From Acidobacteriaceae bacterium (GTDB lineage: Bacteria > Acidobacteriota > Terriglobia > Terriglobales > Acidobacteriaceae), in NCBI GenBank assembly GCA_030041515.1, contig JASHNS010000098.1:62001-126000 (forward strand): 64,000 bases of DNA, read 5' to 3'. Shown here piece after piece: positions 1 through 64,000 of the stretch. A program made the translations under genes and the position numbers. The notes beneath the pieces are model-generated. The model saw only the letters and a program-made list of their open reading frames with translations, was not told the DNA's origin and made no database searches. Position 1 is the first letter of the stretch. Every line of letters begins with the position of its first letter.

Positions 1-2295
1 CATACCGCCATCGTCCATGCCGACCGCCGCAGCCAGGCCCGCTTCTCCGGCCACGGCTCGGCCATGGCCCAGGTCTACAACCACATCATCATGCCGCTCG
101 CGAGCACCCGCGACCGCATCACCCAGATCCGCTGGGGCATTGCCGACTTCCGCCACCGCTTCGGCCGCCTCCCCGAAGGCATGTGGCTCCCTGAAACCGC
201 CGTCGATTCCGGCTCCCTCGACCTCCTCGCGAAGCACGGCATCCGCTTCGTTCTCCTCGCGCCGCACCAGTGTGCCGCCATCCGGCCCCTTGCCTCGCCG
301 CGCTCTGCCGCGACCCTCAAAGCCTCCTCGCATCCCAAAGACAAATCCGAGCCCGCCTGGACCGAGACCCCCGACGCCACCGTCGACACCACCCACCCCT
401 ACCTCATTCGCCTGAAAGAAGGCCGCAGCATCGCCGTCTTCTTCTACGACGGTCCCCGCTCCCGCGCCATTGCTTTCGAAGGGCTGCTCAACAACGGCGA
501 AACCTTCGCCCAGCGCCTCATGAGCGGCTTTCACCCCGACACCGGCCACGCCCAGCTCGTCCACGTCGCCACCGACGGCGAGAGCTATGGCCATCACCAC
601 AAATACGGCGAAATGGCCCTCGCCTGGATGCTCCACTTTGTCCAGGATGAGGACCACCGCCCCGAGCAGGAAGACATCCACCTCACCAACTACAGCGAAT
701 TCCTCACGAACCATCCACCCCAGTTCGAGGCCCGCATCGTCGAGGACACCTCCTGGTCCTGCGCCCACGGCGTCGAGCGCTGGCGCTCCGACTGCGGCTG
801 CTCCAGCGGCCATCCCGGCTGGAACCAGAAGTGGCGCACGCCCCTCCGCGAAGCCCTCGACTGGCTCCGCGACACGGTCGCTCCCCTCGTTCGCGAAGCC
901 TCAGCCCCGCTCTTCACCGACCACGACGAGGCCCGCAACGGCTACATCTCCGTCATTCTCGATCGCTCGCGCGACTCCCGCGACGCCTTCCTGGCCGCCC
1001 ACGCCACCCACAAACTCTCCACCAGCGAGCGCGTCCGCGCCTTCATGCTCATGGAGCTGGAACGCCACGCCCTGCTCATGTACACCAGCTGCGGCTGGTT
1101 CTTCGACGACATCTCCGGCATCGAGACCATTCAGATCATCGCCTACGCCAGCCGTGTCCTGCAGTTGGCCGCGGAGCTCTTCGGCGACCGCGCCGCCGGC
1201 CTCGAAGACGAGTTCGTCCGCCGCCTCGCCGCCGCCAAAAGCAATGACCCTGACCAGAAGGACGGCGCCGCCATCTACAACCGCTACGTCCTCCGCATGC
1301 GGGTCGGGCTCGAGCAGGTCGCCGCGCACTACGCCATCAGCTCCATCTTCACCAGCTATCCCGACGAGGCCGACCTCTTCTGCTACTCCGTCCGCCGCCA
1401 GTCCTACGAAGCCGTCTCCTCCGGCCGCGTGCGCCTCGTCATGGGCCAGGCTCAGGTCTCCTCCCGCATCACCGAAGCCTCCGAAACCGTCGCCTTCGCC
1501 GTCTTTCACTTCGGCGACCAGAACATCACCGCCGTCGTCAAGCCGTGGAATCCCAAAGAGATCGCCGCCTGGCAGCAGTTCGTCGCCGACGCCAAAGACG
1601 CTGTCAGCCGTGCCGACTTCCCCCAGGTCGTCCGCTGCTTCGATCGCGAGTTCGGCCCCCAGGCCTACTCCATCCGCTCCCTCTTCCGCGACGAGCAGAA
1701 ACGCATCCTCGACATCCTGCTCACCAGCACCATCTCCGAGGTGGAAAGCAGCCTCTCCACGATCTACGAGAACCAGGCCTCGCTGCTCCACTTCCTCACC
1801 CAGAGCGGACTGCCCCAGCCGCCGGCGCTCACCCTGGCTGCCACCTTCGCGATCAATGCCGGCCTCCGGCGCGCGCTCGAAAGCGACCCCATCGACGCGG
1901 TCCAGGCCCGCATCTGGCTCAACCTGGCCCAGTCCGATCAGGTCATCCTCGACCGCCCCGCCCTCGGCTACCTCGTCGACCTGCGCATGAAGCGGGCCAT
2001 GCTCGACCTGCACGAGAGCCCCGAAGAGGTCACCCTCGACAACGCCCTGCTGGTCGCCCGCACCATCTCCGAGCTGCCCTTTGACCTCAACCTCTGGCAG
2101 GCCCAGAACCTCTGGTATGACATCTACCGCAACCGGCGTGAGGAGCCACCCTCCGAGGAGTGGCTGGAGAAGCTCAAGGACCTGGGCCGGCTGATGCACA
2201 TCTCGGTCGAGGACATCGTCTCCGAGGAGACGAACGGCAACAACCACGAAGCGGCCGCCATCCGCCCCGAAATCGGTCTCCCACCCCTATCGTAA
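1..2295 (+). CDS. Glycoside hydrolase family 57-type protein with DUF3536 (5' end outside window)
   Basis: The reading frame is open from base 1 (it begins HTAIVHADRRSQ), so the true start lies upstream; 764 residues are visible. The early segment contains ARFSGHGSAMAQ followed by the conserved stretch RFGRLPEGMWLPETAV, which is typical of GH57 (alpha-amylase/4-alpha-glucanotransferase-like) proteins carrying a C-terminal DUF3536 region. WLPETAV belongs to the GH57 catalytic region. Further on, HKYGEMALAWML and the cysteine pair in DCGCSSGHPGWNQKW are also typical of the family. The C-terminal ~300 residues are helical and presumably DUF3536. The expected role is cytoplasmic alpha-glucan (glycogen-type) processing. 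The family call is firm; the exact substrate is not determined. Confidence 0.88.
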   Translation, partial: HTAIVHADRRSQARFSGHGSAMAQVYNHIIMPLASTRDRITQIRWGIADFRHRFGRLPEGMWLPETAVDSGSLDLLAKHGIRFVLLAPHQCAAIRPLASPRSAATLKASSHPKDKSEPAWTETPDATVDTTHPYLIRLKEGRSIAVFFYDGPRSRAIAFEGLLNNGETFAQRLMSGFHPDTGHAQLVHVATDGESYGHHHKYGEMALAWMLHFVQDEDHRPEQEDIHLTNYSEFLTNHPPQFEARIVEDTSWSCAHGVERWRSDCGCSSGHPGWNQKWRTPLREALDWLRDTVAPLVREASAPLFTDHDEARNGYISVILDRSRDSRDAFLAAHATHKLSTSERVRAFMLMELERHALLMYTSCGWFFDDISGIETIQIIAYASRVLQLAAELFGDRAAGLEDEFVRRLAAAKSNDPDQKDGAAIYNRYVLRMRVGLEQVAAHYAISSIFTSYPDEADLFCYSVRRQSYEAVSSGRVRLVMGQAQVSSRITEASETVAFAVFHFGDQNITAVVKPWNPKEIAAWQQFVADAKDAVSRADFPQVVRCFDREFGPQAYSIRSLFRDEQKRILDILLTSTISEVESSLSTIYENQASLLHFLTQSGLPQPPALTLAATFAINAGLRRALESDPIDAVQARIWLNLAQSDQVILDRPALGYLVDLRMKRAMLDLHESPEEVTLDNALLVARTISELPFDLNLWQAQNLWYDIYRNRREEPPSEEWLEKLKDLGRLMHISVEDIVSEETNGNNHEAAAIRPEIGLPPLS

Positions 2296-2436
2296 CCAGA
2301 TGGTATACTCGCCTGACTTACCGGAAGTTAGAGCGAGGTTTGATGGGGTAGCTTGCCAGTTATCTTCTAACGGGAAGTTGCCGCATCGGTCACGATACGA
2401 ATCCCCCGCGCGGCAGGCAGGAGAAAAGCCTCGCCG

Positions 2437-2613
2437 GACCGCCGCGCGCCACCGCCGGCAGCTGGTAGCAGATGCTCTTGTGCTCTTGCCCGCCCCGGTG
2501 GGCATCACCAGCAGCGCGTCGCGGCCGCCGGCCACCGCGCGGCAAACGGCTTCCTGGTTCTCCCGGAATCCGGGAAAGCCAAAGGTGGTCCTGAGCAGGG
2601 AGACGAGATCCAT
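2437..2613 (-). pseudogene. recQ: Truncated, frameshifted 5' fragment of a RecQ-family DNA helicase
   Basis: Reading down from an ATG at 2613, the peptide MDLVSLLRTTFGFPGFRENQ continues to VMPTGAGKS. This is the RecQ N-terminus (F-G-x-x-x-F-R-x-x-Q motif and Walker A). The frame then breaks. The expected continuation ICYQLPAVARGG is present in a second frame, displaced by an 8-bp tandem duplication at 2473-2488. After ARGG (about 2437) all similarity to RecQ stops, and no downstream helicase sequence is seen anywhere in the window. This is therefore a dead remnant, about 60 codons of a gene that normally has 500-700. It lies between the GH57 gene and the Shedu gene and probably marks an insertion or deletion boundary. 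Confidence 0.72.
2473..2488. repeat. 8-bp tandem duplication (tgctcttg x2) in recQ Walker A
   Basis: The octamer tgctcttg occurs twice head to tail at 2473-2480 and 2481-2488. Removing one copy restores a continuous RecQ frame through G-K-S-I-C-Y-Q-L-P. The duplication is therefore the frameshifting lesion. Confidence 0.85.
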
Positions 2614-2740
2614 GGCGCTTGCTTATGGTGACACGTCGCGAGCAGGACCGACAGATCGCCGAGGTCACCGCGCCGGGCGCGCAGGCGGGCGGCGGGATGG
2701 ATCTCGATGTGGGCCAGCGTCAAGTGGCCGCTCTGTGAGG

Positions 2741-3889
2741 TCACGACTCTGCAAGATCAACGATGAACTTCGCGCGTTCGTACAGTTCATCGAACGTCAC
2801 AATTTCAGGCTTAACTACGTTTCTCCGGAAGAGCTCGAACGAACGGTAACGGTCCTTGTGGATTCCGTTATTGCCGGCGAATGCGTCTAGCGAACCTACG
2901 ACCAGAAAAGATCGAGGCTGATAGGTGAATATCTCCTCACCGGTCGGATTTCCCGATTTGTATTGCGGTTCCAATTTCTCGACGGCTCGGCGTATCGCCT
3001 GCTCAACCGTGACCTGGCATTGTGCGACTGCGCCCGCCAGCTCATTCGAAGGCGCCCAGCATGACGGCCGGTATTCGGATGATTGGACCAGCGGAGTGGA
3101 GTGCTTCTTAATCTCGACAAAGCACAAGGCCTCGATAGCACCTCGTGACTTTAGCACCCCGTCAGAGCGCTTACCACGCTGCCAGAGGTCACTTCCGCTC
3201 ACGGCCTGCTCCAGCTTCCGCTCGTTTAAGTTCGATAAGAAAAGATACGTTAGCCCGTAGCCAAAGATCCAGACGTTTTGCTCAAAGAAAGCTTGCCAGT
3301 CCGCCTCCGGCGTATCGGACTCGTTGAGCAATTCTCTGTACCGCTCCAATTGCTTCTTTCGATAGCCGATGGCGACTATATCCGAGGTGGTAACCTCGGA
3401 TTTCAGGGCCTCCATAACTAAGTCATGATTTTCCGAAATCAGCAATCGCGCTTGATCGGGCGACAATAGCAACTTGCGGAGTTCATCGTCCGCAACATTT
3501 AGGCGATTATCGTCGGCAAGGTGGAGCCTCTTCATGTTGAGAATGAATTCGATCAAGCGGAGAACCTCATCGCCGTGGAAAGAGAAATGCTCCCTGATCG
3601 GCGTTCCGGTCCGCACGATATACCGCTGTATCTGAAGCGTGAAGATCTGACGGTCGTCCTCGTAAAACTTGGCTACGATTTCCGAGCGGCCACCTTCGGT
3701 GATGCGTATTCGTTGGCTCCCGAGCTCCTGCACAAACTGGTGTGACTCCGCGCCATCGATCACCTTTGACGCTATGCGAATGCGACGTCCGGATTCTCCT
3801 CGAACGAACGGGCCGGATGAGACGCTTCGGCTCACGTAGGTCTTCTCAGGCTTTTTGTTTCGGTAATACTCGAATGGGTCCTCTTGCAT
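2741..3889 (-). CDS. sduA: Shedu-family anti-phage nuclease (SduA, DUF4263)
   Basis: This 382-residue protein has a C-terminal DUF4263/Shedu domain (about residues 190-350). It contains the conserved EADWQAFFEQNVWIFGYGL segment (195-213). A PD-(D/E)XK-type core follows: D243, then E259-I-K261 in LCFVEIKKHSTPL, and then YRPSCWAPSNELAGAVAQ, a strongly conserved Shedu block. Shedu is a known single-gene defence system in which the SduA nuclease limits phage. The N-terminal ~185 residues are variable across the family and probably form the sensing or regulatory part. The gene is divergent from the zinc-motif gene at 4111, with 221 bp between them, and sits beside a broken recQ, a typical accessory setting. 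The start at ATG 3889 is the first in frame. The family call is confident; activity is inferred from the intact catalytic residues. Confidence 0.87.
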   Translation of the reverse strand: MQEDPFEYYRNKKPEKTYVSRSVSSGPFVRGESGRRIRIASKVIDGAESHQFVQELGSQRIRITEGGRSEIVAKFYEDDRQIFTLQIQRYIVRTGTPIREHFSFHGDEVLRLIEFILNMKRLHLADDNRLNVADDELRKLLLSPDQARLLISENHDLVMEALKSEVTTSDIVAIGYRKKQLERYRELLNESDTPEADWQAFFEQNVWIFGYGLTYLFLSNLNERKLEQAVSGSDLWQRGKRSDGVLKSRGAIEALCFVEIKKHSTPLVQSSEYRPSCWAPSNELAGAVAQCQVTVEQAIRRAVEKLEPQYKSGNPTGEEIFTYQPRSFLVVGSLDAFAGNNGIHKDRYRSFELFRRNVVKPEIVTFDELYERAKFIVDLAES

Positions 3890-4110
3890 AACACGAGCCT
3901 CGCTTGCGGGTCCATTCTAGATTGATTTGGGTAGCGCCGCCGGAAAATGCGATTTCTTCCCGCCCCAAGAGGAGCTTCTGAAAGCTCGCCGCCTTGGCGA
4001 CGGGCAACTCCCGGGACGTTGCGCAATGCTTCTGCCCACAATGACTATCTCAGCTACCTCTGCCGGACCACCAAGGGCGGAGGACCAGCTCGCAGTACAC
4101 TTGGAGCGCA

Positions 4111-5103
4111 ATGATGCCCTCCGACACAGAACTGACGCTCACTCCTCCTGCCTACTTATACCAGGACGCTCGGAGGTTTCTAAGGTTCCTACGGGTAGCC
4201 GCTCAGAAGCACTCAGTTACCGTCACCGTCTCGATCTCCACAGCCGGAACGTTCAGACTGTCGATACCCGCCAATCAGTCGGCCGGGTTGGACGCCTTTC
4301 TTCAGGAGATCACTTTCCAGCACGGCCTCTACTACTACCTTTGCGCTGCTTCGAACAGAAGAGATGTAGCGCGGCTGATCGTGAAGCCAATCATTGAGGG
4401 CCTGCTGCACTCCCAGTATGACGTTGCCTATCCAGTGCAGATCCAGAAACACCTACTGGAGGGAACGCCGGACTGGGCCGGGGGAGCTTTTCTTGAAGGC
4501 ACGGCGCAGCAATACGAGATTCTGCTCCAAAAGCACAAGCTGAAGATGATCACCCCGTATGAATTCGTCCGCGATCTGGACGATCTTCTGACGGAATTCA
4601 TGCTCCAACAGCTTGAGCACCCTAAAGGTCAGCAAAGCCCAAAGTTCAACGTGCTGGTGGGGATGTGCGGCCAAAAGGACGTCCTGCGGACGAAGGAGGC
4701 CAGGAAACTCTTCAACCGTGTCCACTCCTTGAGGACAAAGGGGCTCCATCGCTTGGAACGCGAGATCCCAGATTCAGAAGTGACGGAAATCGCGCAGGAA
4801 GTCTACTACCTCTTCCAGTGGCTTGACGACTATTGGAGAGCGCAGGATGAAAAGACGGTTCTGCTCTCCGGCAGAAAATACAGAAGAATTCGATATGGCA
4901 AGGAGCCAATCCCGAAGGGCGCGCCGATCGATTTCCGAACGCTCTGGGAAGAGCTAATTACCCGCCCCTGTGGCGATTGTGGGGTGATTCAGGGCGAGCT
5001 GCATCTGGACGGATGCGACCTGGAGCGCTGTCCTCGCTGCGGGGGCCAATTCATGTGCTGCGAATGCAGGCTCACGCAGGACGACCTTAGAAATGCAGAA
5101 TAG
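4111..5103 (+). CDS. Unknown protein: possible HEPN-type (R-x4-H) domain plus C-terminal Cys-rich zinc-binding tail
   Basis: The protein has 330 residues and belongs to no family I can name. Residues ~195-245 (KEARKLFNRVHSLRTKGLHR, then a helix ending FQWLDDYW) have the layout of HEPN domains. R208 and H213 form an R-x4-H pair at the end of a helix, as in HEPN ribonucleases. The C-terminal tail (287-319) holds CGDC, then H298, C302, C307-x2-C310 and CCEC. This is a H-x3-C-D-x-E-x-C-P-x-C-G-G-Q type zinc-binding motif seen at the ends of many uncharacterised proteins. No signal peptide or membrane segment is apparent, so it is probably cytoplasmic. It is divergent from the Shedu nuclease gene, and the context suggests a defence or toxin-like role. 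The domain layout is read by eye and the function is inference. Confidence 0.6.
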   Translation: MMPSDTELTLTPPAYLYQDARRFLRFLRVAAQKHSVTVTVSISTAGTFRLSIPANQSAGLDAFLQEITFQHGLYYYLCAASNRRDVARLIVKPIIEGLLHSQYDVAYPVQIQKHLLEGTPDWAGGAFLEGTAQQYEILLQKHKLKMITPYEFVRDLDDLLTEFMLQQLEHPKGQQSPKFNVLVGMCGQKDVLRTKEARKLFNRVHSLRTKGLHRLEREIPDSEVTEIAQEVYYLFQWLDDYWRAQDEKTVLLSGRKYRRIRYGKEPIPKGAPIDFRTLWEELITRPCGDCGVIQGELHLDGCDLERCPRCGGQFMCCECRLTQDDLRNAE

Positions 5104-5424
5104 GTCCCGAAAGATGGGCCCGTCGTCAGTTGGCGCCCAATCGCCGAGTCGCTCATTGAACCTGGGTAGGCGACGGGGAGGGAACTACCCTCCAGCGATC
5201 TGCCGTTGAAAGACCGTCGTTGTCGTATCAACGGCCCCTGGATCTCGCGGCCTGGGCTGGCCGCTCCCTCCGACGGATCGCGCACCAATCCTCTGCCCTC
5301 CGCGTCCTCCGTGGTGAGCGGCGCTGTCCGGCCCATCCCTTACTTCCGTACTCCGCGGACGCCGGTTTTTCCTTGATCGAATTCCCGCCGTGTGCCATCC
5401 TCGAATCAGGAAACGTGTCTTCCG

Positions 5425-5448
5425 AAGGGCCGCTCGCGAGCGGCCCTT
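5425..5448. repeat. 24-bp perfect palindrome (possible hairpin terminator)
   Basis: The two 12-bp arms, aagggccgctcg and its exact complement, meet with no loop. The palindrome is GC-rich, but neither side carries a clear T-run. A terminator role for the convergent genes ending at 5103 and 5850 is possible but not demonstrated. Confidence 0.6.
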
Positions 5449-5507
5449 TCGCTTGGGCTGGAAGCGCGCGGCAGTCCGCCATTCGCCGCTTTGATGGAGA
5501 CAAAGGG

Positions 5508-5597
5508 CTTCGAGGGTAATACCCGCAGGGTATTACCCAGCAAGTCCAGTGAATGCAGGTAAGTACAGGAGGCCTAACCCTCAAAAACATTTTCTCC
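5508..5597. repeat. ~90-bp palindrome-bearing intergenic repeat, copy A
   Basis: It begins cttcgagggtaataccc and forms a perfect 11-bp stem, gggtaataccc / gggtattaccc (5514-5524 and 5528-5538), with loop gca. After 42 bp it ends in tcaaaaacattttctcc. Copy B has the same order and spacing. The arrangement looks like a REP/MITE-like family element. Confidence 0.7.
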
Positions 5598-5704
5598 GCA
5601 CCGGCACGGAGGGCGGCAGTCTGCGGGTAGCCAGCAGCCGGAAGCTGGTAGCTGGTAATTGGTAGCTCGAAGCGCGCCGCAATCCGCGATGCGGACACAG
5701 AGGA

Positions 5705-5795
5705 CTTCGAGGGTAATACCCTCAGGGTATTACCCCGGAAGTGGTGCGAATTCAAAGACTTCCCACTTGGCCACCTCTTCAAAAAATGTTCTCCC
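5705..5795. repeat. ~90-bp palindrome-bearing intergenic repeat, copy B
   Basis: It starts with the same cttcgagggtaataccc and has the same perfect 11-bp stem (5711-5721 and 5725-5735), with loop tca. After 43 bp it ends in tcaaaaaatgttctccc. The stem is fully conserved while the loop and the internal segment differ, which suggests that structure is what is maintained. Confidence 0.7.
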
Positions 5796-5849
5796 GGAAG
5801 GAGCGCGATGCGCGCCGATGTTCGTGAAAGCTCCGCTGGCAGCCAGCAG

Positions 5850-7832
5850 TTACTGCTGCGGCACGTTGACATCGAAGTGGCCGCCGCGGACGCTGGCCAG
5901 TTCCGGATTGCCTGCGGCGACCGAGGCCGGCAGCGGTTTGCCGCCCATGGCGTTCGGGGCGGCGGGATTCGACCAGACGGCGCCGACCTCGACCTGCTTC
6001 TGGTTCTGGGCGACGAGGTTGTCGTGGCGGCGGCGCTGCTCGTCGATGTAGGCTTCGACGACCCGGGCCGCGATGGGAGCGGAGTACGCGCCCCAGCCAC
6101 CGTGCTGCCACAGCACCTCGACCACAATGTCCGGATTGCGCCGTGGCGCGATGCCGACAAACCAGGAGTCGGCGCGCTGGGCGCCGGTGCCCAGGCTCTG
6201 CGCGCCGGCGCTGTGGCTGACCACCTCCGCCGTGCCGGTCTTGCCGCCGAAGTCGATGCCCGCCAGCCGGGCCGCGACCGCCGTGCCGCCGGGCCCGTTG
6301 ATGGTGTTGTACATCGCGTCGGTGATGAGTTCCCAGTTGGCGGTGGTGAGCGGGATGCGCGCATCGCCGGAGCCGGGGTAGGTGTCCAGAATGTACTGGC
6401 GCATGTCGTCGCTCAGCTCGCTGGGGAAGACGACGTGCGGGCGTTTGAGGACGCCGCCGGAGGCGATGCCTCCGATGGCGCGCGCCATCTGGATGGGCGT
6501 GACGGCGACCGCGCCCTGGCCGATGCCGACCGAGGGCGTCTCGCCTGGATACCACTTCTGATGGAGGGTCTGGAGCTTCCACTCGGTCGAGGGCATAATG
6601 CCGGCGGCTTCGTTGGGCAGGTCCACGCCGGTGCGTTCGCCGATGCCCACGGAGTGGGCGTATTTGGCGATGGTGTCGATGCCGAGTTTGGTGGCCAGCA
6701 CGTAGAAGTAGCTGTCGCAGGACCACGGGATGGCGTTTTCGATATCGACTTCGCCGTGGTGGCGATCGCAGGCAAAGAAGTGGCCGTAGAGCGTGACGCC
6801 GCCCTGGCAGTCGACGTCGAGGGTCTGGGCGATGTTCTCCTGCAGGCCGGCCAGCGCCATGATGATCTTGAAGGTTGAGCCGGGCGCAAGCTGCGCCTGG
6901 ATGGCCTTATCCATCAGCGGGTGCTCCGGATTGGTGATGAGCTGGTCCCAGTCGGCGCGGGAGATGTGCACGGAGAACTCGTTGGGATCGAAGGCGGGGC
7001 GGCTGACGAGGGCGAGGATTTCGCCGGTGTGCGGGTCGATGGCAACGACCGCGCCTTCGCGATCGCCGAGGGCATCTTCGGCGGCCTTCTGCAGGTCGAG
7101 ATCGATGGTGAGCTTGAGGCTCTGGCCGGGCGTGGCCGGTTCGATGCCCAGGCGGCCGACTTCGCGGCCGTGGCTGTCGACGGCAATATCCTGGGAGCCG
7201 TCGACGCCGCGCAGAATGCGATCGTAGGAGGCTTCAACGCCGGACTCGCCGACCACGTCGCCGGGCTGATACCAGGCGTAGCGGGGATCGTTGTCGAGCA
7301 TCTGCTCCGAGACCTCGCCGACGTAGCCGATGAGGTTGGCGGCGAATCCGCCGCTGGGGTAGAGGCGGCGTTCTTCCTGGATGGTGTCCAGTTCGGGCAG
7401 CTCGTTTTTGTGGGCGGCGATGAACTCTTCTTCGTCGGGGGTGATGTCCTGCTTGAGCGGCAGCGGCTGGTAGTGCGGCGCGTAGCGGTACTTGCGCAGG
7501 ATGGCCTGGATCTGCTCGACGGTCATGTTCAGGCCGCGGGCGATCAGCGGGAGGTCGGGGGTGATGTCGTGGCCCTGCTCGCGGACCAGGAAGCAGGAGA
7601 CGGAGGGATAGTTGTCGACAATCAGGCGGCCGTAGCGATCGAAGATCTTGCCACGGGGGGCGAGGATGGGAACTTTGCGGATGCGGTTGGCTTCCGCCAG
7701 GGCGTGGTAGTTCTGGCCGCCGACCACCTGCAGGCGCCACAGGCCGAAGACGAGCGTCGCCAGCACCGCCGCGATTACATACTGGACGACGGCGAGGCGG
7801 ACCGACGGCAATTTCTCTTCGCGATTCAGCAC
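5850..7832 (-). CDS. mrdA: Penicillin-binding protein 2 (peptidoglycan DD-transpeptidase)
   Basis: The 660-residue class B PBP has an N-terminal membrane anchor (about residues 13-36) followed by the PBP dimer domain (RIRKVPILAPRGKIFDRYGR). The transpeptidase domain shows all three signatures: S319-T-F-K in QLAPGSTFKI, S371-C-D in IPWSCDSYF, and K531-T-G in FGGKTGTAE. The VGIGQGAVAVTPIQMA stretch is diagnostic of PBP2. It cross-links peptidoglycan in the periplasm during elongation, normally with RodA and MreBCD. None of these partners is adjacent here, which departs from the common mreBCD-mrdAB order. It is divergent from the LacI-type gene, 103 bp apart. Length and motifs are normal. Confidence 0.95.
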   Translation of the reverse strand: MLNREEKLPSVRLAVVQYVIAAVLATLVFGLWRLQVVGGQNYHALAEANRIRKVPILAPRGKIFDRYGRLIVDNYPSVSCFLVREQGHDITPDLPLIARGLNMTVEQIQAILRKYRYAPHYQPLPLKQDITPDEEEFIAAHKNELPELDTIQEERRLYPSGGFAANLIGYVGEVSEQMLDNDPRYAWYQPGDVVGESGVEASYDRILRGVDGSQDIAVDSHGREVGRLGIEPATPGQSLKLTIDLDLQKAAEDALGDREGAVVAIDPHTGEILALVSRPAFDPNEFSVHISRADWDQLITNPEHPLMDKAIQAQLAPGSTFKIIMALAGLQENIAQTLDVDCQGGVTLYGHFFACDRHHGEVDIENAIPWSCDSYFYVLATKLGIDTIAKYAHSVGIGERTGVDLPNEAAGIMPSTEWKLQTLHQKWYPGETPSVGIGQGAVAVTPIQMARAIGGIASGGVLKRPHVVFPSELSDDMRQYILDTYPGSGDARIPLTTANWELITDAMYNTINGPGGTAVAARLAGIDFGGKTGTAEVVSHSAGAQSLGTGAQRADSWFVGIAPRRNPDIVVEVLWQHGGWGAYSAPIAARVVEAYIDEQRRRHDNLVAQNQKQVEVGAVWSNPAAPNAMGGKPLPASVAAGNPELASVRGGHFDVNVPQQ

Positions 7833-7935
7833 GGCTGGCGCTGCTCCGGGCCCGCGTCGTGCCAGGCGGGCAGTTCTGGGTGGGTGGACTGCTGACAGGA
7901 TACCGCGATTTGGGGCGGTTCCCGCGCACTTTCAG

Positions 7936-9099
7936 TTGATGATTCTGGCTCCAAAGCGGTACAACGGGTGGATGCCGGGAAAGAGGGTCGATTCGGCGAG
8001 GCGCGCAGCGGGCGGGCGCGGCGCCTCGCGGGCAGCGCACCGCGAAAACGAAGAAAAGAGCCAGTTTTTGCCCCCGCGCCCCATTAGCCTGCGCACCCTG
8101 GGCGATTACCTGGATCTTTCGCCGGCGACGATCTCCCTGGTGCTGAATAACGCTCCTGGGGTCAAGTCCATCCCCCCGGAAACCCGCGAGCGCGTGCTGG
8201 CGGCGGCCAAGAAATTCGATTACCGGCCGAGCTTTTTCGCGCGTTCGCTGCGGCGGCGGCAGAGTTTCTCGATTGGCGTGCTGGTTCCGGAGCTCAGCGA
8301 CGGTTACTCCACGCTGGTGATGAACGGCATCGAGGAAGTGCTGATCGAAGAGGGGTACTTCTATCTCACAGCCAGCCATCGGCGGAAAGCGGATCTGATC
8401 GAGGAGTATCCGGGGTTGCTGATGGAGCGCTCGGTGGAGGGATTCGTGGCCATCGACACGGCGCTGCAGCACAGCCTGCCGCTGCCGGTGGTGGCGGTGG
8501 CCGGACACAAGCCGCTGCCGGGCGTGACGCGCATTGTGCTGGACCATCGCAGGGCGGCGGAGCTGACGCTGCGCCATCTGTACCAGCTCGGCCACCGGCA
8601 GATTGCGTTTATGCGCGGGCAGCCGTTCAGCTCCGACTCCGACGAGCGCTGGCGAGGCCTGATGGCGGTAGCGCGCGAACTGGGCCTGACGGTTCATCCG
8701 GAGCTGGTCGTTCAGCTGGAGCAGAATCTTTCCTCTCCCGAGCTCGGCTATCCGGTCGCCGCCCGGCTTCTCAGTCAGAAGTGCCCTTTCACCGCAGTCG
8801 TCTCTTACAACGACATTTCGGCGATTGGCGCGATCCGTTCGTTTCGGGACCATGGCCTGCGCGTGCCCGAGGACGTGTCGGTGATCGGCTTTGACGATAT
8901 TCAGGCTGCAGCGTTCCACACGCCGAGCCTGACGACGATCCGCCAGCCGCTGAACAGCATGGGGAATACCGCGGCGCGCATTCTGCTGGAACGGATCCGC
9001 GGGGGCAGGCAGTCGCCCGACGAGATCCCCATCGTTCCGGAGCTGATCGTGCGCGAATCGACGCTGCCGCCCGCGTCCGCAAAAATCAGGAAAAGATAG
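7936..9099 (+). CDS. LacI-family transcriptional regulator
   Basis: The 387-residue protein has the LacI-type helix-turn-helix near residues 50-75 (LRTLGDYLDLSPATISLVLNN) and the hinge region VLAAAKKFDYRPSFFARSLR. A periplasmic-binding-protein-like effector domain follows and ends with VSVIGFDDIQAAAFHTPSLT and TTIRQPLNSMG, both standard for the family. The N-terminus is about 45 residues longer than usual. A start at ATG 7972 (MPGKRVD) or further downstream is possible. It lies 30 bp before an MFS permease, so it probably regulates uptake of the permease's substrate, most likely a sugar. No operator palindrome was confidently found in the 103-bp divergent region. Confidence 0.92.
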   Translation: MMILAPKRYNGWMPGKRVDSARRAAGGRGASRAAHRENEEKSQFLPPRPISLRTLGDYLDLSPATISLVLNNAPGVKSIPPETRERVLAAAKKFDYRPSFFARSLRRRQSFSIGVLVPELSDGYSTLVMNGIEEVLIEEGYFYLTASHRRKADLIEEYPGLLMERSVEGFVAIDTALQHSLPLPVVAVAGHKPLPGVTRIVLDHRRAAELTLRHLYQLGHRQIAFMRGQPFSSDSDERWRGLMAVARELGLTVHPELVVQLEQNLSSPELGYPVAARLLSQKCPFTAVVSYNDISAIGAIRSFRDHGLRVPEDVSVIGFDDIQAAAFHTPSLTTIRQPLNSMGNTAARILLERIRGGRQSPDEIPIVPELIVRESTLPPASAKIRKR

Positions 9100-9129
9100 C
9101 GGAGAGCCGGGCGATACAATCGGCTGTCG

Positions 9130-10305
9130 ATGTTCCCCGCGCGCACACGTCAGCCGTCCTTCTCCGTGCTGTGTTTCGGTTTCGTGGTGTGCGGCATTGT
9201 GACCGTGCTGCCCGGCCCGCTGCTGCCGGTGCTGGCGGCGCGCTGGCAATTGCACGATGTGCAGTCGGGAGCGTTCTTCGCAGTGCAGTTTGCGGCGGCC
9301 ACGGTAGGGGCCATCGTTTCGTCGTGGCGCCTGCGGCGCAGCCTGCCGATTGGGTTCGGCCTGATGGCGGCGGCAGTTGCGCTGCTGGCCGTGGCCATGG
9401 GCGATGGGTCTGCGGCCACCGGCCACGCTCTGGCCCTGGCCGCTTTCGGGCTGGTTGGATTGGGGATCGGGCTCTCCGTCACTGCGACGAATCTAACGGT
9501 GGCTTTGAACGCGGACCCTCGCGCGCGAGCCAGCCGGCTTTCGGTGGTGAATCTGTGGTGGGGGATCGGCGCGGTGGTCTGCCCGTGGCTGGTCGCCAAC
9601 GCGGAGCGCGCGGGCGAGATGAGAACTTTGCTGCCGGCGCTCGCCGCTGCTGCCGGAGGCACGTTCGCGGCTCTGGCGCCGCAGCTTTTCGCTGAACCAC
9701 GCGCCGTTGAAGCTCGGCCGCGGGCAGCCTCCGCTTCGCAGACCGGAACGCTGATTTACTTTGCTGTGTTTCTGTTTCTGTATGTCGGCGTGGAGAACGC
9801 GGTTGGCGGGTGGATTGCGACGTACGCGCATCGGTTCAGCGGGATGACGCTGGCCGCGGCGAGCCTGACGGTTTCTGTTTACTGGCTGGCGCTGCTGACT
9901 GGGCGCGGACTGGGATCGCTGGCGCTGCGTCCGCTTTCGGACCGCGTGGTGCTGCTCTCAAGCCTGGTGCTGGCGCTGGCTGCCGTGGCGATGCTCATCC
10001 TGCCCCACCGGTCCGCGGTGGTGCTCGTCGCGGTGGCGCTGGCCGGAGCCGGCTTCGGGCCTGTGTTTCCGCTAGGCGTGTCGCGGATGCTGGCACGGGT
10101 GAGCGACCATCGCCCGACGGGCTGGGTATTCGCGATGTGCGCCGGCGGCGGCGCGGTGCTGCCGTGGCTTACCGGGCTGGTTTCCACCGGCTCGGGGTCA
10201 CTGCGCGTGGGATTTGCGATTCCCGTCGCCGCGCTGGCGGTGATCCTGGCACTGGCTGTGACCGAAAATGCCGCACTGGGGCGTACCGCCCAGCAGGAGA
10301 TGTAG
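9130..10305 (+). CDS. MFS transporter (probable sugar permease)
   Basis: The 391-residue, highly hydrophobic protein has about 12 predicted transmembrane segments, with the first from FSVLCFGFVVCGIVTVLPGP. The overall pattern resembles FucP/sugar-type MFS permeases. Gly-rich helices (GLVGLGIGLSVTATNL) and a central loop around residues 190-210 divide two six-helix halves. It follows the LacI regulator by 30 bp and is probably co-transcribed, which suggests a regulated carbohydrate or related solute. The substrate is not determinable from the sequence. Confidence 0.85.
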   Translation: MFPARTRQPSFSVLCFGFVVCGIVTVLPGPLLPVLAARWQLHDVQSGAFFAVQFAAATVGAIVSSWRLRRSLPIGFGLMAAAVALLAVAMGDGSAATGHALALAAFGLVGLGIGLSVTATNLTVALNADPRARASRLSVVNLWWGIGAVVCPWLVANAERAGEMRTLLPALAAAAGGTFAALAPQLFAEPRAVEARPRAASASQTGTLIYFAVFLFLYVGVENAVGGWIATYAHRFSGMTLAAASLTVSVYWLALLTGRGLGSLALRPLSDRVVLLSSLVLALAAVAMLILPHRSAVVLVAVALAGAGFGPVFPLGVSRMLARVSDHRPTGWVFAMCAGGGAVLPWLTGLVSTGSGSLRVGFAIPVAALAVILALAVTENAALGRTAQQEM

Positions 10306-10379
10306 AACCCGGCGGAGCACGCTGCATCGGCGGACGAGCCCCAGGGATGGAGCTTCGTTCCTGGGGAAGAGAGGAAATG

Positions 10380-10432
10380 CAGGTCCTTCGGCTTCGTTTG
10401 GCGCTCGCGCGCCAAAGTTCGCTCAGGATGAC
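10380..10432. repeat. REP-like intergenic element with 8-bp inverted repeat
   Basis: The segment beginning aggtccttcggcttcg and ending gctcaggatgacgg encloses an inverted repeat tttggcgc/gcgccaaa (10397-10404 and 10409-10416). It sits between convergent genes, where it may act as a bidirectional terminator. The wording resembles a dispersed acidobacterial intergenic repeat; that is an impression and was not checked. Confidence 0.45.
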
Positions 10433-10441
10433 GGGTTCGCC

Positions 10442-10621
10442 CTACAGCTTCTCGTAGAATTCGCAGGCCGAGCAGGAGATGTAAACGCCGCCGGGGATGC
10501 CGCGCTCGCGGTCCTTCACGCGCTTCACGATACGCGTCGGCTTGGAGCACTTCGGGCAGTCGGTGCTCTTGGTGGTGTCCATCATCTTCTTGCGGTCAGC
10601 GGTCTTGGCAATCTTTGCCAT
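10442..10621 (-). CDS. 59-aa zinc-ribbon-like small protein
   Basis: Two CxxC knuckles are visible: DCPKCSKPTRI (residues 21-31) and ISCSACEFYEKL (48-59). They frame a basic KRVKDRERGIPGG linker, a small treble-clef or zinc-ribbon arrangement. The start at 10621 is chosen because AGGAG stands ten bases upstream. The longer frame going up to 10807 adds only low-complexity residues with no ribosome-binding site. The function is unknown; such small ribbons often bind nucleic acid or act as adaptors. It is convergent with the MFS gene. Confidence 0.75.
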   Translation of the reverse strand: MAKIAKTADRKKMMDTTKSTDCPKCSKPTRIVKRVKDRERGIPGGVYISCSACEFYEKL

Positions 10622-10853
10622 GGCGGTGCTCCTGAAGGATCTTGTGCGCTGAATGGTGAGGCGCGCAGCGTATGGGCCTCGCGAAAATTCGCCTGAACTG
10701 TGCAGGGAGTTGTGCGGGAAGCCGCTCCGGCCGGGCCGGAGGACGCTACTGATGATTTTACATGACCCTCGGCGACCGCCCCATCCTCCCCCGGTGATAA
10801 AAGTCACTGAGGCGAGTGCTCCTGCGCACTAGCTTCAAGGCAGGAGAAGCGGA

Positions 10854-11981
10854 ATGAGCACGCAGGTTCTGGAACCCGCCCCCCAACGTCCCCTGAAGAA
10901 GCCGGTGGTGCGGCGTTCCACGCCAGACCGGTCGCAGATCATCCGGCGCACAGCGCAGTGGATTTTTGTGGCGCTGAATGCGTGGATCGGGATCCAGTTC
11001 TACCTCTGGGTGCGCTGGTATGAGCGCGGCGGCGCGGGCTGGCAGGTGGCACGCCCCGCCGGCGTCGAGGGCTGGCTGCCGATTGCCGGGCTGATGAACC
11101 TGAAGTACTTCCTGGCGACCGGGCACGTGCCCCCGATTCACCCGGCGGCGATGTTTCTGCTGATCGCTTTCCTGCTGATGAGCGTGCTGGCGAAGAAGGC
11201 CTTCTGCGCGTGGCTGTGCCCGGTGGGGACGTTGTCGGAATACCTGTGGAAGTTCGGGCGCAAGGTGTTCGGGCGGAATCTGCGGACGCCGCGGTGGCTG
11301 GATATTCCGCTGCGCGGGCTGCGGTACCTGCTGATGGGGTTCTTCGTGTACATCATCGCCAGCATGTCGGCGGAGGCGCTGGCTGGGTTCATGCTGTCGC
11401 CGTACGGGATGGTCGCCGACGTGAAGATGCTGAACTTTTTCAGGACCATCAGCCTGACGGGCGCGATTGTGCTGGGTGTGCTGGCGCTGCTGTCGATGCT
11501 GGTGGAGAACTTCTGGTGCCGCTATCTATGTCCGTACGGCGCGCTGATGGGGCTGGTTTCGCTGGTGAGCCCGCTGAAGATCCGGCGCGATCCGGAGGCG
11601 TGCATCGACTGCGGAAAGTGCGCGCGGGTGTGCCCGTCGCATCTGGCGGTGGACAAGCTGGTGCAGATCCGGAGCGTGGAGTGCAGCGCGTGCATGGCGT
11701 GCGTGGCGGCATGCCCGGTGGAGCATGGTTTGCAGTTTGCGGCGCTGCCGCGGAAATCGGCGTCGGTGGCGGAGCGGTGGCGCGGGCGGATCGCGGGACC
11801 GGGCGCCGTGGCGGCGATGCTGGCGGTTTTCTTCCTGGGGATGGTGTTCGCCGCGCGGGCGACGGGGCATTGGCGGATGCGCCTGCCGCAGAGCGTCTAC
11901 ATGCAGCTGGTGCCGAACGCGAACCAGGTGAGTCATCCGGGGATGGACGGTCCGGATTCAACGATGAAGGGGGTGCGGTAG
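10854..11981 (+). CDS. NapH/CcoG-like membrane polyferredoxin (4Fe-4S)
   Basis: The 375-residue membrane protein has about five to six transmembrane helices. Two C-x3-C-P motifs follow helices (FCAWLCPVGT and WCRYLCPYGA), a hallmark of the NapH/NosR/CcoG-like family. Two ferredoxin clusters come next, CIDCGKCARVCPSH and CSACMACVAACPVE, each a C-x2-C-x2-C-x3-C-P set. It probably passes electrons from the quinone pool to a periplasmic acceptor or metalloenzyme. No nap, nos or cco genes lie nearby, so its partner is unknown. The start at 10854 follows ggagaagcgga, a good ribosome-binding site. Confidence 0.85.
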   Translation: MSTQVLEPAPQRPLKKPVVRRSTPDRSQIIRRTAQWIFVALNAWIGIQFYLWVRWYERGGAGWQVARPAGVEGWLPIAGLMNLKYFLATGHVPPIHPAAMFLLIAFLLMSVLAKKAFCAWLCPVGTLSEYLWKFGRKVFGRNLRTPRWLDIPLRGLRYLLMGFFVYIIASMSAEALAGFMLSPYGMVADVKMLNFFRTISLTGAIVLGVLALLSMLVENFWCRYLCPYGALMGLVSLVSPLKIRRDPEACIDCGKCARVCPSHLAVDKLVQIRSVECSACMACVAACPVEHGLQFAALPRKSASVAERWRGRIAGPGAVAAMLAVFFLGMVFAARATGHWRMRLPQSVYMQLVPNANQVSHPGMDGPDSTMKGVR

Positions 11982-12084
11982 GGAAAGAGAATGGAAATAT
12001 TTCGAGGTGAAGGCGCAACGCATCCAGGCTTCTGACGCATCCTGGCAGAAGATGTCGGAATTCCAGAGACCGAAGGGATCAAAT

Positions 12085-12318
12085 ATGGGAAAACTGGGAC
12101 GGCTTTTGCTGATTGCAGCAATCACTTCTCCGTTGCTGGCCGCGACGGGATGCGTTCCGCACCGGCAAGCATACGTGTGGGGTCCGGGCGAGCAGACGTA
12201 TTACGTGCAGTGGGAAAACGAAAACCATCGGCAACACCGGGACTGGAACGCCCGCAGCGATGCCGACCACAAGGCGTACTGGAAGTGGCGGAAGCACCAC
12301 GGGCCGCGCCCCCAGTAA
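12085..12318 (+). CDS. Small secreted or lipoprotein (77 aa), His/Trp-rich
   Basis: The N-terminus MGKLGRLLLIAAITSPLLA is a signal sequence ending in ATGC, a plausible but imperfect lipobox. The short mature part is rich in W, H, Y and charged residues (YYVQWENENHRQHRDWN) and suggests a small outer-membrane or periplasmic lipoprotein. The start is placed at 12085, because the frame further upstream (from 12007) has no secretion logic. A weak gaaggga lies upstream. I do not recognise a named family. Confidence 0.62.
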   Translation: MGKLGRLLLIAAITSPLLAATGCVPHRQAYVWGPGEQTYYVQWENENHRQHRDWNARSDADHKAYWKWRKHHGPRPQ

Positions 12319-12342
12319 TTTGGCGATCACCGGTAACCGCAG

Positions 12343-12807
12343 TCAGCGGAGCGGCAGATAGACGTCGGTGATCATCTCTTCCTCGCGCAGGTTCGGACCT
12401 ACGTTCACGTAATGGAAGAAGATGGGGAAATCGCCGGGTGTCTCGCCGCTCTGCGGCAGCCATTCTCGATAGAGCCAGACGGCCGCCTGGTTGTTGTAAC
12501 GGGAACCGATGTCTGTCGCGAGCGCACAACGGTTGCCGGGGATGACCTTCTTCATCACGCCGAAGGAATTCGGCGCAATCTCTCCCTCGAAGGACAGACA
12601 GAAATCGACGCGGTGCGCCGATGGGGGCGTCGTGTGCGGGTCAGTGTAGTGGACGCCATAGCTGCGGTACCGCAGCGGATCGCGAAGCCGATGCTCGAGT
12701 TTCCAGACGATGAGCGTGCGGGCAGTTTCCTGCTCGAGTTCGGGCGGTCCACAATGCTCGACAGCGGCGACTTTGGTTTCGGGAAATTCGACGATCCGGA
12801 CATTCAT
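12343..12807 (-). CDS. GyrI-like small-molecule-binding domain protein
   Basis: The 154-residue protein begins MNVRIVEFPETKVAAVEHCG. It contains YGVHYTDPHTTPPSAHRVDFC and ends WLYREWLPQSGETPGDFPIF, the typical end of the GyrI-like/AraC effector-binding (SOUL-like) fold. No DNA-binding domain is attached, so it is the stand-alone form. Such proteins bind small hydrophobic ligands or protect gyrase in some species. The start at 12807 avoids overlap with the transglycosylase gene ending at 12837, and 29 bp separates them. The frame runs further upstream in another gene's territory and is discounted. Confidence 0.83.
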   Translation of the reverse strand: MNVRIVEFPETKVAAVEHCGPPELEQETARTLIVWKLEHRLRDPLRYRSYGVHYTDPHTTPPSAHRVDFCLSFEGEIAPNSFGVMKKVIPGNRCALATDIGSRYNNQAAVWLYREWLPQSGETPGDFPIFFHYVNVGPNLREEEMITDVYLPLR

Positions 12808-12836
12808 GGTCTGGATTTTCCTCTGGCTGGATCCGT

Positions 12837-13604
12837 TCACCAGCCCATTTGCGCCATGCGGGATTCGATGATGGCGCTGTAGCGGCCCATCCGCTGCGGA
12901 TGCCACCGGCGCGGCGCGGGAAGGATGGCGGCGAGGCGAGCGGCATCGTCGCGGCCGATGGCGCGGGCTGCGGTGCGGTCCCAGTATTCACACGCGGCCT
13001 GGGCGCCGTAGACGCCGGGTCCCCATTCGACTTCGTTGAGGTAGAGCTCGAGGATGCGGCGCTTGCCGAGGGCGAGCTCAGCGACGGGGACGAGCGAGGC
13101 CTCGGCGACCTTGCGCAGGACCGAACGGCCGGTGCCGAAGAAGAGATTTTTGACGAGTTGCTGATCGAGAGTGGAGGCGCCGCGGAGGCGGCCACCGTCC
13201 ATGTCCTCGCCGGCGTCGAGACGGATCTGGTGCCAGTCAAAACCGTGGTGCTGGTAGAAGCGCGCATCCTCGGCGGCGATGACCGCGTGCTGGAGGTTGG
13301 GCGAGATATGGCTCAGCGGAACGTAGTCGTAGCGCTCGCGGTAGGGCTTGCTGCTGAACCATGATTCGAGCCGGCGCTCGGCGTGGACGGCGGTGGTGGG
13401 TGGATTGATCCAGCGAAAGGCGACGAGGGAGAGTGCGCAGGCCAACCAGAGGGCAGCGAGCGCGACGGCGAGCCAGCGGAGGGCGCTCCCGAGCTGGGAG
13501 CGAGCGCTGCGGGGCGCGGTTTTGCGCCGGGGATGGGCGGTTGCGGGCACTTGGAAAATGATAGCGGGTGGTCTTCCCGGCTCTGGGTGGGTGCGCTCCC
13601 ACAT
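12837..13604 (-). CDS. mtgA: Monofunctional peptidoglycan glycosyltransferase (GT51)
   Basis: The 255-residue protein has one N-terminal transmembrane helix (about residues 42-66) and a GT51 domain. The catalytic glutamate lies in VIAAEDARFYQHHGFDW, and the second signature is RGASTLDQQLVKNLFF. Then come ELYLNEVEWGPGVYG and AARLAAILPAPRRW, which complete the MtgA pattern. It polymerises lipid II into glycan strands on the periplasmic face. It lies in a minus-strand run after the NiCoT permease (53-bp gap) and before the GyrI-like gene (29-bp gap). The first ~35 residues are basic and Pro-rich and may be partly untranslated if a later start is used. Confidence 0.93.
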   Translation of the reverse strand: MWERTHPEPGRPPAIIFQVPATAHPRRKTAPRSARSQLGSALRWLAVALAALWLACALSLVAFRWINPPTTAVHAERRLESWFSSKPYRERYDYVPLSHISPNLQHAVIAAEDARFYQHHGFDWHQIRLDAGEDMDGGRLRGASTLDQQLVKNLFFGTGRSVLRKVAEASLVPVAELALGKRRILELYLNEVEWGPGVYGAQAACEYWDRTAARAIGRDDAARLAAILPAPRRWHPQRMGRYSAIIESRMAQMGW

Positions 13605-13657
13605 CTGCCAGCATCAGGCGGATGTGGGGCGCCCAGGCTATTGGCGAATCCCAGGGT

Positions 13658-14770
13658 TCACAGCTCCGGCTCAAGTTCCAGGTCTTCGAAGCGGCGGAGC
13701 TTGTAGATCGCGATGGACACGATCCAGCTGAGGGCGAAGAGGGCGACGATACAGTAGCCGAGGACGCCGAAATTCTCGTTGAGCCGACCGACGAGGCCCC
13801 AGAACGTTCCCTGGAGGTGCAGCTGGCCGCCGAGGAGGCCGAGGGCTTCGACGCCGCCGACGGCGAGCGCGACGACGACGGAGACCGAGGTGATGGTGAG
13901 GTTGTAGTAGAGCTTGCGGATCGGCTTGATGTAGGCCCAGCCGTAGGCGCCGAGCATGAGGATGTTGTCGGTGGTGTCGATGAGCGACATGCCCGCGGCG
14001 AAGAGAACGGGGAAGACGAGCACCGACCAGAGCGAGAGCCCGCGCGAGGCTTCCGCGGCGGAGATGCCGAGGAGGCCGATTTCGGTGGCGGTGTCGAAGC
14101 CGAGCCCGAAGAGCACGCCGAGCGGGTACATATGCCAGCTGCGGCGGATGAGGGCAAAGATGGGGCGGAAGATGCGGGCGAGGAATCCACGATTGGCCAG
14201 GAGCAGGTCGAAATCCTCGTCGACGTAGGGCTCGCCGCGGCGAACGCGGGCAAAGGTCTGATAGACCGACCGCAGGATGACGAGGTTGACGAGCGCGATG
14301 GCGAGGAGGAAGACCGAAGAGACCAAAGTGCCGATGACGCCGCCGATGGTGCGGACGTGAACGAGGTGCTGCTGGAGTCCGAGCGCCGCGGCGGCGATGG
14401 CGAGCGATCCGACGACGACGATGGTGGAGTGGCCGAGCGAGAACATGAATCCCACGGCGACGGGGCGCTTACCCTCCTGCATGAGCTTGCGCGTAACGTT
14501 GTCGATGGCGGCGATGTGGTCAGCGTCGACCGCATGGCGGAGGCCGAAGCTGTAGGCGAGGAATGCGGTGCCGAGGAGGACCGGGAAACGATGGAAGGCC
14601 ACGACGGCCCAGAGCCATGCGCCGGCATTGAAGAGGAGGAGGATGCCATAGACGCCGCCGACCTTGGCGCGCATGTGATCGGCGCGGTCGCTGAAGAGAT
14701 GGTGGAGCGCGGATGGCATCGATGGAATCCGGAGACTGCGGACTACGGCACACTGGAGCCGTTGCACCAA
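13658..14770 (-). CDS. NiCoT-family nickel/cobalt permease
   Basis: The 370-residue membrane protein has about eight helices. The diagnostic H-x4-D-H metal motif appears in LRHAVDADHIAAIDNVTR (helix 2). Two further NiCoT signatures are FGLGFDTATEIGLL and AGMSLIDTTDN, with the LGHSTIVV segment between. It takes up Ni2+ or Co2+, for urease, hydrogenase or B12 use, but none of these enzymes is in the window. A start at 14719 (MPSALHHLFS) may be the real one, since the preceding 17 residues look unlike a membrane-protein N-terminus. It is divergent from the 6-phosphogluconate dehydrogenase gene. Confidence 0.93.
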   Translation of the reverse strand: MVQRLQCAVVRSLRIPSMPSALHHLFSDRADHMRAKVGGVYGILLLFNAGAWLWAVVAFHRFPVLLGTAFLAYSFGLRHAVDADHIAAIDNVTRKLMQEGKRPVAVGFMFSLGHSTIVVVGSLAIAAAALGLQQHLVHVRTIGGVIGTLVSSVFLLAIALVNLVILRSVYQTFARVRRGEPYVDEDFDLLLANRGFLARIFRPIFALIRRSWHMYPLGVLFGLGFDTATEIGLLGISAAEASRGLSLWSVLVFPVLFAAGMSLIDTTDNILMLGAYGWAYIKPIRKLYYNLTITSVSVVVALAVGGVEALGLLGGQLHLQGTFWGLVGRLNENFGVLGYCIVALFALSWIVSIAIYKLRRFEDLELEPEL

Positions 14771-14910
14771 TTCTAGCCGCGGGTTGCGGCAGGACTGTGA
14801 TGCATCTCACAGCGAGCGGCCAGCTGCCGGCGTTTGCAGGACAAGACGCCCGCGGGAAAGAATGGAAGTGTCGCAGGAACGGGCCCAAAACTTCGCGGAG
14901 GAGAGTACAC

Positions 14911-15924
14911 ATGCAACTCGGAATGATCGGGCTGGGCAGAATGGGTTCGTTTATGGTGCAGCGGCTGCTGAAGGCCGGTCACGAGTGCGTGGTCTACGAC
15001 GCGCACGCTGAAGCCATGGAGGCGCTGGCGTCGAAGGGCGCGACCACGTCGCAGAGCCTGGAGGATTTTGCGAAGAAACTGAAGGCGCCACGGGCAGTGT
15101 GGCTGATGGTGCCGGCGGCGGTGGTGGATTCGGTGCTGGAGTCGCTCAAGAAGGTGCTGGCGGCCGGGGACATCATTATTGATGGCGGGAATTCGTATTA
15201 CCACGATGACATTCGGCGCGCGGCCGAACTGAAGGCCAAGGGCATCCATTATGTGGATTGCGGGACGAGCGGGGGCGTGTGGGGGCTGGATCGCGGTTAT
15301 TGCCTGATGATCGGCGGCGAGGAAGACGTGGTCCAGCATCTGGACCCGATCTTCAAGTCGCTGGCGCCAGGAGTAAGCGCTGCGGCAAGAACGCCGAAGA
15401 GGACGGGCGAGCCATCGACCGCGGAGAACGGCTATCTGCGGTGCGGGCCGAATGGCGCGGGACATTTCGTGAAGATGGTCCACAACGGGATCGAGTATGG
15501 GATGATGGCCGCAATCGCCGAAGGGATGAACATCATCCATCACGCGAATGCCGGAAAGACGAAGCAGGAGGTGGACGCGGAAACGACGCCGCTGCGGCAC
15601 CCGGAGCTGTATCAGTACGACATTGACATGGCACAGGTGGCCGAGGTGTGGCGGCGCGGCAGCGTGATCGGCTCGTGGCTGCTCGACCTGACGGCGGCAG
15701 CGCTGGCCGAGAATCCGCAGTTGTCGGATTTTGCGGGGCGCGTGTCGGATTCAGGCGAAGGACGCTGGACGGTGCAGGCGGCCATTGACGAAGGCGTGTC
15801 GGCGCCGGTGATCAGCGCGGCGCTCTACGCGCGGTTCGCCTCGCGAGGCGCTGAAGAGTACGAGGACCGGCTGCTGTCGGCGATGCGGTATGAGTTTGGG
15901 GGACATAAAGAGAAAAGTAGCTAG
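14911..15924 (+). CDS. gnd: 6-phosphogluconate dehydrogenase, decarboxylating (short form)
   Basis: The 337-residue enzyme has the Rossmann start MQLGMIGLGRMGSFMVQRLL. The substrate-binding motif is DCGTSGGVWGLDRGYCLMIGG, and the catalytic helix is GAGHFVKMVHNGIEYGMM. The total length fits the short dimeric or tetrameric form of the family, not the ~470-residue enzyme. It oxidises 6-phosphogluconate to ribulose 5-phosphate in the pentose phosphate pathway. The start at 14911 is preceded by cggaggag, a strong ribosome-binding site; the frame upstream to 14713 is rejected. Confidence 0.94.
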   Translation: MQLGMIGLGRMGSFMVQRLLKAGHECVVYDAHAEAMEALASKGATTSQSLEDFAKKLKAPRAVWLMVPAAVVDSVLESLKKVLAAGDIIIDGGNSYYHDDIRRAAELKAKGIHYVDCGTSGGVWGLDRGYCLMIGGEEDVVQHLDPIFKSLAPGVSAAARTPKRTGEPSTAENGYLRCGPNGAGHFVKMVHNGIEYGMMAAIAEGMNIIHHANAGKTKQEVDAETTPLRHPELYQYDIDMAQVAEVWRRGSVIGSWLLDLTAAALAENPQLSDFAGRVSDSGEGRWTVQAAIDEGVSAPVISAALYARFASRGAEEYEDRLLSAMRYEFGGHKEKSS

Positions 15925-16008
15925 TTGCTGGTTTCTAGTCGGGCAGACCCACCCTGTCGCAACCACGGCGACAAGGGCGGGGCACCCGTTCGTGGGGCAC
16001 CCGTTAGT

Positions 16009-17520
16009 ATGAACAGGATGAGGCCTTCCCTGCCCGATCGGGCGACGTTCCTGCGCCTGGCAAAGACGCATACTTTGGTTCCGCTTTACCGGACGCTGAC
16101 GGCGGACCTGGAAACGCCGGTATCGGCCTTTCTGCGCGTGGCGGCCGCGGAGCCGGAGTGCTTTCTGCTGGAATCAGTCGAAGGCGGCGAGCGGCTCGGC
16201 CGCTACACGTACGTTGGGATTCGGCCGAGCCGGCGAATCGTCTCGCACGGGCGCGAGGTCGAGATCACGGAAAACGGGAAGACGCGGCGGCTGACGGGCG
16301 ATGTATTCGCGCTGCTGCGGGACGCGCTGAGCGGGCACACGCCGGCGCGGGTTGCGGGACTGCCGCCCTTCACGGCCGGGGCGGTGGGCTTTCTTTCCTA
16401 CGATGTAGTCAGACAGATCGAGCGGCTGCCCGTGCAAACAAAGGACGATCTGGGGCTGCCGGATGCGTGCCTGATGTTCTTCGATGAAGTGCTGGCCTTC
16501 GATCATGTGAAGAAGGAGATTCTGCTGGTGGTGACCGCCGATCTGCGCCGCCACAAGCCGCAGGCCGCCTATGCCGAGGCGGTGAAGCGTCTGGACCGGC
16601 TGGAGCGGAGGCTGGCGAGCCCGCTGCCGAAACAGTCCGCGCGCAACGCAGCAGTCAAGCTGCGTTTCGTCCCGTGTACGAAGAAGTCGACCTATCTGAA
16701 AGCAGTGGATCGGGCGAAGGAATACATCGCGGCCGGCGATATTTTCCAGGTGGTGTATTCGCAGAGGTTCGAGGTTGAGCCAGGCGTCGATCCCTTTGCC
16801 GTTTACCGGGCGCTGCGGATTGTGAATCCGTCGCCCTATATGTACTTCCTGCGCTTTGGGCGCCGTATTGCGGGCAAGAAGAAGGAAGAGACCACGCATA
16901 TCGTGGGGTCGTCGCCGGAAATGCTGGTGCGCGTCGAGGGGCGCAAGGTTGAGTACCGGCCAATTGCCGGAACACGGCCTCGGGGAACGACGGAAGCCGC
17001 TGACCTTGCAGCCGAGCAGGAGATGTTGACCGACGAGAAGGAACGCGCGGAGCATGTGATGCTGGTGGATCTGGGCCGCAACGATGTGGGAAGAGTGAGC
17101 GAATACGGCTCCGTGAAGGTGAAGGAACTGATGTTCGTGGAACGGTACTCGCATGTGATGCACCTGGTGAGCGCGATAGAGGGGCGGCTGAAGCCGGAGC
17201 TGAGCGCGGTGGATGCGCTGCGGTCGTGTTTTCCCGCGGGAACGCTGAGCGGCGCGCCGAAGATTCGGGCGATGGAGATTATCGAAGAACTGGAACCGAC
17301 GCGGAGAGGAATCTACGGTGGATCGGTCCTGTACGCGGATTACTCCGGTAACCTGACGTCGTGCATCGCCATTCGGACGCTGCTGGTCGAGGGCAAGCAG
17401 GGATATATTCAGGCGGGTGGAGGTATTGTGGCTGACTCGGTCCCGGAGATGGAGTATCAGGAGAGCCTGAATAAAGCACGAGCGGTCGTGCGGGCGATTG
17501 AGCGCGCGCAGGGGGTCTGA
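16009..17520 (+). CDS. trpE: Anthranilate synthase component I
   Basis: The 503-residue chorismate-binding enzyme has an N-terminal regulatory motif FLLESVEGGERLGRYTYVG, the LLES tryptophan-binding site. The C-terminal catalytic domain contains YRPIAGTRPRGTTEA, DLGRNDVGRVS and the strongly conserved GTLSGAPKIRAMEIIEELEP. It makes anthranilate from chorismate with TrpG, the first step of tryptophan synthesis. TrpG and other trp genes are not adjacent. ATG 16009 is preferred over upstream extensions, and 16018 is an alternative. A 12-bp direct repeat (ggggcacccgtt) lies just before the start, at 15979-16005. Confidence 0.95.
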   Translation: MNRMRPSLPDRATFLRLAKTHTLVPLYRTLTADLETPVSAFLRVAAAEPECFLLESVEGGERLGRYTYVGIRPSRRIVSHGREVEITENGKTRRLTGDVFALLRDALSGHTPARVAGLPPFTAGAVGFLSYDVVRQIERLPVQTKDDLGLPDACLMFFDEVLAFDHVKKEILLVVTADLRRHKPQAAYAEAVKRLDRLERRLASPLPKQSARNAAVKLRFVPCTKKSTYLKAVDRAKEYIAAGDIFQVVYSQRFEVEPGVDPFAVYRALRIVNPSPYMYFLRFGRRIAGKKKEETTHIVGSSPEMLVRVEGRKVEYRPIAGTRPRGTTEAADLAAEQEMLTDEKERAEHVMLVDLGRNDVGRVSEYGSVKVKELMFVERYSHVMHLVSAIEGRLKPELSAVDALRSCFPAGTLSGAPKIRAMEIIEELEPTRRGIYGGSVLYADYSGNLTSCIAIRTLLVEGKQGYIQAGGGIVADSVPEMEYQESLNKARAVVRAIERAQGV

Positions 17521-17742
17521 ACGTCAGGTTCTTATGTCCCCTGGAATCGTTTTTGGAATAGAGTAGTGCCGGCGCGTCGCGATCGACGAGCGGGGCGTTC
17601 GAGAAAATCCCCCTGCAGACAACCTTTTTCCCTGGCGGAGGCATCTACCCATTGCTCCGTTTCAAACCATTTCCAGGAGTTCGCCCGCTGGGGCGGATTC
17701 GGGAAGAGGAATTCAGGGCCTTAATCCACGCAGGAGACCTCT

Positions 17743-20700
17743 ATGGCGACAGCGGTTCAACCCACTCCCAAAGCCAAAGGCGGGCAGAAAAACCAATCAG
17801 AGAGCAACGGCAAAGGCCCTGAAGTCGCGGCGCCGGATTATTTGACGCCGATCCTGCAGGGACTGCAGAGCATGAAGGAAGGGGACTTCAGCGCGCGGCT
17901 GCCGGTAGAGTGGACAGGGCTGGCGGGCAAGATCGCCGATCATTTCAACGACATCATTGCGGCCAACGAGCAGATGGCGCGGGAATTGCAGCGCGTGGGG
18001 CAGGCGGTCGGCAAGGAAGGCAAGAGCCGCGAGCGTATCCGCGTGCTGCCGCGGCATCGGGGATCGTGGGGAGACATGGAAACCTCGGTGAATACGCTGA
18101 TCGAGGATCTGATGCGGCCGACGACGGAGGTGACGCGGGCGATCGCGGCCGTGGCCCAGGGAAATCTGACACAGACGGTGCGGCTGGACGTGGACGGGCG
18201 GCCGCTGCAGGGCGAGTTCCTGCGGTCTGCGAACATCGTGAACACGATGATTCAGCAGCTGGGCGTGTTTACGGCGGAAGTGACGCGCGTGGCGCGCGAA
18301 GTGGGCACGGAAGGCAAGCTGGGCGGACAGGCGAACGTGCCGGGCGTCGCGGGAACGTGGAAGGAACTGACGGACAGCGTGAACGCGATGGCCGGGAACC
18401 TGACCGGCCAGGTGCGCAACATCGCCGAAGTGACGACGGCCGTGGCCAGCGGCGATCTTTCGCGCAAGATTACGGTGGACGTGAGGGGCGAGATTCTGCA
18501 GCTGAAAGAAGCGATCAACACGATGGTGGATCAGCTGCGGTCGTTCGCTTCGGAAGTGACGCGCGTGGCCCGGGAGGTGGGCACGGACGGCAAGCTGGGC
18601 GGCCAGGCCGTGGTGCCGGGCGTGGCCGGAACATGGAAGGACCTGACGGACAGCGTGAACGCGATGGCCGGGAACCTGACGGCACAGGTGCGCAACATCG
18701 CCGAAGTGACGACGGCGGTGGCCAGAGGCGACCTGTCGCGCAAAATCACAGTGGACGTGCGCGGGGAGATTCTGCAGCTCAAGGACACGATCAACACCAT
18801 GGTGGACCAGCTGAACGCGTTCGCCGGCGAAGTGACCCGCGTGGCGCGCGAAGTGGGCACAGAAGGCAAACTGGGCGGCCAGGCGCAGGTAACCGGCGTG
18901 GCCGGAACGTGGAAGGACCTGACCGACAACGTCAACTTCATGGCGTCGAACCTGACGGGGCAGGTGCGCAACATTGCCGAGGTAGCCACGGCGATTGCAA
19001 ACGGCGACTTGTCGCGCAAGATCACGGTGGACGTGCGCGGCGAAATTTTGCAGCTGAAAGAAACGCTGAACACGATGGTGGATCAGCTGCGGTCGTTTGC
19101 CGCGGAAGTGACGCGCGTGGCCCGCGAAGTGGGTACGGAAGGCAAGCTGGGCGGCCAGGCAAACGTGCCGGGCGTGGCCGGAACATGGAAGGACCTGACC
19201 GACAACGTGAACTCCATGGCCGGCAACCTGACCGGTCAGGTGCGCAACATCGCCGAGGTGACGACGGCCGTGGCCAGAGGTGATCTGTCGCGCAAGATCA
19301 CGGTGGACGTGAAGGGCGAAATTCTGGAACTCAAGAACACCATCAACACCATGGTGGACCAGCTGAACGCATTCGCCGCAGAAGTGACGCGCGTGGCGCG
19401 CGAAGTGGGCACAGAAGGCAAGCTGGGCGGCCAGGCGGCCGTGCCGGGCGTGGCCGGAACCTGGAAGGACCTCACGGATTCCGTGAACTTCATGGCCGCG
19501 AACCTGACCGGGCAGGTGCGTAACATTGCCGAAGTGGCGACGGCTGTGGCGAGGGGCGATCTGTCGCGCAAAGTCACGGTGGACGTGAAGGGCGAAATTC
19601 TCGAGCTGAAGGACACCATCAACACGATGGTGGATCAGCTGAATGCGTTCGCCGGCGAGGTGACGCGCGTGGCGCGCGAGGTGGGCACCGAAGGCAAGCT
19701 GGGCGGCCAGGCGGTGGTATCCGGCGTGGCCGGGACGTGGAAGGATCTGACCGACAACGTGAACTCCATGGCGGCCAACCTGACGGGGCAGGTGCGCAAC
19801 ATCGCCGAGGTGGCGACGGCCATTGCGAATGGCGACCTTTCGCGCAAGATCACGGTGGATGTGAGCGGCGAAATTCTGCGGCTGAAGGAAACCATCAACA
19901 CCATGGTGGACCAGCTGAACCGCTTCGCCGGCGAGGTGACGCGCGTGGCTCGCGAAGTGGGGACGGAAGGGCGGCTGGGCGGCCAGGCGAACGTGCCGGG
20001 CGTGGCCGGAACGTGGAAGGACCTGACCGACAACGTGAACTCCATGGCCGGCAACCTGACCGCGCAGGTGCGCAACATCGCGGAGGTAACAACGGCGGTG
20101 GCAAGGGGCGATCTGTCGCGCAAGATCGCAGTGGACGTGAAGGGAGAAATTCTGGAACTGAAGAACACCATCAACACGATGGTGGACCAGCTGAATGCGT
20201 TTGCGGGCGAAGTGACGCGCGTGGGGCGCGAAGTGGGAACGGAAGGACGGCTGGGCGGACAGGCGAACGTGCCGGGGGTAGCCGGCATCTGGAAAGACCT
20301 GACGGACAACGTGAACGTGATGGCCGCCAACCTGACCGAGCAGGTGCGCGGCATCGTGAAGGTGGTGACCGCCGTCGCCAACGGCGATTTGAAGCAGAAG
20401 CTCACCGTGAACGCCAAGGGCGAAGTGGGCGCGCTGGCGGAGACCATCAACAACATGACGGGCACTCTGGCCACGTTCGCGGATCAGGTAACCACGGTGG
20501 CGCGCGAGGTAGGCACGGAAGGGCGGCTGGGCGGGCAGGCGAATGTGCCGGGCGCGTCGGGAACGTGGAAGGATCTGACGGACAATGTGAACCTGCTGGC
20601 GGATAACCTGACGAATCAGGTGCGCGCGATTGCCGAAGTGGCGACGGCGGTGACCAAGGGGGATCTGACGCGGTCGATTCAGGTGGATGCCCGCGGCGAA

Positions 20701-23496
20701 GTGGCGGAGCTGAAAGACAACATCAACACGATGATCGACAACCTGCGCCTGACGACGGATCGCAACACCGAGCAGGACTGGCTGAAGACGAACCTGGCGC
20801 GATTCACGGGCATGCTGCAGGGGCAGCGCGACCTGGGAGCGGTGGGACGCATGCTGCTCTCGGAACTGGTGCCGCTGGTGAACGCGCAGCAGGGCGTGAT
20901 CTACCAGACCGAAAGCGACGATCCGCGCCTGCTGGTGCTGCTGTCGGCCTTCGCCAACTCAAAGGATGGATACCAGCCGGAGATCGGGGTTGGCGAGGGT
21001 TTGATCGGGCAGTGCGCGGCCGAGAAACGCCGCATGCTGATTACAGAGCTGCCGAAATCGGCGGTTCCGATTCGTTCCGGCCTGTTCCAGGCGGTACCGC
21101 GAAATGTAATCGTGCTGCCGGTGCTGTTTGAGGATCGGGTGAAAGCGGTGATCGAGCTGGCCAGCCTGAGCGTGTTCACGGCATCGCATCTGGCCTTCCT
21201 CGAGCAACTGACGGCTTCGATCGGCATCGTGCTGAACTCGATTGAAGCCACGATGCAGACCGAAGCGCTGCTGAAGCAATCGCAGCAGTTGGCGACCGAG
21301 TTGCAGACGCAGCAGAAAGAGCTGCAGCAGACGAACGAGCAGCTGGCGCAGAAGGCGCAGCAGCTTGCCGAGCAAAACTCCGAAGTGGAACGCAAGAACC
21401 AGGAAATCGAGCAGGCGCGCCGGGCGCTGGAAGAAAAGGCGCGCGAGCTGGCGTTGACTTCGAAGTACAAGTCGGAATTCCTGGCGAACATGTCGCACGA
21501 ACTGCGCACGCCGCTGAACAGCATTCTGGTGCTGGGGCAGCAGCTGGCGGAGAACCCGGACGGCAACCTGAGCGGGCGGCAGATCGAGTTTGCGCGCACG
21601 ATTCACGGAGCGGGAACGGACCTGCTGAACCTGATCAGCGACATTCTGGATCTGTCGAAGATCGAGTCTGGGACGGTTTCGGTCGAGCCGGAAGAGCTGT
21701 TCTTCGGGAGCCTGCTGGAAGCCGTCTCGCGGCCGTTCCGGCACGAGGCGGAGAACCGGAAACTGTTCTTCGAGGTCAAGGGCGATCCGAAGCTTGGCCG
21801 CAGCCTGGTAACGGATCCGCGGCGTTTGCAGCAGGTGCTCAAGAACCTGCTGTCGAACGCGTTCAAGTTCACCGAGCACGGCGGCGTGCGGCTCACGGTT
21901 TCCAGCGCGATGTCGGGCTGGAGTCCGGATCATCCGATTCTGTCGGGCGCCGGTTCGGTGGTCGCCTTCGAGGTGTCCGATACCGGCATCGGGATTCAGC
22001 CGGAGAAGCAGCGGATCATCTTCGAGGCCTTTCAGCAGGCGGATGCGGGAACGAGCCGCAAGTACGGAGGCACGGGACTGGGCCTGGCGATCAGCCGCGA
22101 GCTGGCGAGCCTGCTGGGCGGAGAAATCCAATTGCGCAGCGTGCCGGGCAAAGGCAGCACGTTCACCCTCTACCTGCCGCAAACCTACGTGGGAGCGGCG
22201 GCTCCGGCTGCGGAGAAGAAGAGCTCCTCCTCCGCATCGTCGGGGCTTCTGACGGCGCCCAGCACCGTGGTCTCTGAACAGGAATTCTCGATTGAAGACG
22301 ATCGGGAGAATATCGTGGAGGGCGATTCGGTCCTGCTGATTGTGGAGGACGATCCGCACTTCGCGCGTGTGATTGCTGACTTATCGCACGACAAGGGATT
22401 CAAAGTGCTCGCGGCCCGGACCGGGGCTGAGGCACTGGCTCTGGCACGCGAGTACAGTCCGGCGGCCGTATCGCTGGACGTGTTCCTGCCCGACATGCTG
22501 GGCTGGACCGTGCTGAACCACCTGAAGCAGGATCCGCGGACGAGGCACATCCCGGTGCAGATGCTGACGCTGGACGACGACCGGCGGCACGGGTTGGCAA
22601 GGGGAGCGTTCGCGTATGTCACCAAGCCCGCGTCGACGGAGGACCTGGAAGCCGCGCTCGCGCGCATCCGCGACTACGCGCAGCCGCGGCGCAAGCGCCT
22701 GCTGGTGATCGAGGACAATCCTGCCGAGCAGTTGAGCATTCGCGAGCTTCTTGGTCACGACGACATCGACATCGATACGGTCGAGTCGGGCGCTGACGCC
22801 CTCGAGAAGCTGGAAGAGAGCAGCTATGATTGTGCGGTGCTGGATTTGCGCCTGCCGGACATGTCCGGGTTCGAGGTGCTGGACCAGCTGCGCGATCACA
22901 ATCAGCTGCGCGATCTGCCGGTTGTGGTCTTTACCGGGCGTGAACTGAGCCCTGAGGAGGACTCGCGGCTGCACATGCTGGCGCGCAGTGTGGTGGTGAA
23001 AGACGTGGAATCGCCGGAACGGCTGCTGGACGAAACGGCTCTGTTCCTGCATCGGGTGGTGAGCAAGCTGCCGGCGGACAAACAGCGCATGCTGGACCGG
23101 CTGCATAGTTCCGATGAGGCGCTGTTCGGGCGCAAGGTGCTGATTGTCGACGACGATGTACGCAACATTTTTGCTTTGTCGAGCGTGCTGGAGCGGCGCG
23201 GCATGTCGGTGCTGACTGCGGGGACAGGGCGGGAAGCCATTGCGACCATCGAGTCCACGCCGGACCTGGCGATCGTGCTGATGGATATCATGATGCCGGA
23301 GATGGACGGCTACGAAACGATGCAGGTTATCCGCCAGAATGCTTCGCTGCGGCGTCTGCCGATCATCGCTCTGACGGCCAAGGCCATGAAGGGGGACCGT
23401 GAGAAATGTCTGGAAGCGGGCGCCTCAGAATACCTTGCCAAGCCGGTGAACACCGAGCAACTGCTTTCCGCATTGCGCATGTGGCTGCACAGGTAG
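17743..23496 (+). CDS. Giant hybrid histidine kinase: HAMP array, GAF, HisKA, HATPase, three receivers
   Basis: The 1917-residue protein has no transmembrane segment and is probably cytoplasmic. After a divergent HAMP-like lead (30-178), nine 92-residue units fill 179-1006; each holds one canonical HAMP ([19 protein letters not shown]) and one divergent linker HAMP ([19 protein letters not shown]). A GAF domain (~1020-1170) and a Gln-rich coiled coil follow. HisKA carries the phospho-histidine H1252 in [12 protein letters not shown]. HATPase_c has the N-box [13 protein letters not shown] and G-boxes DTGIGI and GTGLGLAIS. Three receivers carry phospho-aspartates D1579, D1701 and D1848. The layout recalls fungal group III (Nik1/Os1) kinases and related bacterial HAMP-array kinases. 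It starts a cluster with the next two signalling genes; ATG 17743 follows caggagacc. Confidence 0.94.
18277..20760 (+). repeat. Nine tandem 276-bp coding repeats (HAMP units)
   Basis: The period is exactly 276 bp (92 codons), starting at the Glu codon 18277 and repeating at 18553, 18829 and so on to 20760. Units 1-7 are very similar at DNA level, while units 8 and 9 are more divergent. Such arrays are prone to unequal recombination and to assembly collapse or expansion. Confidence 0.93.
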
Positions 23497-23505
23497 GAAG
23501 TTCGG

Positions 23506-25107
23506 ATGGGCCCGGAGAAAACGATGACGGTCGACGAAAAAGTCAACATCCTGATGGTCGACGATCAGCCTGCGAAGCTGCTGAGCTATGAGGTGATCCT
23601 CGCCGATCTGAACGAAAATCTGATCAAGGCCACTTCCGCCCGCGAGGCGCTGAACATCCTGCTGAAGACCGATATCGCGGTGGTGCTGATGGATGTGAGC
23701 ATGCCGGACCTGGACGGGTTCGAGCTGGCTGACATGATCCGGGAGCATCCGCGGTTCAATCGCACGGCAATCATCTTCATCTCCGGCGTTCACCTGACGG
23801 ATACGGACAAGATCAACGGTTATCGGCGCGGCGCGGTGGATTACATTTCGGTACCGGTGATTCCGGAGGTGCTGCGGGCGAAGATCGGCGTCTTTGTGGA
23901 ACTCCACCGGAAGACGCGGCAACTGGAACGGCTGAATCGGGATCTGGAACAACGCGTGGAGGAACGCACCGAAGAACTGCGGCAGAGCGAGGCGCATCAC
24001 CGGGAACGCGCCGAACTGCTGGAGCTGGCGACGGAAGCCATAATCGTGCGCGATCTGAAGGGAATCATTCGCTTCTGGAACTCCGGCGCGGAGGTGCTGT
24101 ACGGCTGGAGCCGCGAGGAAGCCCAGGGAAAGGAAATACACGGCCTGCTGGGAACGGTCTTCCCCAATTCGAGGGAAGAAACGGAACGGACGCTTCTTTC
24201 GGTGAAGTCGTGGCAGGGGAACCTGATCACGCGCACGCGCGACGGACGAGAACTGGTGATGGCCACGCGGAAGGTGCTGAACCGGGAGGGCAATGCCATC
24301 CTCGAGATCCAGCGCGACATTACCGCGCAACTGCAGGCGGAAGAGGCGCTGCGCGAGGCGGAAAAGCTGGCGGCAATGGGCCGGGTCGCGGGCATCATTG
24401 CGCACGAGATCAATAATCCGCTGGAAGCCATTACGAACGCCTTTTACCTGCTGCGCAATCACGCATCGCTGGACGAGGAAGCGCGCTATTACGCATCGCT
24501 GGCGGAGCAGGAACTGCAGCGGGTCTCGCACATCACGCGCCAGACGCTCAGCTTCTACCGTGAATCGAAGCAGTCCACCGCAATTTCTCTTGCAGATCTG
24601 CTGGACAACGTGGTGGAGCTGCAGCAGCGGCCGATCATGATGAACGGGATTGTTCTCGACCGGAAATACGGATCGCGAGGACTGGTGCGCGGCTTTCCGG
24701 GGGAACTGCGCCAGATCTTCCTGAACCTGATTGGCAACGCGATCCAGGCGATGCCCTCCGGCGGGACTCTGCGCCTGCGAGTGCGCGATGCGACTGACTG
24801 GCCGACCCACCGCCGGGGGATCGGAGTCTCGATCATCGACACGGGAGGCGGCATCCGTCCGGAGGACGCCAAGCGGCTGTTTCAGCCGTTTTTCACCACG
24901 AAATCCGCCAAGGGCACAGGGCTGGGGCTCTGGATCAGCAAGGGAATCGTCCAGAAATACGAAGGGCGAATCGTTTTTCGCAGCCTGCGCGGGGGATCCG
25001 GCGCCTGCACCTGCTTCCGCGTCTTCCTGCCCACCACCGGCGAACTCTCCGGAGAACCCTCTCTGGAAGCCGACCCGCTGGACGGCACCGTCCGGGCGAT
25101 TGCGTAA
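23506..25107 (+). CDS. Receiver-PAS-histidine kinase (hybrid with N-terminal REC)
   Basis: The 533-residue protein begins with a receiver domain: acidic pair in ILMVDDQPAK and phospho-acceptor D63 in VLMDVSMPDLDG. A coiled-coil linker follows, then a PAS domain (about residues 165-285, TEAIIVRDLKGIIRFWNSGA). The kinase core has phospho-histidine H300 in GIIAHEINNPLEAITN, an N-box (FLNLIGNAIQAMPSGG), and G-boxes DTGGGI and GTGLGLWIS. No membrane segment is present. It lies 9 bp after the giant kinase and is almost certainly in the same operon, so it could receive phosphate from it or signal beside it. An alternative start is ATG 23524, with ggag 9 bases upstream. Confidence 0.92.
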   Translation: MGPEKTMTVDEKVNILMVDDQPAKLLSYEVILADLNENLIKATSAREALNILLKTDIAVVLMDVSMPDLDGFELADMIREHPRFNRTAIIFISGVHLTDTDKINGYRRGAVDYISVPVIPEVLRAKIGVFVELHRKTRQLERLNRDLEQRVEERTEELRQSEAHHRERAELLELATEAIIVRDLKGIIRFWNSGAEVLYGWSREEAQGKEIHGLLGTVFPNSREETERTLLSVKSWQGNLITRTRDGRELVMATRKVLNREGNAILEIQRDITAQLQAEEALREAEKLAAMGRVAGIIAHEINNPLEAITNAFYLLRNHASLDEEARYYASLAEQELQRVSHITRQTLSFYRESKQSTAISLADLLDNVVELQQRPIMMNGIVLDRKYGSRGLVRGFPGELRQIFLNLIGNAIQAMPSGGTLRLRVRDATDWPTHRRGIGVSIIDTGGGIRPEDAKRLFQPFFTTKSAKGTGLGLWISKGIVQKYEGRIVFRSLRGGSGACTCFRVFLPTTGELSGEPSLEADPLDGTVRAIA

Positions 25108-25172
25108 AGCGAAATCGACGGCGCGGGAACCCTGCCTGGAGCGCCGGGCGCCGATGCTCTACACTGCCGTCA

Positions 25173-27308
25173 ATGGGACAAGCGCGCAGATTCGAGACAG
25201 TGGTGTTCCGCCGGCTGCGGCGCGATCCACCGCAGGGTTTCGTGCATCGCACAGCCTTTTGGCTGTTGGCCGCCTATGTAGCGCTCGCGGTGCTGGGTTT
25301 CCTCCCCGGCCGGGCGGGCGTGGTGCTGCGTGCGACTGCGGAGCTGGATTTCTTTGCGCTGATCGTGTTCTGCGTCCCGCTGGTGTGGCGTTTCGTCTTC
25401 GTCTACCTGTTGTGGAAAGTACGCAACCGGCTGATTGTGACCTATCTGCTGATGGGGCTGGCGCCGGTGGTCCTGCTGGTCACGCTGGGGGTGATCCTGC
25501 TCTACGTCTTCGCCGGCCAGTTTGCCATTTTTGCTGCAAACGGCGTGATTGGCAGCGAACTGACGCACATTGGCGCGGTGAATGCGAGCCTGGCGGAGCG
25601 CATTGCGCATCTGCTGGACCACAGTCCTCGACCCACTTCTGTGGCATTGCCTGAAGCGGTTCCCACCGATCGCGAGTACACAGGTCTTTCGATCGCCGCA
25701 TTCGAGGACGGGCGGCCGGTGACGGTGACACCCTCTTCGCTGACGGCCGGCGCTCCCCCGATCGCCCCGGCATGGCTGCCGCCCAATTTCAGCAGCATCG
25801 TGTACGACCAGGGGCGGCTGTGGCTGCGGGCGGCGAACCGCCTGACCCTGGACGGCCACACCACGGTCGTAATCACCAGCGTGCCGCTGGAAAAGGAAAA
25901 CGTTCAGGCGATTGCCAGTGGTTTGGGCAGCGTGAGCATCATCACGACTCAGGAGCTGGGAGCGGCTGCCGCTCACCGGTCGCCTGATCGCGTGCAGATG
26001 CAATTTGCCCCAGGCAGCCCCAATGTGGAAATCAACGGAGAATCCAGCGCCATCACGGGCGGGACGCTCCCCGCAGCGACGCATTTCTACGACATTCCCG
26101 TCACGTTTCCTGAGCCGCTGACCACCATCAACTGGAAGAACGACGCCCAGGCCGACGGAGTGTATGCCTACGTCACATCCAGACCCTCGCTTCTGTACCA
26201 GCGTCTCTTTATCACGTCGCTTGTGATGCGCGATATCGTGCGCATCGCGCTGATCACGATCGCGGTCCTGTTCGGCGTGCTGGAGCTGCTGGCGTTTCTG
26301 GCCGCCGTGCGGCTGAACCGCACGATTACTTCGTCCGTGGACAATCTGTATACCGGCACCGTGGCCATCGATGGGGGCAACTTCGCTCACAGGATTCCGG
26401 TCCGGCGCAAGGACCAGCTCGGGGCCCTGAGCCGCTCGTTCAACGACATGGCCGCATCGCTGGAACGGCTGATTGCCGAGCAGCGGGAAAAGCAGCGTCT
26501 GCAAAGCGAGCTGGCCATTGCGCAGGAAGTGCAGGCGAATCTGTTTCCTCATGGGCAGATTAGCCTTCCCATGCTGGAACTGCACGGCACCTGCGTTCCG
26601 GCGCGAACGGTGAGCGGCGATTACTACGATTTCCTCGTGTCGGGCGCGGGCGGGTTGGGTCTGGCTCTGGGAGATATCAGCGGCAAGGGGATTTCCGCGG
26701 CGCTGCTGATGGCGACGCTCTACTCCGCCGTACGCGCCTATCGCTTTGCGGGAGAGGAGCTGATTGCCGAAGGAACGGCGGCGCTGACCCGTCCGGGAAG
26801 CCGTATGGCGGGCGTAGAGGAGATGGAGTGTGGCGAGTTGTTTGAGGAGCCCGCGAGAATGCTGGCTCTGCTGAACCGCCATCTTTACCGGAGCACACAG
26901 CCGGAAAAGTACGCGACGCTGTTTCTGGCGCACTACGACGGGCCGACGCGGCGGCTGGTGTATTCGAATGGCGGCCATCTGCCTCCGCTGCTGCTGCGCA
27001 CCGACGACACGGTGACTCGCCTCGACTGCGGCGGCATGGTGGTTGGCCTGCTCGACAACCTCAGCTGGGAGCAGGGGACGGAACGGTTCTCCCCCGGCGA
27101 CATCCTGATTGCCTACAGCGATGGGGTGACGGAACCGGAGAACGACTTCGGGGAATTCGGCGAAGAACGGCTGCTGGACGTCGTGCGGCAGCACAGGCAT
27201 CTGCCGCTGGAGGCGATATCGGAGCGTGTGCTGCAAAGCCTGCGCTCGTGGATCGGGGACCAGGAGCAGCCCGACGACATCACGCTGGTGTTGGCGCGGC
27301 AACGATAA
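25173..27308 (+). CDS. Membrane HAMP-SpoIIE (PP2C-type) serine phosphatase
   Basis: The 711-residue protein has three N-terminal hydrophobic helices (about residues 27-110). A periplasmic sensor-like region (~120-345) leads to a fourth helix (~347-372) and a HAMP domain (~375-430). A linker QREKQRLQSELAIAQEVQ precedes the SpoIIE/PP2C domain, which has SGDYYDFL (metal-binding D483), GDISGKGISAALLMA (D501) and YSDGVTEPEND. These Rsb/SpoIIE-type phosphatases usually dephosphorylate an anti-sigma-factor antagonist. No such antagonist or anti-sigma gene is adjacent, so the target is unknown. It follows the REC-PAS kinase by 65 bp. A long antisense frame covering it is a shadow. Confidence 0.92.
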   Translation: MGQARRFETVVFRRLRRDPPQGFVHRTAFWLLAAYVALAVLGFLPGRAGVVLRATAELDFFALIVFCVPLVWRFVFVYLLWKVRNRLIVTYLLMGLAPVVLLVTLGVILLYVFAGQFAIFAANGVIGSELTHIGAVNASLAERIAHLLDHSPRPTSVALPEAVPTDREYTGLSIAAFEDGRPVTVTPSSLTAGAPPIAPAWLPPNFSSIVYDQGRLWLRAANRLTLDGHTTVVITSVPLEKENVQAIASGLGSVSIITTQELGAAAAHRSPDRVQMQFAPGSPNVEINGESSAITGGTLPAATHFYDIPVTFPEPLTTINWKNDAQADGVYAYVTSRPSLLYQRLFITSLVMRDIVRIALITIAVLFGVLELLAFLAAVRLNRTITSSVDNLYTGTVAIDGGNFAHRIPVRRKDQLGALSRSFNDMAASLERLIAEQREKQRLQSELAIAQEVQANLFPHGQISLPMLELHGTCVPARTVSGDYYDFLVSGAGGLGLALGDISGKGISAALLMATLYSAVRAYRFAGEELIAEGTAALTRPGSRMAGVEEMECGELFEEPARMLALLNRHLYRSTQPEKYATLFLAHYDGPTRRLVYSNGGHLPPLLLRTDDTVTRLDCGGMVVGLLDNLSWEQGTERFSPGDILIAYSDGVTEPENDFGEFGEERLLDVVRQHRHLPLEAISERVLQSLRSWIGDQEQPDDITLVLARQR

Positions 27309-27351
27309 AGGAAACTGCGAAAACGCACGGCGTTCCCTCGCGCCGGAGAGC

Positions 27352-27427
<76 letters not shown>

Positions 27428-27766
27428 ATCATTTGATTATCTTACATATATACAATAGTTTACACAGCAACAAAACTGGAAATCAAAATCGCGTTTTTGG
27501 CTTGGTGCCGGTTCTGGTGCCGGTTGCGTTCTTGAAACTCGTCCAAATTCCTGCCGTTCATGGAAGATGTGGTCAAGCTTCCTTCGTATTGTCGCATCAC
27601 CTGTCGCTGCAAACCCACAAGCGATCGATGCGGCCTGAAAGCAGCCCACCCAACACACCAGCAGTGGCATGATACAAAACCGCTGTGAAACTGCTCCCTT
27701 GATTTCCAGTAGGCACCGATCACTATCGGTATTCCCAAGCCCTTAACTCTCCTTTCCGGTCGAGGA
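27428..27766. other. Non-coding stretch between tRNA and integrase remnant
   Basis: An AT-rich segment (27428-27480) lies upstream of the tRNA and could hold its promoter. Beyond it are one copy of a 23-bp direct repeat (27502-27524) and no convincing gene. The minus-strand frame here encodes ATGTRTGTK, which might be the tail of a lost recombinase, but this is speculative. Confidence 0.5.
27502..27524. repeat. 23-bp direct repeat, left copy
   Basis: The sequence ttggtgccggttctggtgcc plus ggt is identical to 58795-58817, about 31.3 kb away. Internally it is ggtgccggt twice with a tct spacer. It lies 75 bp from the tRNA 5' end, beside the truncated integrase. Confidence 0.75.
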
Positions 27767-28261
27767 TTGAACGTGGCTTCTCGAACATCAACGGATCGGC
27801 ACGGTCAGCTTGCTGCCTATCCATTGCAGCCGCTGGGCACGCTCCGATCCCTCGGTCAGATCGCTTCGCTCCCGCCAGGCTCTTTCAAGAGCATCAATGA
27901 AAGCTCACATCGGCACATCCCGCTGAACTCCGTCGCGATGGAAGCATTCAATGCCATTGCGCGGCGCTCGCGCCGACGCGGGCATGTTTTCGGCCCGTCG
28001 GAGGGATCACACCCCGTGATTGCTCACAGGAAGTGGTGGGAGGCAGTGATCGCAACAGCCGGACTCCATGACTTCCACTGGCATGACCGCCGGCACCATT
28101 TTGCCTCCAAGGCCGTGATGGCCGGAGTTGATCTTAGAACACTTCAGCAGTTGCTTGGCCATAAGACGTTGCAGATGGTTGTTCGGTACGCGCATCTCTC
28201 ACAATCGCATGAACTTGCGGCCGTGGAGAAGTTGTGCGCTCTTAAGAAAGATGACGCCTGA
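27767..28261 (+). pseudogene. Truncated tyrosine recombinase (phage-type integrase), C-terminal half
   Basis: From about residue 48 the 164-residue frame matches the tyrosine-recombinase catalytic domain: RHIPLNSVAMEAF, then HDRRHHFASKAVMAGVDLRT (box II H-x-x-R-H), then LLGHKTLQMVVRYAHLS with the nucleophile tyrosine. The N-terminal arm-binding and core-binding domains and the first catalytic arginine (normally in a TGMRxGE-like segment) are absent. The first ~47 residues do not resemble an integrase. It is therefore probably inactive. Its position near tRNA(CAU) is typical of a decayed island end, but it lies on the 5' side of the tRNA, not the usual 3' side. Confidence 0.78.
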
Positions 28262-28319
28262 GTCCCCGGCAGCCGAGCCCAATGCGAGCCTGCACCGGCA
28301 AGCATTAGCTGCCCCTGTA

Positions 28320-28391
28320 GGTACATTTGTCACTATCGCATTGGGTACATTCGCCCCTAGCCGAATAGGTACAGATGTACCCATCGCGACG
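28320..28391. repeat. Three 24-bp phased ggtaca repeats
   Basis: Copies start at 28320, 28344 and 28368: ggtacatttgtcac..., ggtacattcgcccc..., ggtacagatgtacc.... Each begins GGTACA, with scattered conserved positions after it, and the spacing is exactly 24 bp. They lie 110-180 bp upstream of the PilZ gene that heads the polysaccharide locus, so they could be operator sites. Confidence 0.5.
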
Positions 28392-28408
28392 CGGCGAACC
28401 CGGTATAG

Positions 28409-28423
28409 AAGTACCAGGTACTT
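28409..28423. promoter_or_regulatory. 15-bp palindrome aagtaccaggtactt, possible operator
   Basis: Two perfect 7-bp half-sites, aagtacc and ggtactt, surround a central a. It lies about 78 bp before the PilZ start, in a position suited to a dimeric regulator. AGTACC half-sites recur in other intergenic regions of the locus (43920 and 49665-49713). Confidence 0.4.
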
Positions 28424-28500
28424 TCATTCCCTTGCGGCACACATGAGACGGCTCTAATCTCCCTTTCATTCCACCGGTACGGACAGAAGAGACATACGGG

Positions 28501-28914
28501 ATGAGGGCACTGGAGATGTCGAATGCGGATATACGCCGCGAGCGGCGATACGGCATAGCTGCTCCGGTGACGTTTTGGTGGCCCGGTTCCGATGGATCGG
28601 TTCAGTCCGCTGACGGAATCACTCTTGATATCAGCGGCCGCGGCGTTCTGGTCATGGCAAGTGACTGTCCTCCGGCGGGGGCACTGGTTCAGATGACGGT
28701 TATTCTCCGGCGGAGTGACGGTAGCGGTCGTGGTATGACGCTGAACGCGGAAGGTGTTGTTCTCAGGGTTGAAGGCGGCGACCGGGAGTCTGGGACCGGC
28801 GAACGTAGCAAAGCTTTTGCGGCTTCTGTGCAGTTCTATCCCGAAGCGCGGTCCACTGCGGATCAGACAGAAGAGATCCTCTCTGAGGCTGCTGGAACTC
28901 CCAGAGTGAACTAA
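28501..28914 (+). CDS. PilZ domain protein (probable c-di-GMP receptor)
   Basis: The 137-residue, single-domain protein has the two PilZ signatures: an R-x3-R motif in IRRERRYGIAAPV (about residues 12-24) and D-x-S-x-x-G in TLDISGRGVLV (about 42-52). Those bind cyclic di-GMP in characterised PilZ proteins. It lies immediately upstream of the UpxY-like antiterminator and the polysaccharide export genes, so it is a plausible link between c-di-GMP level and polymer output. Confidence 0.87.
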   Translation: MRALEMSNADIRRERRYGIAAPVTFWWPGSDGSVQSADGITLDISGRGVLVMASDCPPAGALVQMTVILRRSDGSGRGMTLNAEGVVLRVEGGDRESGTGERSKAFAASVQFYPEARSTADQTEEILSEAAGTPRVN

Positions 28915-28995
28915 CGCCGAAGGGCGCGGTTCGCTCTGGACAACTGTTGACTGGCCCTGTGGAAAACAGGGAGGCCGACTAAGGATGGCGAAGCT

Positions 28996-29562
28996 ATGCC
29001 CAAAGCTCGTGATAATTCGGCGATCATTGAATGCGGCAATCTACACTCCGCTCCGAAGTGGTTTGCCGCGTACACCGCGACGCGCCACGAGAAGCACGTC
29101 CACGAGCAACTGGCGGATCGCCAGGTCGAATGCTTCCTTCCCCTTTATAAGACTCGACGCCAATGGAAGAAGCGTGCGGCGGTCACTCTGGATATGCCGT
29201 TGTTCCCGAATTACGTGTTTGTCCGCATTGGCGGTGGCCAAAGATCCGCCGTTCTGGGGACACCCGGAGTGTTCTCGATCATCGGTAGCGGCAAAGAGCC
29301 GTGGGAGCTTCCGGAGTTCGAGATCGAAGCTCTGCGCAGCGGAATTCAGACTCGCACGGTGGAACCACATCCCTATCTGGTCGTCGGCGAGAGAGCCAAG
29401 GTCCGGTCCGGAGTGTTCGCAGGGCTTGAAGGTGTCATCGTGCGCAAGAAGAACAACCTGCACATTGTTCTGACCCTTGACCAGATCATGCGAAGTGTGG
29501 CCGTGGAAGTGAGCGCTGACGAACTGGAGCCCGTCTCCAGAGAGCGCGCGATGGTGAACTAA
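28996..29562 (+). CDS. UpxY/RfaH-like NusG-family transcription antiterminator
   Basis: The 188-residue protein has a NusG N-terminal domain: WFAAYTATRHEKHVHEQLADR (residues 22-42), FLPLYKTRRQWKKR, then PLFPNYVFVRI. A KOW-like C-terminal region follows (VGERAKVRSGVFAGLEGVIV). UpxY and RfaH paralogues promote read-through of long polysaccharide operons by binding RNA polymerase early in the transcript. This matches its place at the head of a locus extending about 22 kb. It lies 81 bp after the PilZ gene. No ops-like element was identified, but the 5' leader would be the place to look. Confidence 0.9.
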   Translation: MPKARDNSAIIECGNLHSAPKWFAAYTATRHEKHVHEQLADRQVECFLPLYKTRRQWKKRAAVTLDMPLFPNYVFVRIGGGQRSAVLGTPGVFSIIGSGKEPWELPEFEIEALRSGIQTRTVEPHPYLVVGERAKVRSGVFAGLEGVIVRKKNNLHIVLTLDQIMRSVAVEVSADELEPVSRERAMVN

Positions 29563-29626
29563 CGCGATCCAACCGGAGCAGCGTCTGCACGCCCCATCAG
29601 CACCGTGGATTATCAGAGGTATCGAA

Positions 29627-30337
29627 ATGAGATTCCCTTCATTTGCCGTCGCTGTTCTTCTGGCGGCGCCCGCTATGCTGCTGGCGCAAAGCTCCGAGTC
29701 GTCTCCTGTGCCTGCTGGGCAGCCTCGCGTCTCCGAGGTGTCGACGGACACGCAGCTTGGGTTCAGCGAGCGCGCCCCGCGTTATCACATCCGGGAGAGC
29801 GACTCCCTCGCGTTGCAGTTCGCCTTCACGCCCGAGTTCAATCAGACCGTGGAGGTCCAGCCCGACGGGTATATCACACTGAAATCCGTTGGCACCATCA
29901 TTGCCGCGGGCCTTACTGTCCCGGAACTGACGAAGTCAATTGAACATGCCTATGCCGGCATTCTGCACGATCCGGTGGTCACGATTGACCTCAAGGATTT
30001 TGACAAGCCTTACTTCGTCGTCTCCGGTCAGGTCGCAAAGCCTGGGAAGTACGACCTTCGCAGCGACCTTACGGTGACGGAAGGCGTGGCCCTCGCGGGA
30101 GGATTTACAGAGGCGTCGAAGCACTCGCAGGTCGTCCTCTTTCGCCCCGGAGCGAACGGTCTCACCGAAGTCCGCGTGATCAATGTGAAGAAGCTCCTGC
30201 GATCGCACAACCTGCAGGAGGATGTTCACCTCCTTCCGGGCGACATGATCTTTGTGCCGCAGAACCGGATATCGAAGATTGCTCGCTATCTGCCAACCAC
30301 GGGGCTGGGCGTCTACGACAACCCCGCAATCTATTAG
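29627..30337 (+). CDS. Polysaccharide export outer-membrane protein (Wza-like)
   Basis: The 236-residue protein starts with signal peptide MRFPSFAVAVLLAAPAMLLA-QS. The Poly_export domain follows (about residues 45-125: YHIRESDSLALQFAFTPEFN, PDGYITLKSVGTIIAAGLTV). SLBB-like domains come next: YFVVSGQVAKPGKYDL and DVHLLPGDMIFVPQNR. It lacks the lipobox cysteine of Wza and is shorter than Wza (~360-380 residues). It should form the outer-membrane or periplasmic export channel. The start is preceded by cagaggtatcgaa. Confidence 0.9.
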   Translation: MRFPSFAVAVLLAAPAMLLAQSSESSPVPAGQPRVSEVSTDTQLGFSERAPRYHIRESDSLALQFAFTPEFNQTVEVQPDGYITLKSVGTIIAAGLTVPELTKSIEHAYAGILHDPVVTIDLKDFDKPYFVVSGQVAKPGKYDLRSDLTVTEGVALAGGFTEASKHSQVVLFRPGANGLTEVRVINVKKLLRSHNLQEDVHLLPGDMIFVPQNRISKIARYLPTTGLGVYDNPAIY

Positions 30338-30347
30338 GTGCACGGCT

Positions 30348-31826
30348 ATGCCAAATCAGATGATGGAATTTCGAGCTTACGAACGCCGGCCTCTGCCAAC
30401 CGCGCGAGATCTGGTCGCTGTCCTCTTTCGACAACGCTGGACTATCCTCGCCACCTTCCTTGGGATTGTCTTTCTGGTGTTGCTCTCCGGGCTGTGGACT
30501 ACGAAATACCAGGCACAGATGAAAATCCTGGTGTTACGTCAGCGGATGGATGCCATGGTGACTGCCCAGCCGAACGCACCATCCCAGGTCACGCCTGAGG
30601 TGAGCGAAGAGGATCTGAATTCCGAGGTCCAGTTGCTGCAGAGCGACGATGTGCTGCGTAGCGTGGTCCTGGCGACCGGCCTTGAGAAGCAATCCCGATT
30701 GCTGTTCGGCCACGAGAATGAGGATGTCGCCATTGCTTCTGCAGTGCGCACGCTCGGCAAGAATTTGAAGGTCGATCCAATCCTAAAGACGAACGTGATT
30801 GCGGTCACTTATGAGTCCCGCAACCCGGAGCTGGCAGCCCGCGTCTTGCGCGCTGTCGAAAGCGCCTATATCGAGAAGCACCAGGAAGTACACCGCCCTT
30901 CCGGCGAGTTCCAGTTCTTCGAGCAGCAGACGGATCGTTACCATCATGGCCTCGAATCAGCTCAGAAACAATTGGCGGAGTTCACGCAAAAGACCGGCGT
31001 GGTTTCTGCACAGATGGAGAGGGACCTGGCCCTCCAGCAGCTGTCCGCCTTCAATGCCAACGCTCATCAGGCGCAGGCGTCAGCAGCCGAGACCGAACAG
31101 CGAATCCTTTCTCTGCAGGCGGAACTCCGTGACATGCAGCCACGGCTAACGACCGAGATCAGGACCGGGGAAAACCCGCAGTTGATGCAGGACCTGAAGT
31201 CGACCCTACTGAACCTCGAGTTGAAGCGCACGGAACTGCTGACAAAGTTCGACCCCACCTACAGGCTTGTCAAGGAAGTCGACCAGCAGATTGCTGATAC
31301 GCGCCAGGCGATCGCCTCGGCAGAAAGCGCGCCTCCCCAACAGAAGACGACCGACCAGGATCCAACCTACCAGATGCTGCGCAGTGAACTCGCAAAGGCA
31401 CAGTCAGATCTGGCTGGCCTGAACGCGCTGGCGGCGGCGGACACCAGCGCGGCCGCCCGATATCTGAAAACTGCTCGGAGCCTGGAACAGGAAGGGCTCC
31501 AGCAGACAGATCTCCAGCGCAACGCGACAACCCAGGAGAACAACTACCTCCTGTACCTCACGAAGCGCGAGGAAGCCCGCATCAGCAACGCACTCGACCA
31601 ACGCGGAATCCTGAACGTTGCCGTTGCCGAGCAACCGGTGGTCCCGGCGCTTCCTGTGCGTTCTCGAACCGAAACCGCAGGGCTCACATTTCTGCTGGGT
31701 CTCTTTGTGAGTCTGGGAGCCGGATACGCCACGGATTACGCCTCTCCATCCTTCCGGACCCCTGATGAAGTCGTGGGATATCTGGATATGCCGGTTCTGG
31801 GCTCGCTTCCCAAAGGAAAGGCATAG
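30348..31826 (+). CDS. Wzz/GumC-like polysaccharide chain-length determinant
   Basis: The 492-residue inner-membrane protein has a first helix near residues 32-50 (TILATFLGIVFLVLLSGLW). A large periplasmic, coiled-coil-rich region follows (repeated LQ/EQ heptads, QQTDRYHHGLESAQKQLAEF). A second helix lies near 445-465 (TAGLTFLLGLFVSLGAGYAT). No cytoplasmic BY-kinase domain is fused; a separate CpsD-like protein is encoded two genes downstream. It sets polymer length and spans the periplasm towards the Wza-like channel. ATG 30348 is preferred because it is the first start after the Wza stop, with tattaggtg upstream. Confidence 0.9.
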   Translation: MPNQMMEFRAYERRPLPTARDLVAVLFRQRWTILATFLGIVFLVLLSGLWTTKYQAQMKILVLRQRMDAMVTAQPNAPSQVTPEVSEEDLNSEVQLLQSDDVLRSVVLATGLEKQSRLLFGHENEDVAIASAVRTLGKNLKVDPILKTNVIAVTYESRNPELAARVLRAVESAYIEKHQEVHRPSGEFQFFEQQTDRYHHGLESAQKQLAEFTQKTGVVSAQMERDLALQQLSAFNANAHQAQASAAETEQRILSLQAELRDMQPRLTTEIRTGENPQLMQDLKSTLLNLELKRTELLTKFDPTYRLVKEVDQQIADTRQAIASAESAPPQQKTTDQDPTYQMLRSELAKAQSDLAGLNALAAADTSAAARYLKTARSLEQEGLQQTDLQRNATTQENNYLLYLTKREEARISNALDQRGILNVAVAEQPVVPALPVRSRTETAGLTFLLGLFVSLGAGYATDYASPSFRTPDEVVGYLDMPVLGSLPKGKA

Positions 31827-31834
31827 GTACGCGC

Positions 31835-33238
31835 ATGTTTATCGAACACTTCAACCTGACAGAACAGCCGTTCGGTGCAACCCCGGATCCTCGATTCCTT
31901 TTCCAGACCGGTTCGCATCGTGAGGCGCTCGCCTCGCTATACACCGGGTTTTATGGGAATCGCGGCTTTACGGTGCTGACCGCGGAACCGGGGATGGGCA
32001 AGACGACCCTGCTGTTTGAGTTTCTTGACCATATTCGGGACCGCGCGAAGACGGTGTTCCTTTTCAATACTCTGTGTGAAGCCAAGGATGTCCTCTCGCT
32101 CATTCTGCAGGATCTCGGGGTTTCACCGGGAGCAACTCTCGCCAAGAAGCACCGGCAACTGAACGATGTTCTCGTTGCCGAGGCGCGATCCGGTCGGCCT
32201 GTCGTACTCGTTGTCGACGAGGCGCAGAACCTCTCGACTGAGGCACTCGAAGCAGTACGGCTGCTGACAAACTTCGAGACCGCCCAATCAAAACTGATGC
32301 AAATCGTTCTTGCCGGTCAGCCCCAGCTCGCCGACAAGCTGGCGCGTCCCGAAATCGCTCAGCTCCTGCAGCGTGTTTCAACGATGTGCAGGCTGGTCCC
32401 GTTTTCTCCCACTGACACCGCTGCCTACATTGACCACCGCCTGAAGGTGGCAGGCCACACCGGAAAGCCACTCTTCACCTCCGGCGCGCTGGACCTGGTT
32501 GCGGATGCCAGCCGCGGGGTACCAAGAGTCATCAATACCCTCTGCTTCAATTCCCTTTGCCTCTGCCGCGCTCGTGACTCGAAAGTCGTTGATGACGACA
32601 TGGTGAAGGAAGCGATTCGCGACCTCCAACTGCCGCTGACCCAGCCCATACCGGCAACCCAACAAACAGACGACAAAGTTGCGGTCGTCACGCCCTTCGC
32701 GGAGTTCTCCGAAGTCCGAGTCTCCTCAGGCAAGACCGCCCGATATATCACCGCCGCTCTCCTGGCCGCTTGCCTTGGGGGCATCGGCGTGTTCTGGTCG
32801 GGTGCCGGGGCGCGCATGCATCTTCCCTTTCCCGTCCCAGCTGGTTTCTCGCACATTCAGAATGCACCCGTCACGAAAGCGAAGGCGGAGATTTCGGCAC
32901 CGTCACCGGTACCGAGCCCGGCCTCAGACGCAACCCATACCCAAACGATGGCAACAGCTCCGAGCACCATCGCTATGAGCAGCAACACCGTCATCCCCGT
33001 TGTGACCGACAAGGATGACGCGACGGAATACAAGACCGTTACCGTCGGCCCGGGAGACACACTGGTAAACCTCGCAATGCAGAACGTGGGGGGGTACAAC
33101 GGGGCGGTTCTGCAGCAGATTCGAGCGCTGAATCCCAGTCTGAAGGATCCGAACCATATCGAGACCGGTCGGACCATTCGCCTGCCGGAGAGCGCAGCTA
33201 CAACGACATCGGATGTGCCCGCGAGGAATAAGCCATGA
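31835..33238 (+). CDS. ExeA-like AAA ATPase with C-terminal transmembrane helix and LysM domain
   Basis: Residues ~1-270 form an ExeA/GspA-type AAA ATPase: MFIEHFNLTEQPFGATPDPR, Walker A in AEPGMGKTTLLFEF and Walker B in PVVLVVDEAQNLS. A single helix (~306-325, ITAALLAACLGGIGVFWSG) follows, then a Pro/Ser/Thr-rich linker and a LysM domain at the end (GPGDTLVNLAMQNVGGYNGA). The layout puts an ATPase in the cytoplasm and a peptidoglycan-binding domain in the periplasm. ATPases of this kind often accompany EPS or exosortase loci. It overlaps the next gene by 4 bp (ATGA) and is surely co-translated with it. Confidence 0.9.
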   Translation: MFIEHFNLTEQPFGATPDPRFLFQTGSHREALASLYTGFYGNRGFTVLTAEPGMGKTTLLFEFLDHIRDRAKTVFLFNTLCEAKDVLSLILQDLGVSPGATLAKKHRQLNDVLVAEARSGRPVVLVVDEAQNLSTEALEAVRLLTNFETAQSKLMQIVLAGQPQLADKLARPEIAQLLQRVSTMCRLVPFSPTDTAAYIDHRLKVAGHTGKPLFTSGALDLVADASRGVPRVINTLCFNSLCLCRARDSKVVDDDMVKEAIRDLQLPLTQPIPATQQTDDKVAVVTPFAEFSEVRVSSGKTARYITAALLAACLGGIGVFWSGAGARMHLPFPVPAGFSHIQNAPVTKAKAEISAPSPVPSPASDATHTQTMATAPSTIAMSSNTVIPVVTDKDDATEYKTVTVGPGDTLVNLAMQNVGGYNGAVLQQIRALNPSLKDPNHIETGRTIRLPESAATTTSDVPARNKP

Positions 33239-33954
33239 GTCGTAACTTCGAACTGCTGAGTCAACTGGAAGCTGAATTTCCCTTCGAGACTCCTGTGACC
33301 AGGGACGCGTCTGCTTCGGCGAAGGCCGGCGATCGAATCAGGCACAACGGAATCCGCGAGGAGTTCCTTACTCTGGCGCAAACGATCTTTCTTTCCGGGG
33401 ATGCGCACTCGCCCCATGAAGTCGTTCTTTGTGGTGTAGATCGCGACAATGGAAGCAGTGAAATCTGCATCAATCTCGGCCGCGCCCTCGCGAAATCCAG
33501 CGCTCGCCCCGTTTGCCTGATCGATGCGAATCAGGGGCCTGCACACCTTGAGAAGTTGCTGAATGCCGGCAGGCTGATCCCACTCCCTGATCCGGATGAG
33601 GAGCTCTGCAGGAACGTAGAGCCGAACCTGTGGCTCGCGGAGCTCGATGCATGTGGGGCGCAGAAGAGTTCTGGCCTCCCACCTGCTCAACAGATAAGGG
33701 AGCGGCTCGCAGCCCTGCGTGCGCGCTTTGACTTCATCCTGATAGATGCTCCGGGTCCTACTGCCGCAGGTGACGCTTCGGTCCTCGGACAGCTTTCTGA
33801 CGGCACCATCCTCGTCATCGAAGCCAACTCTACGCGGAAAGCCGCGGCCCTGAAAGCCAAGCAATCTCTGGAAGCGGCGAATGTCCGGATCCTCGGTTCG
33901 GTGCTGAACAATCGCACTTTTCCCATTCCCGAGCGACTGTACCGGAAGCTTTAG
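33235..33954 (+). CDS. CpsD/CapB-like BY-kinase-family ATPase with degenerate Walker A
   Basis: The 239-residue protein resembles CpsD/Wzc-type tyrosine kinases: Walker A' ARPVCLIDAN (residues 90-99), Walker B RFDFILIDAPGP (164-175), then a helical end. Where a canonical G-x4-G-K-S/T should stand, the sequence is GVDRDNGSSEICIN (67-80): the catalytic lysine is missing. The C-terminus (PERLYRKL) lacks the usual tyrosine cluster. It is probably a non-catalytic partner of the upstream Wzz-like protein. The sequence loss is direct; the lack of kinase activity is inferred. Confidence 0.82.
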   Translation: MSRNFELLSQLEAEFPFETPVTRDASASAKAGDRIRHNGIREEFLTLAQTIFLSGDAHSPHEVVLCGVDRDNGSSEICINLGRALAKSSARPVCLIDANQGPAHLEKLLNAGRLIPLPDPDEELCRNVEPNLWLAELDACGAQKSSGLPPAQQIRERLAALRARFDFILIDAPGPTAAGDASVLGQLSDGTILVIEANSTRKAAALKAKQSLEAANVRILGSVLNNRTFPIPERLYRKL

Positions 33955-34035
33955 TTTCACGCCCAGATTCGATCAGATATAGGGCTGCACCGCCATTTGC
34001 GCGGAAGTACTCTGCCCCACCGGAGAAGAACAGCT

Positions 34036-35463
34036 ATGACAAGTCCACGGCGCAGGTTGCTCGTCAATGCGCTATCTCTGTCCGACCTGGTCCTCCTTGC
34101 CACGGCGTTGTACGTATCCGTCGTCTGGCGCGAGGCCATCGTCCCATTTTCCATCCTGGCGCGCAGGACGGTTCAGGTACATACTATCGTCGCCCTCATT
34201 CTCCTGCTCGTGCTGTGGAAAGCCACCTTCTCGCTGATGGGCTTCTACCGTTCGAAACGGCTTGCTCCCGCATTCGCAGAGATTCCCATTCTCCTCAAAG
34301 GATCAGTGGCCGCAACCGGTGCTTTGGCGATTGTGAGTGTTGTCCTTCATGTTCAGAACATAACATTCATCGGGTTGCTCCGCTTCCTTCTCCTTACAGC
34401 CTGTATTCTGATCGTTTCCAGAATCATCGGCCGACAACTGCTGAGAGTCCTACGCCGCCGCGGTCGCAATCTCCGACATCTCGTCGTAGTGGGTACCAAT
34501 GCCCGAGCGGTTGAATTCGCAGACAGCATTCTTGCCAGGCCGGAACTGGGATACCGGCTCGCGGGTTTCGTCGACAACGCGTGGGTTGGTCCCCCAAGTC
34601 AGCACAGCTCAGCGACCCTTGTTTCCGATATCGCCGGCTTCCGCCCTTATCTGCTCAATCACGTAATTGACGAAGTTGTAATCGCTCTCCCGATCAAATC
34701 ATTCTACGAGGAGGAGGATTATCTGCTCCAAATCTGCCGTGAACACGGTGTCATCGCTCGCGTTCTTACGGATCTCTTCGATTCAGACACCTCCAGATCC
34801 CATATGAATGACGTAGGCAGCGCACCTGTCGTGACCTTCTCGTCCGTTCCCCTTGACACCATATGGCTCGCCGCTAAACGGGTTCTGGACATCATTGGGT
34901 CCGCTCTTCTGCTCCTGATCCTCGGTCCCCTCATGTTGAGTACCGCCCTCATTGTAAGGCTCGATTCCGATGGGCCGGCCATCTTCACCCAGGAGCGCAT
35001 CGGCCTGAACAAGCGCCGCTTCCGCATTTACAAATTCCGAACGATGGTCACAAATGCGGAGAAGCTCCAGCCGCGCCTCGAATCGAGCAACGAGGCCCAG
35101 GGCCCCGTGTTCAAGATCACAAAGGACCCGCGCATCACCCGCGTCGGGAGAATCTTGCGCAAGACCAGCGTCGACGAGTTGCCGCAGCTGTTCAACGTGC
35201 TCAAGGGCGAAATGAGCCTTGTCGGTCCCCGCCCGTTGCCCGTGCGCGACTATAACGGCTTCAATCAGGATTGGCAGCGGCGTCGCTTCAGCGTCCGGCC
35301 GGGCATCACATGCCTCTGGCAGGTCAGCGGCCGCAGTTCGATCACCTTCGATCAGTGGATGCGTCTTGACATGGACTACATCGATCAGTGGTCCCTTTGG
35401 CTCGACCTGAAGATCCTCGCCAGAACTATACCTGCTGTCGTGAAAGGTTCGGGAGCCGCATGA
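34036..35463 (+). CDS. Polyprenyl-phosphate sugar-1-phosphate transferase (WcaJ-like initiating enzyme)
   Basis: The 475-residue protein has four to five N-terminal transmembrane helices. A CoA-binding-like middle domain follows (RRGRNLRHLVVVGTNARAVE). The catalytic bacterial sugar transferase domain comes last: KRVLDIIGSALLLLILGPLM, RIGLNKRRFRIYKFRTM, RKTSVDELPQLFNVLKGEM, PGITCLWQVSGRS. It transfers the first sugar phosphate from a UDP-sugar onto undecaprenyl phosphate. ATG 34036 follows ccggagaagaacagct; an upstream ATG at 33997 lacks such support. Confidence 0.92.
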   Translation: MTSPRRRLLVNALSLSDLVLLATALYVSVVWREAIVPFSILARRTVQVHTIVALILLLVLWKATFSLMGFYRSKRLAPAFAEIPILLKGSVAATGALAIVSVVLHVQNITFIGLLRFLLLTACILIVSRIIGRQLLRVLRRRGRNLRHLVVVGTNARAVEFADSILARPELGYRLAGFVDNAWVGPPSQHSSATLVSDIAGFRPYLLNHVIDEVVIALPIKSFYEEEDYLLQICREHGVIARVLTDLFDSDTSRSHMNDVGSAPVVTFSSVPLDTIWLAAKRVLDIIGSALLLLILGPLMLSTALIVRLDSDGPAIFTQERIGLNKRRFRIYKFRTMVTNAEKLQPRLESSNEAQGPVFKITKDPRITRVGRILRKTSVDELPQLFNVLKGEMSLVGPRPLPVRDYNGFNQDWQRRRFSVRPGITCLWQVSGRSSITFDQWMRLDMDYIDQWSLWLDLKILARTIPAVVKGSGAA

Positions 35464-35708
35464 CAACCTACTAATCTTGACTGACGCCGCTAAACTGCTC
35501 AACCGCTAAACCAGCCGACGCAGACCTGACTCGTGACAATCTCGAAGGCACCTCGCCTCGCTACTCCGTATCACGGCCCTCGATCGCTCGCAATGCCCGG
35601 TCTCGGGTCGATGGGAACCGAATTCTACGGCTCATGAAAGACGGGTTTTACATTCTCAGCCTCGGGCTCTAAGTCCGCCGTTTCACCATGTTGCGGAGGC
35701 AGCCACTT

Positions 35709-37676
35709 ATGTGCGGAATCGCTGGCATACTTACATTCGGTACCACGCGGGTCCCCCGCCCGTTACTTGACCGAATGGTTGACGCTATTAGTCACCGTGG
35801 CCCGGATGACCGGGGTACATTCGTCTCACCGGACGGCCACACCGGTCTCGGAAGCCGCCGCTTGTCGATCATCGACTTATCACATGCAGGACATATGCCT
35901 CTAGGTAACGAAGATGGACATGTCCATGTGGTCTTCAACGGTGAAATATACAACTTTCAGACACTGCGCGAAGCGATGCTGAAAGCCGGACACGTATTTC
36001 GATCCCACACTGATACCGAAGTCTTGGTTCATCTCTACGAGGAATACCGAGAGTCCTTCCTCGATCAGCTTGACGGTATGTTCGCAATTGCTCTCTGGGA
36101 CGACGCCAGAGGAATACTGTTGCTTGCCCGAGACAGATGCGGCGAGAAACCACTCTATTTTTCGCAACTGGGAGGTTCCCTCCGGTTCGCTTCGGAGATA
36201 AAGGCGATCCTCGAGGACGAACAGCTTCCCCGCGGCGTAAACGCGGAAGCACTCAATCAGTATCTAACATTCGGATTTGTGCCGGCACCACGCACGCTAT
36301 TCCACGGCATACAGAAACTGGGTCCCGGTGAAGTCCTGCTCGTCAATCGTCGTGGCATTATAGAACGGCGACTATATAGCTCGCAGCTGCCTCCGCAAGT
36401 ATATTGCGACAGTGTTCGCAGAGAGCCGATTGAAGAGCAGATCAAACAAACACGTCATCTGCTGGAATCTGCGGTTTCGTCCTGCATGATCAGCGACGTA
36501 CCGGTCGGAGCATTCCTGAGTGGCGGGGTAGACTCCAGCGCCGTTGTTGCGCTGATGTCGCGGCTTACCGGTCACACAATCGAGACCGTTACAATTCGCC
36601 ATCCCGAGCACGTTATGTTAGATGAGTCGCGTTATGCGGCGCTAGCCGCGAGCCGACTAGGCGCCAGATCGCACTGTGTGAATGTAACGGAAGAGGACGC
36701 TTTTGACGCGTTCAGTGACTGCGTCAGGCACTTGGACGAACCAATAGCTGATCCCGCGGCAGTTAACACATATATTGGGTCGCGAATGCTACGTTCAATG
36801 GGGATTCCCGTCGCACTCGTCGGAGAAGGTGCCGACGAACTGTTCCTGGGCTACCCATACTATCTGAACCATAGTCGCATGGCGCCTTTGTGGCGATTCA
36901 AGGATAGACTTCCAAAGCGTGTGCTTGGTGTCGCATGCACCATTGGTGCGGCCGCGCTGGGGCCGTTCGGGCGCGCTATTCATCGCGACCTCTTCAGGAG
37001 GGCCGCCGCCGGGGAGGGTCTATTTCTAAGCTCAGAGCCGTTCTTCCCAGATCTCGATAAAGAGGCGATCGTCGGCGGAACTTTGGTTACACTCGTTCAT
37101 GGTCAGCCATCTGCAGACGTCACAGGGCGTACCATCGCGGGTGCGACACAACTAACCGGCGACATTTTAGCTCAGATGAGCTTTGCTGAGGTGCGAATGC
37201 GGATGGCCGAAAAGTTACTGATGCGTGTGGACAAAATGTCTATGGCGCACTCGATTGAGACACGCGCACCCTTTCTCAACCGTCACTTGGTTCGGTACGC
37301 GCTAGCGCTACCGGGATCAGTGCGTGCCGCGCATGGCAAGCCAAAGTACTTGCTTAAGATGGCCGTGGCGGACTTGCTTCCACGGGAGATACTGAACCGT
37401 CCGAAGATGGGGTTCAGCACACCAGTAGCAGACTGGTTTCGGCGCTCATTTGGGACATTGCTGGAGGAGAGGATTCGTGCCTCCGAGCTTGTACGACAAG
37501 GCTTCTTGTCAAAGGCTGCCCTTATAGCAGTGCTGGACGCTCATCGGCGGGGACCGGTGTCCTATCACACAAAGCTGTGGAATCTGCTCTGTCTACTGGA
37601 GTGGGCTGAACAATTCCATGTAACATGCGTATTCTCGGCCGGGGACCCTGTGCCTGAGGAAGCGGTTTGCGCATGA
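35709..37676 (+). CDS. Asparagine synthase-like glutamine amidotransferase (EPS cluster type)
   Basis: The 655-residue, two-domain enzyme begins M-C-G-I-A-G; Cys2 becomes the Ntn-type nucleophile after Met removal, which fixes the start at 35709. The glutaminase domain (~2-190) has NGEIYNFQTLR and GMFAIALWDDAR. The synthetase domain carries the ATP PP-loop in FLSGGVDSSAVVAL and later EGADELFLGYPYYL and RVDKMSMAHSIETRAPFL. In polysaccharide loci, members of this family are thought to amidate uronic acid residues; the UDP-glucose dehydrogenase at the locus end would supply uronate. Free asparagine synthesis is the alternative. It is the first gene of the lower-GC patch and overlaps the next gene by 4 bp. 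Confidence 0.9.
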   Translation: MCGIAGILTFGTTRVPRPLLDRMVDAISHRGPDDRGTFVSPDGHTGLGSRRLSIIDLSHAGHMPLGNEDGHVHVVFNGEIYNFQTLREAMLKAGHVFRSHTDTEVLVHLYEEYRESFLDQLDGMFAIALWDDARGILLLARDRCGEKPLYFSQLGGSLRFASEIKAILEDEQLPRGVNAEALNQYLTFGFVPAPRTLFHGIQKLGPGEVLLVNRRGIIERRLYSSQLPPQVYCDSVRREPIEEQIKQTRHLLESAVSSCMISDVPVGAFLSGGVDSSAVVALMSRLTGHTIETVTIRHPEHVMLDESRYAALAASRLGARSHCVNVTEEDAFDAFSDCVRHLDEPIADPAAVNTYIGSRMLRSMGIPVALVGEGADELFLGYPYYLNHSRMAPLWRFKDRLPKRVLGVACTIGAAALGPFGRAIHRDLFRRAAAGEGLFLSSEPFFPDLDKEAIVGGTLVTLVHGQPSADVTGRTIAGATQLTGDILAQMSFAEVRMRMAEKLLMRVDKMSMAHSIETRAPFLNRHLVRYALALPGSVRAAHGKPKYLLKMAVADLLPREILNRPKMGFSTPVADWFRRSFGTLLEERIRASELVRQGFLSKAALIAVLDAHRRGPVSYHTKLWNLLCLLEWAEQFHVTCVFSAGDPVPEEAVCA

Positions 37677-38998
37677 AGGTCGAGCGGTGCGAGGCGACGG
37701 CATGGTGGTCGTCAACAACCGCCATGACTCTACCGGAGAAGCTCGTGTGCGGTTACATAGTACTGATACCTCTTCTCTGGGCGGTAGGTTTAAACCTGCC
37801 GGTCGCGTTTGTTGTGATCTTTGGGATGTTTTTGTTTCGCGTGCGATCTCACTTCGCCTGGTTGCACGCTCTGCCTTGGTTTGTCGTCGGAGTCATGCAG
37901 ATTACATCCGTAGTCGCTAATTGGGACGATTCGATGCAACCGTGGTGGATGATTGGGAAACATCTTTTAGCCAGCTATGTTAGCGGGTGGTTCTTACTGG
38001 GCGCCGCAATTGGATTAGGGGCGAGTGGCCTTGTGCGACCCGCCAGACTCATTGATGCGATCGGGAGGCTGACGCTCTGGACAGCCCTCCTAGCGGTACC
38101 AACCATTTGCGTAGCGTACTCACTGCCTCAGCATTATCTCTATGTATTGACACCAGTCGGGCGCCTGTTGCCAGCATCTTTACCGTCGCGTGCCACTTCA
38201 TTTGGAATGTTCTTTTACAATTGGGATCATATCGCAGGAATTCATCTGCCCCGTATCGCCCTGTTCTACCCATGGCCTACAGCACTGGGCTTTGCCGGTG
38301 TATGCACCATCTTTGTCCTCTGGAAATGCCCTAACTATCGAAGCCGCATTCTAGGCATCCTCTGCGGCTTAGGAATGGTGTGCTTTAGTCTGAGTCGCAC
38401 CGCCTTAGTTGCAGTGGCCGTCTCCCTGCTGGTTCGTTGGGCGCTGACTTGGCCTGCTCGTGTCCGGGTGGCGACAGCATTTGGGGTTGCTTCCGTTTTG
38501 TGCGGTCTTTGGCTGTGCGCGGGATCTCCTGCGCAGGCTATGGCCGCTCTCGAACAGGAGCTTGAACAAACAAGGCCCGGTGCCTCCCAAGCCCGGGATG
38601 AAGTTTACAAGGCTAGCTGGGCCGGAGTCTATGAAGCTCCACTCCTCGGCCACGGTTGGCCCGGTTACTCCGTAGAGAACAACGACACAGTGTACGGAGA
38701 AGACAATGTCATGGTCGTGGGGAGTCACTCCACTATTTCGGGCCTGCTGTATAAAGGTGGAGCGATCACCTTTGGAGCACTCATTCTCGCCTTGATGTCG
38801 CTCGGCGTATCACTCCTACGCAGATGCAGCTTTGCGCTGGCCAAAGACGGCTGTGCGGTTGTGGTTGCAATTATGCTAACCGCGACTAATGAGGGACTAG
38901 AAAGCTTGGTATTCCCTACGTTATTTATATTTTTATGGCTAGGAACGGTCTTGGTGGAGCCAGATCGACTGGAGTGCTATTGTGCACACTACACTTGA
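37673..38998 (+). CDS. O-antigen ligase/polymerase-family membrane protein (Wzy-like)
   Basis: The 441-residue protein has about ten to twelve transmembrane helices. A long periplasmic loop near residues 285-360 includes SWAGVYEAPLLGHGWPGYS, the loop typical of WaaL/Wzy. Sequence between family members is poorly conserved, so the polymerase versus ligase distinction cannot be made here. The ATG overlaps the stop of the amidotransferase gene (ATGA). Base composition is lower in GC than upstream genes. Confidence 0.8.
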   Translation: MKVERCEATAWWSSTTAMTLPEKLVCGYIVLIPLLWAVGLNLPVAFVVIFGMFLFRVRSHFAWLHALPWFVVGVMQITSVVANWDDSMQPWWMIGKHLLASYVSGWFLLGAAIGLGASGLVRPARLIDAIGRLTLWTALLAVPTICVAYSLPQHYLYVLTPVGRLLPASLPSRATSFGMFFYNWDHIAGIHLPRIALFYPWPTALGFAGVCTIFVLWKCPNYRSRILGILCGLGMVCFSLSRTALVAVAVSLLVRWALTWPARVRVATAFGVASVLCGLWLCAGSPAQAMAALEQELEQTRPGASQARDEVYKASWAGVYEAPLLGHGWPGYSVENNDTVYGEDNVMVVGSHSTISGLLYKGGAITFGALILALMSLGVSLLRRCSFALAKDGCAVVVAIMLTATNEGLESLVFPTLFIFLWLGTVLVEPDRLECYCAHYT

Positions 38999-40055
38999 GA
39001 TAGCAAGTCTAAGAGGATGTACTTTAGTAAAACAAGCGACGGTGCGGGAGGAAGCACTTGACCTCTCTGTTGTCATCCCGAGCTTCAATACGGCTCGGTA
39101 TATATTGGACGCTGTCAACTCGCTGCTTGTTCAGTCGGTCGCCGGGCTCGAGATCATCATTATTGATGATGGATCGACAGATAATTACATGGATGCGTTT
39201 AACCGCATACTGGACCCACGCGTCACAATTGTCACGCAGGCCAATCGGGGACTCGCGGGTTGCCGGAACACAGGAATTCTTCTATCTCGGGCGAGGTACG
39301 TGGGGTTTCTCGATGCTGATGACATCTGGTATCCGCAGAAAGCCGAAAGACAAATGGGTGCGATGGACCGTGACCCATCAATTGGCGTAACGTTCTCCTA
39401 CTCTGCTTATCTTGATGAAGGAGGAGCACCATCTGGCCACTTGTTGACCTCACGATGTAAGCATCCGACCGCCAAGGATCTCGCCCTGCGTAACCACATC
39501 GGCAATGGCAGCAATCCGATCATCCGGCGGAAGTGCTTTGATGAGGCCGGCCTCTTCGACGAAGATCTGCGTAGTTGTGAGGACTATGAGATGTGGGTTC
39601 GAATCGCGGCGGTTACGCATTGGGGCTTTCTGTTGATTCCAGAGGTGCTGACGGGGTACCGCGTGCGCCCGGGAAGCATGACTAGTTCCTATGATACGTT
39701 TACAGGGCAAGCGCGGGTTGCCATCGACAAAATAAGGGAATATCTTCCTGAGATCTCGGTGCGCGATGGGGCACGATGTTATGCAGAGAGCCTGCGAATC
39801 GCCAGCCGGAAGGCCCTCTCCAGTGGCAACGTGCAGCTTTCCCGCGCGTTGCTGCTGGACGCCCTTCACCATTGTCCATGGCTGCCCGTCATGGATATTC
39901 GAGCAATGGGGATGCTGTGCATTCACCTTCTGTCTTTTCTGCTTCCGAAACGCAGCCAAATGACGGTGTACAGCCTTACACGCATACTTATGCGGGTGGT
40001 GTATCTCCCGCTCGACCGCACTATACGGGCCCCTATGGGACGAACGGAGCCCTAG
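38982..40055 (+). CDS. Family 2 glycosyltransferase
   Basis: The 357-residue GT-A enzyme opens near residue 28 with LSVVIPSFNTARYILDAVNS. IIIIDDGSTDN and LAGCRNTGILLSRARYVGFLDADD follow, the latter giving the DxD metal motif, and then DEDLRSCEDYEMWVRIA. It adds a sugar to the lipid-linked repeat unit on the cytoplasmic face. The start (GTG 38982) overlaps the preceding gene by 17 bp; a later GTG at 39042 is possible. The donor sugar is unknown. Confidence 0.88.
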   Translation: MHTTLEIASLRGCTLVKQATVREEALDLSVVIPSFNTARYILDAVNSLLVQSVAGLEIIIIDDGSTDNYMDAFNRILDPRVTIVTQANRGLAGCRNTGILLSRARYVGFLDADDIWYPQKAERQMGAMDRDPSIGVTFSYSAYLDEGGAPSGHLLTSRCKHPTAKDLALRNHIGNGSNPIIRRKCFDEAGLFDEDLRSCEDYEMWVRIAAVTHWGFLLIPEVLTGYRVRPGSMTSSYDTFTGQARVAIDKIREYLPEISVRDGARCYAESLRIASRKALSSGNVQLSRALLLDALHHCPWLPVMDIRAMGMLCIHLLSFLLPKRSQMTVYSLTRILMRVVYLPLDRTIRAPMGRTEP

Positions 40056-41273
40056 GTGACACTCAGTCACGCCCGTTGGTTCTCTCGCCTTCTCAGCGCG
40101 TACCGACAGGTATACGAGCGCGGTGCTGCAATCATGCTGGCAGGGCGAGCAATACAACTCCTGAATTCGTTTGGCTGGTCGATCGTTCTGATCAGGCGCT
40201 TCGGCCTCACAATGGTAGGTACGTTTGCAATCGGGTTTATTGCCGTCACCATACTATCTACGGCTTCACCGATCGGGTTGCCTTCTTTCCTGCCAAGGGT
40301 CCGACAGCCGCACGCCCGCCTATGCTTTGCCGGCATGGCGCTCCATCTGGCAGTGCTCCCGGTGATTTTGGCTGTACTGCTTGGATATTCTAGGCTGTTT
40401 GCCCAAAGCGCAATGGAAGCGAGAATTATCTTTCTCGTTGGATTGTCCGGAGTCGCAATCGGCGTTTGTAATACTGGCCTGATGCTGTCGATTATGTTGC
40501 GGAGGTTCTATCCTGCGGCGATCGCGCCGCTCATTGAGACGGTCGCTATTCTCATCACGGCGTGTGGCGCAGCGTCGCCAGATTCGGCCGCGGGATATAT
40601 GCTGATGTCGCGCGTAGGCGGAGCACTGGTAGTGTGGGCTGGGATGCGGATGTCAGTGATGTCACGTCGTCGTCTCATATATGTGCTTCGAAAGAGTGCT
40701 AGATACCTTGCCCCGGATGCGATTGCAATATGTTCGGAGCAGGCTGCGCCCTTTATATTGCAATTGTGTGTCAGCCGCGCGGAGCTCGGCCTATTTCGTC
40801 TCTGCCAGCAAATGCTGAACGCAAGTGACACACCTGGATGGACCTATGTCCAATCACAGTACCCTAATCTTGTGTACGGCAGTCGGCGTTTCTTTGGTTC
40901 CGTGCGCCGTGCGGTAGGTATAATTGCCATGATCGCGAGCGTACTCTTTGCGGCCGGCGGCACGGTGTTAGCCATCTGGGTTTATCACCTGCCAGCCATT
41001 GTCGGAATGGTATGCCTGTTGTCGGCGTCGCTATTTTGGCGATACAAGATAAATTTGTACGATCAGGGGTTCCGCGCGTCAGGACAAGTCGCGAGCTCGA
41101 CAATACTTGGGTCATTGAAGTGTGCCGTCGGCATTATTCTGCTTTTCTTCATGATTCGCTGGGAGGGTGTTTGGGGGGCAATCGGAGGTTTGACCATATT
41201 ATCGGTAGCCGCCGGATGCGTATATGAATGGGTGTATGATCGCCCCGAACTAATGGCGAGGGCAACGTCGTGA
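40056..41273 (+). CDS. Polysaccharide/oligosaccharide flippase (Wzx-like)
   Basis: The 405-residue protein has about twelve transmembrane helices and resembles the MATE/MOP exporter superfamily. It begins near AAIMLAGRAIQLLNSFGWSI and holds LRKSARYLAPDAIAICSEQA mid-protein. It is likely to move the lipid-linked repeat unit across the inner membrane. The GTG start follows the previous stop with no gap. It overlaps the next gene by 4 bp (GTGA). The family call rests on topology and context more than on motifs. Confidence 0.78.
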   Translation: MTLSHARWFSRLLSAYRQVYERGAAIMLAGRAIQLLNSFGWSIVLIRRFGLTMVGTFAIGFIAVTILSTASPIGLPSFLPRVRQPHARLCFAGMALHLAVLPVILAVLLGYSRLFAQSAMEARIIFLVGLSGVAIGVCNTGLMLSIMLRRFYPAAIAPLIETVAILITACGAASPDSAAGYMLMSRVGGALVVWAGMRMSVMSRRRLIYVLRKSARYLAPDAIAICSEQAAPFILQLCVSRAELGLFRLCQQMLNASDTPGWTYVQSQYPNLVYGSRRFFGSVRRAVGIIAMIASVLFAAGGTVLAIWVYHLPAIVGMVCLLSASLFWRYKINLYDQGFRASGQVASSTILGSLKCAVGIILLFFMIRWEGVWGAIGGLTILSVAAGCVYEWVYDRPELMARATS

Positions 41274-42277
41274 AGACTTCCAGACGCGACCCCCTTGTCA
41301 GCGTGGTGATGCCTGCCTTCAATGTAGAGCGCTTCATCACGCGTTCTGTGGAATCAGTTCTCGGGCAGACGTTCCCGGACTTCGAGATAGTGGTAGTTGA
41401 CGATGGCTCTACCGATAAAACCGTCGAGATGTTGCTGCCCTTTTCTGACCATCGCCTCCGTATTATCAAACAGGCACACTCCGGCTCGTCCGCGGCGCGG
41501 AACGTCGGCGTTGAGCTGACCACAGGGCCCTATATCGCATTTCTTGATGGGGACGACCTGTGGGCACCGGAAAAGCTTGACCGCCACGTCAAGTTTCTCG
41601 AGGACCATCCCGAGGTCGATTTGACGTTTTCGCATTCGCACGTAATTGACGAGAACGGACTCTCAACCGGCCGTGTGAGTCGTCTTGTACATGGCTATAT
41701 ATCGTTTCGACGCCTTCTGATCGAAAATGTCGTCCATAACGGCTCGGCAGTTGTCATGCGAAGGGACGCCATCGAAAGGGCGGGCCGGTTTGACGTCACG
41801 CTACCGTCCGCGGTTGACCATGATCTATGGCTGCGTGTCGCGCTCGCGCGCCACAACAACATCTGTTGTATTCCGCAAGTTCTGACGTTTTACCGGATGA
41901 GAGAGGGACAGGTTACCAAGGACTGGCGCCGAATGGAAGCATCCTGGACCATGCTGATTGACAAAATGCGGCGCTTGGCACCGGCTGAAGTTGCGGCGGT
42001 TGAGATGAAGGCACGCTCAGGCTTCTATCGCTATCTTGCCTACATTGCATACGAAACCACTCAGTATGGTGAGTCCCGGGCCCTATTCTGTAAAGCATGG
42101 CGCGGAGACTGCGCTCACCTCCTCTTTGATCGGCGCATGTGGCTACTCGCCGCAGCACTGACAACCCGGACCGTCCTTCCCACTCCACTGCACCGGCAAC
42201 TAGACCGTCTTGCGCGAGACTTCCGTTCACGTCGGGAGGCGCCCATCGACCGTGTTGAAGCAGCACATGGCAACTAG
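41270..42277 (+). CDS. Family 2 glycosyltransferase
   Basis: The 335-residue protein begins with RDPLVSVVMPAFNVERFIT. It shows IVVVDDGSTDKT and SSAARNVGVELTTGPYIAFLDGDD (metal motif D-G-D-D), then FDVTLPSAVDHDLWLRVA. It is related to the GT2 at 38982 but not a close copy. It starts at a GTG overlapping the flippase stop. It probably contributes one linkage of the repeat unit. Confidence 0.9.
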   Translation: MKTSRRDPLVSVVMPAFNVERFITRSVESVLGQTFPDFEIVVVDDGSTDKTVEMLLPFSDHRLRIIKQAHSGSSAARNVGVELTTGPYIAFLDGDDLWAPEKLDRHVKFLEDHPEVDLTFSHSHVIDENGLSTGRVSRLVHGYISFRRLLIENVVHNGSAVVMRRDAIERAGRFDVTLPSAVDHDLWLRVALARHNNICCIPQVLTFYRMREGQVTKDWRRMEASWTMLIDKMRRLAPAEVAAVEMKARSGFYRYLAYIAYETTQYGESRALFCKAWRGDCAHLLFDRRMWLLAAALTTRTVLPTPLHRQLDRLARDFRSRREAPIDRVEAAHGN

Positions 42278-42288
42278 GGAGAAGTGCA

Positions 42289-43728
42289 ATGCTCCGTAGA
42301 CTCTTCGTTGGCACTGTCTGCGTCATATTTGTTGCTTTGTCGAGCTGCAAGCGCCAGCCCTCTGTGGCTTCATTTCCTGCAAAAGACGAGTCCCTGTTGG
42401 CAGCTTTTCGCATCAACGACCATCCCGACGCACGGGCTTATGACGACCTATTCTTATACTTCTTGCAGGGCTTTGAGAGCTACCGGGTACCTTCAGGCTC
42501 GATGGCCGTTTATCCAGGCCTGCCCAGCCGCCACGGCCGCATTGCTGATGGGATGGAGGGGTTCGCCAGAAGCGCGCCATTGTGGGGCGCGTGGGTTTCC
42601 TCCGGCCGGCCCTCGGTGGTCAGGTTGCCCGGGGGACAACTTGTCGATCTGAATGCGTCGTTCAGGGAAGGCATTCTTAGCGGCACGAATCCACACTCAC
42701 CGGGATACTGGGGCACCATTCCCTATTTCGATAACCAGCGCATTGTGGAGGCGTCCGACATCGCGCTGAGCCTCTGGTTGTTCCGTAGTACGGTGTGGCG
42801 AGACTTCACGCCTACCCAGAGACGGCAGGTGGCGAGCTGGCTATATCAGGTTAATAACAAACATACGCCTGACAATAACTGGCGCCTATTTATTACCTTT
42901 GTAAACGTGGTTCTCAGCAAGTTGGGCGCTCCGGCCGACATGGACCGAGCGGTAGCGAACTATCAACGCATAAAAAGCTTCTATCGTGGAGATGGGTGGT
43001 TCAGCGATGGACCCGGACGCGTCTTCGACTACTATAATGCCTGGAGCTTCCATTACCAACTCTACTGGCTGCAACAGGTTGCCCCCCAATGGGACAACAG
43101 CTTCATTACTACTGCACGAGACTGCTTCGTCACTGACTACCAGTACCTTGTCAGCACGACTGGCGTCCCAATATTTGGTCGAAGCATATGCTATCGTACT
43201 GCAGCCGTCGCTCCGTTGATATTTGGTGCCGACGACAAGAGTGGAGATATCAGCCCTGCCATCGCGCGTCGCGCACTAGACGTCACTTGGACATACTTCA
43301 TACGACATGGCGCCTTGCGGAATGGCAATATTACCCAAGGATACTGCGGTCCTGACGCCCGGGTGCTCGACAACTACTCCGGTCCAGCAAGCTGCCTTTG
43401 GGGCCTCCGCTCACTGATCGCAGCATTCTACAAAAGGCCTACTTCGGTCTTCTGGTCCGGCCCTCCCGGGAAGCTGCCGGTCGAAATTAGAAGTTACACG
43501 GTCGCCATTCCCGCCACGGGCTGGAATGTTATAGGTGATCAGGTGTCGGGCAGAGTTGAGATAGTAATGCCAGTAGGGTCCCAGCGAACGCCTCTTCAAC
43601 CCTACGGCTGGTGGCGCAAACTGGCTAGTGCGGTTCTCTGGCGGCCGTTTCGTCCGGATAACACTGCTGCAAAATATGGGCTGCAGCGATACTGGTCTAC
43701 ACCCCCCTTTTGTGGATGCCTTAAGTAG
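42289..43728 (+). CDS. DUF2264 family lipoprotein in the EPS cluster
   Basis: The 479-residue protein has an N-terminal lipoprotein signal, MLRRLFVGTVCVIFVALSSC, with the lipobox ending in Cys20. The body matches DUF2264: SPGYWGTIPYFDNQRIVEAS, RRQVASWLYQVNNKHTPDNNW, then FSDGPGRVFDYYNAWSFHYQ. DUF2264 proteins are thought to fold as alpha/alpha toroids like glycoside hydrolases and lyases of uronates, so a surface enzyme trimming or modifying the polymer is plausible. The exact reaction is unknown. It lies 11 bp after the GT2 gene and is probably co-transcribed. Confidence 0.82.
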   Translation: MLRRLFVGTVCVIFVALSSCKRQPSVASFPAKDESLLAAFRINDHPDARAYDDLFLYFLQGFESYRVPSGSMAVYPGLPSRHGRIADGMEGFARSAPLWGAWVSSGRPSVVRLPGGQLVDLNASFREGILSGTNPHSPGYWGTIPYFDNQRIVEASDIALSLWLFRSTVWRDFTPTQRRQVASWLYQVNNKHTPDNNWRLFITFVNVVLSKLGAPADMDRAVANYQRIKSFYRGDGWFSDGPGRVFDYYNAWSFHYQLYWLQQVAPQWDNSFITTARDCFVTDYQYLVSTTGVPIFGRSICYRTAAVAPLIFGADDKSGDISPAIARRALDVTWTYFIRHGALRNGNITQGYCGPDARVLDNYSGPASCLWGLRSLIAAFYKRPTSVFWSGPPGKLPVEIRSYTVAIPATGWNVIGDQVSGRVEIVMPVGSQRTPLQPYGWWRKLASAVLWRPFRPDNTAAKYGLQRYWSTPPFCGCLK

Positions 43729-43960
43729 GATCAGTCTTCCGCATTTAGTAACACCATTCCAGATGCGTCAGTGAAATGGCTTTGCGGGATAAGGGCACGC
43801 CGTGCAGAGCCCTGAAACCTGCCAACTTCCGCTGCCGACTGGGTATCTGCTCCTTGACTATCTGACGTCGGCAATGCGATTCCTATTCTGAATAGGTATA
43901 TCGTCACCCACGGCCCGCCAGTACCTTGTGAGCGGGCACATTGGAAATGGAGAGCCTAAC

Positions 43961-45001
43961 ATGCGCGTTCTTTTGATTGGTGGAAGTGGTTTTATCGGAT
44001 CTCATCTCGTAGATGCGTTTTTATGCAACGGCATGAACATTGTTGTCCTAGATCACCGCCGAGAGAAATTTAGGCCGCCTAACCCAAAGATATCGTTCGT
44101 GCAGGGCGACATGAGTGACCGTACCGTCGTCGAAGAGATAATTGCCGGCGGATGTGACCGGGTCATTCTCCTTGCATCCAGTACAATCCCACATACGTCC
44201 AACCAAAACCGCTTTCTCGACGTCCAGACTAACATGCTGGGTACTATTGCCGTATTGGATCTATGTGTTAAGCACAAGGTCGATAAGGTACTTTTCGCCT
44301 CATCGGGTGGAACTGTGTATGGAGTCCCTCGCTCTCTACCGATCACAGAAGATCACCCGACCGATCCATATTGCTCATACGGTATTGTTAAGCTGGCCAT
44401 AGAAAAGTATTTGCATTTGTACTACCATCTCTTCGGTCTAAAGTACCTAGTGTTTAGGCTGTCCAACCCCTACGGCATCCGGCAGGATCCCAATGCTGCT
44501 CAGGGTATCATATCGGTTTTTGCAGCAAGGATGCTGCAGGGTAAGACTCTTACGCTGTGGGGCGACGGCAGCGCGGTCAGAGATTTCGTCCATGTGACGG
44601 ATGTTGCGGACTTGTTCTGTACCGCCATACGTTCAGATGCAGTGGGCATCTTCAACGTTGGGAGCGGGGTGGGAGTCACTATCAATGACCTGCTAAGTCT
44701 GATCTCATCTCGGCTGCATACGGAGCCGCTAATTACTCGTGAGCCGTCGAGGAAGGCAGACGTGCCTGCGATTATTTTGGATTGCGATAAAGCTACCCGG
44801 AAGTTTCAGTGGACCGCAAAGCGGTCATTAGAGCGAGGTATCGATGATATCGCGTATTGGCTACGTACAGAGGGAAGTGACGGGAACTGGCATGAGAAGA
44901 TATTAAACACAGCACCCGCCGTGGGCGCGGTTCAGCCTATGGCAGCAGATTATATGACGGCGCAGGTCGGGCCTATTTCCTCCAACACTTTCATGCGTTA
45001 A
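43961..45001 (+). CDS. NAD-dependent epimerase/dehydratase (GalE-like)
   Basis: The 346-residue extended SDR opens MRVLLIGGSGFIGSHLVDAF. A putative catalytic Tyr-x3-Lys appears in YCSYGIVKLAIEKY, and LSNPYGIRQDP is also family-typical. It probably epimerises or otherwise modifies an NDP-sugar for the polymer. Substrate specificity is not clear. ATG 43961 follows ggagagcctaac; the frame runs upstream to 43928 without a better start. A 232-bp gap separates it from the DUF2264 gene and contains AGTACCTTG at 43920. Confidence 0.88.
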   Translation: MRVLLIGGSGFIGSHLVDAFLCNGMNIVVLDHRREKFRPPNPKISFVQGDMSDRTVVEEIIAGGCDRVILLASSTIPHTSNQNRFLDVQTNMLGTIAVLDLCVKHKVDKVLFASSGGTVYGVPRSLPITEDHPTDPYCSYGIVKLAIEKYLHLYYHLFGLKYLVFRLSNPYGIRQDPNAAQGIISVFAARMLQGKTLTLWGDGSAVRDFVHVTDVADLFCTAIRSDAVGIFNVGSGVGVTINDLLSLISSRLHTEPLITREPSRKADVPAIILDCDKATRKFQWTAKRSLERGIDDIAYWLRTEGSDGNWHEKILNTAPAVGAVQPMAADYMTAQVGPISSNTFMR

Positions 45002-45112
45002 CAATGTGGTTCGGATGGCTAGCGGGTCGAGCGCGGTAGAGTTTCGTCTTCATAGCCGCAGGCACCGTATTTCAAGCAACATTGGCCGGCTACGGAGGTG
45101 CGCTTGAGTGCG

Positions 45113-46372
45113 ATGAATCAGGTGCCATTACGGATAGCTGTAATCGGCCCCCGCGGCATGCCGAGCAATTATAGCGGCATTGAGCGTGCATGTGAAAGCC
45201 TGTACGCCCGACTCGCGGCGCGGGGACACCAAATTACGCTGTATTGCCGCAGCGACAGCCAAGCAACCCGAGTCGAGTACTATCGCGGCATTCGCCTGCT
45301 ACATCACTATGTTCCCAAGTGCCGATCCCTCGAAACTCTTGTTGCCTCATTTTCTGGCCTTCTACATGCGGTCATGGTGGAGCGGTACGATATCATTCAT
45401 CTGCACGCACTTGCCCCCGGTCTGTTTACACGCGTGCCTCGTCTGTGGAGGGTTCCGACCGTCGTTACCATTCACGGCCTCGATTGGCAACGGGCCAAAT
45501 GGAAGGGACTTGGGTCGAGGGTCTTACGAAGAGCGGAAGTATCGATCGCGCGGCACGCTACTGAGATCATTGCGATTTCGAGGGATCTACAGAACCACTT
45601 CCTACGTCAATACGCGCTAGATATTCCGTATATCCCAAATGGCATCGAGAGATCTGCGGCTGCGGATTTAGATGAAGGGGTGTTGAGAACATTTGATCTC
45701 ACTCCTCAGTCGTTCATTAGCTATGTTGGCAGATTAGTTCCTGAGAAGAGAATCGAGGACGTTATTGTAGCGTTCCGTCGGGTTAATACCGCTTACAAGT
45801 TGGCAATCGTCGGTGAATCTGGATCCAAGCCGGGGTACATGGAGCGATTGAGCCGTGTTGCCGAAGGCGATTCCCGTATTGTATTTACGGGCCACCAGAG
45901 GGGCCTTGCACTCAATACATTGTACCAGCGAGCGTCCGCATTTGTCCTTGCATCAGAACTGGAAGGCCTCCCGATGTCACTGTTGGAGGCGATGGAGCGT
46001 GGTATACCCGCCGTAGTGAGCGATATACCTCCGCATCGAGAGTTGCTCGGATCCATTAAGGGCTATGATCTGTTCTTTCCCTGCAAGGACATCGATACAC
46101 TTGCAAGCCGATTCGTTCGGGTTGTGGAACACCGTGAGCATTACACTGAGGTCGCATCACTCGCGCAAGCATTTGTGCGTGAGTCATATTCTTGGGACGT
46201 CACCGCCGATGCGACCGAGAGGTTGTTCTATCGGGTTATCCGGAATTGGGAGAGACCACCCGCTTCCCCGCGGCGCGGATGGACTCGGACAGGAGTTGGT
46301 ATTGACGCTGATGAGCATGTGCCGTCCTCTGAGAGTGTAGAAGCCCCCGCTGCGGGTTTCGGTGTCGGTTGA
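45113..46372 (+). CDS. Family 4 glycosyltransferase (GT-B)
   Basis: The 419-residue GT-B protein begins near LRIAVIGPRGMPSNYSGIER, the glycine-rich N-domain. DIIHLHALAPGLF follows in the N-domain. The C-domain has ISYVGRLVPEKRIEDVIVAF, GHQRGLALNTLYQRASAFVL and the E-x7-E motif in ASELEGLPMSLLEAMERGIP. It is a retaining glycosyltransferase of the polymer. The start is uncertain: ggagg stands near 45094-45098, and GTG 45098, TTG 45104 and ATG 45113 are all in frame. It is the last gene of the low-GC part on this strand. Confidence 0.9.
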   Translation: MNQVPLRIAVIGPRGMPSNYSGIERACESLYARLAARGHQITLYCRSDSQATRVEYYRGIRLLHHYVPKCRSLETLVASFSGLLHAVMVERYDIIHLHALAPGLFTRVPRLWRVPTVVTIHGLDWQRAKWKGLGSRVLRRAEVSIARHATEIIAISRDLQNHFLRQYALDIPYIPNGIERSAAADLDEGVLRTFDLTPQSFISYVGRLVPEKRIEDVIVAFRRVNTAYKLAIVGESGSKPGYMERLSRVAEGDSRIVFTGHQRGLALNTLYQRASAFVLASELEGLPMSLLEAMERGIPAVVSDIPPHRELLGSIKGYDLFFPCKDIDTLASRFVRVVEHREHYTEVASLAQAFVRESYSWDVTADATERLFYRVIRNWERPPASPRRGWTRTGVGIDADEHVPSSESVEAPAAGFGVG

Positions 46373-46392
46373 GAGTCCACGACATGCGTATG

Positions 46393-49300
46393 TCAGTGTC
46401 GCTGTGCAGCAAGGGCAGCCGCATCCGCGCCTATCTCGGAGGCGGGGATAGAATCTCTGCCAGGCCTAACACTTGCGAGCTCCAAGGCATTGATGATAGA
46501 TCTTAGGTCGGCCTCCGCCGCAGAACTCCACGGAGGGAGGTCGGTGGCGCCGGCTTCCGTGTCGAAGATGATACTGCCCGAGGACGTCGAATCCACAACG
46601 TATGCGCCATATGTCCTCACTGCGTTTGCGATGGCAACGCCTAGCGGAGTCTTTATACCTAGGGTAGCGTTTGTGATGTTTGCGGGGATGACTAGTAATG
46701 CGCCGAATGGAATGGCACTGCCGGAATAGCTGTTATTCATATCAACCGCGTATGCTGGCCAGTTAATCGTTCGTGCAATGGCCTTTTGTGGGAGGCTCAA
46801 AGCAAGTGCATGTCGAATAATCCCGGAGGTCAATTCGCCATTGCGTATGACGCCCGCATAGTTCGGAATCATCGAGGCACGTCGACCATCTTGAAACCCT
46901 GTGCCATCGGACTGTGACCACGTGTAACTTGCATATCCGCAGACGATGTCGCCGTTGGAGAGGCGAATTGTTGCAAAGGTTTCCAATACCCAACCGTTCG
47001 GCTGAAACACGGCCAGATGACCGTCTGCACCGTCAGCAGGTAATGCTGAGGCTGGCAGGCGGGGGGTAGGCGTCCAATAGTAGTTTTGCTGAAGGTGGTA
47101 GCTGGCTGGAGGTAGCTGGCTCTTGCCGGTCACATCGGTCGTGGAATAGTAGTTCCAGCTGGTTGGCCACGCTGCGCTCGAACTCGCCAGAATCGTGGCT
47201 TCTACGGCTGGAGAATTACCCGAATTCAACCATGTTCCGTTTGCGATGTTCGTCCAGGTATTTGGATTGAAGTATAGCTGAACTGTCGGGTCAGTTACTT
47301 GTGCGGAATAGATTGCCACCCAGCCTGCTTTTGACCACGGAGAGATACTTGGGTTCGTTACTGAGCCACTGATGGCTGTGCCAACCGGCGAATAGGAAAC
47401 AGCGGGTAGGTTCGCCGCCGGGGTGTTCCACGGACTGGTTGCCCGAAAGACCTGCGCTGGTATAATTACTACCGATGCTGACGCAGATGTCGTGGAATCG
47501 GAGATACTGGTTGCTGTGACGGTCACTGTCGCAGGGGAGGGCACCGTCACAGGTGCAGTATAGAGTCCAGCAGAAGACATCGTGCCGCAGGTCGTTCCGC
47601 TGCAGCCGGATCCGGATACCGTCCAAGTTACTCCGTTTTCTGAACTTCCTGTGACTGAAGCGGCGAATTGTTGGGCGGCTCCAGTAGCAACCGTGGCGTT
47701 GGCAGGAGTCACTGCAATGGCAACCACGGTGCCCGTGCCCGTCAAGTCGACCACCGCCGTTGCGTTTGTCGAGGCATTACTAGAAATTGTCAGTTGACCT
47801 GTGGCCGCGCCCACCTCAGAGGGATCGAATTCCACGTATAGCGTCGTCGCCTGACCAGGAGCCAACGTGTCCGGAAACCCGGCTCCTGAAAGGGTAAAGC
47901 CCGTGCCGGTCACCGTCGCCCCGTTAATCGTGACCGGTACAGTTCCAGTGGAGGTTAGGGTGACAGGCTGCGTTGCCTGTGTGTTGACTTCCACGTCGCC
48001 GAACGCCACGCTGGTCGCGTTGATGCTGAGCGCGAGGATGGCAGCGTTTAGCCGCAGGGTAAGGCTGGTGAACATGGTGCCGACGCTCGCAGTGATCGTC
48101 ACCGCTTGAGCGGTGGCTGCTGAGGATACCATGGCGTTGAATCCAGCGCTGGCCGCACCCGCAGGCACTGTCACCATGCTGGGAACCGTGATGGCTGCAC
48201 TACTGCTCGACAGTTGTACAATCAACCCGCCGCTGGGCGCCGCGGCGGTGAGCAATACCGTGCAGGCGTCCGTTGCAGCCCCGGTGACGGATCCGCTGCT
48301 GCAGCTAAGCCCGCTCAGGGTCCCGGCGGCTGCTTCTCCTGTAGCGCTCAGGTTGATCGTTTCGGTCCCTGCATTCGTGGCGAGCACAAGCGCTCCGCTC
48401 ACCGATCCCACATCTGTCGGATCGAATCCTACCTGAAGAGCAACCGTCTGACCCGGGTCCAGGGTTAGTGGGAAGCTCACCGCCGACATCGAGAAACCCG
48501 TTCCGGTGAGCGTTCCTGAACTGATCGTCAGCGGAGCTGTGCCCGAGGAGCTGAGGATGACCGACTGGGATGCACGTGTGTTCAGTGTCACGCTGCCAAA
48601 GTTGAGGCTTGCGGCACTCAGCGTCAAAGCTGGAACGGCGGCTCCGAGATCAATGGTGTAGGTGTCTGTCGCTCCGCTGGCGGCCGCTGTCAGAATAGCC
48701 TTCTGGGCAATCGTTACCGACGATATGGTCGACATAAAGCTCGCGCTGGTCGCTCCCGAGGCCACTGTGACTGAGGTCGGCACCGAAACCGCCGAGATGC
48801 TGCTCGAGAGCGCCACTGTCAGTCCCCCCGAGCCCGCCGGAGCGGTCAGGATCACCGTGCAGCTATCCGTTCCCGCGCCCGTCATCGAGTCATTGATACA
48901 CGTCAGGCCGCTCAGCGCGCCTGGCGCCGTCTCGCCCGTTCCACTCAGCACTACCGTTAGGGTATCGCTGCCCGTGGTCAGCGTCATCGATCCTGTCTGC
49001 GTACCCGGCACCATAGGTGCAAATTGCAGTTCGAAGCTTTGGCTGTTCCCTCCGGCTATGGATACGGTGCCGCTGCTCGGTTGCACCAGTGAAAAGTATT
49101 GCCCGGCAATTTGTGGACTTGAAAGCTGCACAGCGGAGGAGCCGTTGTTCGTCACCAACACGCTCGCGGTTGCCGTCTGCCCAACCGCAACGGATCCGAA
49201 GGCTATCGAACTCGTGGAAACGACGAGTGAAGCGGAAGAGCCGCCTCCGCTTGGACTGGCCCCCGTACTCGCATCTGTCTTTCCGACGAGCACCGTTCCA

Positions 49301-49506
49301 CATCCGGAGACGCATAATGACAACCAGCCGATCAGCACGACCAGCAGTGGCAGCTTGAAGGAGCGGTGGATCGAGAAAGCGCGACGAACTGAGGTGGATT
49401 TGTCGCCATTGCGGCGGCGCGCCGAGTGAACGCATGCCTGCCGGGAAAGCAGCAAGTGGCCGCGATAAGAAGGCGTTACTAAAGTTATCCGATGAGGATC
49501 TTGCAT
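46393..49506 (-). CDS. Large cell-surface lipoprotein with choice-of-anchor-D (ASPID-like) repeats
   Basis: The 1037-residue protein has a hydrophobic segment with a lipobox-like LCVSGCG near residue 65-70, so it is probably surface-anchored. Three similar beta-rich blocks begin SIAFGSVAVGQTA, SLNFGSVTLNTRA and SVAFGDVEVNTQA, with LSxLxC-type spacer domains between and a BIG2-like block (AVTPANATVATGAAQQF). The C-terminal third (about 700-1037) has DGHLAVF, SGIIRHALALSLP and YGAYVVDS, a domain I cannot name. It runs opposite to all other genes of the locus, starting beside the UXS gene. The long N-terminus before the lipobox makes the start uncertain. Confidence 0.78.
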   Translation of the reverse strand: MQDPHRITLVTPSYRGHLLLSRQACVHSARRRNGDKSTSVRRAFSIHRSFKLPLLVVLIGWLSLCVSGCGTVLVGKTDASTGASPSGGGSSASLVVSTSSIAFGSVAVGQTATASVLVTNNGSSAVQLSSPQIAGQYFSLVQPSSGTVSIAGGNSQSFELQFAPMVPGTQTGSMTLTTGSDTLTVVLSGTGETAPGALSGLTCINDSMTGAGTDSCTVILTAPAGSGGLTVALSSSISAVSVPTSVTVASGATSASFMSTISSVTIAQKAILTAAASGATDTYTIDLGAAVPALTLSAASLNFGSVTLNTRASQSVILSSSGTAPLTISSGTLTGTGFSMSAVSFPLTLDPGQTVALQVGFDPTDVGSVSGALVLATNAGTETINLSATGEAAAGTLSGLSCSSGSVTGAATDACTVLLTAAAPSGGLIVQLSSSSAAITVPSMVTVPAGAASAGFNAMVSSAATAQAVTITASVGTMFTSLTLRLNAAILALSINATSVAFGDVEVNTQATQPVTLTSTGTVPVTINGATVTGTGFTLSGAGFPDTLAPGQATTLYVEFDPSEVGAATGQLTISSNASTNATAVVDLTGTGTVVAIAVTPANATVATGAAQQFAASVTGSSENGVTWTVSGSGCSGTTCGTMSSAGLYTAPVTVPSPATVTVTATSISDSTTSASASVVIIPAQVFRATSPWNTPAANLPAVSYSPVGTAISGSVTNPSISPWSKAGWVAIYSAQVTDPTVQLYFNPNTWTNIANGTWLNSGNSPAVEATILASSSAAWPTSWNYYSTTDVTGKSQLPPASYHLQQNYYWTPTPRLPASALPADGADGHLAVFQPNGWVLETFATIRLSNGDIVCGYASYTWSQSDGTGFQDGRRASMIPNYAGVIRNGELTSGIIRHALALSLPQKAIARTINWPAYAVDMNNSYSGSAIPFGALLVIPANITNATLGIKTPLGVAIANAVRTYGAYVVDSTSSGSIIFDTEAGATDLPPWSSAAEADLRSIINALELASVRPGRDSIPASEIGADAAALAAQRH

Positions 49507-49852
49507 TGCCCAGGTAAGGCTACCGCTGAAGGGGGATGCCCACCAGGCCCCTTGGGGTCATGGAGGTCACCTATTCGTTGTAGACACCTCTATCTCTCCC
49601 TTATTATCCCGATCATTTTCTGGTCGACCCTAAATTGACTATTGGACGGACGAGCGATTACTGAAGTACCCTACAGGCTCACAAGAGTACCTTGCTGGGA
49701 GCCCGTGCGTACCTTCTGGTTTCGCTGGGCGCCCGGACGCCTCTCGGCACGATGCGTAGACCTCCTTTGGCATCGTCCAGCCAATTCCATCTTGGAAAGG
49801 TGGAAGGTCTTCTGGTGTGAGAAGGATGAGCTAAGGCCGAAAAAGGACAAAC
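49507..49852. promoter_or_regulatory. 346-bp divergent control region with three phased gtacc sites
   Basis: This is the region between the repeat lipoprotein (minus) and the UDP-xylose synthase gene (plus). It holds gtacc sites at 49666, 49687 and 49709, spaced 21 and 22 bp (about two helical turns), with flanks aGTACCct, aGTACCtt and cGTACCtt. This suggests a cooperative activator or repressor site. I see no gene in it. The UXS start has aaaggac as its ribosome-binding site. Confidence 0.42.
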
Positions 49853-50872
49853 ATGCGGATCCTAGTAACGGGCGGCGCAGGCTTTCTTGGTTCGCACCTG
49901 TGCGATGCATTGCTGGCGGAGGGTCATACCGTCGTTGCGGTAGACAATCTCCTAACAGGCAGACTGAGCAATTTGGAGCACCTGGCATGCGAATCGCGCT
50001 TCAAGTTCGAGTTGCATGACATCTGCGAGCCATTCGACTACGGCAAAGTGGACTATGTCTTCGACTTTGCATCACCTGCGAGCCCTGTCGATTACATGAC
50101 ACACCCAGTCGAGACTCTTAGAGTTGGCTCGCTGGGTGTATTCAATGCCCTGGATGTAGCACGCAAATACAACGCCAGATTCCTGATCTCTTCCACGTCC
50201 GAGTGTTACGGGGATCCGCTCGAACATCCCCAGCGCGAAACCTATTGGGGACACGTGAATCCGATCGGTCCGCGCTCGGTATACGACGAGGCGAAACGCT
50301 TCGCGGAAGCTGCCACCATGGCGTATGCGCGTTACCACAAGGTGGACACGCGCATTGTCCGCATCTTCAACACCTATGGTCCGCGTCTGCAACTGATTGA
50401 CGGACGCGTGATTTCCAATTTCATGCGCCAGGCAATGCGCGGGGAGGATCTGACTGTCTATGGAGACGGTCTGCAAACGCGAAGCTTTTGCTACGTCTCC
50501 GACGAAATTGATGGAATCCTGCGCTTGGCACATTCAGATGAGCGCTTGCCTACCAATATTGGCAACCCTCGCGAGTTCACTATTCTGGAATGCGCTGAAT
50601 TGGTATTAAAGGTCACCTCGTCCAGGAGCCGAATCGTCTTTGAACCATTGCCTGTGGACGATCCGAAGCAGCGTTGCCCCGACATCTCGAAAGCCTGGCA
50701 AAAGTTGTGTTGGCAACCAAAGATCGATCTGGAAGCTGGATTGAGGCTCTCGATGGACTATTTTCGGAAGTGCCTGGGTGCCGAAGAGACACCTGTTCGC
50801 CCTGCAACCAAGGGCTCCAGCCCGATTGGCACTCGCCCAAAGGATGGTGCTGTTCCCATCGCCTTGGGCTGA
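49853..50872 (+). CDS. UDP-glucuronate decarboxylase (UDP-xylose synthase)
   Basis: The 339-residue SDR begins [20 protein letters not shown]. The UXS-specific pattern is [20 protein letters not shown], then [22 protein letters not shown] and [17 protein letters not shown], which carries the catalytic Tyr-x3-Lys. [19 protein letters not shown] is also typical. It turns UDP-glucuronate into UDP-xylose and needs the UDP-glucose dehydrogenase encoded just downstream. The pair would supply xylose and glucuronate for the polymer. Its GC content is between that of the low-GC patch and the ugd gene. Confidence 0.92.
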
Positions 50873-51122
50873 AAGGCACGGTGACGACCAGCTCCGCAAT
50901 GGAGACGGAAGAGATCCTGAGTCTCCCGCCGGTGGAATAGCCAACCACGCCATCGCGTGCAAGGTGTACGTCGCTGCCGACATTGCTGTCGCGGAAAAGA
51001 CATGAGTCCTAAGGTTTGATGACCGCGTCAGCCCGGCAATGTAGCACGCGGCCTCATTGTCACGCTCGTTTCGCCGTAAGCGCAAGTTTCCATCATCCCC
51101 TACTGATAATTAAGGAGCTCAT

Positions 51123-52643
51123 ATGAAGGACCAAATCCAAATCTATATTGTTGGATCGGGCTACGTCGGCCTGGTCGCGGCGGCGTGCTTCGCTGAGATC
51201 GGGCACCGTGTGGTGTGCGTGGACAACGACGAAGCCAAAGTGCAAATGCTGCGCGAGGGCGGCGTGCCGATCCACGAGGAGTATCTGCCCGAGCTGCTGA
51301 ACCGGCACCGCGCGAACCGGGTGGAGTTCACGAGCGACCTGAAATCGGCGGCGCGGGCGGCGCAGGCGATCTTTATCGCGGTCGGAACGCCACAGAGCGA
51401 GACCGGCAGCGCGGATTTGTCGTATGTCGATGCCGTCGCCAGCGAAATCGCCCGCTCGATCGGCGACTATAAAGTGATTGTCGAGAAGAGCACGGTCCCC
51501 GTCTACACGAACGAGTGGATTCGCAAGGTCGTGGAGCGTAACGGCGTTCCGCAGGATCTGTTCGACGTGGCCTCGAACCCCGAGTTTTTGCGCGAAGGAA
51601 CAGCGGTAGTGGATTTCCTGCACCCGGACCGGATTGTGCTCGGTGCGCAGACTGAACGTGCGGCGGCGGTGCTGCGGGCAATCTATGAGCCCCTGACCTC
51701 CGGAGCGTATTACCGCGTGGACCATGCGGTGCCGGGGCCGCGGACCAGCGACGATCCGCCGCCGGTGCTGCTGACCACAACTAAGGCGGCGGAGATCATC
51801 AAGCACGCGTCGAATGCGTTTCTGGCGACGAAGATTTCGTTCATCAACGTGGTGGCGAACATATGCGAGGAGGTGGGTGCGGACGTGCAGGATGTCGCGC
51901 GTGGCATGGGGCTGGACAGCCGCATCGGACCGAAATTCCTGCGTGCGGGGATTGGGTACGGCGGATCATGCTTTCCGAAGGATGTGGCGGCATTCCGGCA
52001 CGTAGCGGAGCAGATGAACGTGGACTTCGGGCTGCTGGAAGAAGTGGAGAAGATTAACGCCGAGCAAAAGCGGCGGTTCTTCCAGAAAGTACGGTCGGCG
52101 CTATGGACATTCCGGGGGAAGAAGATCGCGGCGCTGGGGCTGGCCTTCAAAGGCGGGACGGATGACATTCGCGAATCGCCGGCGCTGGAGATTGTGGAGA
52201 TGATGCTGCGCGAAGGGGCTCTGGTGCGGGCGTACGATCCGGCGGCGGCGGCGCGAGCGAGCGAGATGATCCCCGCAGGACCGCAGATGCGGTACATGGA
52301 CGATCCATACGAGGCAGCGCGAGATGCGGACGCGGTGGTGATCCTGAATGACTGGCAGGAGTTTGCGGAATTGGATTTGCCACGGCTGAAGAAGACTATG
52401 CACTTCCCGATAATTGTTGACGGGAGAAATCTCTACGCCCCACAGGTACCGCTGGAGCTCGGGTTTACCTACATCAGCATCGGGCGACCCGCCGCTCATG
52501 GGCTCACAGTTTCCGTAGAGCGGGCTGGATCGGACCTTCGCCGGCCGGCAATGCAGGCCAGAGCTTTCGTTCCCCCGCGAATCGCGCCGCTTGTAGGCTG
52601 CGAGACTCAAACCGGAACCTTGGCCCGTTCAGAGGGAGCCTAA
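51123..52643 (+). CDS. ugd: UDP-glucose 6-dehydrogenase
   Basis: The 506-residue protein has the N-terminal Rossmann start IYIVGSGYVGLVAAACFAEIG. SNPEFLREGTAVVDFLHPDR follows, and the catalytic cysteine lies in GIGYGGSCFPKDVAA. The C-terminal domain follows (GLAFKGGTDDIRESPALEIV). It makes UDP-glucuronate from UDP-glucose with two NAD+. The last ~45 residues after the usual end of the family are not conserved and may be a lineage-specific tail. Its GC content is clearly higher than the glycosyltransferase genes before it, so it probably belongs to the stable backbone and not to the exchanged cassette. Confidence 0.95.
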   Translation: MKDQIQIYIVGSGYVGLVAAACFAEIGHRVVCVDNDEAKVQMLREGGVPIHEEYLPELLNRHRANRVEFTSDLKSAARAAQAIFIAVGTPQSETGSADLSYVDAVASEIARSIGDYKVIVEKSTVPVYTNEWIRKVVERNGVPQDLFDVASNPEFLREGTAVVDFLHPDRIVLGAQTERAAAVLRAIYEPLTSGAYYRVDHAVPGPRTSDDPPPVLLTTTKAAEIIKHASNAFLATKISFINVVANICEEVGADVQDVARGMGLDSRIGPKFLRAGIGYGGSCFPKDVAAFRHVAEQMNVDFGLLEEVEKINAEQKRRFFQKVRSALWTFRGKKIAALGLAFKGGTDDIRESPALEIVEMMLREGALVRAYDPAAAARASEMIPAGPQMRYMDDPYEAARDADAVVILNDWQEFAELDLPRLKKTMHFPIIVDGRNLYAPQVPLELGFTYISIGRPAAHGLTVSVERAGSDLRRPAMQARAFVPPRIAPLVGCETQTGTLARSEGA

Positions 52644-52798
52644 TGCTGTAGATCATATTCTCGTCCTGAGGAAAACAAACCAGCAACAGTCCTCAGTTTC
52701 GTGATCGGTTCACGAGAAACGATTTGGCGCTGGACATGCCGCGGCATCTCACGCCGCAGCGGTCGGGCGCCACTCAAAATCATCACAGGCTTCCTTAG

Positions 52799-52824
52799 CG
52801 GGGTACCGGCTTGCCGGTACCCCG
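52799..52824 (+). terminator. Rho-independent terminator
   Basis: A perfect 12-bp stem, cggggtaccggc paired with its complement around a 2-base loop tt, is followed by tttctgtc. It lies about 155 bp after ugd and probably ends the polysaccharide transcript. Confidence 0.82.
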
Positions 52825-52960
52825 TTTCTGTCTGGGGTAGACCAATTTAAGGAATGTCATTGGCGATGGTCTTTAACTTTGCTGGAACAATCACGAGGGG
52901 ATAAGTGGTGCATAGTTCCGTAATGCGGGTTCTATTACCAAAGGGCACCCCTTTATGCCC

Positions 52961-52989
52961 TTGACATCTGCCCTGGTGGGCTGCACACT
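52961..52989 (+). promoter_or_regulatory. Possible sigma70-type promoter of the first LuxR gene
   Basis: TTGACA stands at 52961-52966. Seventeen bases later is cacact, a poor -10. It lies about 145 bp upstream of the chosen start. The -35 is perfect but the -10 is weak. Confidence 0.3.
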
Positions 52990-53133
52990 TGCGCCTAATC
53001 GATTGTCGCCTGCTGAATGGCTCTCGAGAGGCTGCGTACATGCAGCTTTGGCTGTCCGTCGTGTGGGTTCCTGCTCCCCTGGCCTCACCTGGCCGCCATC
53101 CCAGAGAGTCGCGAGTTGCGCCGAAGGGGGCGA

Positions 53134-53919
53134 ATGGTGCCAGATCGACGGGGAGTGACCATCCTGATAGCCTCGGGGAATGTTCTGTCCTGCGAGCTTT
53201 ATGCGAAGGCACTTAGTCAGCATCCAGGGTTTCAGGTTGTCGGCTGCGTGACCGGCGTCGATGACGCAGTGCGGGCAATTGCGTCCATGGCTGTCAACAT
53301 AGCCCTGATCAGCACCACCCTTCAGGATGCTCCCCTCAGCGGACTGACAACATTGCGGCTGATCTGTAAGGCGAATGCCGAGAGCAAGCCAATCCTCTTG
53401 TTCGAGCCGACCGAAACAAACCTGATTGTGACCGCGTTTCGCGATGGCGCCCGGGGCGTTTTCTGCCCTGCGGAGGATGGCTTTGAGATGCTTTGCCGCT
53501 GTGTCGAGCAGGTTCATGCCGGCCAGATCTGGGCGAATAGCGCGCAACTCCGGGAAGTGCTGGCCGCCTTCTCGCGGCGCGCTCCGTTGCGGATCGTCGG
53601 TTCAGATGGGGCCGCGCTGCTGACTCCCCGCGAGGAGGACGTTGTGCGGCTGGTGGAGGAAGGCCTCACCAACCGGGAGATAGCGCGGGAACTAATCCTC
53701 AGCGAATATACGGTGCGGAACAATCTATTCCGCATCTTCGAGAAGCTGGGGGTTTCCACTCGCGTTGAGCTTACGCTCTACGCGCTTAACCACTGCGTTC
53801 CTGCAGTCCCGGAGAATGACGACGGACGGGCAAAGGCTGAGGCGCTTTCGCTTCGAAAGCGTCCTTCGGTGAGCTACCCGATCAGTTTCACCCCTGAGAG
53901 CGAGAATGCTCGCGGCTGA
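53134..53919 (+). CDS. LuxR-type regulator with degenerate receiver domain (paralogue 1)
   Basis: The 261-residue protein has a receiver-like N-domain (about residues 8-125) and a LuxR helix-turn-helix (LLTPREEDVVRLVEEGLTNR, EYTVRNNLFRIFEKLGVSTR, about 162-215). Receiver hallmarks are lost: A13-S14 replace the acidic pair, S60 stands where the phospho-aspartate should be, and the conserved Lys site reads FCPAED. It should not be phosphorylated and may act constitutively or by ligand. The start 53134 is aligned with its paralogue (both MVP) and has aaggggg upstream. It is very similar to the gene at 56557. Confidence 0.87.
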   Translation: MVPDRRGVTILIASGNVLSCELYAKALSQHPGFQVVGCVTGVDDAVRAIASMAVNIALISTTLQDAPLSGLTTLRLICKANAESKPILLFEPTETNLIVTAFRDGARGVFCPAEDGFEMLCRCVEQVHAGQIWANSAQLREVLAAFSRRAPLRIVGSDGAALLTPREEDVVRLVEEGLTNREIARELILSEYTVRNNLFRIFEKLGVSTRVELTLYALNHCVPAVPENDDGRAKAEALSLRKRPSVSYPISFTPESENARG

Positions 53920-54021
53920 GGTCAGGAGCGACATCATCTCGCTGCCTCAAGGCACCCCTTCGGCACAGGCAGCGAGATTGGGTCTCTCTCGAGCACCCGG
54001 CTGCGCCCCCCGAACAGGGCC

Positions 54022-56163
54022 TCAGGGTAGCTTGAAATGGAGCGAGTAAATCTCCTGGCTGCTGGCATCTCGAATGAGCAGCAGTGATTTATCCGGTGCG
54101 ATGGCGAGCCGCCCGGACGGGCCTGACCTGAAGCTGGCGAGACTGGCGACTTTTTCAATCTTGCGGGATTTCAGGACGATCCGGAAGATACCGTCCTTGA
54201 GGTAATAGTCCACGAAATACAAAGCATCGCCAGTTGGCGACCATACCAGATCTGCTATGGGGCTGGTTTTCGCCAGGCGAGACCACTTGCCCGCAGCGAC
54301 ATCGAACAGCATCACGGTGCGGTTGTCGGCAGTCAGAGCCGCGATGTAGTCCCCCTGGGGGGACCATCGGGCGCTCCAGAGACCTTGCGAGCCAGGCACG
54401 GTGGAAACCTGCCCGCTCGCCATCGAGTACAAGTGGATCGTCAGGCGGGAGGCAGGCCACACCCCCGGGCGGTAGAGATCGCCAAACACAAGAAACTTAC
54501 CGTCGGGAGACCAGGTGGGAAAGCCCTGCTCGCCCTGCGTATGCGGGATGGGCCGCAGCTCGCCGCCGGAAGAGGGAATCAGGTATAGCTGCCAGGCATC
54601 CTGGCGATTCGCTCCTTCCGCCATAAACGCGATCCATTTGCCGTCCGGCGACCAGGCCGGCACCCTGGCGGTCAGGGAAGCCGGAGAGAGCTTCACCGGA
54701 TCAGTACCGTCAAGCCGGCTCCGCCAGAGGCTGCCGCCCGGGTAGGAAACGTACGCCAGCCATCGGCCGTCGTGTGAAAAAGCCAGTTGCTGGGCGGAAA
54801 TGGGTGCAAGATACGGCACAAAGCGAGACTTTCCCGCATCGTAGCGCACCACTTCGGAGCGCGCCTGGACGCCGATCACAAAGATGTCCCGTCCTCCGGG
54901 ACTGGGAATCGGAGACGTTTGTTCCATCAGGCCCTGCGCGAGCAGGATCGGCTTTCCTATTTTCCGCTGCAGCCAACTGGTGCGGTCTCGAACGGCCCCG
55001 ATGCCCCAGCGACCCTCGCTCAGGTTTTGAAAGATAAAGTACTTGCCCCCTGCGACCCACTCTCCGTGCATCTGGCCGCCGGACTCTCTCCAGTCGGGGA
55101 ATAGTGGGCGCAAGTCTTTGCCGTCGCGGTCAAGCTGCCAGATCGATTGCCGATCCCCCGCACCATTCAGGGTAAAGCGAATAACGCGGCCGTCCGGAGA
55201 CCAGGCGAGGTCCATCGCGCTTCCGGGCGTGCGCGCGAGCTCACGGACGTGAGCGCCTTCGGCATCGCATAAGTAGATACCATCAGCCGAGGAATACGCG
55301 ATGGTTTTGCCGTTGGGAGACCATGTAGCCGCGCCCGCCATGATGTTTCCGACTTCCCTGGCGTCCCCCGCTGGCATCTTGAGAGCCCAAAGGGAACCCC
55401 CGTTGCGTCCGACAAGATCGATGGCCAGCAATTCCGAGCGGACGGCACTGAAGTCCTCCACCACAGGATTCTTGAGAGGACTGGGCAGAGGTTCAACCCT
55501 GCCTCCTGCGGTTGATACCTGGACGAGGGTGGGGCCGCCCTTTCGGACTTCTTTGAAGTAAAGGGTCGAGCCGTTGACAGCGATTCCGGCGAACCCGTCC
55601 ACTGCGTTGGCAGCTGTCTTCGGCAAGCCGTCGTTGGTGATCTGCGTGACTCCCAACAATTGCGGCTTCGGCTGGGGGCGGAACTCCAAAATACATAGAA
55701 AAGCGACGGCCAGCATTGCGGAACCCGCCACGATCCCAATTCGAGACGTTTGCCTCGCGCGTTCCCGGGGTAGCGACGGAACCGGCTGCGACGCGCCGCC
55801 GTTCTCGTCGACGCTGATCTGGCCGATGAACCGGTAGCCCCGACGCGGGAGGGTCTCAATGTAGCGAGGAACGTCGGCATCGTCCCCTAACGCAGCGCGG
55901 AGCTTGGCGATAGCAATGTTCAGACTGCGGTCGAAATCCACATGGGTATCGCCCCCCCATAGCTGGTGCCGCAGCTCGTCGCGCGTAATCGTCTCTCCAG
56001 GACGCCGCAGCAAGAGGGCCAGGATCTGGAACGGTTTGTCCTGGAGTCTGACCTGAAGGCCCTTGCGCCGCAGTTCCCCCGAATCCAAGTTGATCTCGAA
56101 GATGCCAAACCGGATTACGCCCTTGGCCGAGGAGCCTTCGAGAACAGCCTTGGTTGCAGACAT
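54022..56163 (-). CDS. Winged-helix DNA-binding membrane protein with PD40/TolB-like propeller
   Basis: The 713-residue protein has an OmpR/CadC-type winged helix at residues ~18-115 (VIRFGIFEINLDSGELRRKG, GDDADVPRYIETLPRRGYRF). A single transmembrane helix follows near 140-160 (IGIVAGSAMLAVAFLCILEF). An extracytoplasmic WD40-like beta-propeller repeats the SPDGKWIAF/SPNGKTIAYS motif at least six times. This CadC-like layout would let an outside signal alter transcription directly. It lies between two paralogous LuxR-type genes, the first convergent (about 100 bp apart) and the second divergent. The ligand is unknown. Confidence 0.92.
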   Translation of the reverse strand: MSATKAVLEGSSAKGVIRFGIFEINLDSGELRRKGLQVRLQDKPFQILALLLRRPGETITRDELRHQLWGGDTHVDFDRSLNIAIAKLRAALGDDADVPRYIETLPRRGYRFIGQISVDENGGASQPVPSLPRERARQTSRIGIVAGSAMLAVAFLCILEFRPQPKPQLLGVTQITNDGLPKTAANAVDGFAGIAVNGSTLYFKEVRKGGPTLVQVSTAGGRVEPLPSPLKNPVVEDFSAVRSELLAIDLVGRNGGSLWALKMPAGDAREVGNIMAGAATWSPNGKTIAYSSADGIYLCDAEGAHVRELARTPGSAMDLAWSPDGRVIRFTLNGAGDRQSIWQLDRDGKDLRPLFPDWRESGGQMHGEWVAGGKYFIFQNLSEGRWGIGAVRDRTSWLQRKIGKPILLAQGLMEQTSPIPSPGGRDIFVIGVQARSEVVRYDAGKSRFVPYLAPISAQQLAFSHDGRWLAYVSYPGGSLWRSRLDGTDPVKLSPASLTARVPAWSPDGKWIAFMAEGANRQDAWQLYLIPSSGGELRPIPHTQGEQGFPTWSPDGKFLVFGDLYRPGVWPASRLTIHLYSMASGQVSTVPGSQGLWSARWSPQGDYIAALTADNRTVMLFDVAAGKWSRLAKTSPIADLVWSPTGDALYFVDYYLKDGIFRIVLKSRKIEKVASLASFRSGPSGRLAIAPDKSLLLIRDASSQEIYSLHFKLP

Positions 56164-56556
56164 TCAGCCCGCCACTTTAGTTGCTGGCAAGCGCCTGCAT
56201 CACCACCGGTTGCCCGTGCCGTGCGCATGCCTGGGTCCAGAATTGGGGAAGGGGTGTTATCGATGCTAGCATCCTTCACCAAATTAGATGCAGATCGCGA
56301 CAGCCCTCAAGTTTTCCATCGGGAAACCATGGACCGTAACTATCTGTAGCCAAAGCTGATAGCAGGAAATAAGAAATTAACTGGCAGATGGGTTGACACA
56401 TATTCGGCGTCCGCCCTACATGGAAGAATGCATCGGTAACTCAGGTGGGCCGCCCTTTGGCGATCAGACCTCATATACGAGTTCTGGCGCCGCAGCGTTT
56501 CTGCGAGCCAACGCGCATGGAATTCAAAACCCCAGTGGTGCTTCAGTTGAGGGCAG
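56164..56556. other. 393-bp divergent intergenic region
   Basis: It separates the winged-helix gene (minus) from the second LuxR-type gene (plus). Apart from a possible plus-strand promoter at 56393 I see no gene or clear repeat. It presumably holds the promoters of both genes. Confidence 0.5.
56393..56421 (+). promoter_or_regulatory. Possible sigma70-type promoter of the second LuxR gene
   Basis: TTGACA at 56393-56398 is followed after 17 bases by ctacat, a moderate -10. It lies ~135 bp before the coding start. The first paralogue has a TTGACA at a similar distance. Confidence 0.35.
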
Positions 56557-57333
56557 ATGGTGCCAACGCGACGGGAAGTCTCGATCTTGATAACCTCAGG
56601 GAACGTTCTTGCCTGCGAGCTTTATGCGCAGGCACTGAGTCAACATTCATATTTTCAGGTTGTTGGGCGGGTGGCCACCGTCGACGATGCAGTGCGGGCG
56701 GTTGAGTCTATGGCCGTCAGCATTGCCCTCATTAGCACCACGCTGCAGGATGGTCCCCTCAGTGGACTGGCGGCATTGCGGCGAATTTACAGGGCAAACG
56801 CCGAGGTCAAGCCGATCATGCTGTTTGAGGCTTCCGAAGCGAACCTGATGGTGAGTGCGTTTCGAAACGGGGCCAGGGGCGTTTTTTGTCCGGCGGAGGA
56901 TGGCTTTGGGATGCTTTGCCGGTGTGTCGAGCAGGTTCATGCCGGTCAAATCTGGGCAAAAAGCGCACAACTCCGGGAAGTGCTGGCCGCCTTCTCGCGG
57001 CGGGCTCCGGTTCAAATCGTCAATTCTCATGGAGTGCGGCTGTTGACTCCCCGTGAGGAAGACATTGTGCGGCTGGTGGAGGAAGGCCTCACCAACCGGC
57101 AGATAGCACAGGAACTGAAGCTCAGCGAATATACGGTGCGGAACAATCTATTCCGAATCTTCGAGAAGCTGGGGGTTTCCACCCGGGTTGAGCTTACGCT
57201 CTACGCGCTCAATAACCTCGTTCCGGCTGCAGAAAAGAATGATGGCGGCCCGGCAAGGGCTGCGGCTCTATCCCTTCGGAAGCGTCCGGCGGCGAGTTGC
57301 GGTATTGGTTTAGCCTTTCGCGCTCAACCCTAG
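56557..57333 (+). CDS. LuxR-type regulator with degenerate receiver domain (paralogue 2)
   Basis: The 258-residue protein is closely similar to the product of 53134 along its whole length. EYTVRNNLFRIFEKLGVSTR and the CPAEDGF...MLCRCVEQVHAG stretch are identical or nearly so. The receiver carries the same losses: no acidic pair in LITSGNVLACE, serine in ALISTTLQDG, and no conserved lysine. The LuxR helix-turn-helix is intact. Differences concentrate in the early receiver region and the C-terminal tail. Both genes point the same way and bracket the winged-helix gene, so a local duplication is likely. Confidence 0.88.
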   Translation: MVPTRREVSILITSGNVLACELYAQALSQHSYFQVVGRVATVDDAVRAVESMAVSIALISTTLQDGPLSGLAALRRIYRANAEVKPIMLFEASEANLMVSAFRNGARGVFCPAEDGFGMLCRCVEQVHAGQIWAKSAQLREVLAAFSRRAPVQIVNSHGVRLLTPREEDIVRLVEEGLTNRQIAQELKLSEYTVRNNLFRIFEKLGVSTRVELTLYALNNLVPAAEKNDGGPARAAALSLRKRPAASCGIGLAFRAQP

Positions 57334-57385
57334 TTTTAGCCTTTTAGCAGAGGGCCCTTGCGCGGTTTGCTGCCTGGGATGAGGC

Positions 57386-58486
57386 ATGTCCTTGCGTTAT
57401 AAGGCAGTTCTTTTGGCCGCCGGTTGCATCTCAAGTCGACGGCAGACCGGAGCCCGCAGAAGGGTAAAAGATGTTTGTTTGTTCGGTATTGCGCCTGGGG
57501 AGGAACAGTTGGCAATGGGCAGATTCCTCGATTCGTCTTCGTCTGATCACAATCTCCTGTCCACGAAGTGCGGATTCCCGTCCTTGTACTTCGCACCCTT
57601 GACGCAGATGGCCCGGCAGAGAGCCAACTGGGCGCCTCGGCGGCTGGGACGCGTGGCATGGTCGTTCGCCATCGATCTGCGCGCCCACCTCGAGTTATTC
57701 CGCATTTTCTCCCAACCGCCTTTTCGCAGCCTCGTTCTCCTCGACCCGGTCTTCTCCTTCCGGCACCTCTCCCGGGACTTTCTCTTTCGGGGGCTCGGTC
57801 CGAATGAGCGTACCGCTTGCGTGCTGCACCATTACCGCTTCCTCCTTTCCCGGATGTCCGATCGTCTCCTACGTGAATTGGGCAATCCGGGGTTTCCGGT
57901 AATGGAGCAACGGAGCGACGGCAGGAACTTTTCGGTGACCCTGGGCCGGCCCGGCAAGAAAGACATCTGGGAGGGTGAAACCTTACTACAGTTGTTGGTG
58001 GATTCTGTACCCGTCTACTGCCTTCAATTCACCATAATCCCTGGATGGGTGCTGCAGTCGGAGCAGCGAGACGTCATCTTCCTTCAGCGCATTCAAGGCA
58101 GCAAGGGATGTTTCGAACAGGTTAATGCCGCGACGAAGGCATTCAACGACATTGCTCCGCCGCTGCTCCTCCTCGCCGTCCTCCAGGGAATCGCCGCAGC
58201 CTGGGGAATTCGTGCGATGGCATGTATCTCAGCCAGGAGCCAAATCTCCAGTCAGCGCTGCGACGACGAGCGTTCGCTGACTCTCTTCAGGCAGGCTTAC
58301 GACGACTTGTTTCTCCAGCTTGGCGCCACTCGCGTCTCCGCTGATTTCTGCTGGCTTCCCCTTCCGCTCCAGGAGAAGCCGATCGAACTCATCGGTAACG
58401 GTCATAAATCCAGGACACGCAGAAAACGCGCCTTCCGGCGTGAAATTGCCCAGCGGGTCTGCGAAACGATCGGGGAGGCTGCGTAA
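57386..58486 (+). CDS. DUF535 family protein (VirK/YbjX-like)
   Basis: The 366-residue protein has DUF535 features. These are LHHYRFLLSRMSDRLLREL near residue 150, VIFLQRIQGSKGCFEQVNAA, and FNDIAPPLLLLAVLQGIAAA. The family-typical end is FRQAYDDLFLQLGATRVSAD, then EKPIELIGNGHKSRTRRKRA. VirK/YbjX proteins affect surface properties or peptide resistance in enteric bacteria; the biochemical role is unknown. The first ~43 residues are not family-like and a start at 57515 (MGRFLDSS) may be correct. It follows the second LuxR gene by 52 bp and may be its target or partner. Confidence 0.82.
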   Translation: MSLRYKAVLLAAGCISSRRQTGARRRVKDVCLFGIAPGEEQLAMGRFLDSSSSDHNLLSTKCGFPSLYFAPLTQMARQRANWAPRRLGRVAWSFAIDLRAHLELFRIFSQPPFRSLVLLDPVFSFRHLSRDFLFRGLGPNERTACVLHHYRFLLSRMSDRLLRELGNPGFPVMEQRSDGRNFSVTLGRPGKKDIWEGETLLQLLVDSVPVYCLQFTIIPGWVLQSEQRDVIFLQRIQGSKGCFEQVNAATKAFNDIAPPLLLLAVLQGIAAAWGIRAMACISARSQISSQRCDDERSLTLFRQAYDDLFLQLGATRVSADFCWLPLPLQEKPIELIGNGHKSRTRRKRAFRREIAQRVCETIGEAA

Positions 58487-59078
58487 GCTTCGGTTCGTTC
58501 CCGCTTTCGTGCAGCGATGACCGCCCATATCGTCCGCTACTGCGGCATCAGAAATCGTATTCGGTTCTGGGTAGATCGAAGAGGGAGTGTGAGGAGGGCA
58601 TTTACAGCGTGGCAGAAGGCAGATGGAGCCTCCCTCCCTTTTGTCAGGCAAGTGAGACTATTCGGACCTTAGCAACGAGTCGCTGCGGTTGGGGTGTCCC
58701 TTCGCAGGCAAACGAACACCGGTGACTTACCGTAGGGCGAGGGCCGAACCCAGCTGTAAGGATGGCACCCTCTACCTCGAGAAATGTGCAGTCTTTGGTG
58801 CCGGTTCTGGTGCCGGTGAAGCGGTTTATGTCTACACGGTGGAGTAGTTGACAACAGGCTGCGCGGTACAAAGTCTGCGTCTTTTGGAAAGTGCCGGAAC
58901 GTTATCGGAGATGGTATTCCCGAGGGTGAGCCTATTCCTGTCCCGTATCGTCGCAGCAAGGAGCGAGGAATCTGCCGCACAGTCCTATGGGTTCGCGCAA
59001 ACACGACAGGAGATACGTCGCAAAGAGGAAGGGCGCGCTGCGGATTCGCCGCGCGCCCGAATGGAGTTTCAGGAGGCC
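58487..59078. other. 592-bp intergenic stretch, no gene seen
   Basis: This stretch lies between the DUF535 gene and the end of the TonB receptor gene. It contains the right copy of the 23-bp repeat (58795-58817). No frame shows recognisable protein similarity. Confidence 0.55.
58795..58817. repeat. 23-bp direct repeat, right copy
   Basis: The sequence is identical in the same orientation to 27502-27524. Flanking bases differ on both sides. It may be an attachment-type remnant or the vestige of a repeated gene tail. Confidence 0.7.
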
Positions 59079-62000
59079 CTAGAACACGATGCGACCGCCG
59101 AGCTGCACCTGTCTCGGCTGGCTATTGGACGTCGCGGAGGTGATGTATCCGAAATTGCTCGCGGTCGGCGTCAAATTCGGCGGCGCGAAGACCGGGTGGT
59201 TCAGCGTGTTGAAGGTCTCGAAGCGAATCTGGAAGTAGGATGACTCTGTAATGGCAAAGTTCTTCAGGATGGAGGCGTCCAGGTTGTTGTACCCATCCTG
59301 CCGCACCCAGGAGAGCGTCTGCGGCAGCGTGCGGTAGTGAAAGGAATACTGCCCATCGAAGTACACCGATCCGTCGCAGGGCTGTGACGCACTCGGCGTG
59401 CAGCTCTTGCCGGATCCGGTGACGAAGACGTTGGGGGCATTGACCAGCGCCGGAGTTCCGGATCCGGCCGGGCTGGTGTTGCGGGGCTGCAGCTTGATGT
59501 CCCGCAGCGTCATGCCAGGTTGCAGCGGAATATCTCCGGAGAAGTACATCGGGGCGCCGCTCTCGAACTGGTAGATTCCATTAATCACGTATCCGCCCAG
59601 CAGTTCACTCCACAACCGGCTGCCGCCGAAGTCGAAGTGCTCTCCTTTCCCGAATGGCAGTTTGTAGGTCCCTCCCACTGTGAAATGGTCGGTGTGGTCG
59701 AAGGGCGAGATGCGAGTTTCGAGGAAGTTGTCTTCATCGTTCAGGCGCGTGTCCTGCTCGATGAGCTTCGAGAAGTCATAATTCGCGGTGAGCGTAAGGC
59801 CGTGGCTGGCGCGCTGCTCCACGTGCAGGATGCCGCTCTCGAACCACGATTGCCCGATCGTTTCGTTGTACTCGTCGATCGCTTCGTCGCCGAATTGCGG
59901 GTAGGGCACCGCCAGATTGCCCAGCGTCGTCGTGGAGCCGTTGAAGCTCTTGTTCAGGGGCAGCAGACCGGCGAATGGATTGGGCACACTCGTGCCCATC
60001 GCCGATGCCAGGTTCTCATCCAGATACGGGTTCGTGGAGAGGTACTGTTTCTCGGTGGCGTTGATGTTCTGCTCGGTGACGTCCAGATGCAGCGCGTGGT
60101 TGCCCACATAGATGGCTTCCACCATCGTGTTGTGGGTCAACTCATGCTGCACGTCCAAATCCCACCGCTCGGAGTACATGTCGTGCTGCACCGGGGACAG
60201 GAAGCTGATCGAATCGCCAAGGTCCGTGCTCGCTCCCGCCGAAGATCCAGCCGGGGCCACCAGGCCGCCGGGGTAAGGGTTGTTCAGGGAAAACGCCGCA
60301 TCTCCCGCCGGGCAGGTGGGAGTTGTGGTTTCGCCGTCACTGCAGTTATTGAAATAGCTGTTGGTGCTGGAGGTGTAATTCGTCTGGGCGCTGTACCCGG
60401 CAGCAAAGTTGAGCGCGTTGGAAGAGGGATTGTCGGATGCGCCCAGGCTCAGCAGCGTCTGCGGCTGTGTGAAGACGCCGAAGCCGCCGCGGATGACTTC
60501 CCGGCCATTCAGCCATGGAGGGTTGTACGAGAATCCGAATCGCGGACTCCAGAAACCTGCGCTGTCCGCAATCTGATACGGCGCACCCCCGTTTTTGTTG
60601 GGGAATGTCAGGCCGCCCAGCGTATTGAAGGTGGACGGATTGATGGTCACCGTCGTGTTGTTCTTCGTTACCGTATCGGCGGGGTTGTACGTCGCCCCCG
60701 AAGCAGAGTTGGGAGCCATCGGATTGAATCCGCTCTCGGTGCGCCCGAACTTCTCCCCGAACGGCGTGTCAACGTCATAGCGCAGGCCCAGGTTGAGCAC
60801 CAGGCGTGGAGTCACCCGCCAGTCGTCCTGCACAAACGCTCCCACATAGTAGGTGTGATAATCGGCTTCCGACTGCAGATCGAAGCTGTCGTCGCCGGTT
60901 GTCGCCAGCCCCAGCTCAAAGGATGCAAGATCGGCCCCGAACGGCTGCGCTGTCCCACCCGTCCCGCTGGTCATCCAGTTGTTCCCAAAATTGAATAACC
61001 CTGAGGGGCTGCCGGAGGCATCGTAGTTGATAATTCTCATCAGGTATTTGCGCCCGTCAAAGCCCACCTTGAGCGTGTGCTTGCCGATCAGCTTCGTCAT
61101 GTCGGTAAACAGCTGATAGCTGGTGGTCGGGTCGAATCCGGGTCCCGCTGTGCTGTTGAAGTCCTCGTAGCTCCCGCTGTTGAACTTAATCACCGGCATT
61201 TCCACGTAGGGGCTCGCGCTCTCCATACTGGCCGGAAATCCCAGCTCCGTCGGCGTGTAAGCTGCCGCCGGCGAATCGTGTGCCTCGTAAAAGTAGGTCC
61301 AGTTCAGGCGGGTGTCGAATACGGTGCTCGGGCTCAGCGAGTAAACATTATCGAGCGTGCTGCCCCAGTTCTCGCGGATCAGCGTTGAGCCCTGCGTATT
61401 GTTGCCAAAGTAGTCTTCCTTCACCTGAGAACGGAAATTGTGGCGGAAATCGAAAAACACGTGATCACTCGCGCTGGCGTTGTAATCCATGCGCCCGAAT
61501 TCTTCGGTGTAGTCGTCCACGCTGGGTGCGTTGCTGATGTAGTTGTCCGTGCCGTCCGTTCCCACCCCAGACGTATTATTCGGCACCGGATACAGTTTGA
61601 GGTAATTCAGCGCGATGGGATTGATGCTGTAACCCGCGTTTGCCACACCCGAACAATAACTGGACAGCGCGGTCAGGCAGTTGTTCGGCACCGGTGTGCG
61701 GGTAAATGAGCCGTTCGTCGAAGTTCCGGTGTCCGGTTCGTAGAGCTGATATTGGGATCCCAGCGCCAGCAGCGACGAGAAATCGCCTTCGCGCTCCGCC
61801 GCGGTCGGCACCGTCAGCGTCGTGGTGCTGGGCGCGGAATCCTTCAGTCCTTCCCAGGCGAAAAACCAGAACAGCTTATTCCTGCCGTTGTAGACTTTGG
61901 GAATCCAGACCGGCCCGCCCGCCGTCAGGCCGTACTGGTTGAAGTGCGTCACCGGCAGCGGCGTTACCGGACTGTTCCGGTCGTCGAAATAGGTATTGGC

Positions 62001-62909
62001 ATCGAGGGCCGACGCCTGGCTGAATTCGTACAGCGTGCCGTGGATCTGATTGGTTCCGCTTTTTGTGACCTGGTTGAGCACGCCGCCGATGGTGTGGCCA
62101 AACGACGCATCGGTCGCAAAGGGCTGAACTGAGACTTCCTTGACCGAATCCTCGGATGGGCTGAAGGCCAGCGAGCCCAGCAGCGTTTCGTCTGGCGCGC
62201 CGTCCAGCAGCACTTCGCTGGTTTGCAGCGGGGTGCCGCCGATGCTCCACGAGTTCATGTTGTTGTTGTCGAACGGGTGGGAGATCTGAGGTGCTGCTTC
62301 GGTAATCACTCCGGGGGCAAGCTCAGTCAACATGGCCGGGGCGCGCCCGTTGAGAGGAAGGTCGGCCACCGACCCGGTGGAAATGTCTGTGCTGATCGAC
62401 CCATTTTCCTGGTCCAGCAGCGGCGTTTGCGCGGTGACAGTCACGGTTTGTGTGGTCTGGCCGACGGTGAGCTTCAGGTCGATGACCGGGTGCTCCTGCG
62501 CCTGGAGCTGGATCCCCGCGCGCACCAGCGTCTGGAAGCCGCCGGCCTTGACGGTGATGGTGTAGCTGCCGGGAAGCAGAAACGGCACGACGTATTGCCC
62601 CGCGCTGTCGCTGGTCGCCCGGTTGATGGCGCCGGTGCTCGTTTCCCGTACCGTGATCTGCGCGCCAGGCACGACGGCGCCGGACGGATCCGCTACGGTT
62701 CCGGAAATCGTGGCGCGAAATTCCTGGGCGCGCGCGGCTTGAGGCGCGAGCAGGAAGGTGCAAAGGCCGGCCAGCAGAAGAGCCATCAGCGAAGCGGCGA
62801 GGCGATGCTGCCGCTGGAACCCTGTCTTGCTGCGATACCGGACCTCGTTCGTGCTTGTTCTCCCATGTGGTCTAACCACTGGCGTCTCAATCCCCTCAAA
62901 TGTGCGCAT
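59079..62909 (-). CDS. Oar-like TonB-dependent outer-membrane receptor
   Basis: The 1276-residue protein has a signal sequence (LMALLLAGLCTFLLAPQAARA, about residues 32-55, ending A-x-A). A carboxypeptidase-regulatory-like domain follows (TISGTVADPSGAVVPGAQIT), then a plug domain (PLNGRAPAMLTELAPGV) and a long beta-barrel. It ends in GGRIVF; a terminal aromatic residue is typical of outer-membrane proteins. These Oar-like receptors are expanded in Acidobacteriota and import glycans or other large ligands. ATG 62909 follows aaaaaaggaag; the frame further upstream to 63131 is not convincing. It diverges from a polygalacturonase, suggesting pectin oligosaccharide uptake, though the substrate is inferred. 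Confidence 0.93.
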   Translation of the reverse strand: MRTFEGIETPVVRPHGRTSTNEVRYRSKTGFQRQHRLAASLMALLLAGLCTFLLAPQAARAQEFRATISGTVADPSGAVVPGAQITVRETSTGAINRATSDSAGQYVVPFLLPGSYTITVKAGGFQTLVRAGIQLQAQEHPVIDLKLTVGQTTQTVTVTAQTPLLDQENGSISTDISTGSVADLPLNGRAPAMLTELAPGVITEAAPQISHPFDNNNMNSWSIGGTPLQTSEVLLDGAPDETLLGSLAFSPSEDSVKEVSVQPFATDASFGHTIGGVLNQVTKSGTNQIHGTLYEFSQASALDANTYFDDRNSPVTPLPVTHFNQYGLTAGGPVWIPKVYNGRNKLFWFFAWEGLKDSAPSTTTLTVPTAAEREGDFSSLLALGSQYQLYEPDTGTSTNGSFTRTPVPNNCLTALSSYCSGVANAGYSINPIALNYLKLYPVPNNTSGVGTDGTDNYISNAPSVDDYTEEFGRMDYNASASDHVFFDFRHNFRSQVKEDYFGNNTQGSTLIRENWGSTLDNVYSLSPSTVFDTRLNWTYFYEAHDSPAAAYTPTELGFPASMESASPYVEMPVIKFNSGSYEDFNSTAGPGFDPTTSYQLFTDMTKLIGKHTLKVGFDGRKYLMRIINYDASGSPSGLFNFGNNWMTSGTGGTAQPFGADLASFELGLATTGDDSFDLQSEADYHTYYVGAFVQDDWRVTPRLVLNLGLRYDVDTPFGEKFGRTESGFNPMAPNSASGATYNPADTVTKNNTTVTINPSTFNTLGGLTFPNKNGGAPYQIADSAGFWSPRFGFSYNPPWLNGREVIRGGFGVFTQPQTLLSLGASDNPSSNALNFAAGYSAQTNYTSSTNSYFNNCSDGETTTPTCPAGDAAFSLNNPYPGGLVAPAGSSAGASTDLGDSISFLSPVQHDMYSERWDLDVQHELTHNTMVEAIYVGNHALHLDVTEQNINATEKQYLSTNPYLDENLASAMGTSVPNPFAGLLPLNKSFNGSTTTLGNLAVPYPQFGDEAIDEYNETIGQSWFESGILHVEQRASHGLTLTANYDFSKLIEQDTRLNDEDNFLETRISPFDHTDHFTVGGTYKLPFGKGEHFDFGGSRLWSELLGGYVINGIYQFESGAPMYFSGDIPLQPGMTLRDIKLQPRNTSPAGSGTPALVNAPNVFVTGSGKSCTPSASQPCDGSVYFDGQYSFHYRTLPQTLSWVRQDGYNNLDASILKNFAITESSYFQIRFETFNTLNHPVFAPPNLTPTASNFGYITSATSNSQPRQVQLGGRIVF

Positions 62910-63153
62910 ACTTTGTGTCTTCCTTTTTTGGGCAATCCTGGGAATAAATCTGCTGCGCCTGAATTGTCCACATAGGGAGGTTCCCCTGTCAAGACGCAGC
63001 ATCCGGATGCATAATGGAATTCTTGCCGGAGCCCCGGCGGACTCCTGGCGGATTCGCGGGTTCCGGCGATTCGACGAGGCGTTGAGGTCTGACCACTTAA
63101 TCCATGTGACGCCAGCGCGGCATGTCCGCACAGAACATACGCTACATCGATTT

Positions 63154-63163
63154 AGGAGGTGAT
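63154..63163 (+). promoter_or_regulatory. Near-perfect Shine-Dalgarno of the GH28 gene
   Basis: AGGAGGTGAT at 63154-63163 is essentially fully complementary to the 16S 3' end. ATG 63168 follows 4 bases later. It fixes the start of the GH28 gene. Confidence 0.85.
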
Positions 63164-63167
63164 TTTC

Positions 63168-64000
63168 ATGCCGATCCGGCTTGCGGCCCGGCTCCTGGCA
63201 GCAGCGTTTGCCATGGCGCTGATGGGTTCAGCGGTTTGCGCGCAGGACACCCGCGCCGTAACCGAGCCGCGGCTCCCCGCGACCTGCGCGGTCCTGAATG
63301 CGCGCCTCTCGGCGCCCGGGGGAAAGCTGGCCGGCGTCGACGAGCAGCGGCTGGACACATCGCGGATTCAGGCGGCGATTGATGCGTGCAATCCCGGACA
63401 CGCGGTTGAGCTGCGCGTGTCGCGGCCTAATAACGTGTTCCTGAGCGGGCCCCTGCAGCTGCGCAGCGGCGTGACGCTGCTGGTGGACAGGGGTGCAGCC
63501 GTGTTTGCCTCACGTGATCCACGTCTCTACGACCTCACGCCTGGAAGCTGCGGCGTGGTGAATCGGCGAGGCCACGGGTGCAAGCCGCTCATTCTGGCGG
63601 ATCACGCTCCCGGCAGTGGCATCATGGGCGGCGGCGCGATCGACGGCCGAGGCGGCGAGACGCTGCTCGGGCAAAAAGTCACCTGGTGGGATCTGGCGCA
63701 CATCGCGAAAGTGCGCGACCTGCAACAGAGCTGCTTCCGGCTGGTGGTGGTGCGGCACTCGGATCATTTCGTTCTTTACGGGATCACGCTGCGCAATTCG
63801 CCGAACTTCCACGTACTGGTGGAGCAGACCAACGGATTTACGGCGTGGGCCGTGACGATCAACACCCCACGCACCGCACGCAATACGGACGGGATCGACC
63901 CCGCGTCGTCGACGAACGTCTCGATCGTGCACTCCTGGATCAGCGACGGAGACGACGACGTAGCGATTAAGTCAGGCGGTGCAGGCCCCGCCACGCACAT
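63168..64000 (+). CDS. GH28 polygalacturonase-family protein (3' end outside window)
   Basis: The reading frame is open to the window end, with 277 complete codons seen. The signal peptide is MPIRLAARLLAAAFAMALMG to about VCA-QD. The mature part shows right-handed beta-helix sequence: RIQAAIDACNPGHAVELRVS, then IMGGGAIDGRG. The GH28 signatures NTDGIDP (residues 243-249) and SDGDDDVAIKSGG follow, providing the catalytic aspartates; the third conserved block (GHG) should lie beyond base 64000. It hydrolyses alpha-1,4-galacturonan-type linkages. It is divergent from the Oar-like receptor, about 260 bp apart, and probably forms a pectin-use pair with it. Confidence 0.9.
   Translation, partial: MPIRLAARLLAAAFAMALMGSAVCAQDTRAVTEPRLPATCAVLNARLSAPGGKLAGVDEQRLDTSRIQAAIDACNPGHAVELRVSRPNNVFLSGPLQLRSGVTLLVDRGAAVFASRDPRLYDLTPGSCGVVNRRGHGCKPLILADHAPGSGIMGGGAIDGRGGETLLGQKVTWWDLAHIAKVRDLQQSCFRLVVVRHSDHFVLYGITLRNSPNFHVLVEQTNGFTAWAVTINTPRTARNTDGIDPASSTNVSIVHSWISDGDDDVAIKSGGAGPATH

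Follow-up and report, generated by a model that had tools for sequence, protein, structure and literature searches.

Introduction

Response regulators of the NarL/FixJ type join a receiver domain to a LuxR-type helix-turn-helix (HTH), and the two proteins described here, termed A and B, resemble them in domain order, fold and HTH but have lost the receiver active site. The atypical LuxR-type regulators VpsT and CsgD, which act on the biofilm matrix and hence on the same kind of target as the one proposed below, have the same architecture as A and B; VpsT is also among the best PDB matches of A by both sequence and fold. EpsA (TIGR03020), an XrtB/PEP-CTERM-associated LuxR protein, shares the LuxR HTH and carries an association with exopolysaccharide (EPS) and PEP-CTERM in its name, whereas A (47.9 bits) and B (46.5 bits) stay far below the model's cut-off of 170 and match it in the HTH only. 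Finally, CadC/ToxR-like one-component regulators possess an N-terminal OmpR-type winged HTH (wHTH), which they share with the PD40 protein encoded between A and B; this protein scores 29.3 bits against the CadC model (cut-off 400), and its C-terminal part is a PD40 propeller instead.

Acidobacteriota are abundant soil bacteria, and the protein family to which A and B belong offers a handle on EPS control in this group. The response regulators known as PsR or ALR likewise have a receiver without some or all of the catalytic residues, which in A and B is joined to a DNA-binding domain. Acidobacteria rank second in the average number of ALRs per genome (PMC4395418), and a 2025 review of pseudo-receivers calls their on/off mechanisms a mystery (PMC12632262). 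The passages of both articles considered here do not describe an EPS-linked LuxR family, and in the literature searched, judged by titles and the openings of abstracts, we found no name for an EPS-linked family of pseudo-receiver LuxR proteins. For the question of how pseudo-receivers switch, the family described below offers a testable system: it has a gene partner that recurs, some of its members carry a candidate operator, and one family-specific cysteine is conserved.

A and B lack the receiver active site and retain a LuxR-type HTH

The window, i.e. the whole stretch of 64,000 nucleotides that was analyzed, contains two genes for LuxR-type pseudo-receiver regulators on the forward strand, B at 53134..53919 (261 aa) and A at 56557..57333 (258 aa). 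The ATG-GTG start of B at 53134 corresponds to the start of A, and the 300-aa open reading frame beginning at 53017 is, as read from the sequence, an upstream extension of B. Both proteins are 78% identical across 252 residues (197 of 258 residues in the full-length alignment, 76–78% overall), and their coding sequences share 81.5% identity over 746 bp; a comparison of the upstream DNA of both genes yielded short matches at chance level only.

An earlier reading of this DNA, here called the initial annotation, had described A and B as paralogues that keep an intact LuxR HTH and lack the acidic pair, the phospho-aspartate (serine instead) and the conserved lysine of the receiver. Both statements hold. 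The Pfam GerE/LuxR model is matched with 53.8 bits by B and 55.5 bits by A, far above its cut-off of 23.5, and the Response_reg model stays under its cut-off of 30.2 in both proteins (19.1 and 26.1 bits). We read the active-site positions from alignments to NarL and to 40 canonical regulators encoded by members of the same bacterial family. In A, these positions are occupied by S14 and G15 (acidic pair), S60 (phospho-Asp), F90 (switch Thr) and P112 (Lys), and B carries identical residues, so that the complete canonical NarL/FixJ set of acidic pair, phospho-Asp, Thr/Ser and Lys is lost in both. This supports the assignment of A and B as pseudo-receiver regulators that would be incapable of the usual phosphate uptake and whose LuxR DNA-binding domain is intact in sequence. 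Cys123 and Trp133 are kept in both proteins, and at positions 192 and 197 of the HTH they deviate from the rest of their family.

An AlphaFold2 model of A, calculated from three sequences, displays a receiver and an HTH fold with a mean pLDDT of 65.9, most receiver blocks lying between 68 and 88. In Foldseek, LiaR, VraR, ChrA and DesR are the best PDB matches of this model; VpsT follows at rank 10, NarL at rank 12. The c-di-GMP motif of VpsT reads W-[FLM]-[TS]-R. The corresponding residues are W-A-K-S in A and W-A-N-S in B, i.e. the tryptophan is kept and the arginine is absent. Across the 86 family sequences introduced below, the residue three positions after W133 is one of S, T, A and N in 84 cases, and in the other two it is I and G. 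Neither A nor B contains a stop codon, and their comparison yields a dN/dS of 0.26 (dS 0.57, dN 0.15; Nei-Gojobori, one pair). Hence, both genes have been maintained under purifying selection on average.

A and B belong to a family of pseudo-receiver LuxR proteins

We searched 398 genomes of this bacterial family, among them the own genome, and found relatives of A and B at E<=1e-30 in 153; at this threshold, none of the 11 congeners has one. A class-level search with another member of the family found it in 50 of 299 genomes, including families f5, f7, f8 and f12. For comparative purposes we assembled 75 family neighbourhoods from 67 genomes (L080–L094 and L127–L186), a set in which top-ranked matches and genus g7 dominate, many genomes are related and some loci were picked for pairs. 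The controls were 40 neighbourhoods (L187–L226) around canonical regulators of the NarL type. All of these regulators are related to a single one encoded in the own genome, and to increase their diversity most were taken from the lower-ranked hits.

The family alignment comprises 86 rows, namely A, B and 84 distinct rows from these loci (E<=1e-28). The phospho-aspartate is missing in 85 rows and the lysine is kept in none of the 86, whereas 35 of the 40 controls retain acidic pair, Asp and Lys and 38 have Thr or Ser at the switch position. The initial annotation had noted that the losses are shared by the two paralogues; A and B do carry the same residues, but the absence of Asp, Lys and switch Thr is not peculiar to this pair, as a large family shares it. 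At position 14, Asp is found in 71 and Glu in four of the 86 rows and Ser in A and B, which according to this alignment have additionally lost an acidic residue that most of the family keeps.

Cys123 occurs in 85 of 86 rows as opposed to three of 40 controls, in 37 of which the position is an alanine, and Phe102, Gln131 and Ala134 are further family-specific residues. Trp133 is invariant (86/86), yet also common among the controls (21/40). We also considered a strict C-C-C-H metal site formed by Cys111, Cys121, Cys123 and His128; since Cys111 is present in 53, Cys121 in 63 and His128 in 41 of the 86 rows, next to the nearly invariant Cys123, such a site is not uniform across the family.

In a tree of the 86 family rows and six of the 40 controls, the family forms one clade (100/100) in which A and B are sisters (100/99) and group with rows from L080–L085 of the genera g9 and g82 (100/96). 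The membership of A and B in the family is therefore evident from their position within the clade together with the conserved Cys123 and Trp133. Paired regulators are also found at other loci. In L091 (7797-11912) and L094 (8114-11962), two distinct, deep clades of pseudo-receiver LuxR proteins bracket an ATPase of the TIGR03015 type, which scores under the cut-off of that model, and a gene of an uncharacterized 245-aa protein family, whose product is here about 255–262 aa long and in the L091 copy has no Pfam match. The same two clades are paired in L178, L180 and L182, another pair type is present in L092, L181 and L183, and L085 of genome G413 contains a tandem with one short frame. Since different pair types occur at several loci, the pairing of these regulators appears to have arisen more than once.

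The wHTH-PD40 gene is probably an independent neighbour

The gene between B and A (54022..56163, reverse strand) encodes a 713-aa protein with Pfam matches to Trans_reg_C and PD40 repeats, and by eye a hydrophobic segment follows the wHTH. The initial annotation had proposed a regulatory triad of A, B and this protein. The gene order at 53134-57333, in which A and B bracket a winged-helix/PD40 protein, is confirmed. As regards the triad itself, its synteny in other genomes had been named beforehand as the check that could refute it, and the triad is not kept in relatives. A 71% orthologue of the PD40 protein exists in the congener G009, a genome without a relative of A or B at E<=1e-30. At this locus (L079:5271-10924) a TrwC relaxase gene adjoins, which is why the orthologue may be cargo of a mobile element, and no other similarity to this part of the window was found. 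Among the 75 family neighbourhoods, a wHTH-PD40 protein is encoded in one (L173), about 6 kb from luxR, and PD40 proteins without that wHTH are encoded in two more, L083 (divergent neighbour, 32% identity) and L143; the 40 control neighbourhoods contain no PD40 protein and in one case a related wHTH alone. The own genome yields nine matches to the PD40 protein at E<=1e-10, itself included, some of which are pieces of one gene. Because the orthologue in G009 lies at an unrelated locus and a single wHTH-PD40 gene is present in 75 neighbourhoods, we reject the triad as a conserved unit, and the PD40 gene is probably an independent neighbour of A and B.

Members of the family usually adjoin EPS genes

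To describe the surroundings of the family, we used the EPS proteins of the window as phmmer queries (E<=1e-10) for four core markers: export protein, Wzz, ATPase and sugar transferase. At least one of them is encoded near 58 of the 75 family members and near none of the 40 controls, the mean stretch length being 15.1 kb for the family and 16.7 kb for the controls; two or more are encoded near 45 of the 75. The proportion is 52 of 66 when nine pair or extra loci are left aside and 38 of 48 for loci with 6 kb or more on each side. The remaining 17 of the 75 neighbourhoods contain no core marker, which counts against EPS control by A and B. Where an export gene is present, it lies divergent from and upstream of luxR in 45 of 47 loci, usually followed by wzz, the gene of the 245-aa protein, often a UpxY/RfaH-like NusG gene, and genes for a sugar transferase, a Wzy_C protein and a glycosyltransferase. 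The contig JAICYR010000015.1 of a metagenome-assembled genome is an example, with luxR divergent from export and wzz genes. Across the 398 genomes, a LuxR relative is found in 90 of 95 genomes with wzz (E<=1e-100) versus 63 of 303 others (Fisher p about 1e-40, with kinship ignored).

In G232, a relative of A and B heads an EPS operon that is collinear with that of the window, with identities of 79% (export), 81% (wzz), 66% (ATPase) and 72% (transferase). In G322, luxR is located at the end of one contig, and the same EPS operon starts another. For the seven nearest-clade relatives at six loci (L080–L085), EPS head genes are nearby only in G232 and G341, which again counts against EPS control by A and B, although contig ends truncate two of the remaining four loci.

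Of 31 non-redundant regions between divergent luxR and EPS genes, 24 contain a near-palindrome, GTCYACNAAAGTRGAC, in 46 instances altogether, which makes it a candidate operator. At a score of at least 18, the family neighbourhoods (1.13 Mb) hold 51 sites and the controls (668 kb) one, an excess near luxR that is not independent, since the motif was discovered in part of the same regions. Except for one site, situated 203 bp inside the stop-to-stop luxR frame (L162), all of the 51 fall into the range from 600 bp upstream of this frame to 150 bp inside it. In a split-half check, 12 of 16 held-out regions exceeded the 99th percentile of the scores in 1,099 control windows; since the starting consensus was drawn from all regions, this check is not fully independent either. 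In the window, the best score is 13.5, which is under 18 and within the range of the control maxima, and no site is present in the intergenic stretch 56164..56556, which separates A from the divergently oriented PD40 gene; this absence of the family's candidate operator counts against assigning A and B to EPS control.

Exact copies of GTCYACNAAAGTRGAC were found in none of the own genome, G232 and G322. In total, 34 exact sites are present in 12 of 27 genomes, nine of them by their coordinates just upstream of family luxR genes. Near 22 of the other 25 sites (20 regions), no LuxR relative at E<=1e-5 was detected; most of these 22 are part of a longer repeated context, by eye a dispersed repeat of about 100 bp, and the genomes with copies elsewhere mostly belong to g7. 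Since exact copies occur away from luxR, many of them in the dispersed repeat, GTCYACNAAAGTRGAC is not confined to EPS promoters, and its connection with the LuxR protein is tentative. It is a candidate lead for other branches of the family. In the g7 loci L236–L254, the dispersed repeat of about 100 bp contains GTCTAC..GTAGAC, and many copies carry a palindrome resembling GTACYTTATAARGTAC.

A and B lie at the tail of an EPS cluster

The EPS cluster of the window spans 28.5-52.6 kb, just upstream of B, and by sequence it appears related to clusters of the XrtA/PEP-CTERM kind, although all XrtA/PEP-CTERM models that match it remain under their cut-offs. It starts with a small gene (28501..28914, forward strand, like the further cluster genes below except where noted), which is 49% identical to L081 8920-9327; homologues of this gene head EPS operons in relatives, and one starts the G322 contig. 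The next genes encode a polysaccharide export protein (Poly_export/SLBB, 29627..30337), a Wzz-type chain-length determinant (30252..31826), an AAA ATPase related to the XrtA/PEP-CTERM system-associated TIGR03015 (31835..33238; 225.6 bits, cut-off 324.5) and a polyprenyl glycosylphosphotransferase, i.e. the EPS sugar transferase (33997..35463; 410 bits for TIGR03025, over cut-off). The stretch 35688..46372 holds genes for an amidotransferase, a Wzy_C protein, two GT2 glycosyltransferases, a DUF2264 protein, an epimerase-like and a GT4-like protein and one protein without NCBIfam match. The last sugar genes code for an NAD-dependent epimerase/dehydratase of nucleotide sugars (49853..50872; homologues in eight of 75 neighbourhoods by clustering, seven by phmmer) and a UDP-glucose/GDP-mannose dehydrogenase family protein (51123..52643; homologues in eight of 75 neighbourhoods and one of 40 controls). 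A 1037-aa choice-of-anchor D/ASH-domain protein is encoded inside the cluster on the reverse strand (46393-49506).

Only these last sugar genes fall within 10 kb of B. Instead of standing divergent at the head, A and B are located about 24-28 kb downstream of the head genes, which counts against their acting on EPS, and a search of the operon's head for a LuxR remnant found none. The Wzz protein is closest to genus g9 (G232 81%, G322 66%, G382 59%) and has a match at 1e-100 in one of 11 congeners (G003, 42%). Taking this kinship together with that of A and B to the same genus and with the collinear operon in G232 and G322, the sequences suggest the same donor lineage for both regulators and cluster.

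On the right flank, a gene for a TonB-type receptor (59079-63131) and a GH28 gene (63159) keep their order in the congeners G001 and G009. In G006, the receptor alone is seen, at a contig end, and the other eight congeners have no match to it at 1e-200. To the left of the cluster, a tRNA-Met gene (27352-27427) and a short phage-integrase fragment (27767-28261) mark a possible island edge (27352-28261); a search for an att-like repeat of the tRNA-Met gene at the island ends returned nothing beyond 11-base chance matches. A promoter and terminator scan of 52400-57600 detected no promoter-like site, and terminator-like sites were at chance level. A DUF535 gene (VirK/YbjX type) follows closely downstream of A on the same strand (57386-58486).

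Discussion

We consider it likely that A and B are phosphorylation-independent transcription regulators of the LuxR/NarL type that act on the adjacent EPS cluster. Since their family usually adjoins genes for making and exporting EPS, they probably control the sugar coat rather than act with the gene between them. In such a scheme, the protein would dimerize without phosphate, and the dimer would bind a promoter region that serves luxR as well as the EPS operon, in keeping with the divergent arrangement of luxR and export gene in most relatives that have the latter. Binding would thereby set the level of EPS as well as that of the regulator. A lineage resembling genus g9 may have been the source of the EPS cluster together with one luxR gene. 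This gene, which now lies at the cluster's tail, would then have been duplicated and both copies kept under selection. The regulator might be switched through thiol chemistry at the conserved cysteine, by a ligand or a partner protein, or by its own abundance; control by abundance combined with autoregulation is the simplest guess.

A and B might have a target other than the EPS cluster, e.g. the DUF535 gene downstream or genes located elsewhere, in which case the linkage to EPS seen in their relatives would no longer hold for them. The position of the DUF535 gene, which has a relative in just one of 11 congeners (G002, 39%), would fit this, as would the deviating HTH positions 192 and 197 and the window's lack of the family operator. 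However, DUF535 is encoded in none of the 75 family neighbourhoods, and the cluster's Wzz as well as A and B have close relatives in genus g9, so that we regard a different target as unlikely. Quite improbable in our view is a signalling module in which the membrane-bound wHTH-PD40 protein senses outside the cytoplasm and hands over to the two pseudo-receivers. The bracketing of the PD40 gene by A and B, its divergent orientation to A and the PD40 protein divergent from a relative of A in G413 speak in its favor, but the G413 protein is only 32% identical and has no Trans_reg_C match at its N-terminus, the single wHTH-PD40 gene among the neighbourhoods is 6 kb off, the 71% orthologue resides in a genome devoid of a LuxR relative at E<=1e-30 and the own genome holds further homologues.

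A and B might also be decaying genes, i.e. degenerate regulators on an acquired island. While their acidic pair is more degenerate than in most of the family, their setting is island-like and the 11 congeners lack relatives, both reading frames are intact, the HTH matches are strong and Cys123 and Trp133 are retained. Given also the dN/dS of 0.26 from the one Nei-Gojobori pair, which lowered our rating of this explanation, decay is very improbable. For A and B we thus favor the regulation of the adjacent EPS cluster. A broader proposal would place the Wzz/Wzy-type EPS operons of Acidobacteriota under class-wide, phosphate-free control by this family. The family-specific cysteines (Cys123, Cys121 and Cys111) would then have replaced the phospho-aspartate as input and would render EPS production redox- or metal-responsive; we deem this proposal rather unlikely.

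Two further protein families recur in the neighbourhoods. The family of a PilZ-TonB_C fusion (example L141:6845-7747) is encoded near luxR in 17 of 75 cases, which hints at a possible link to c-di-GMP. In 19 of the 75 neighbourhoods (L137:9063-9488 and 18 others), luxR is followed in the same orientation by the gene of a protein of roughly 141 aa, which is hydrophobic by eye and, in the example scanned, matches no Pfam model.
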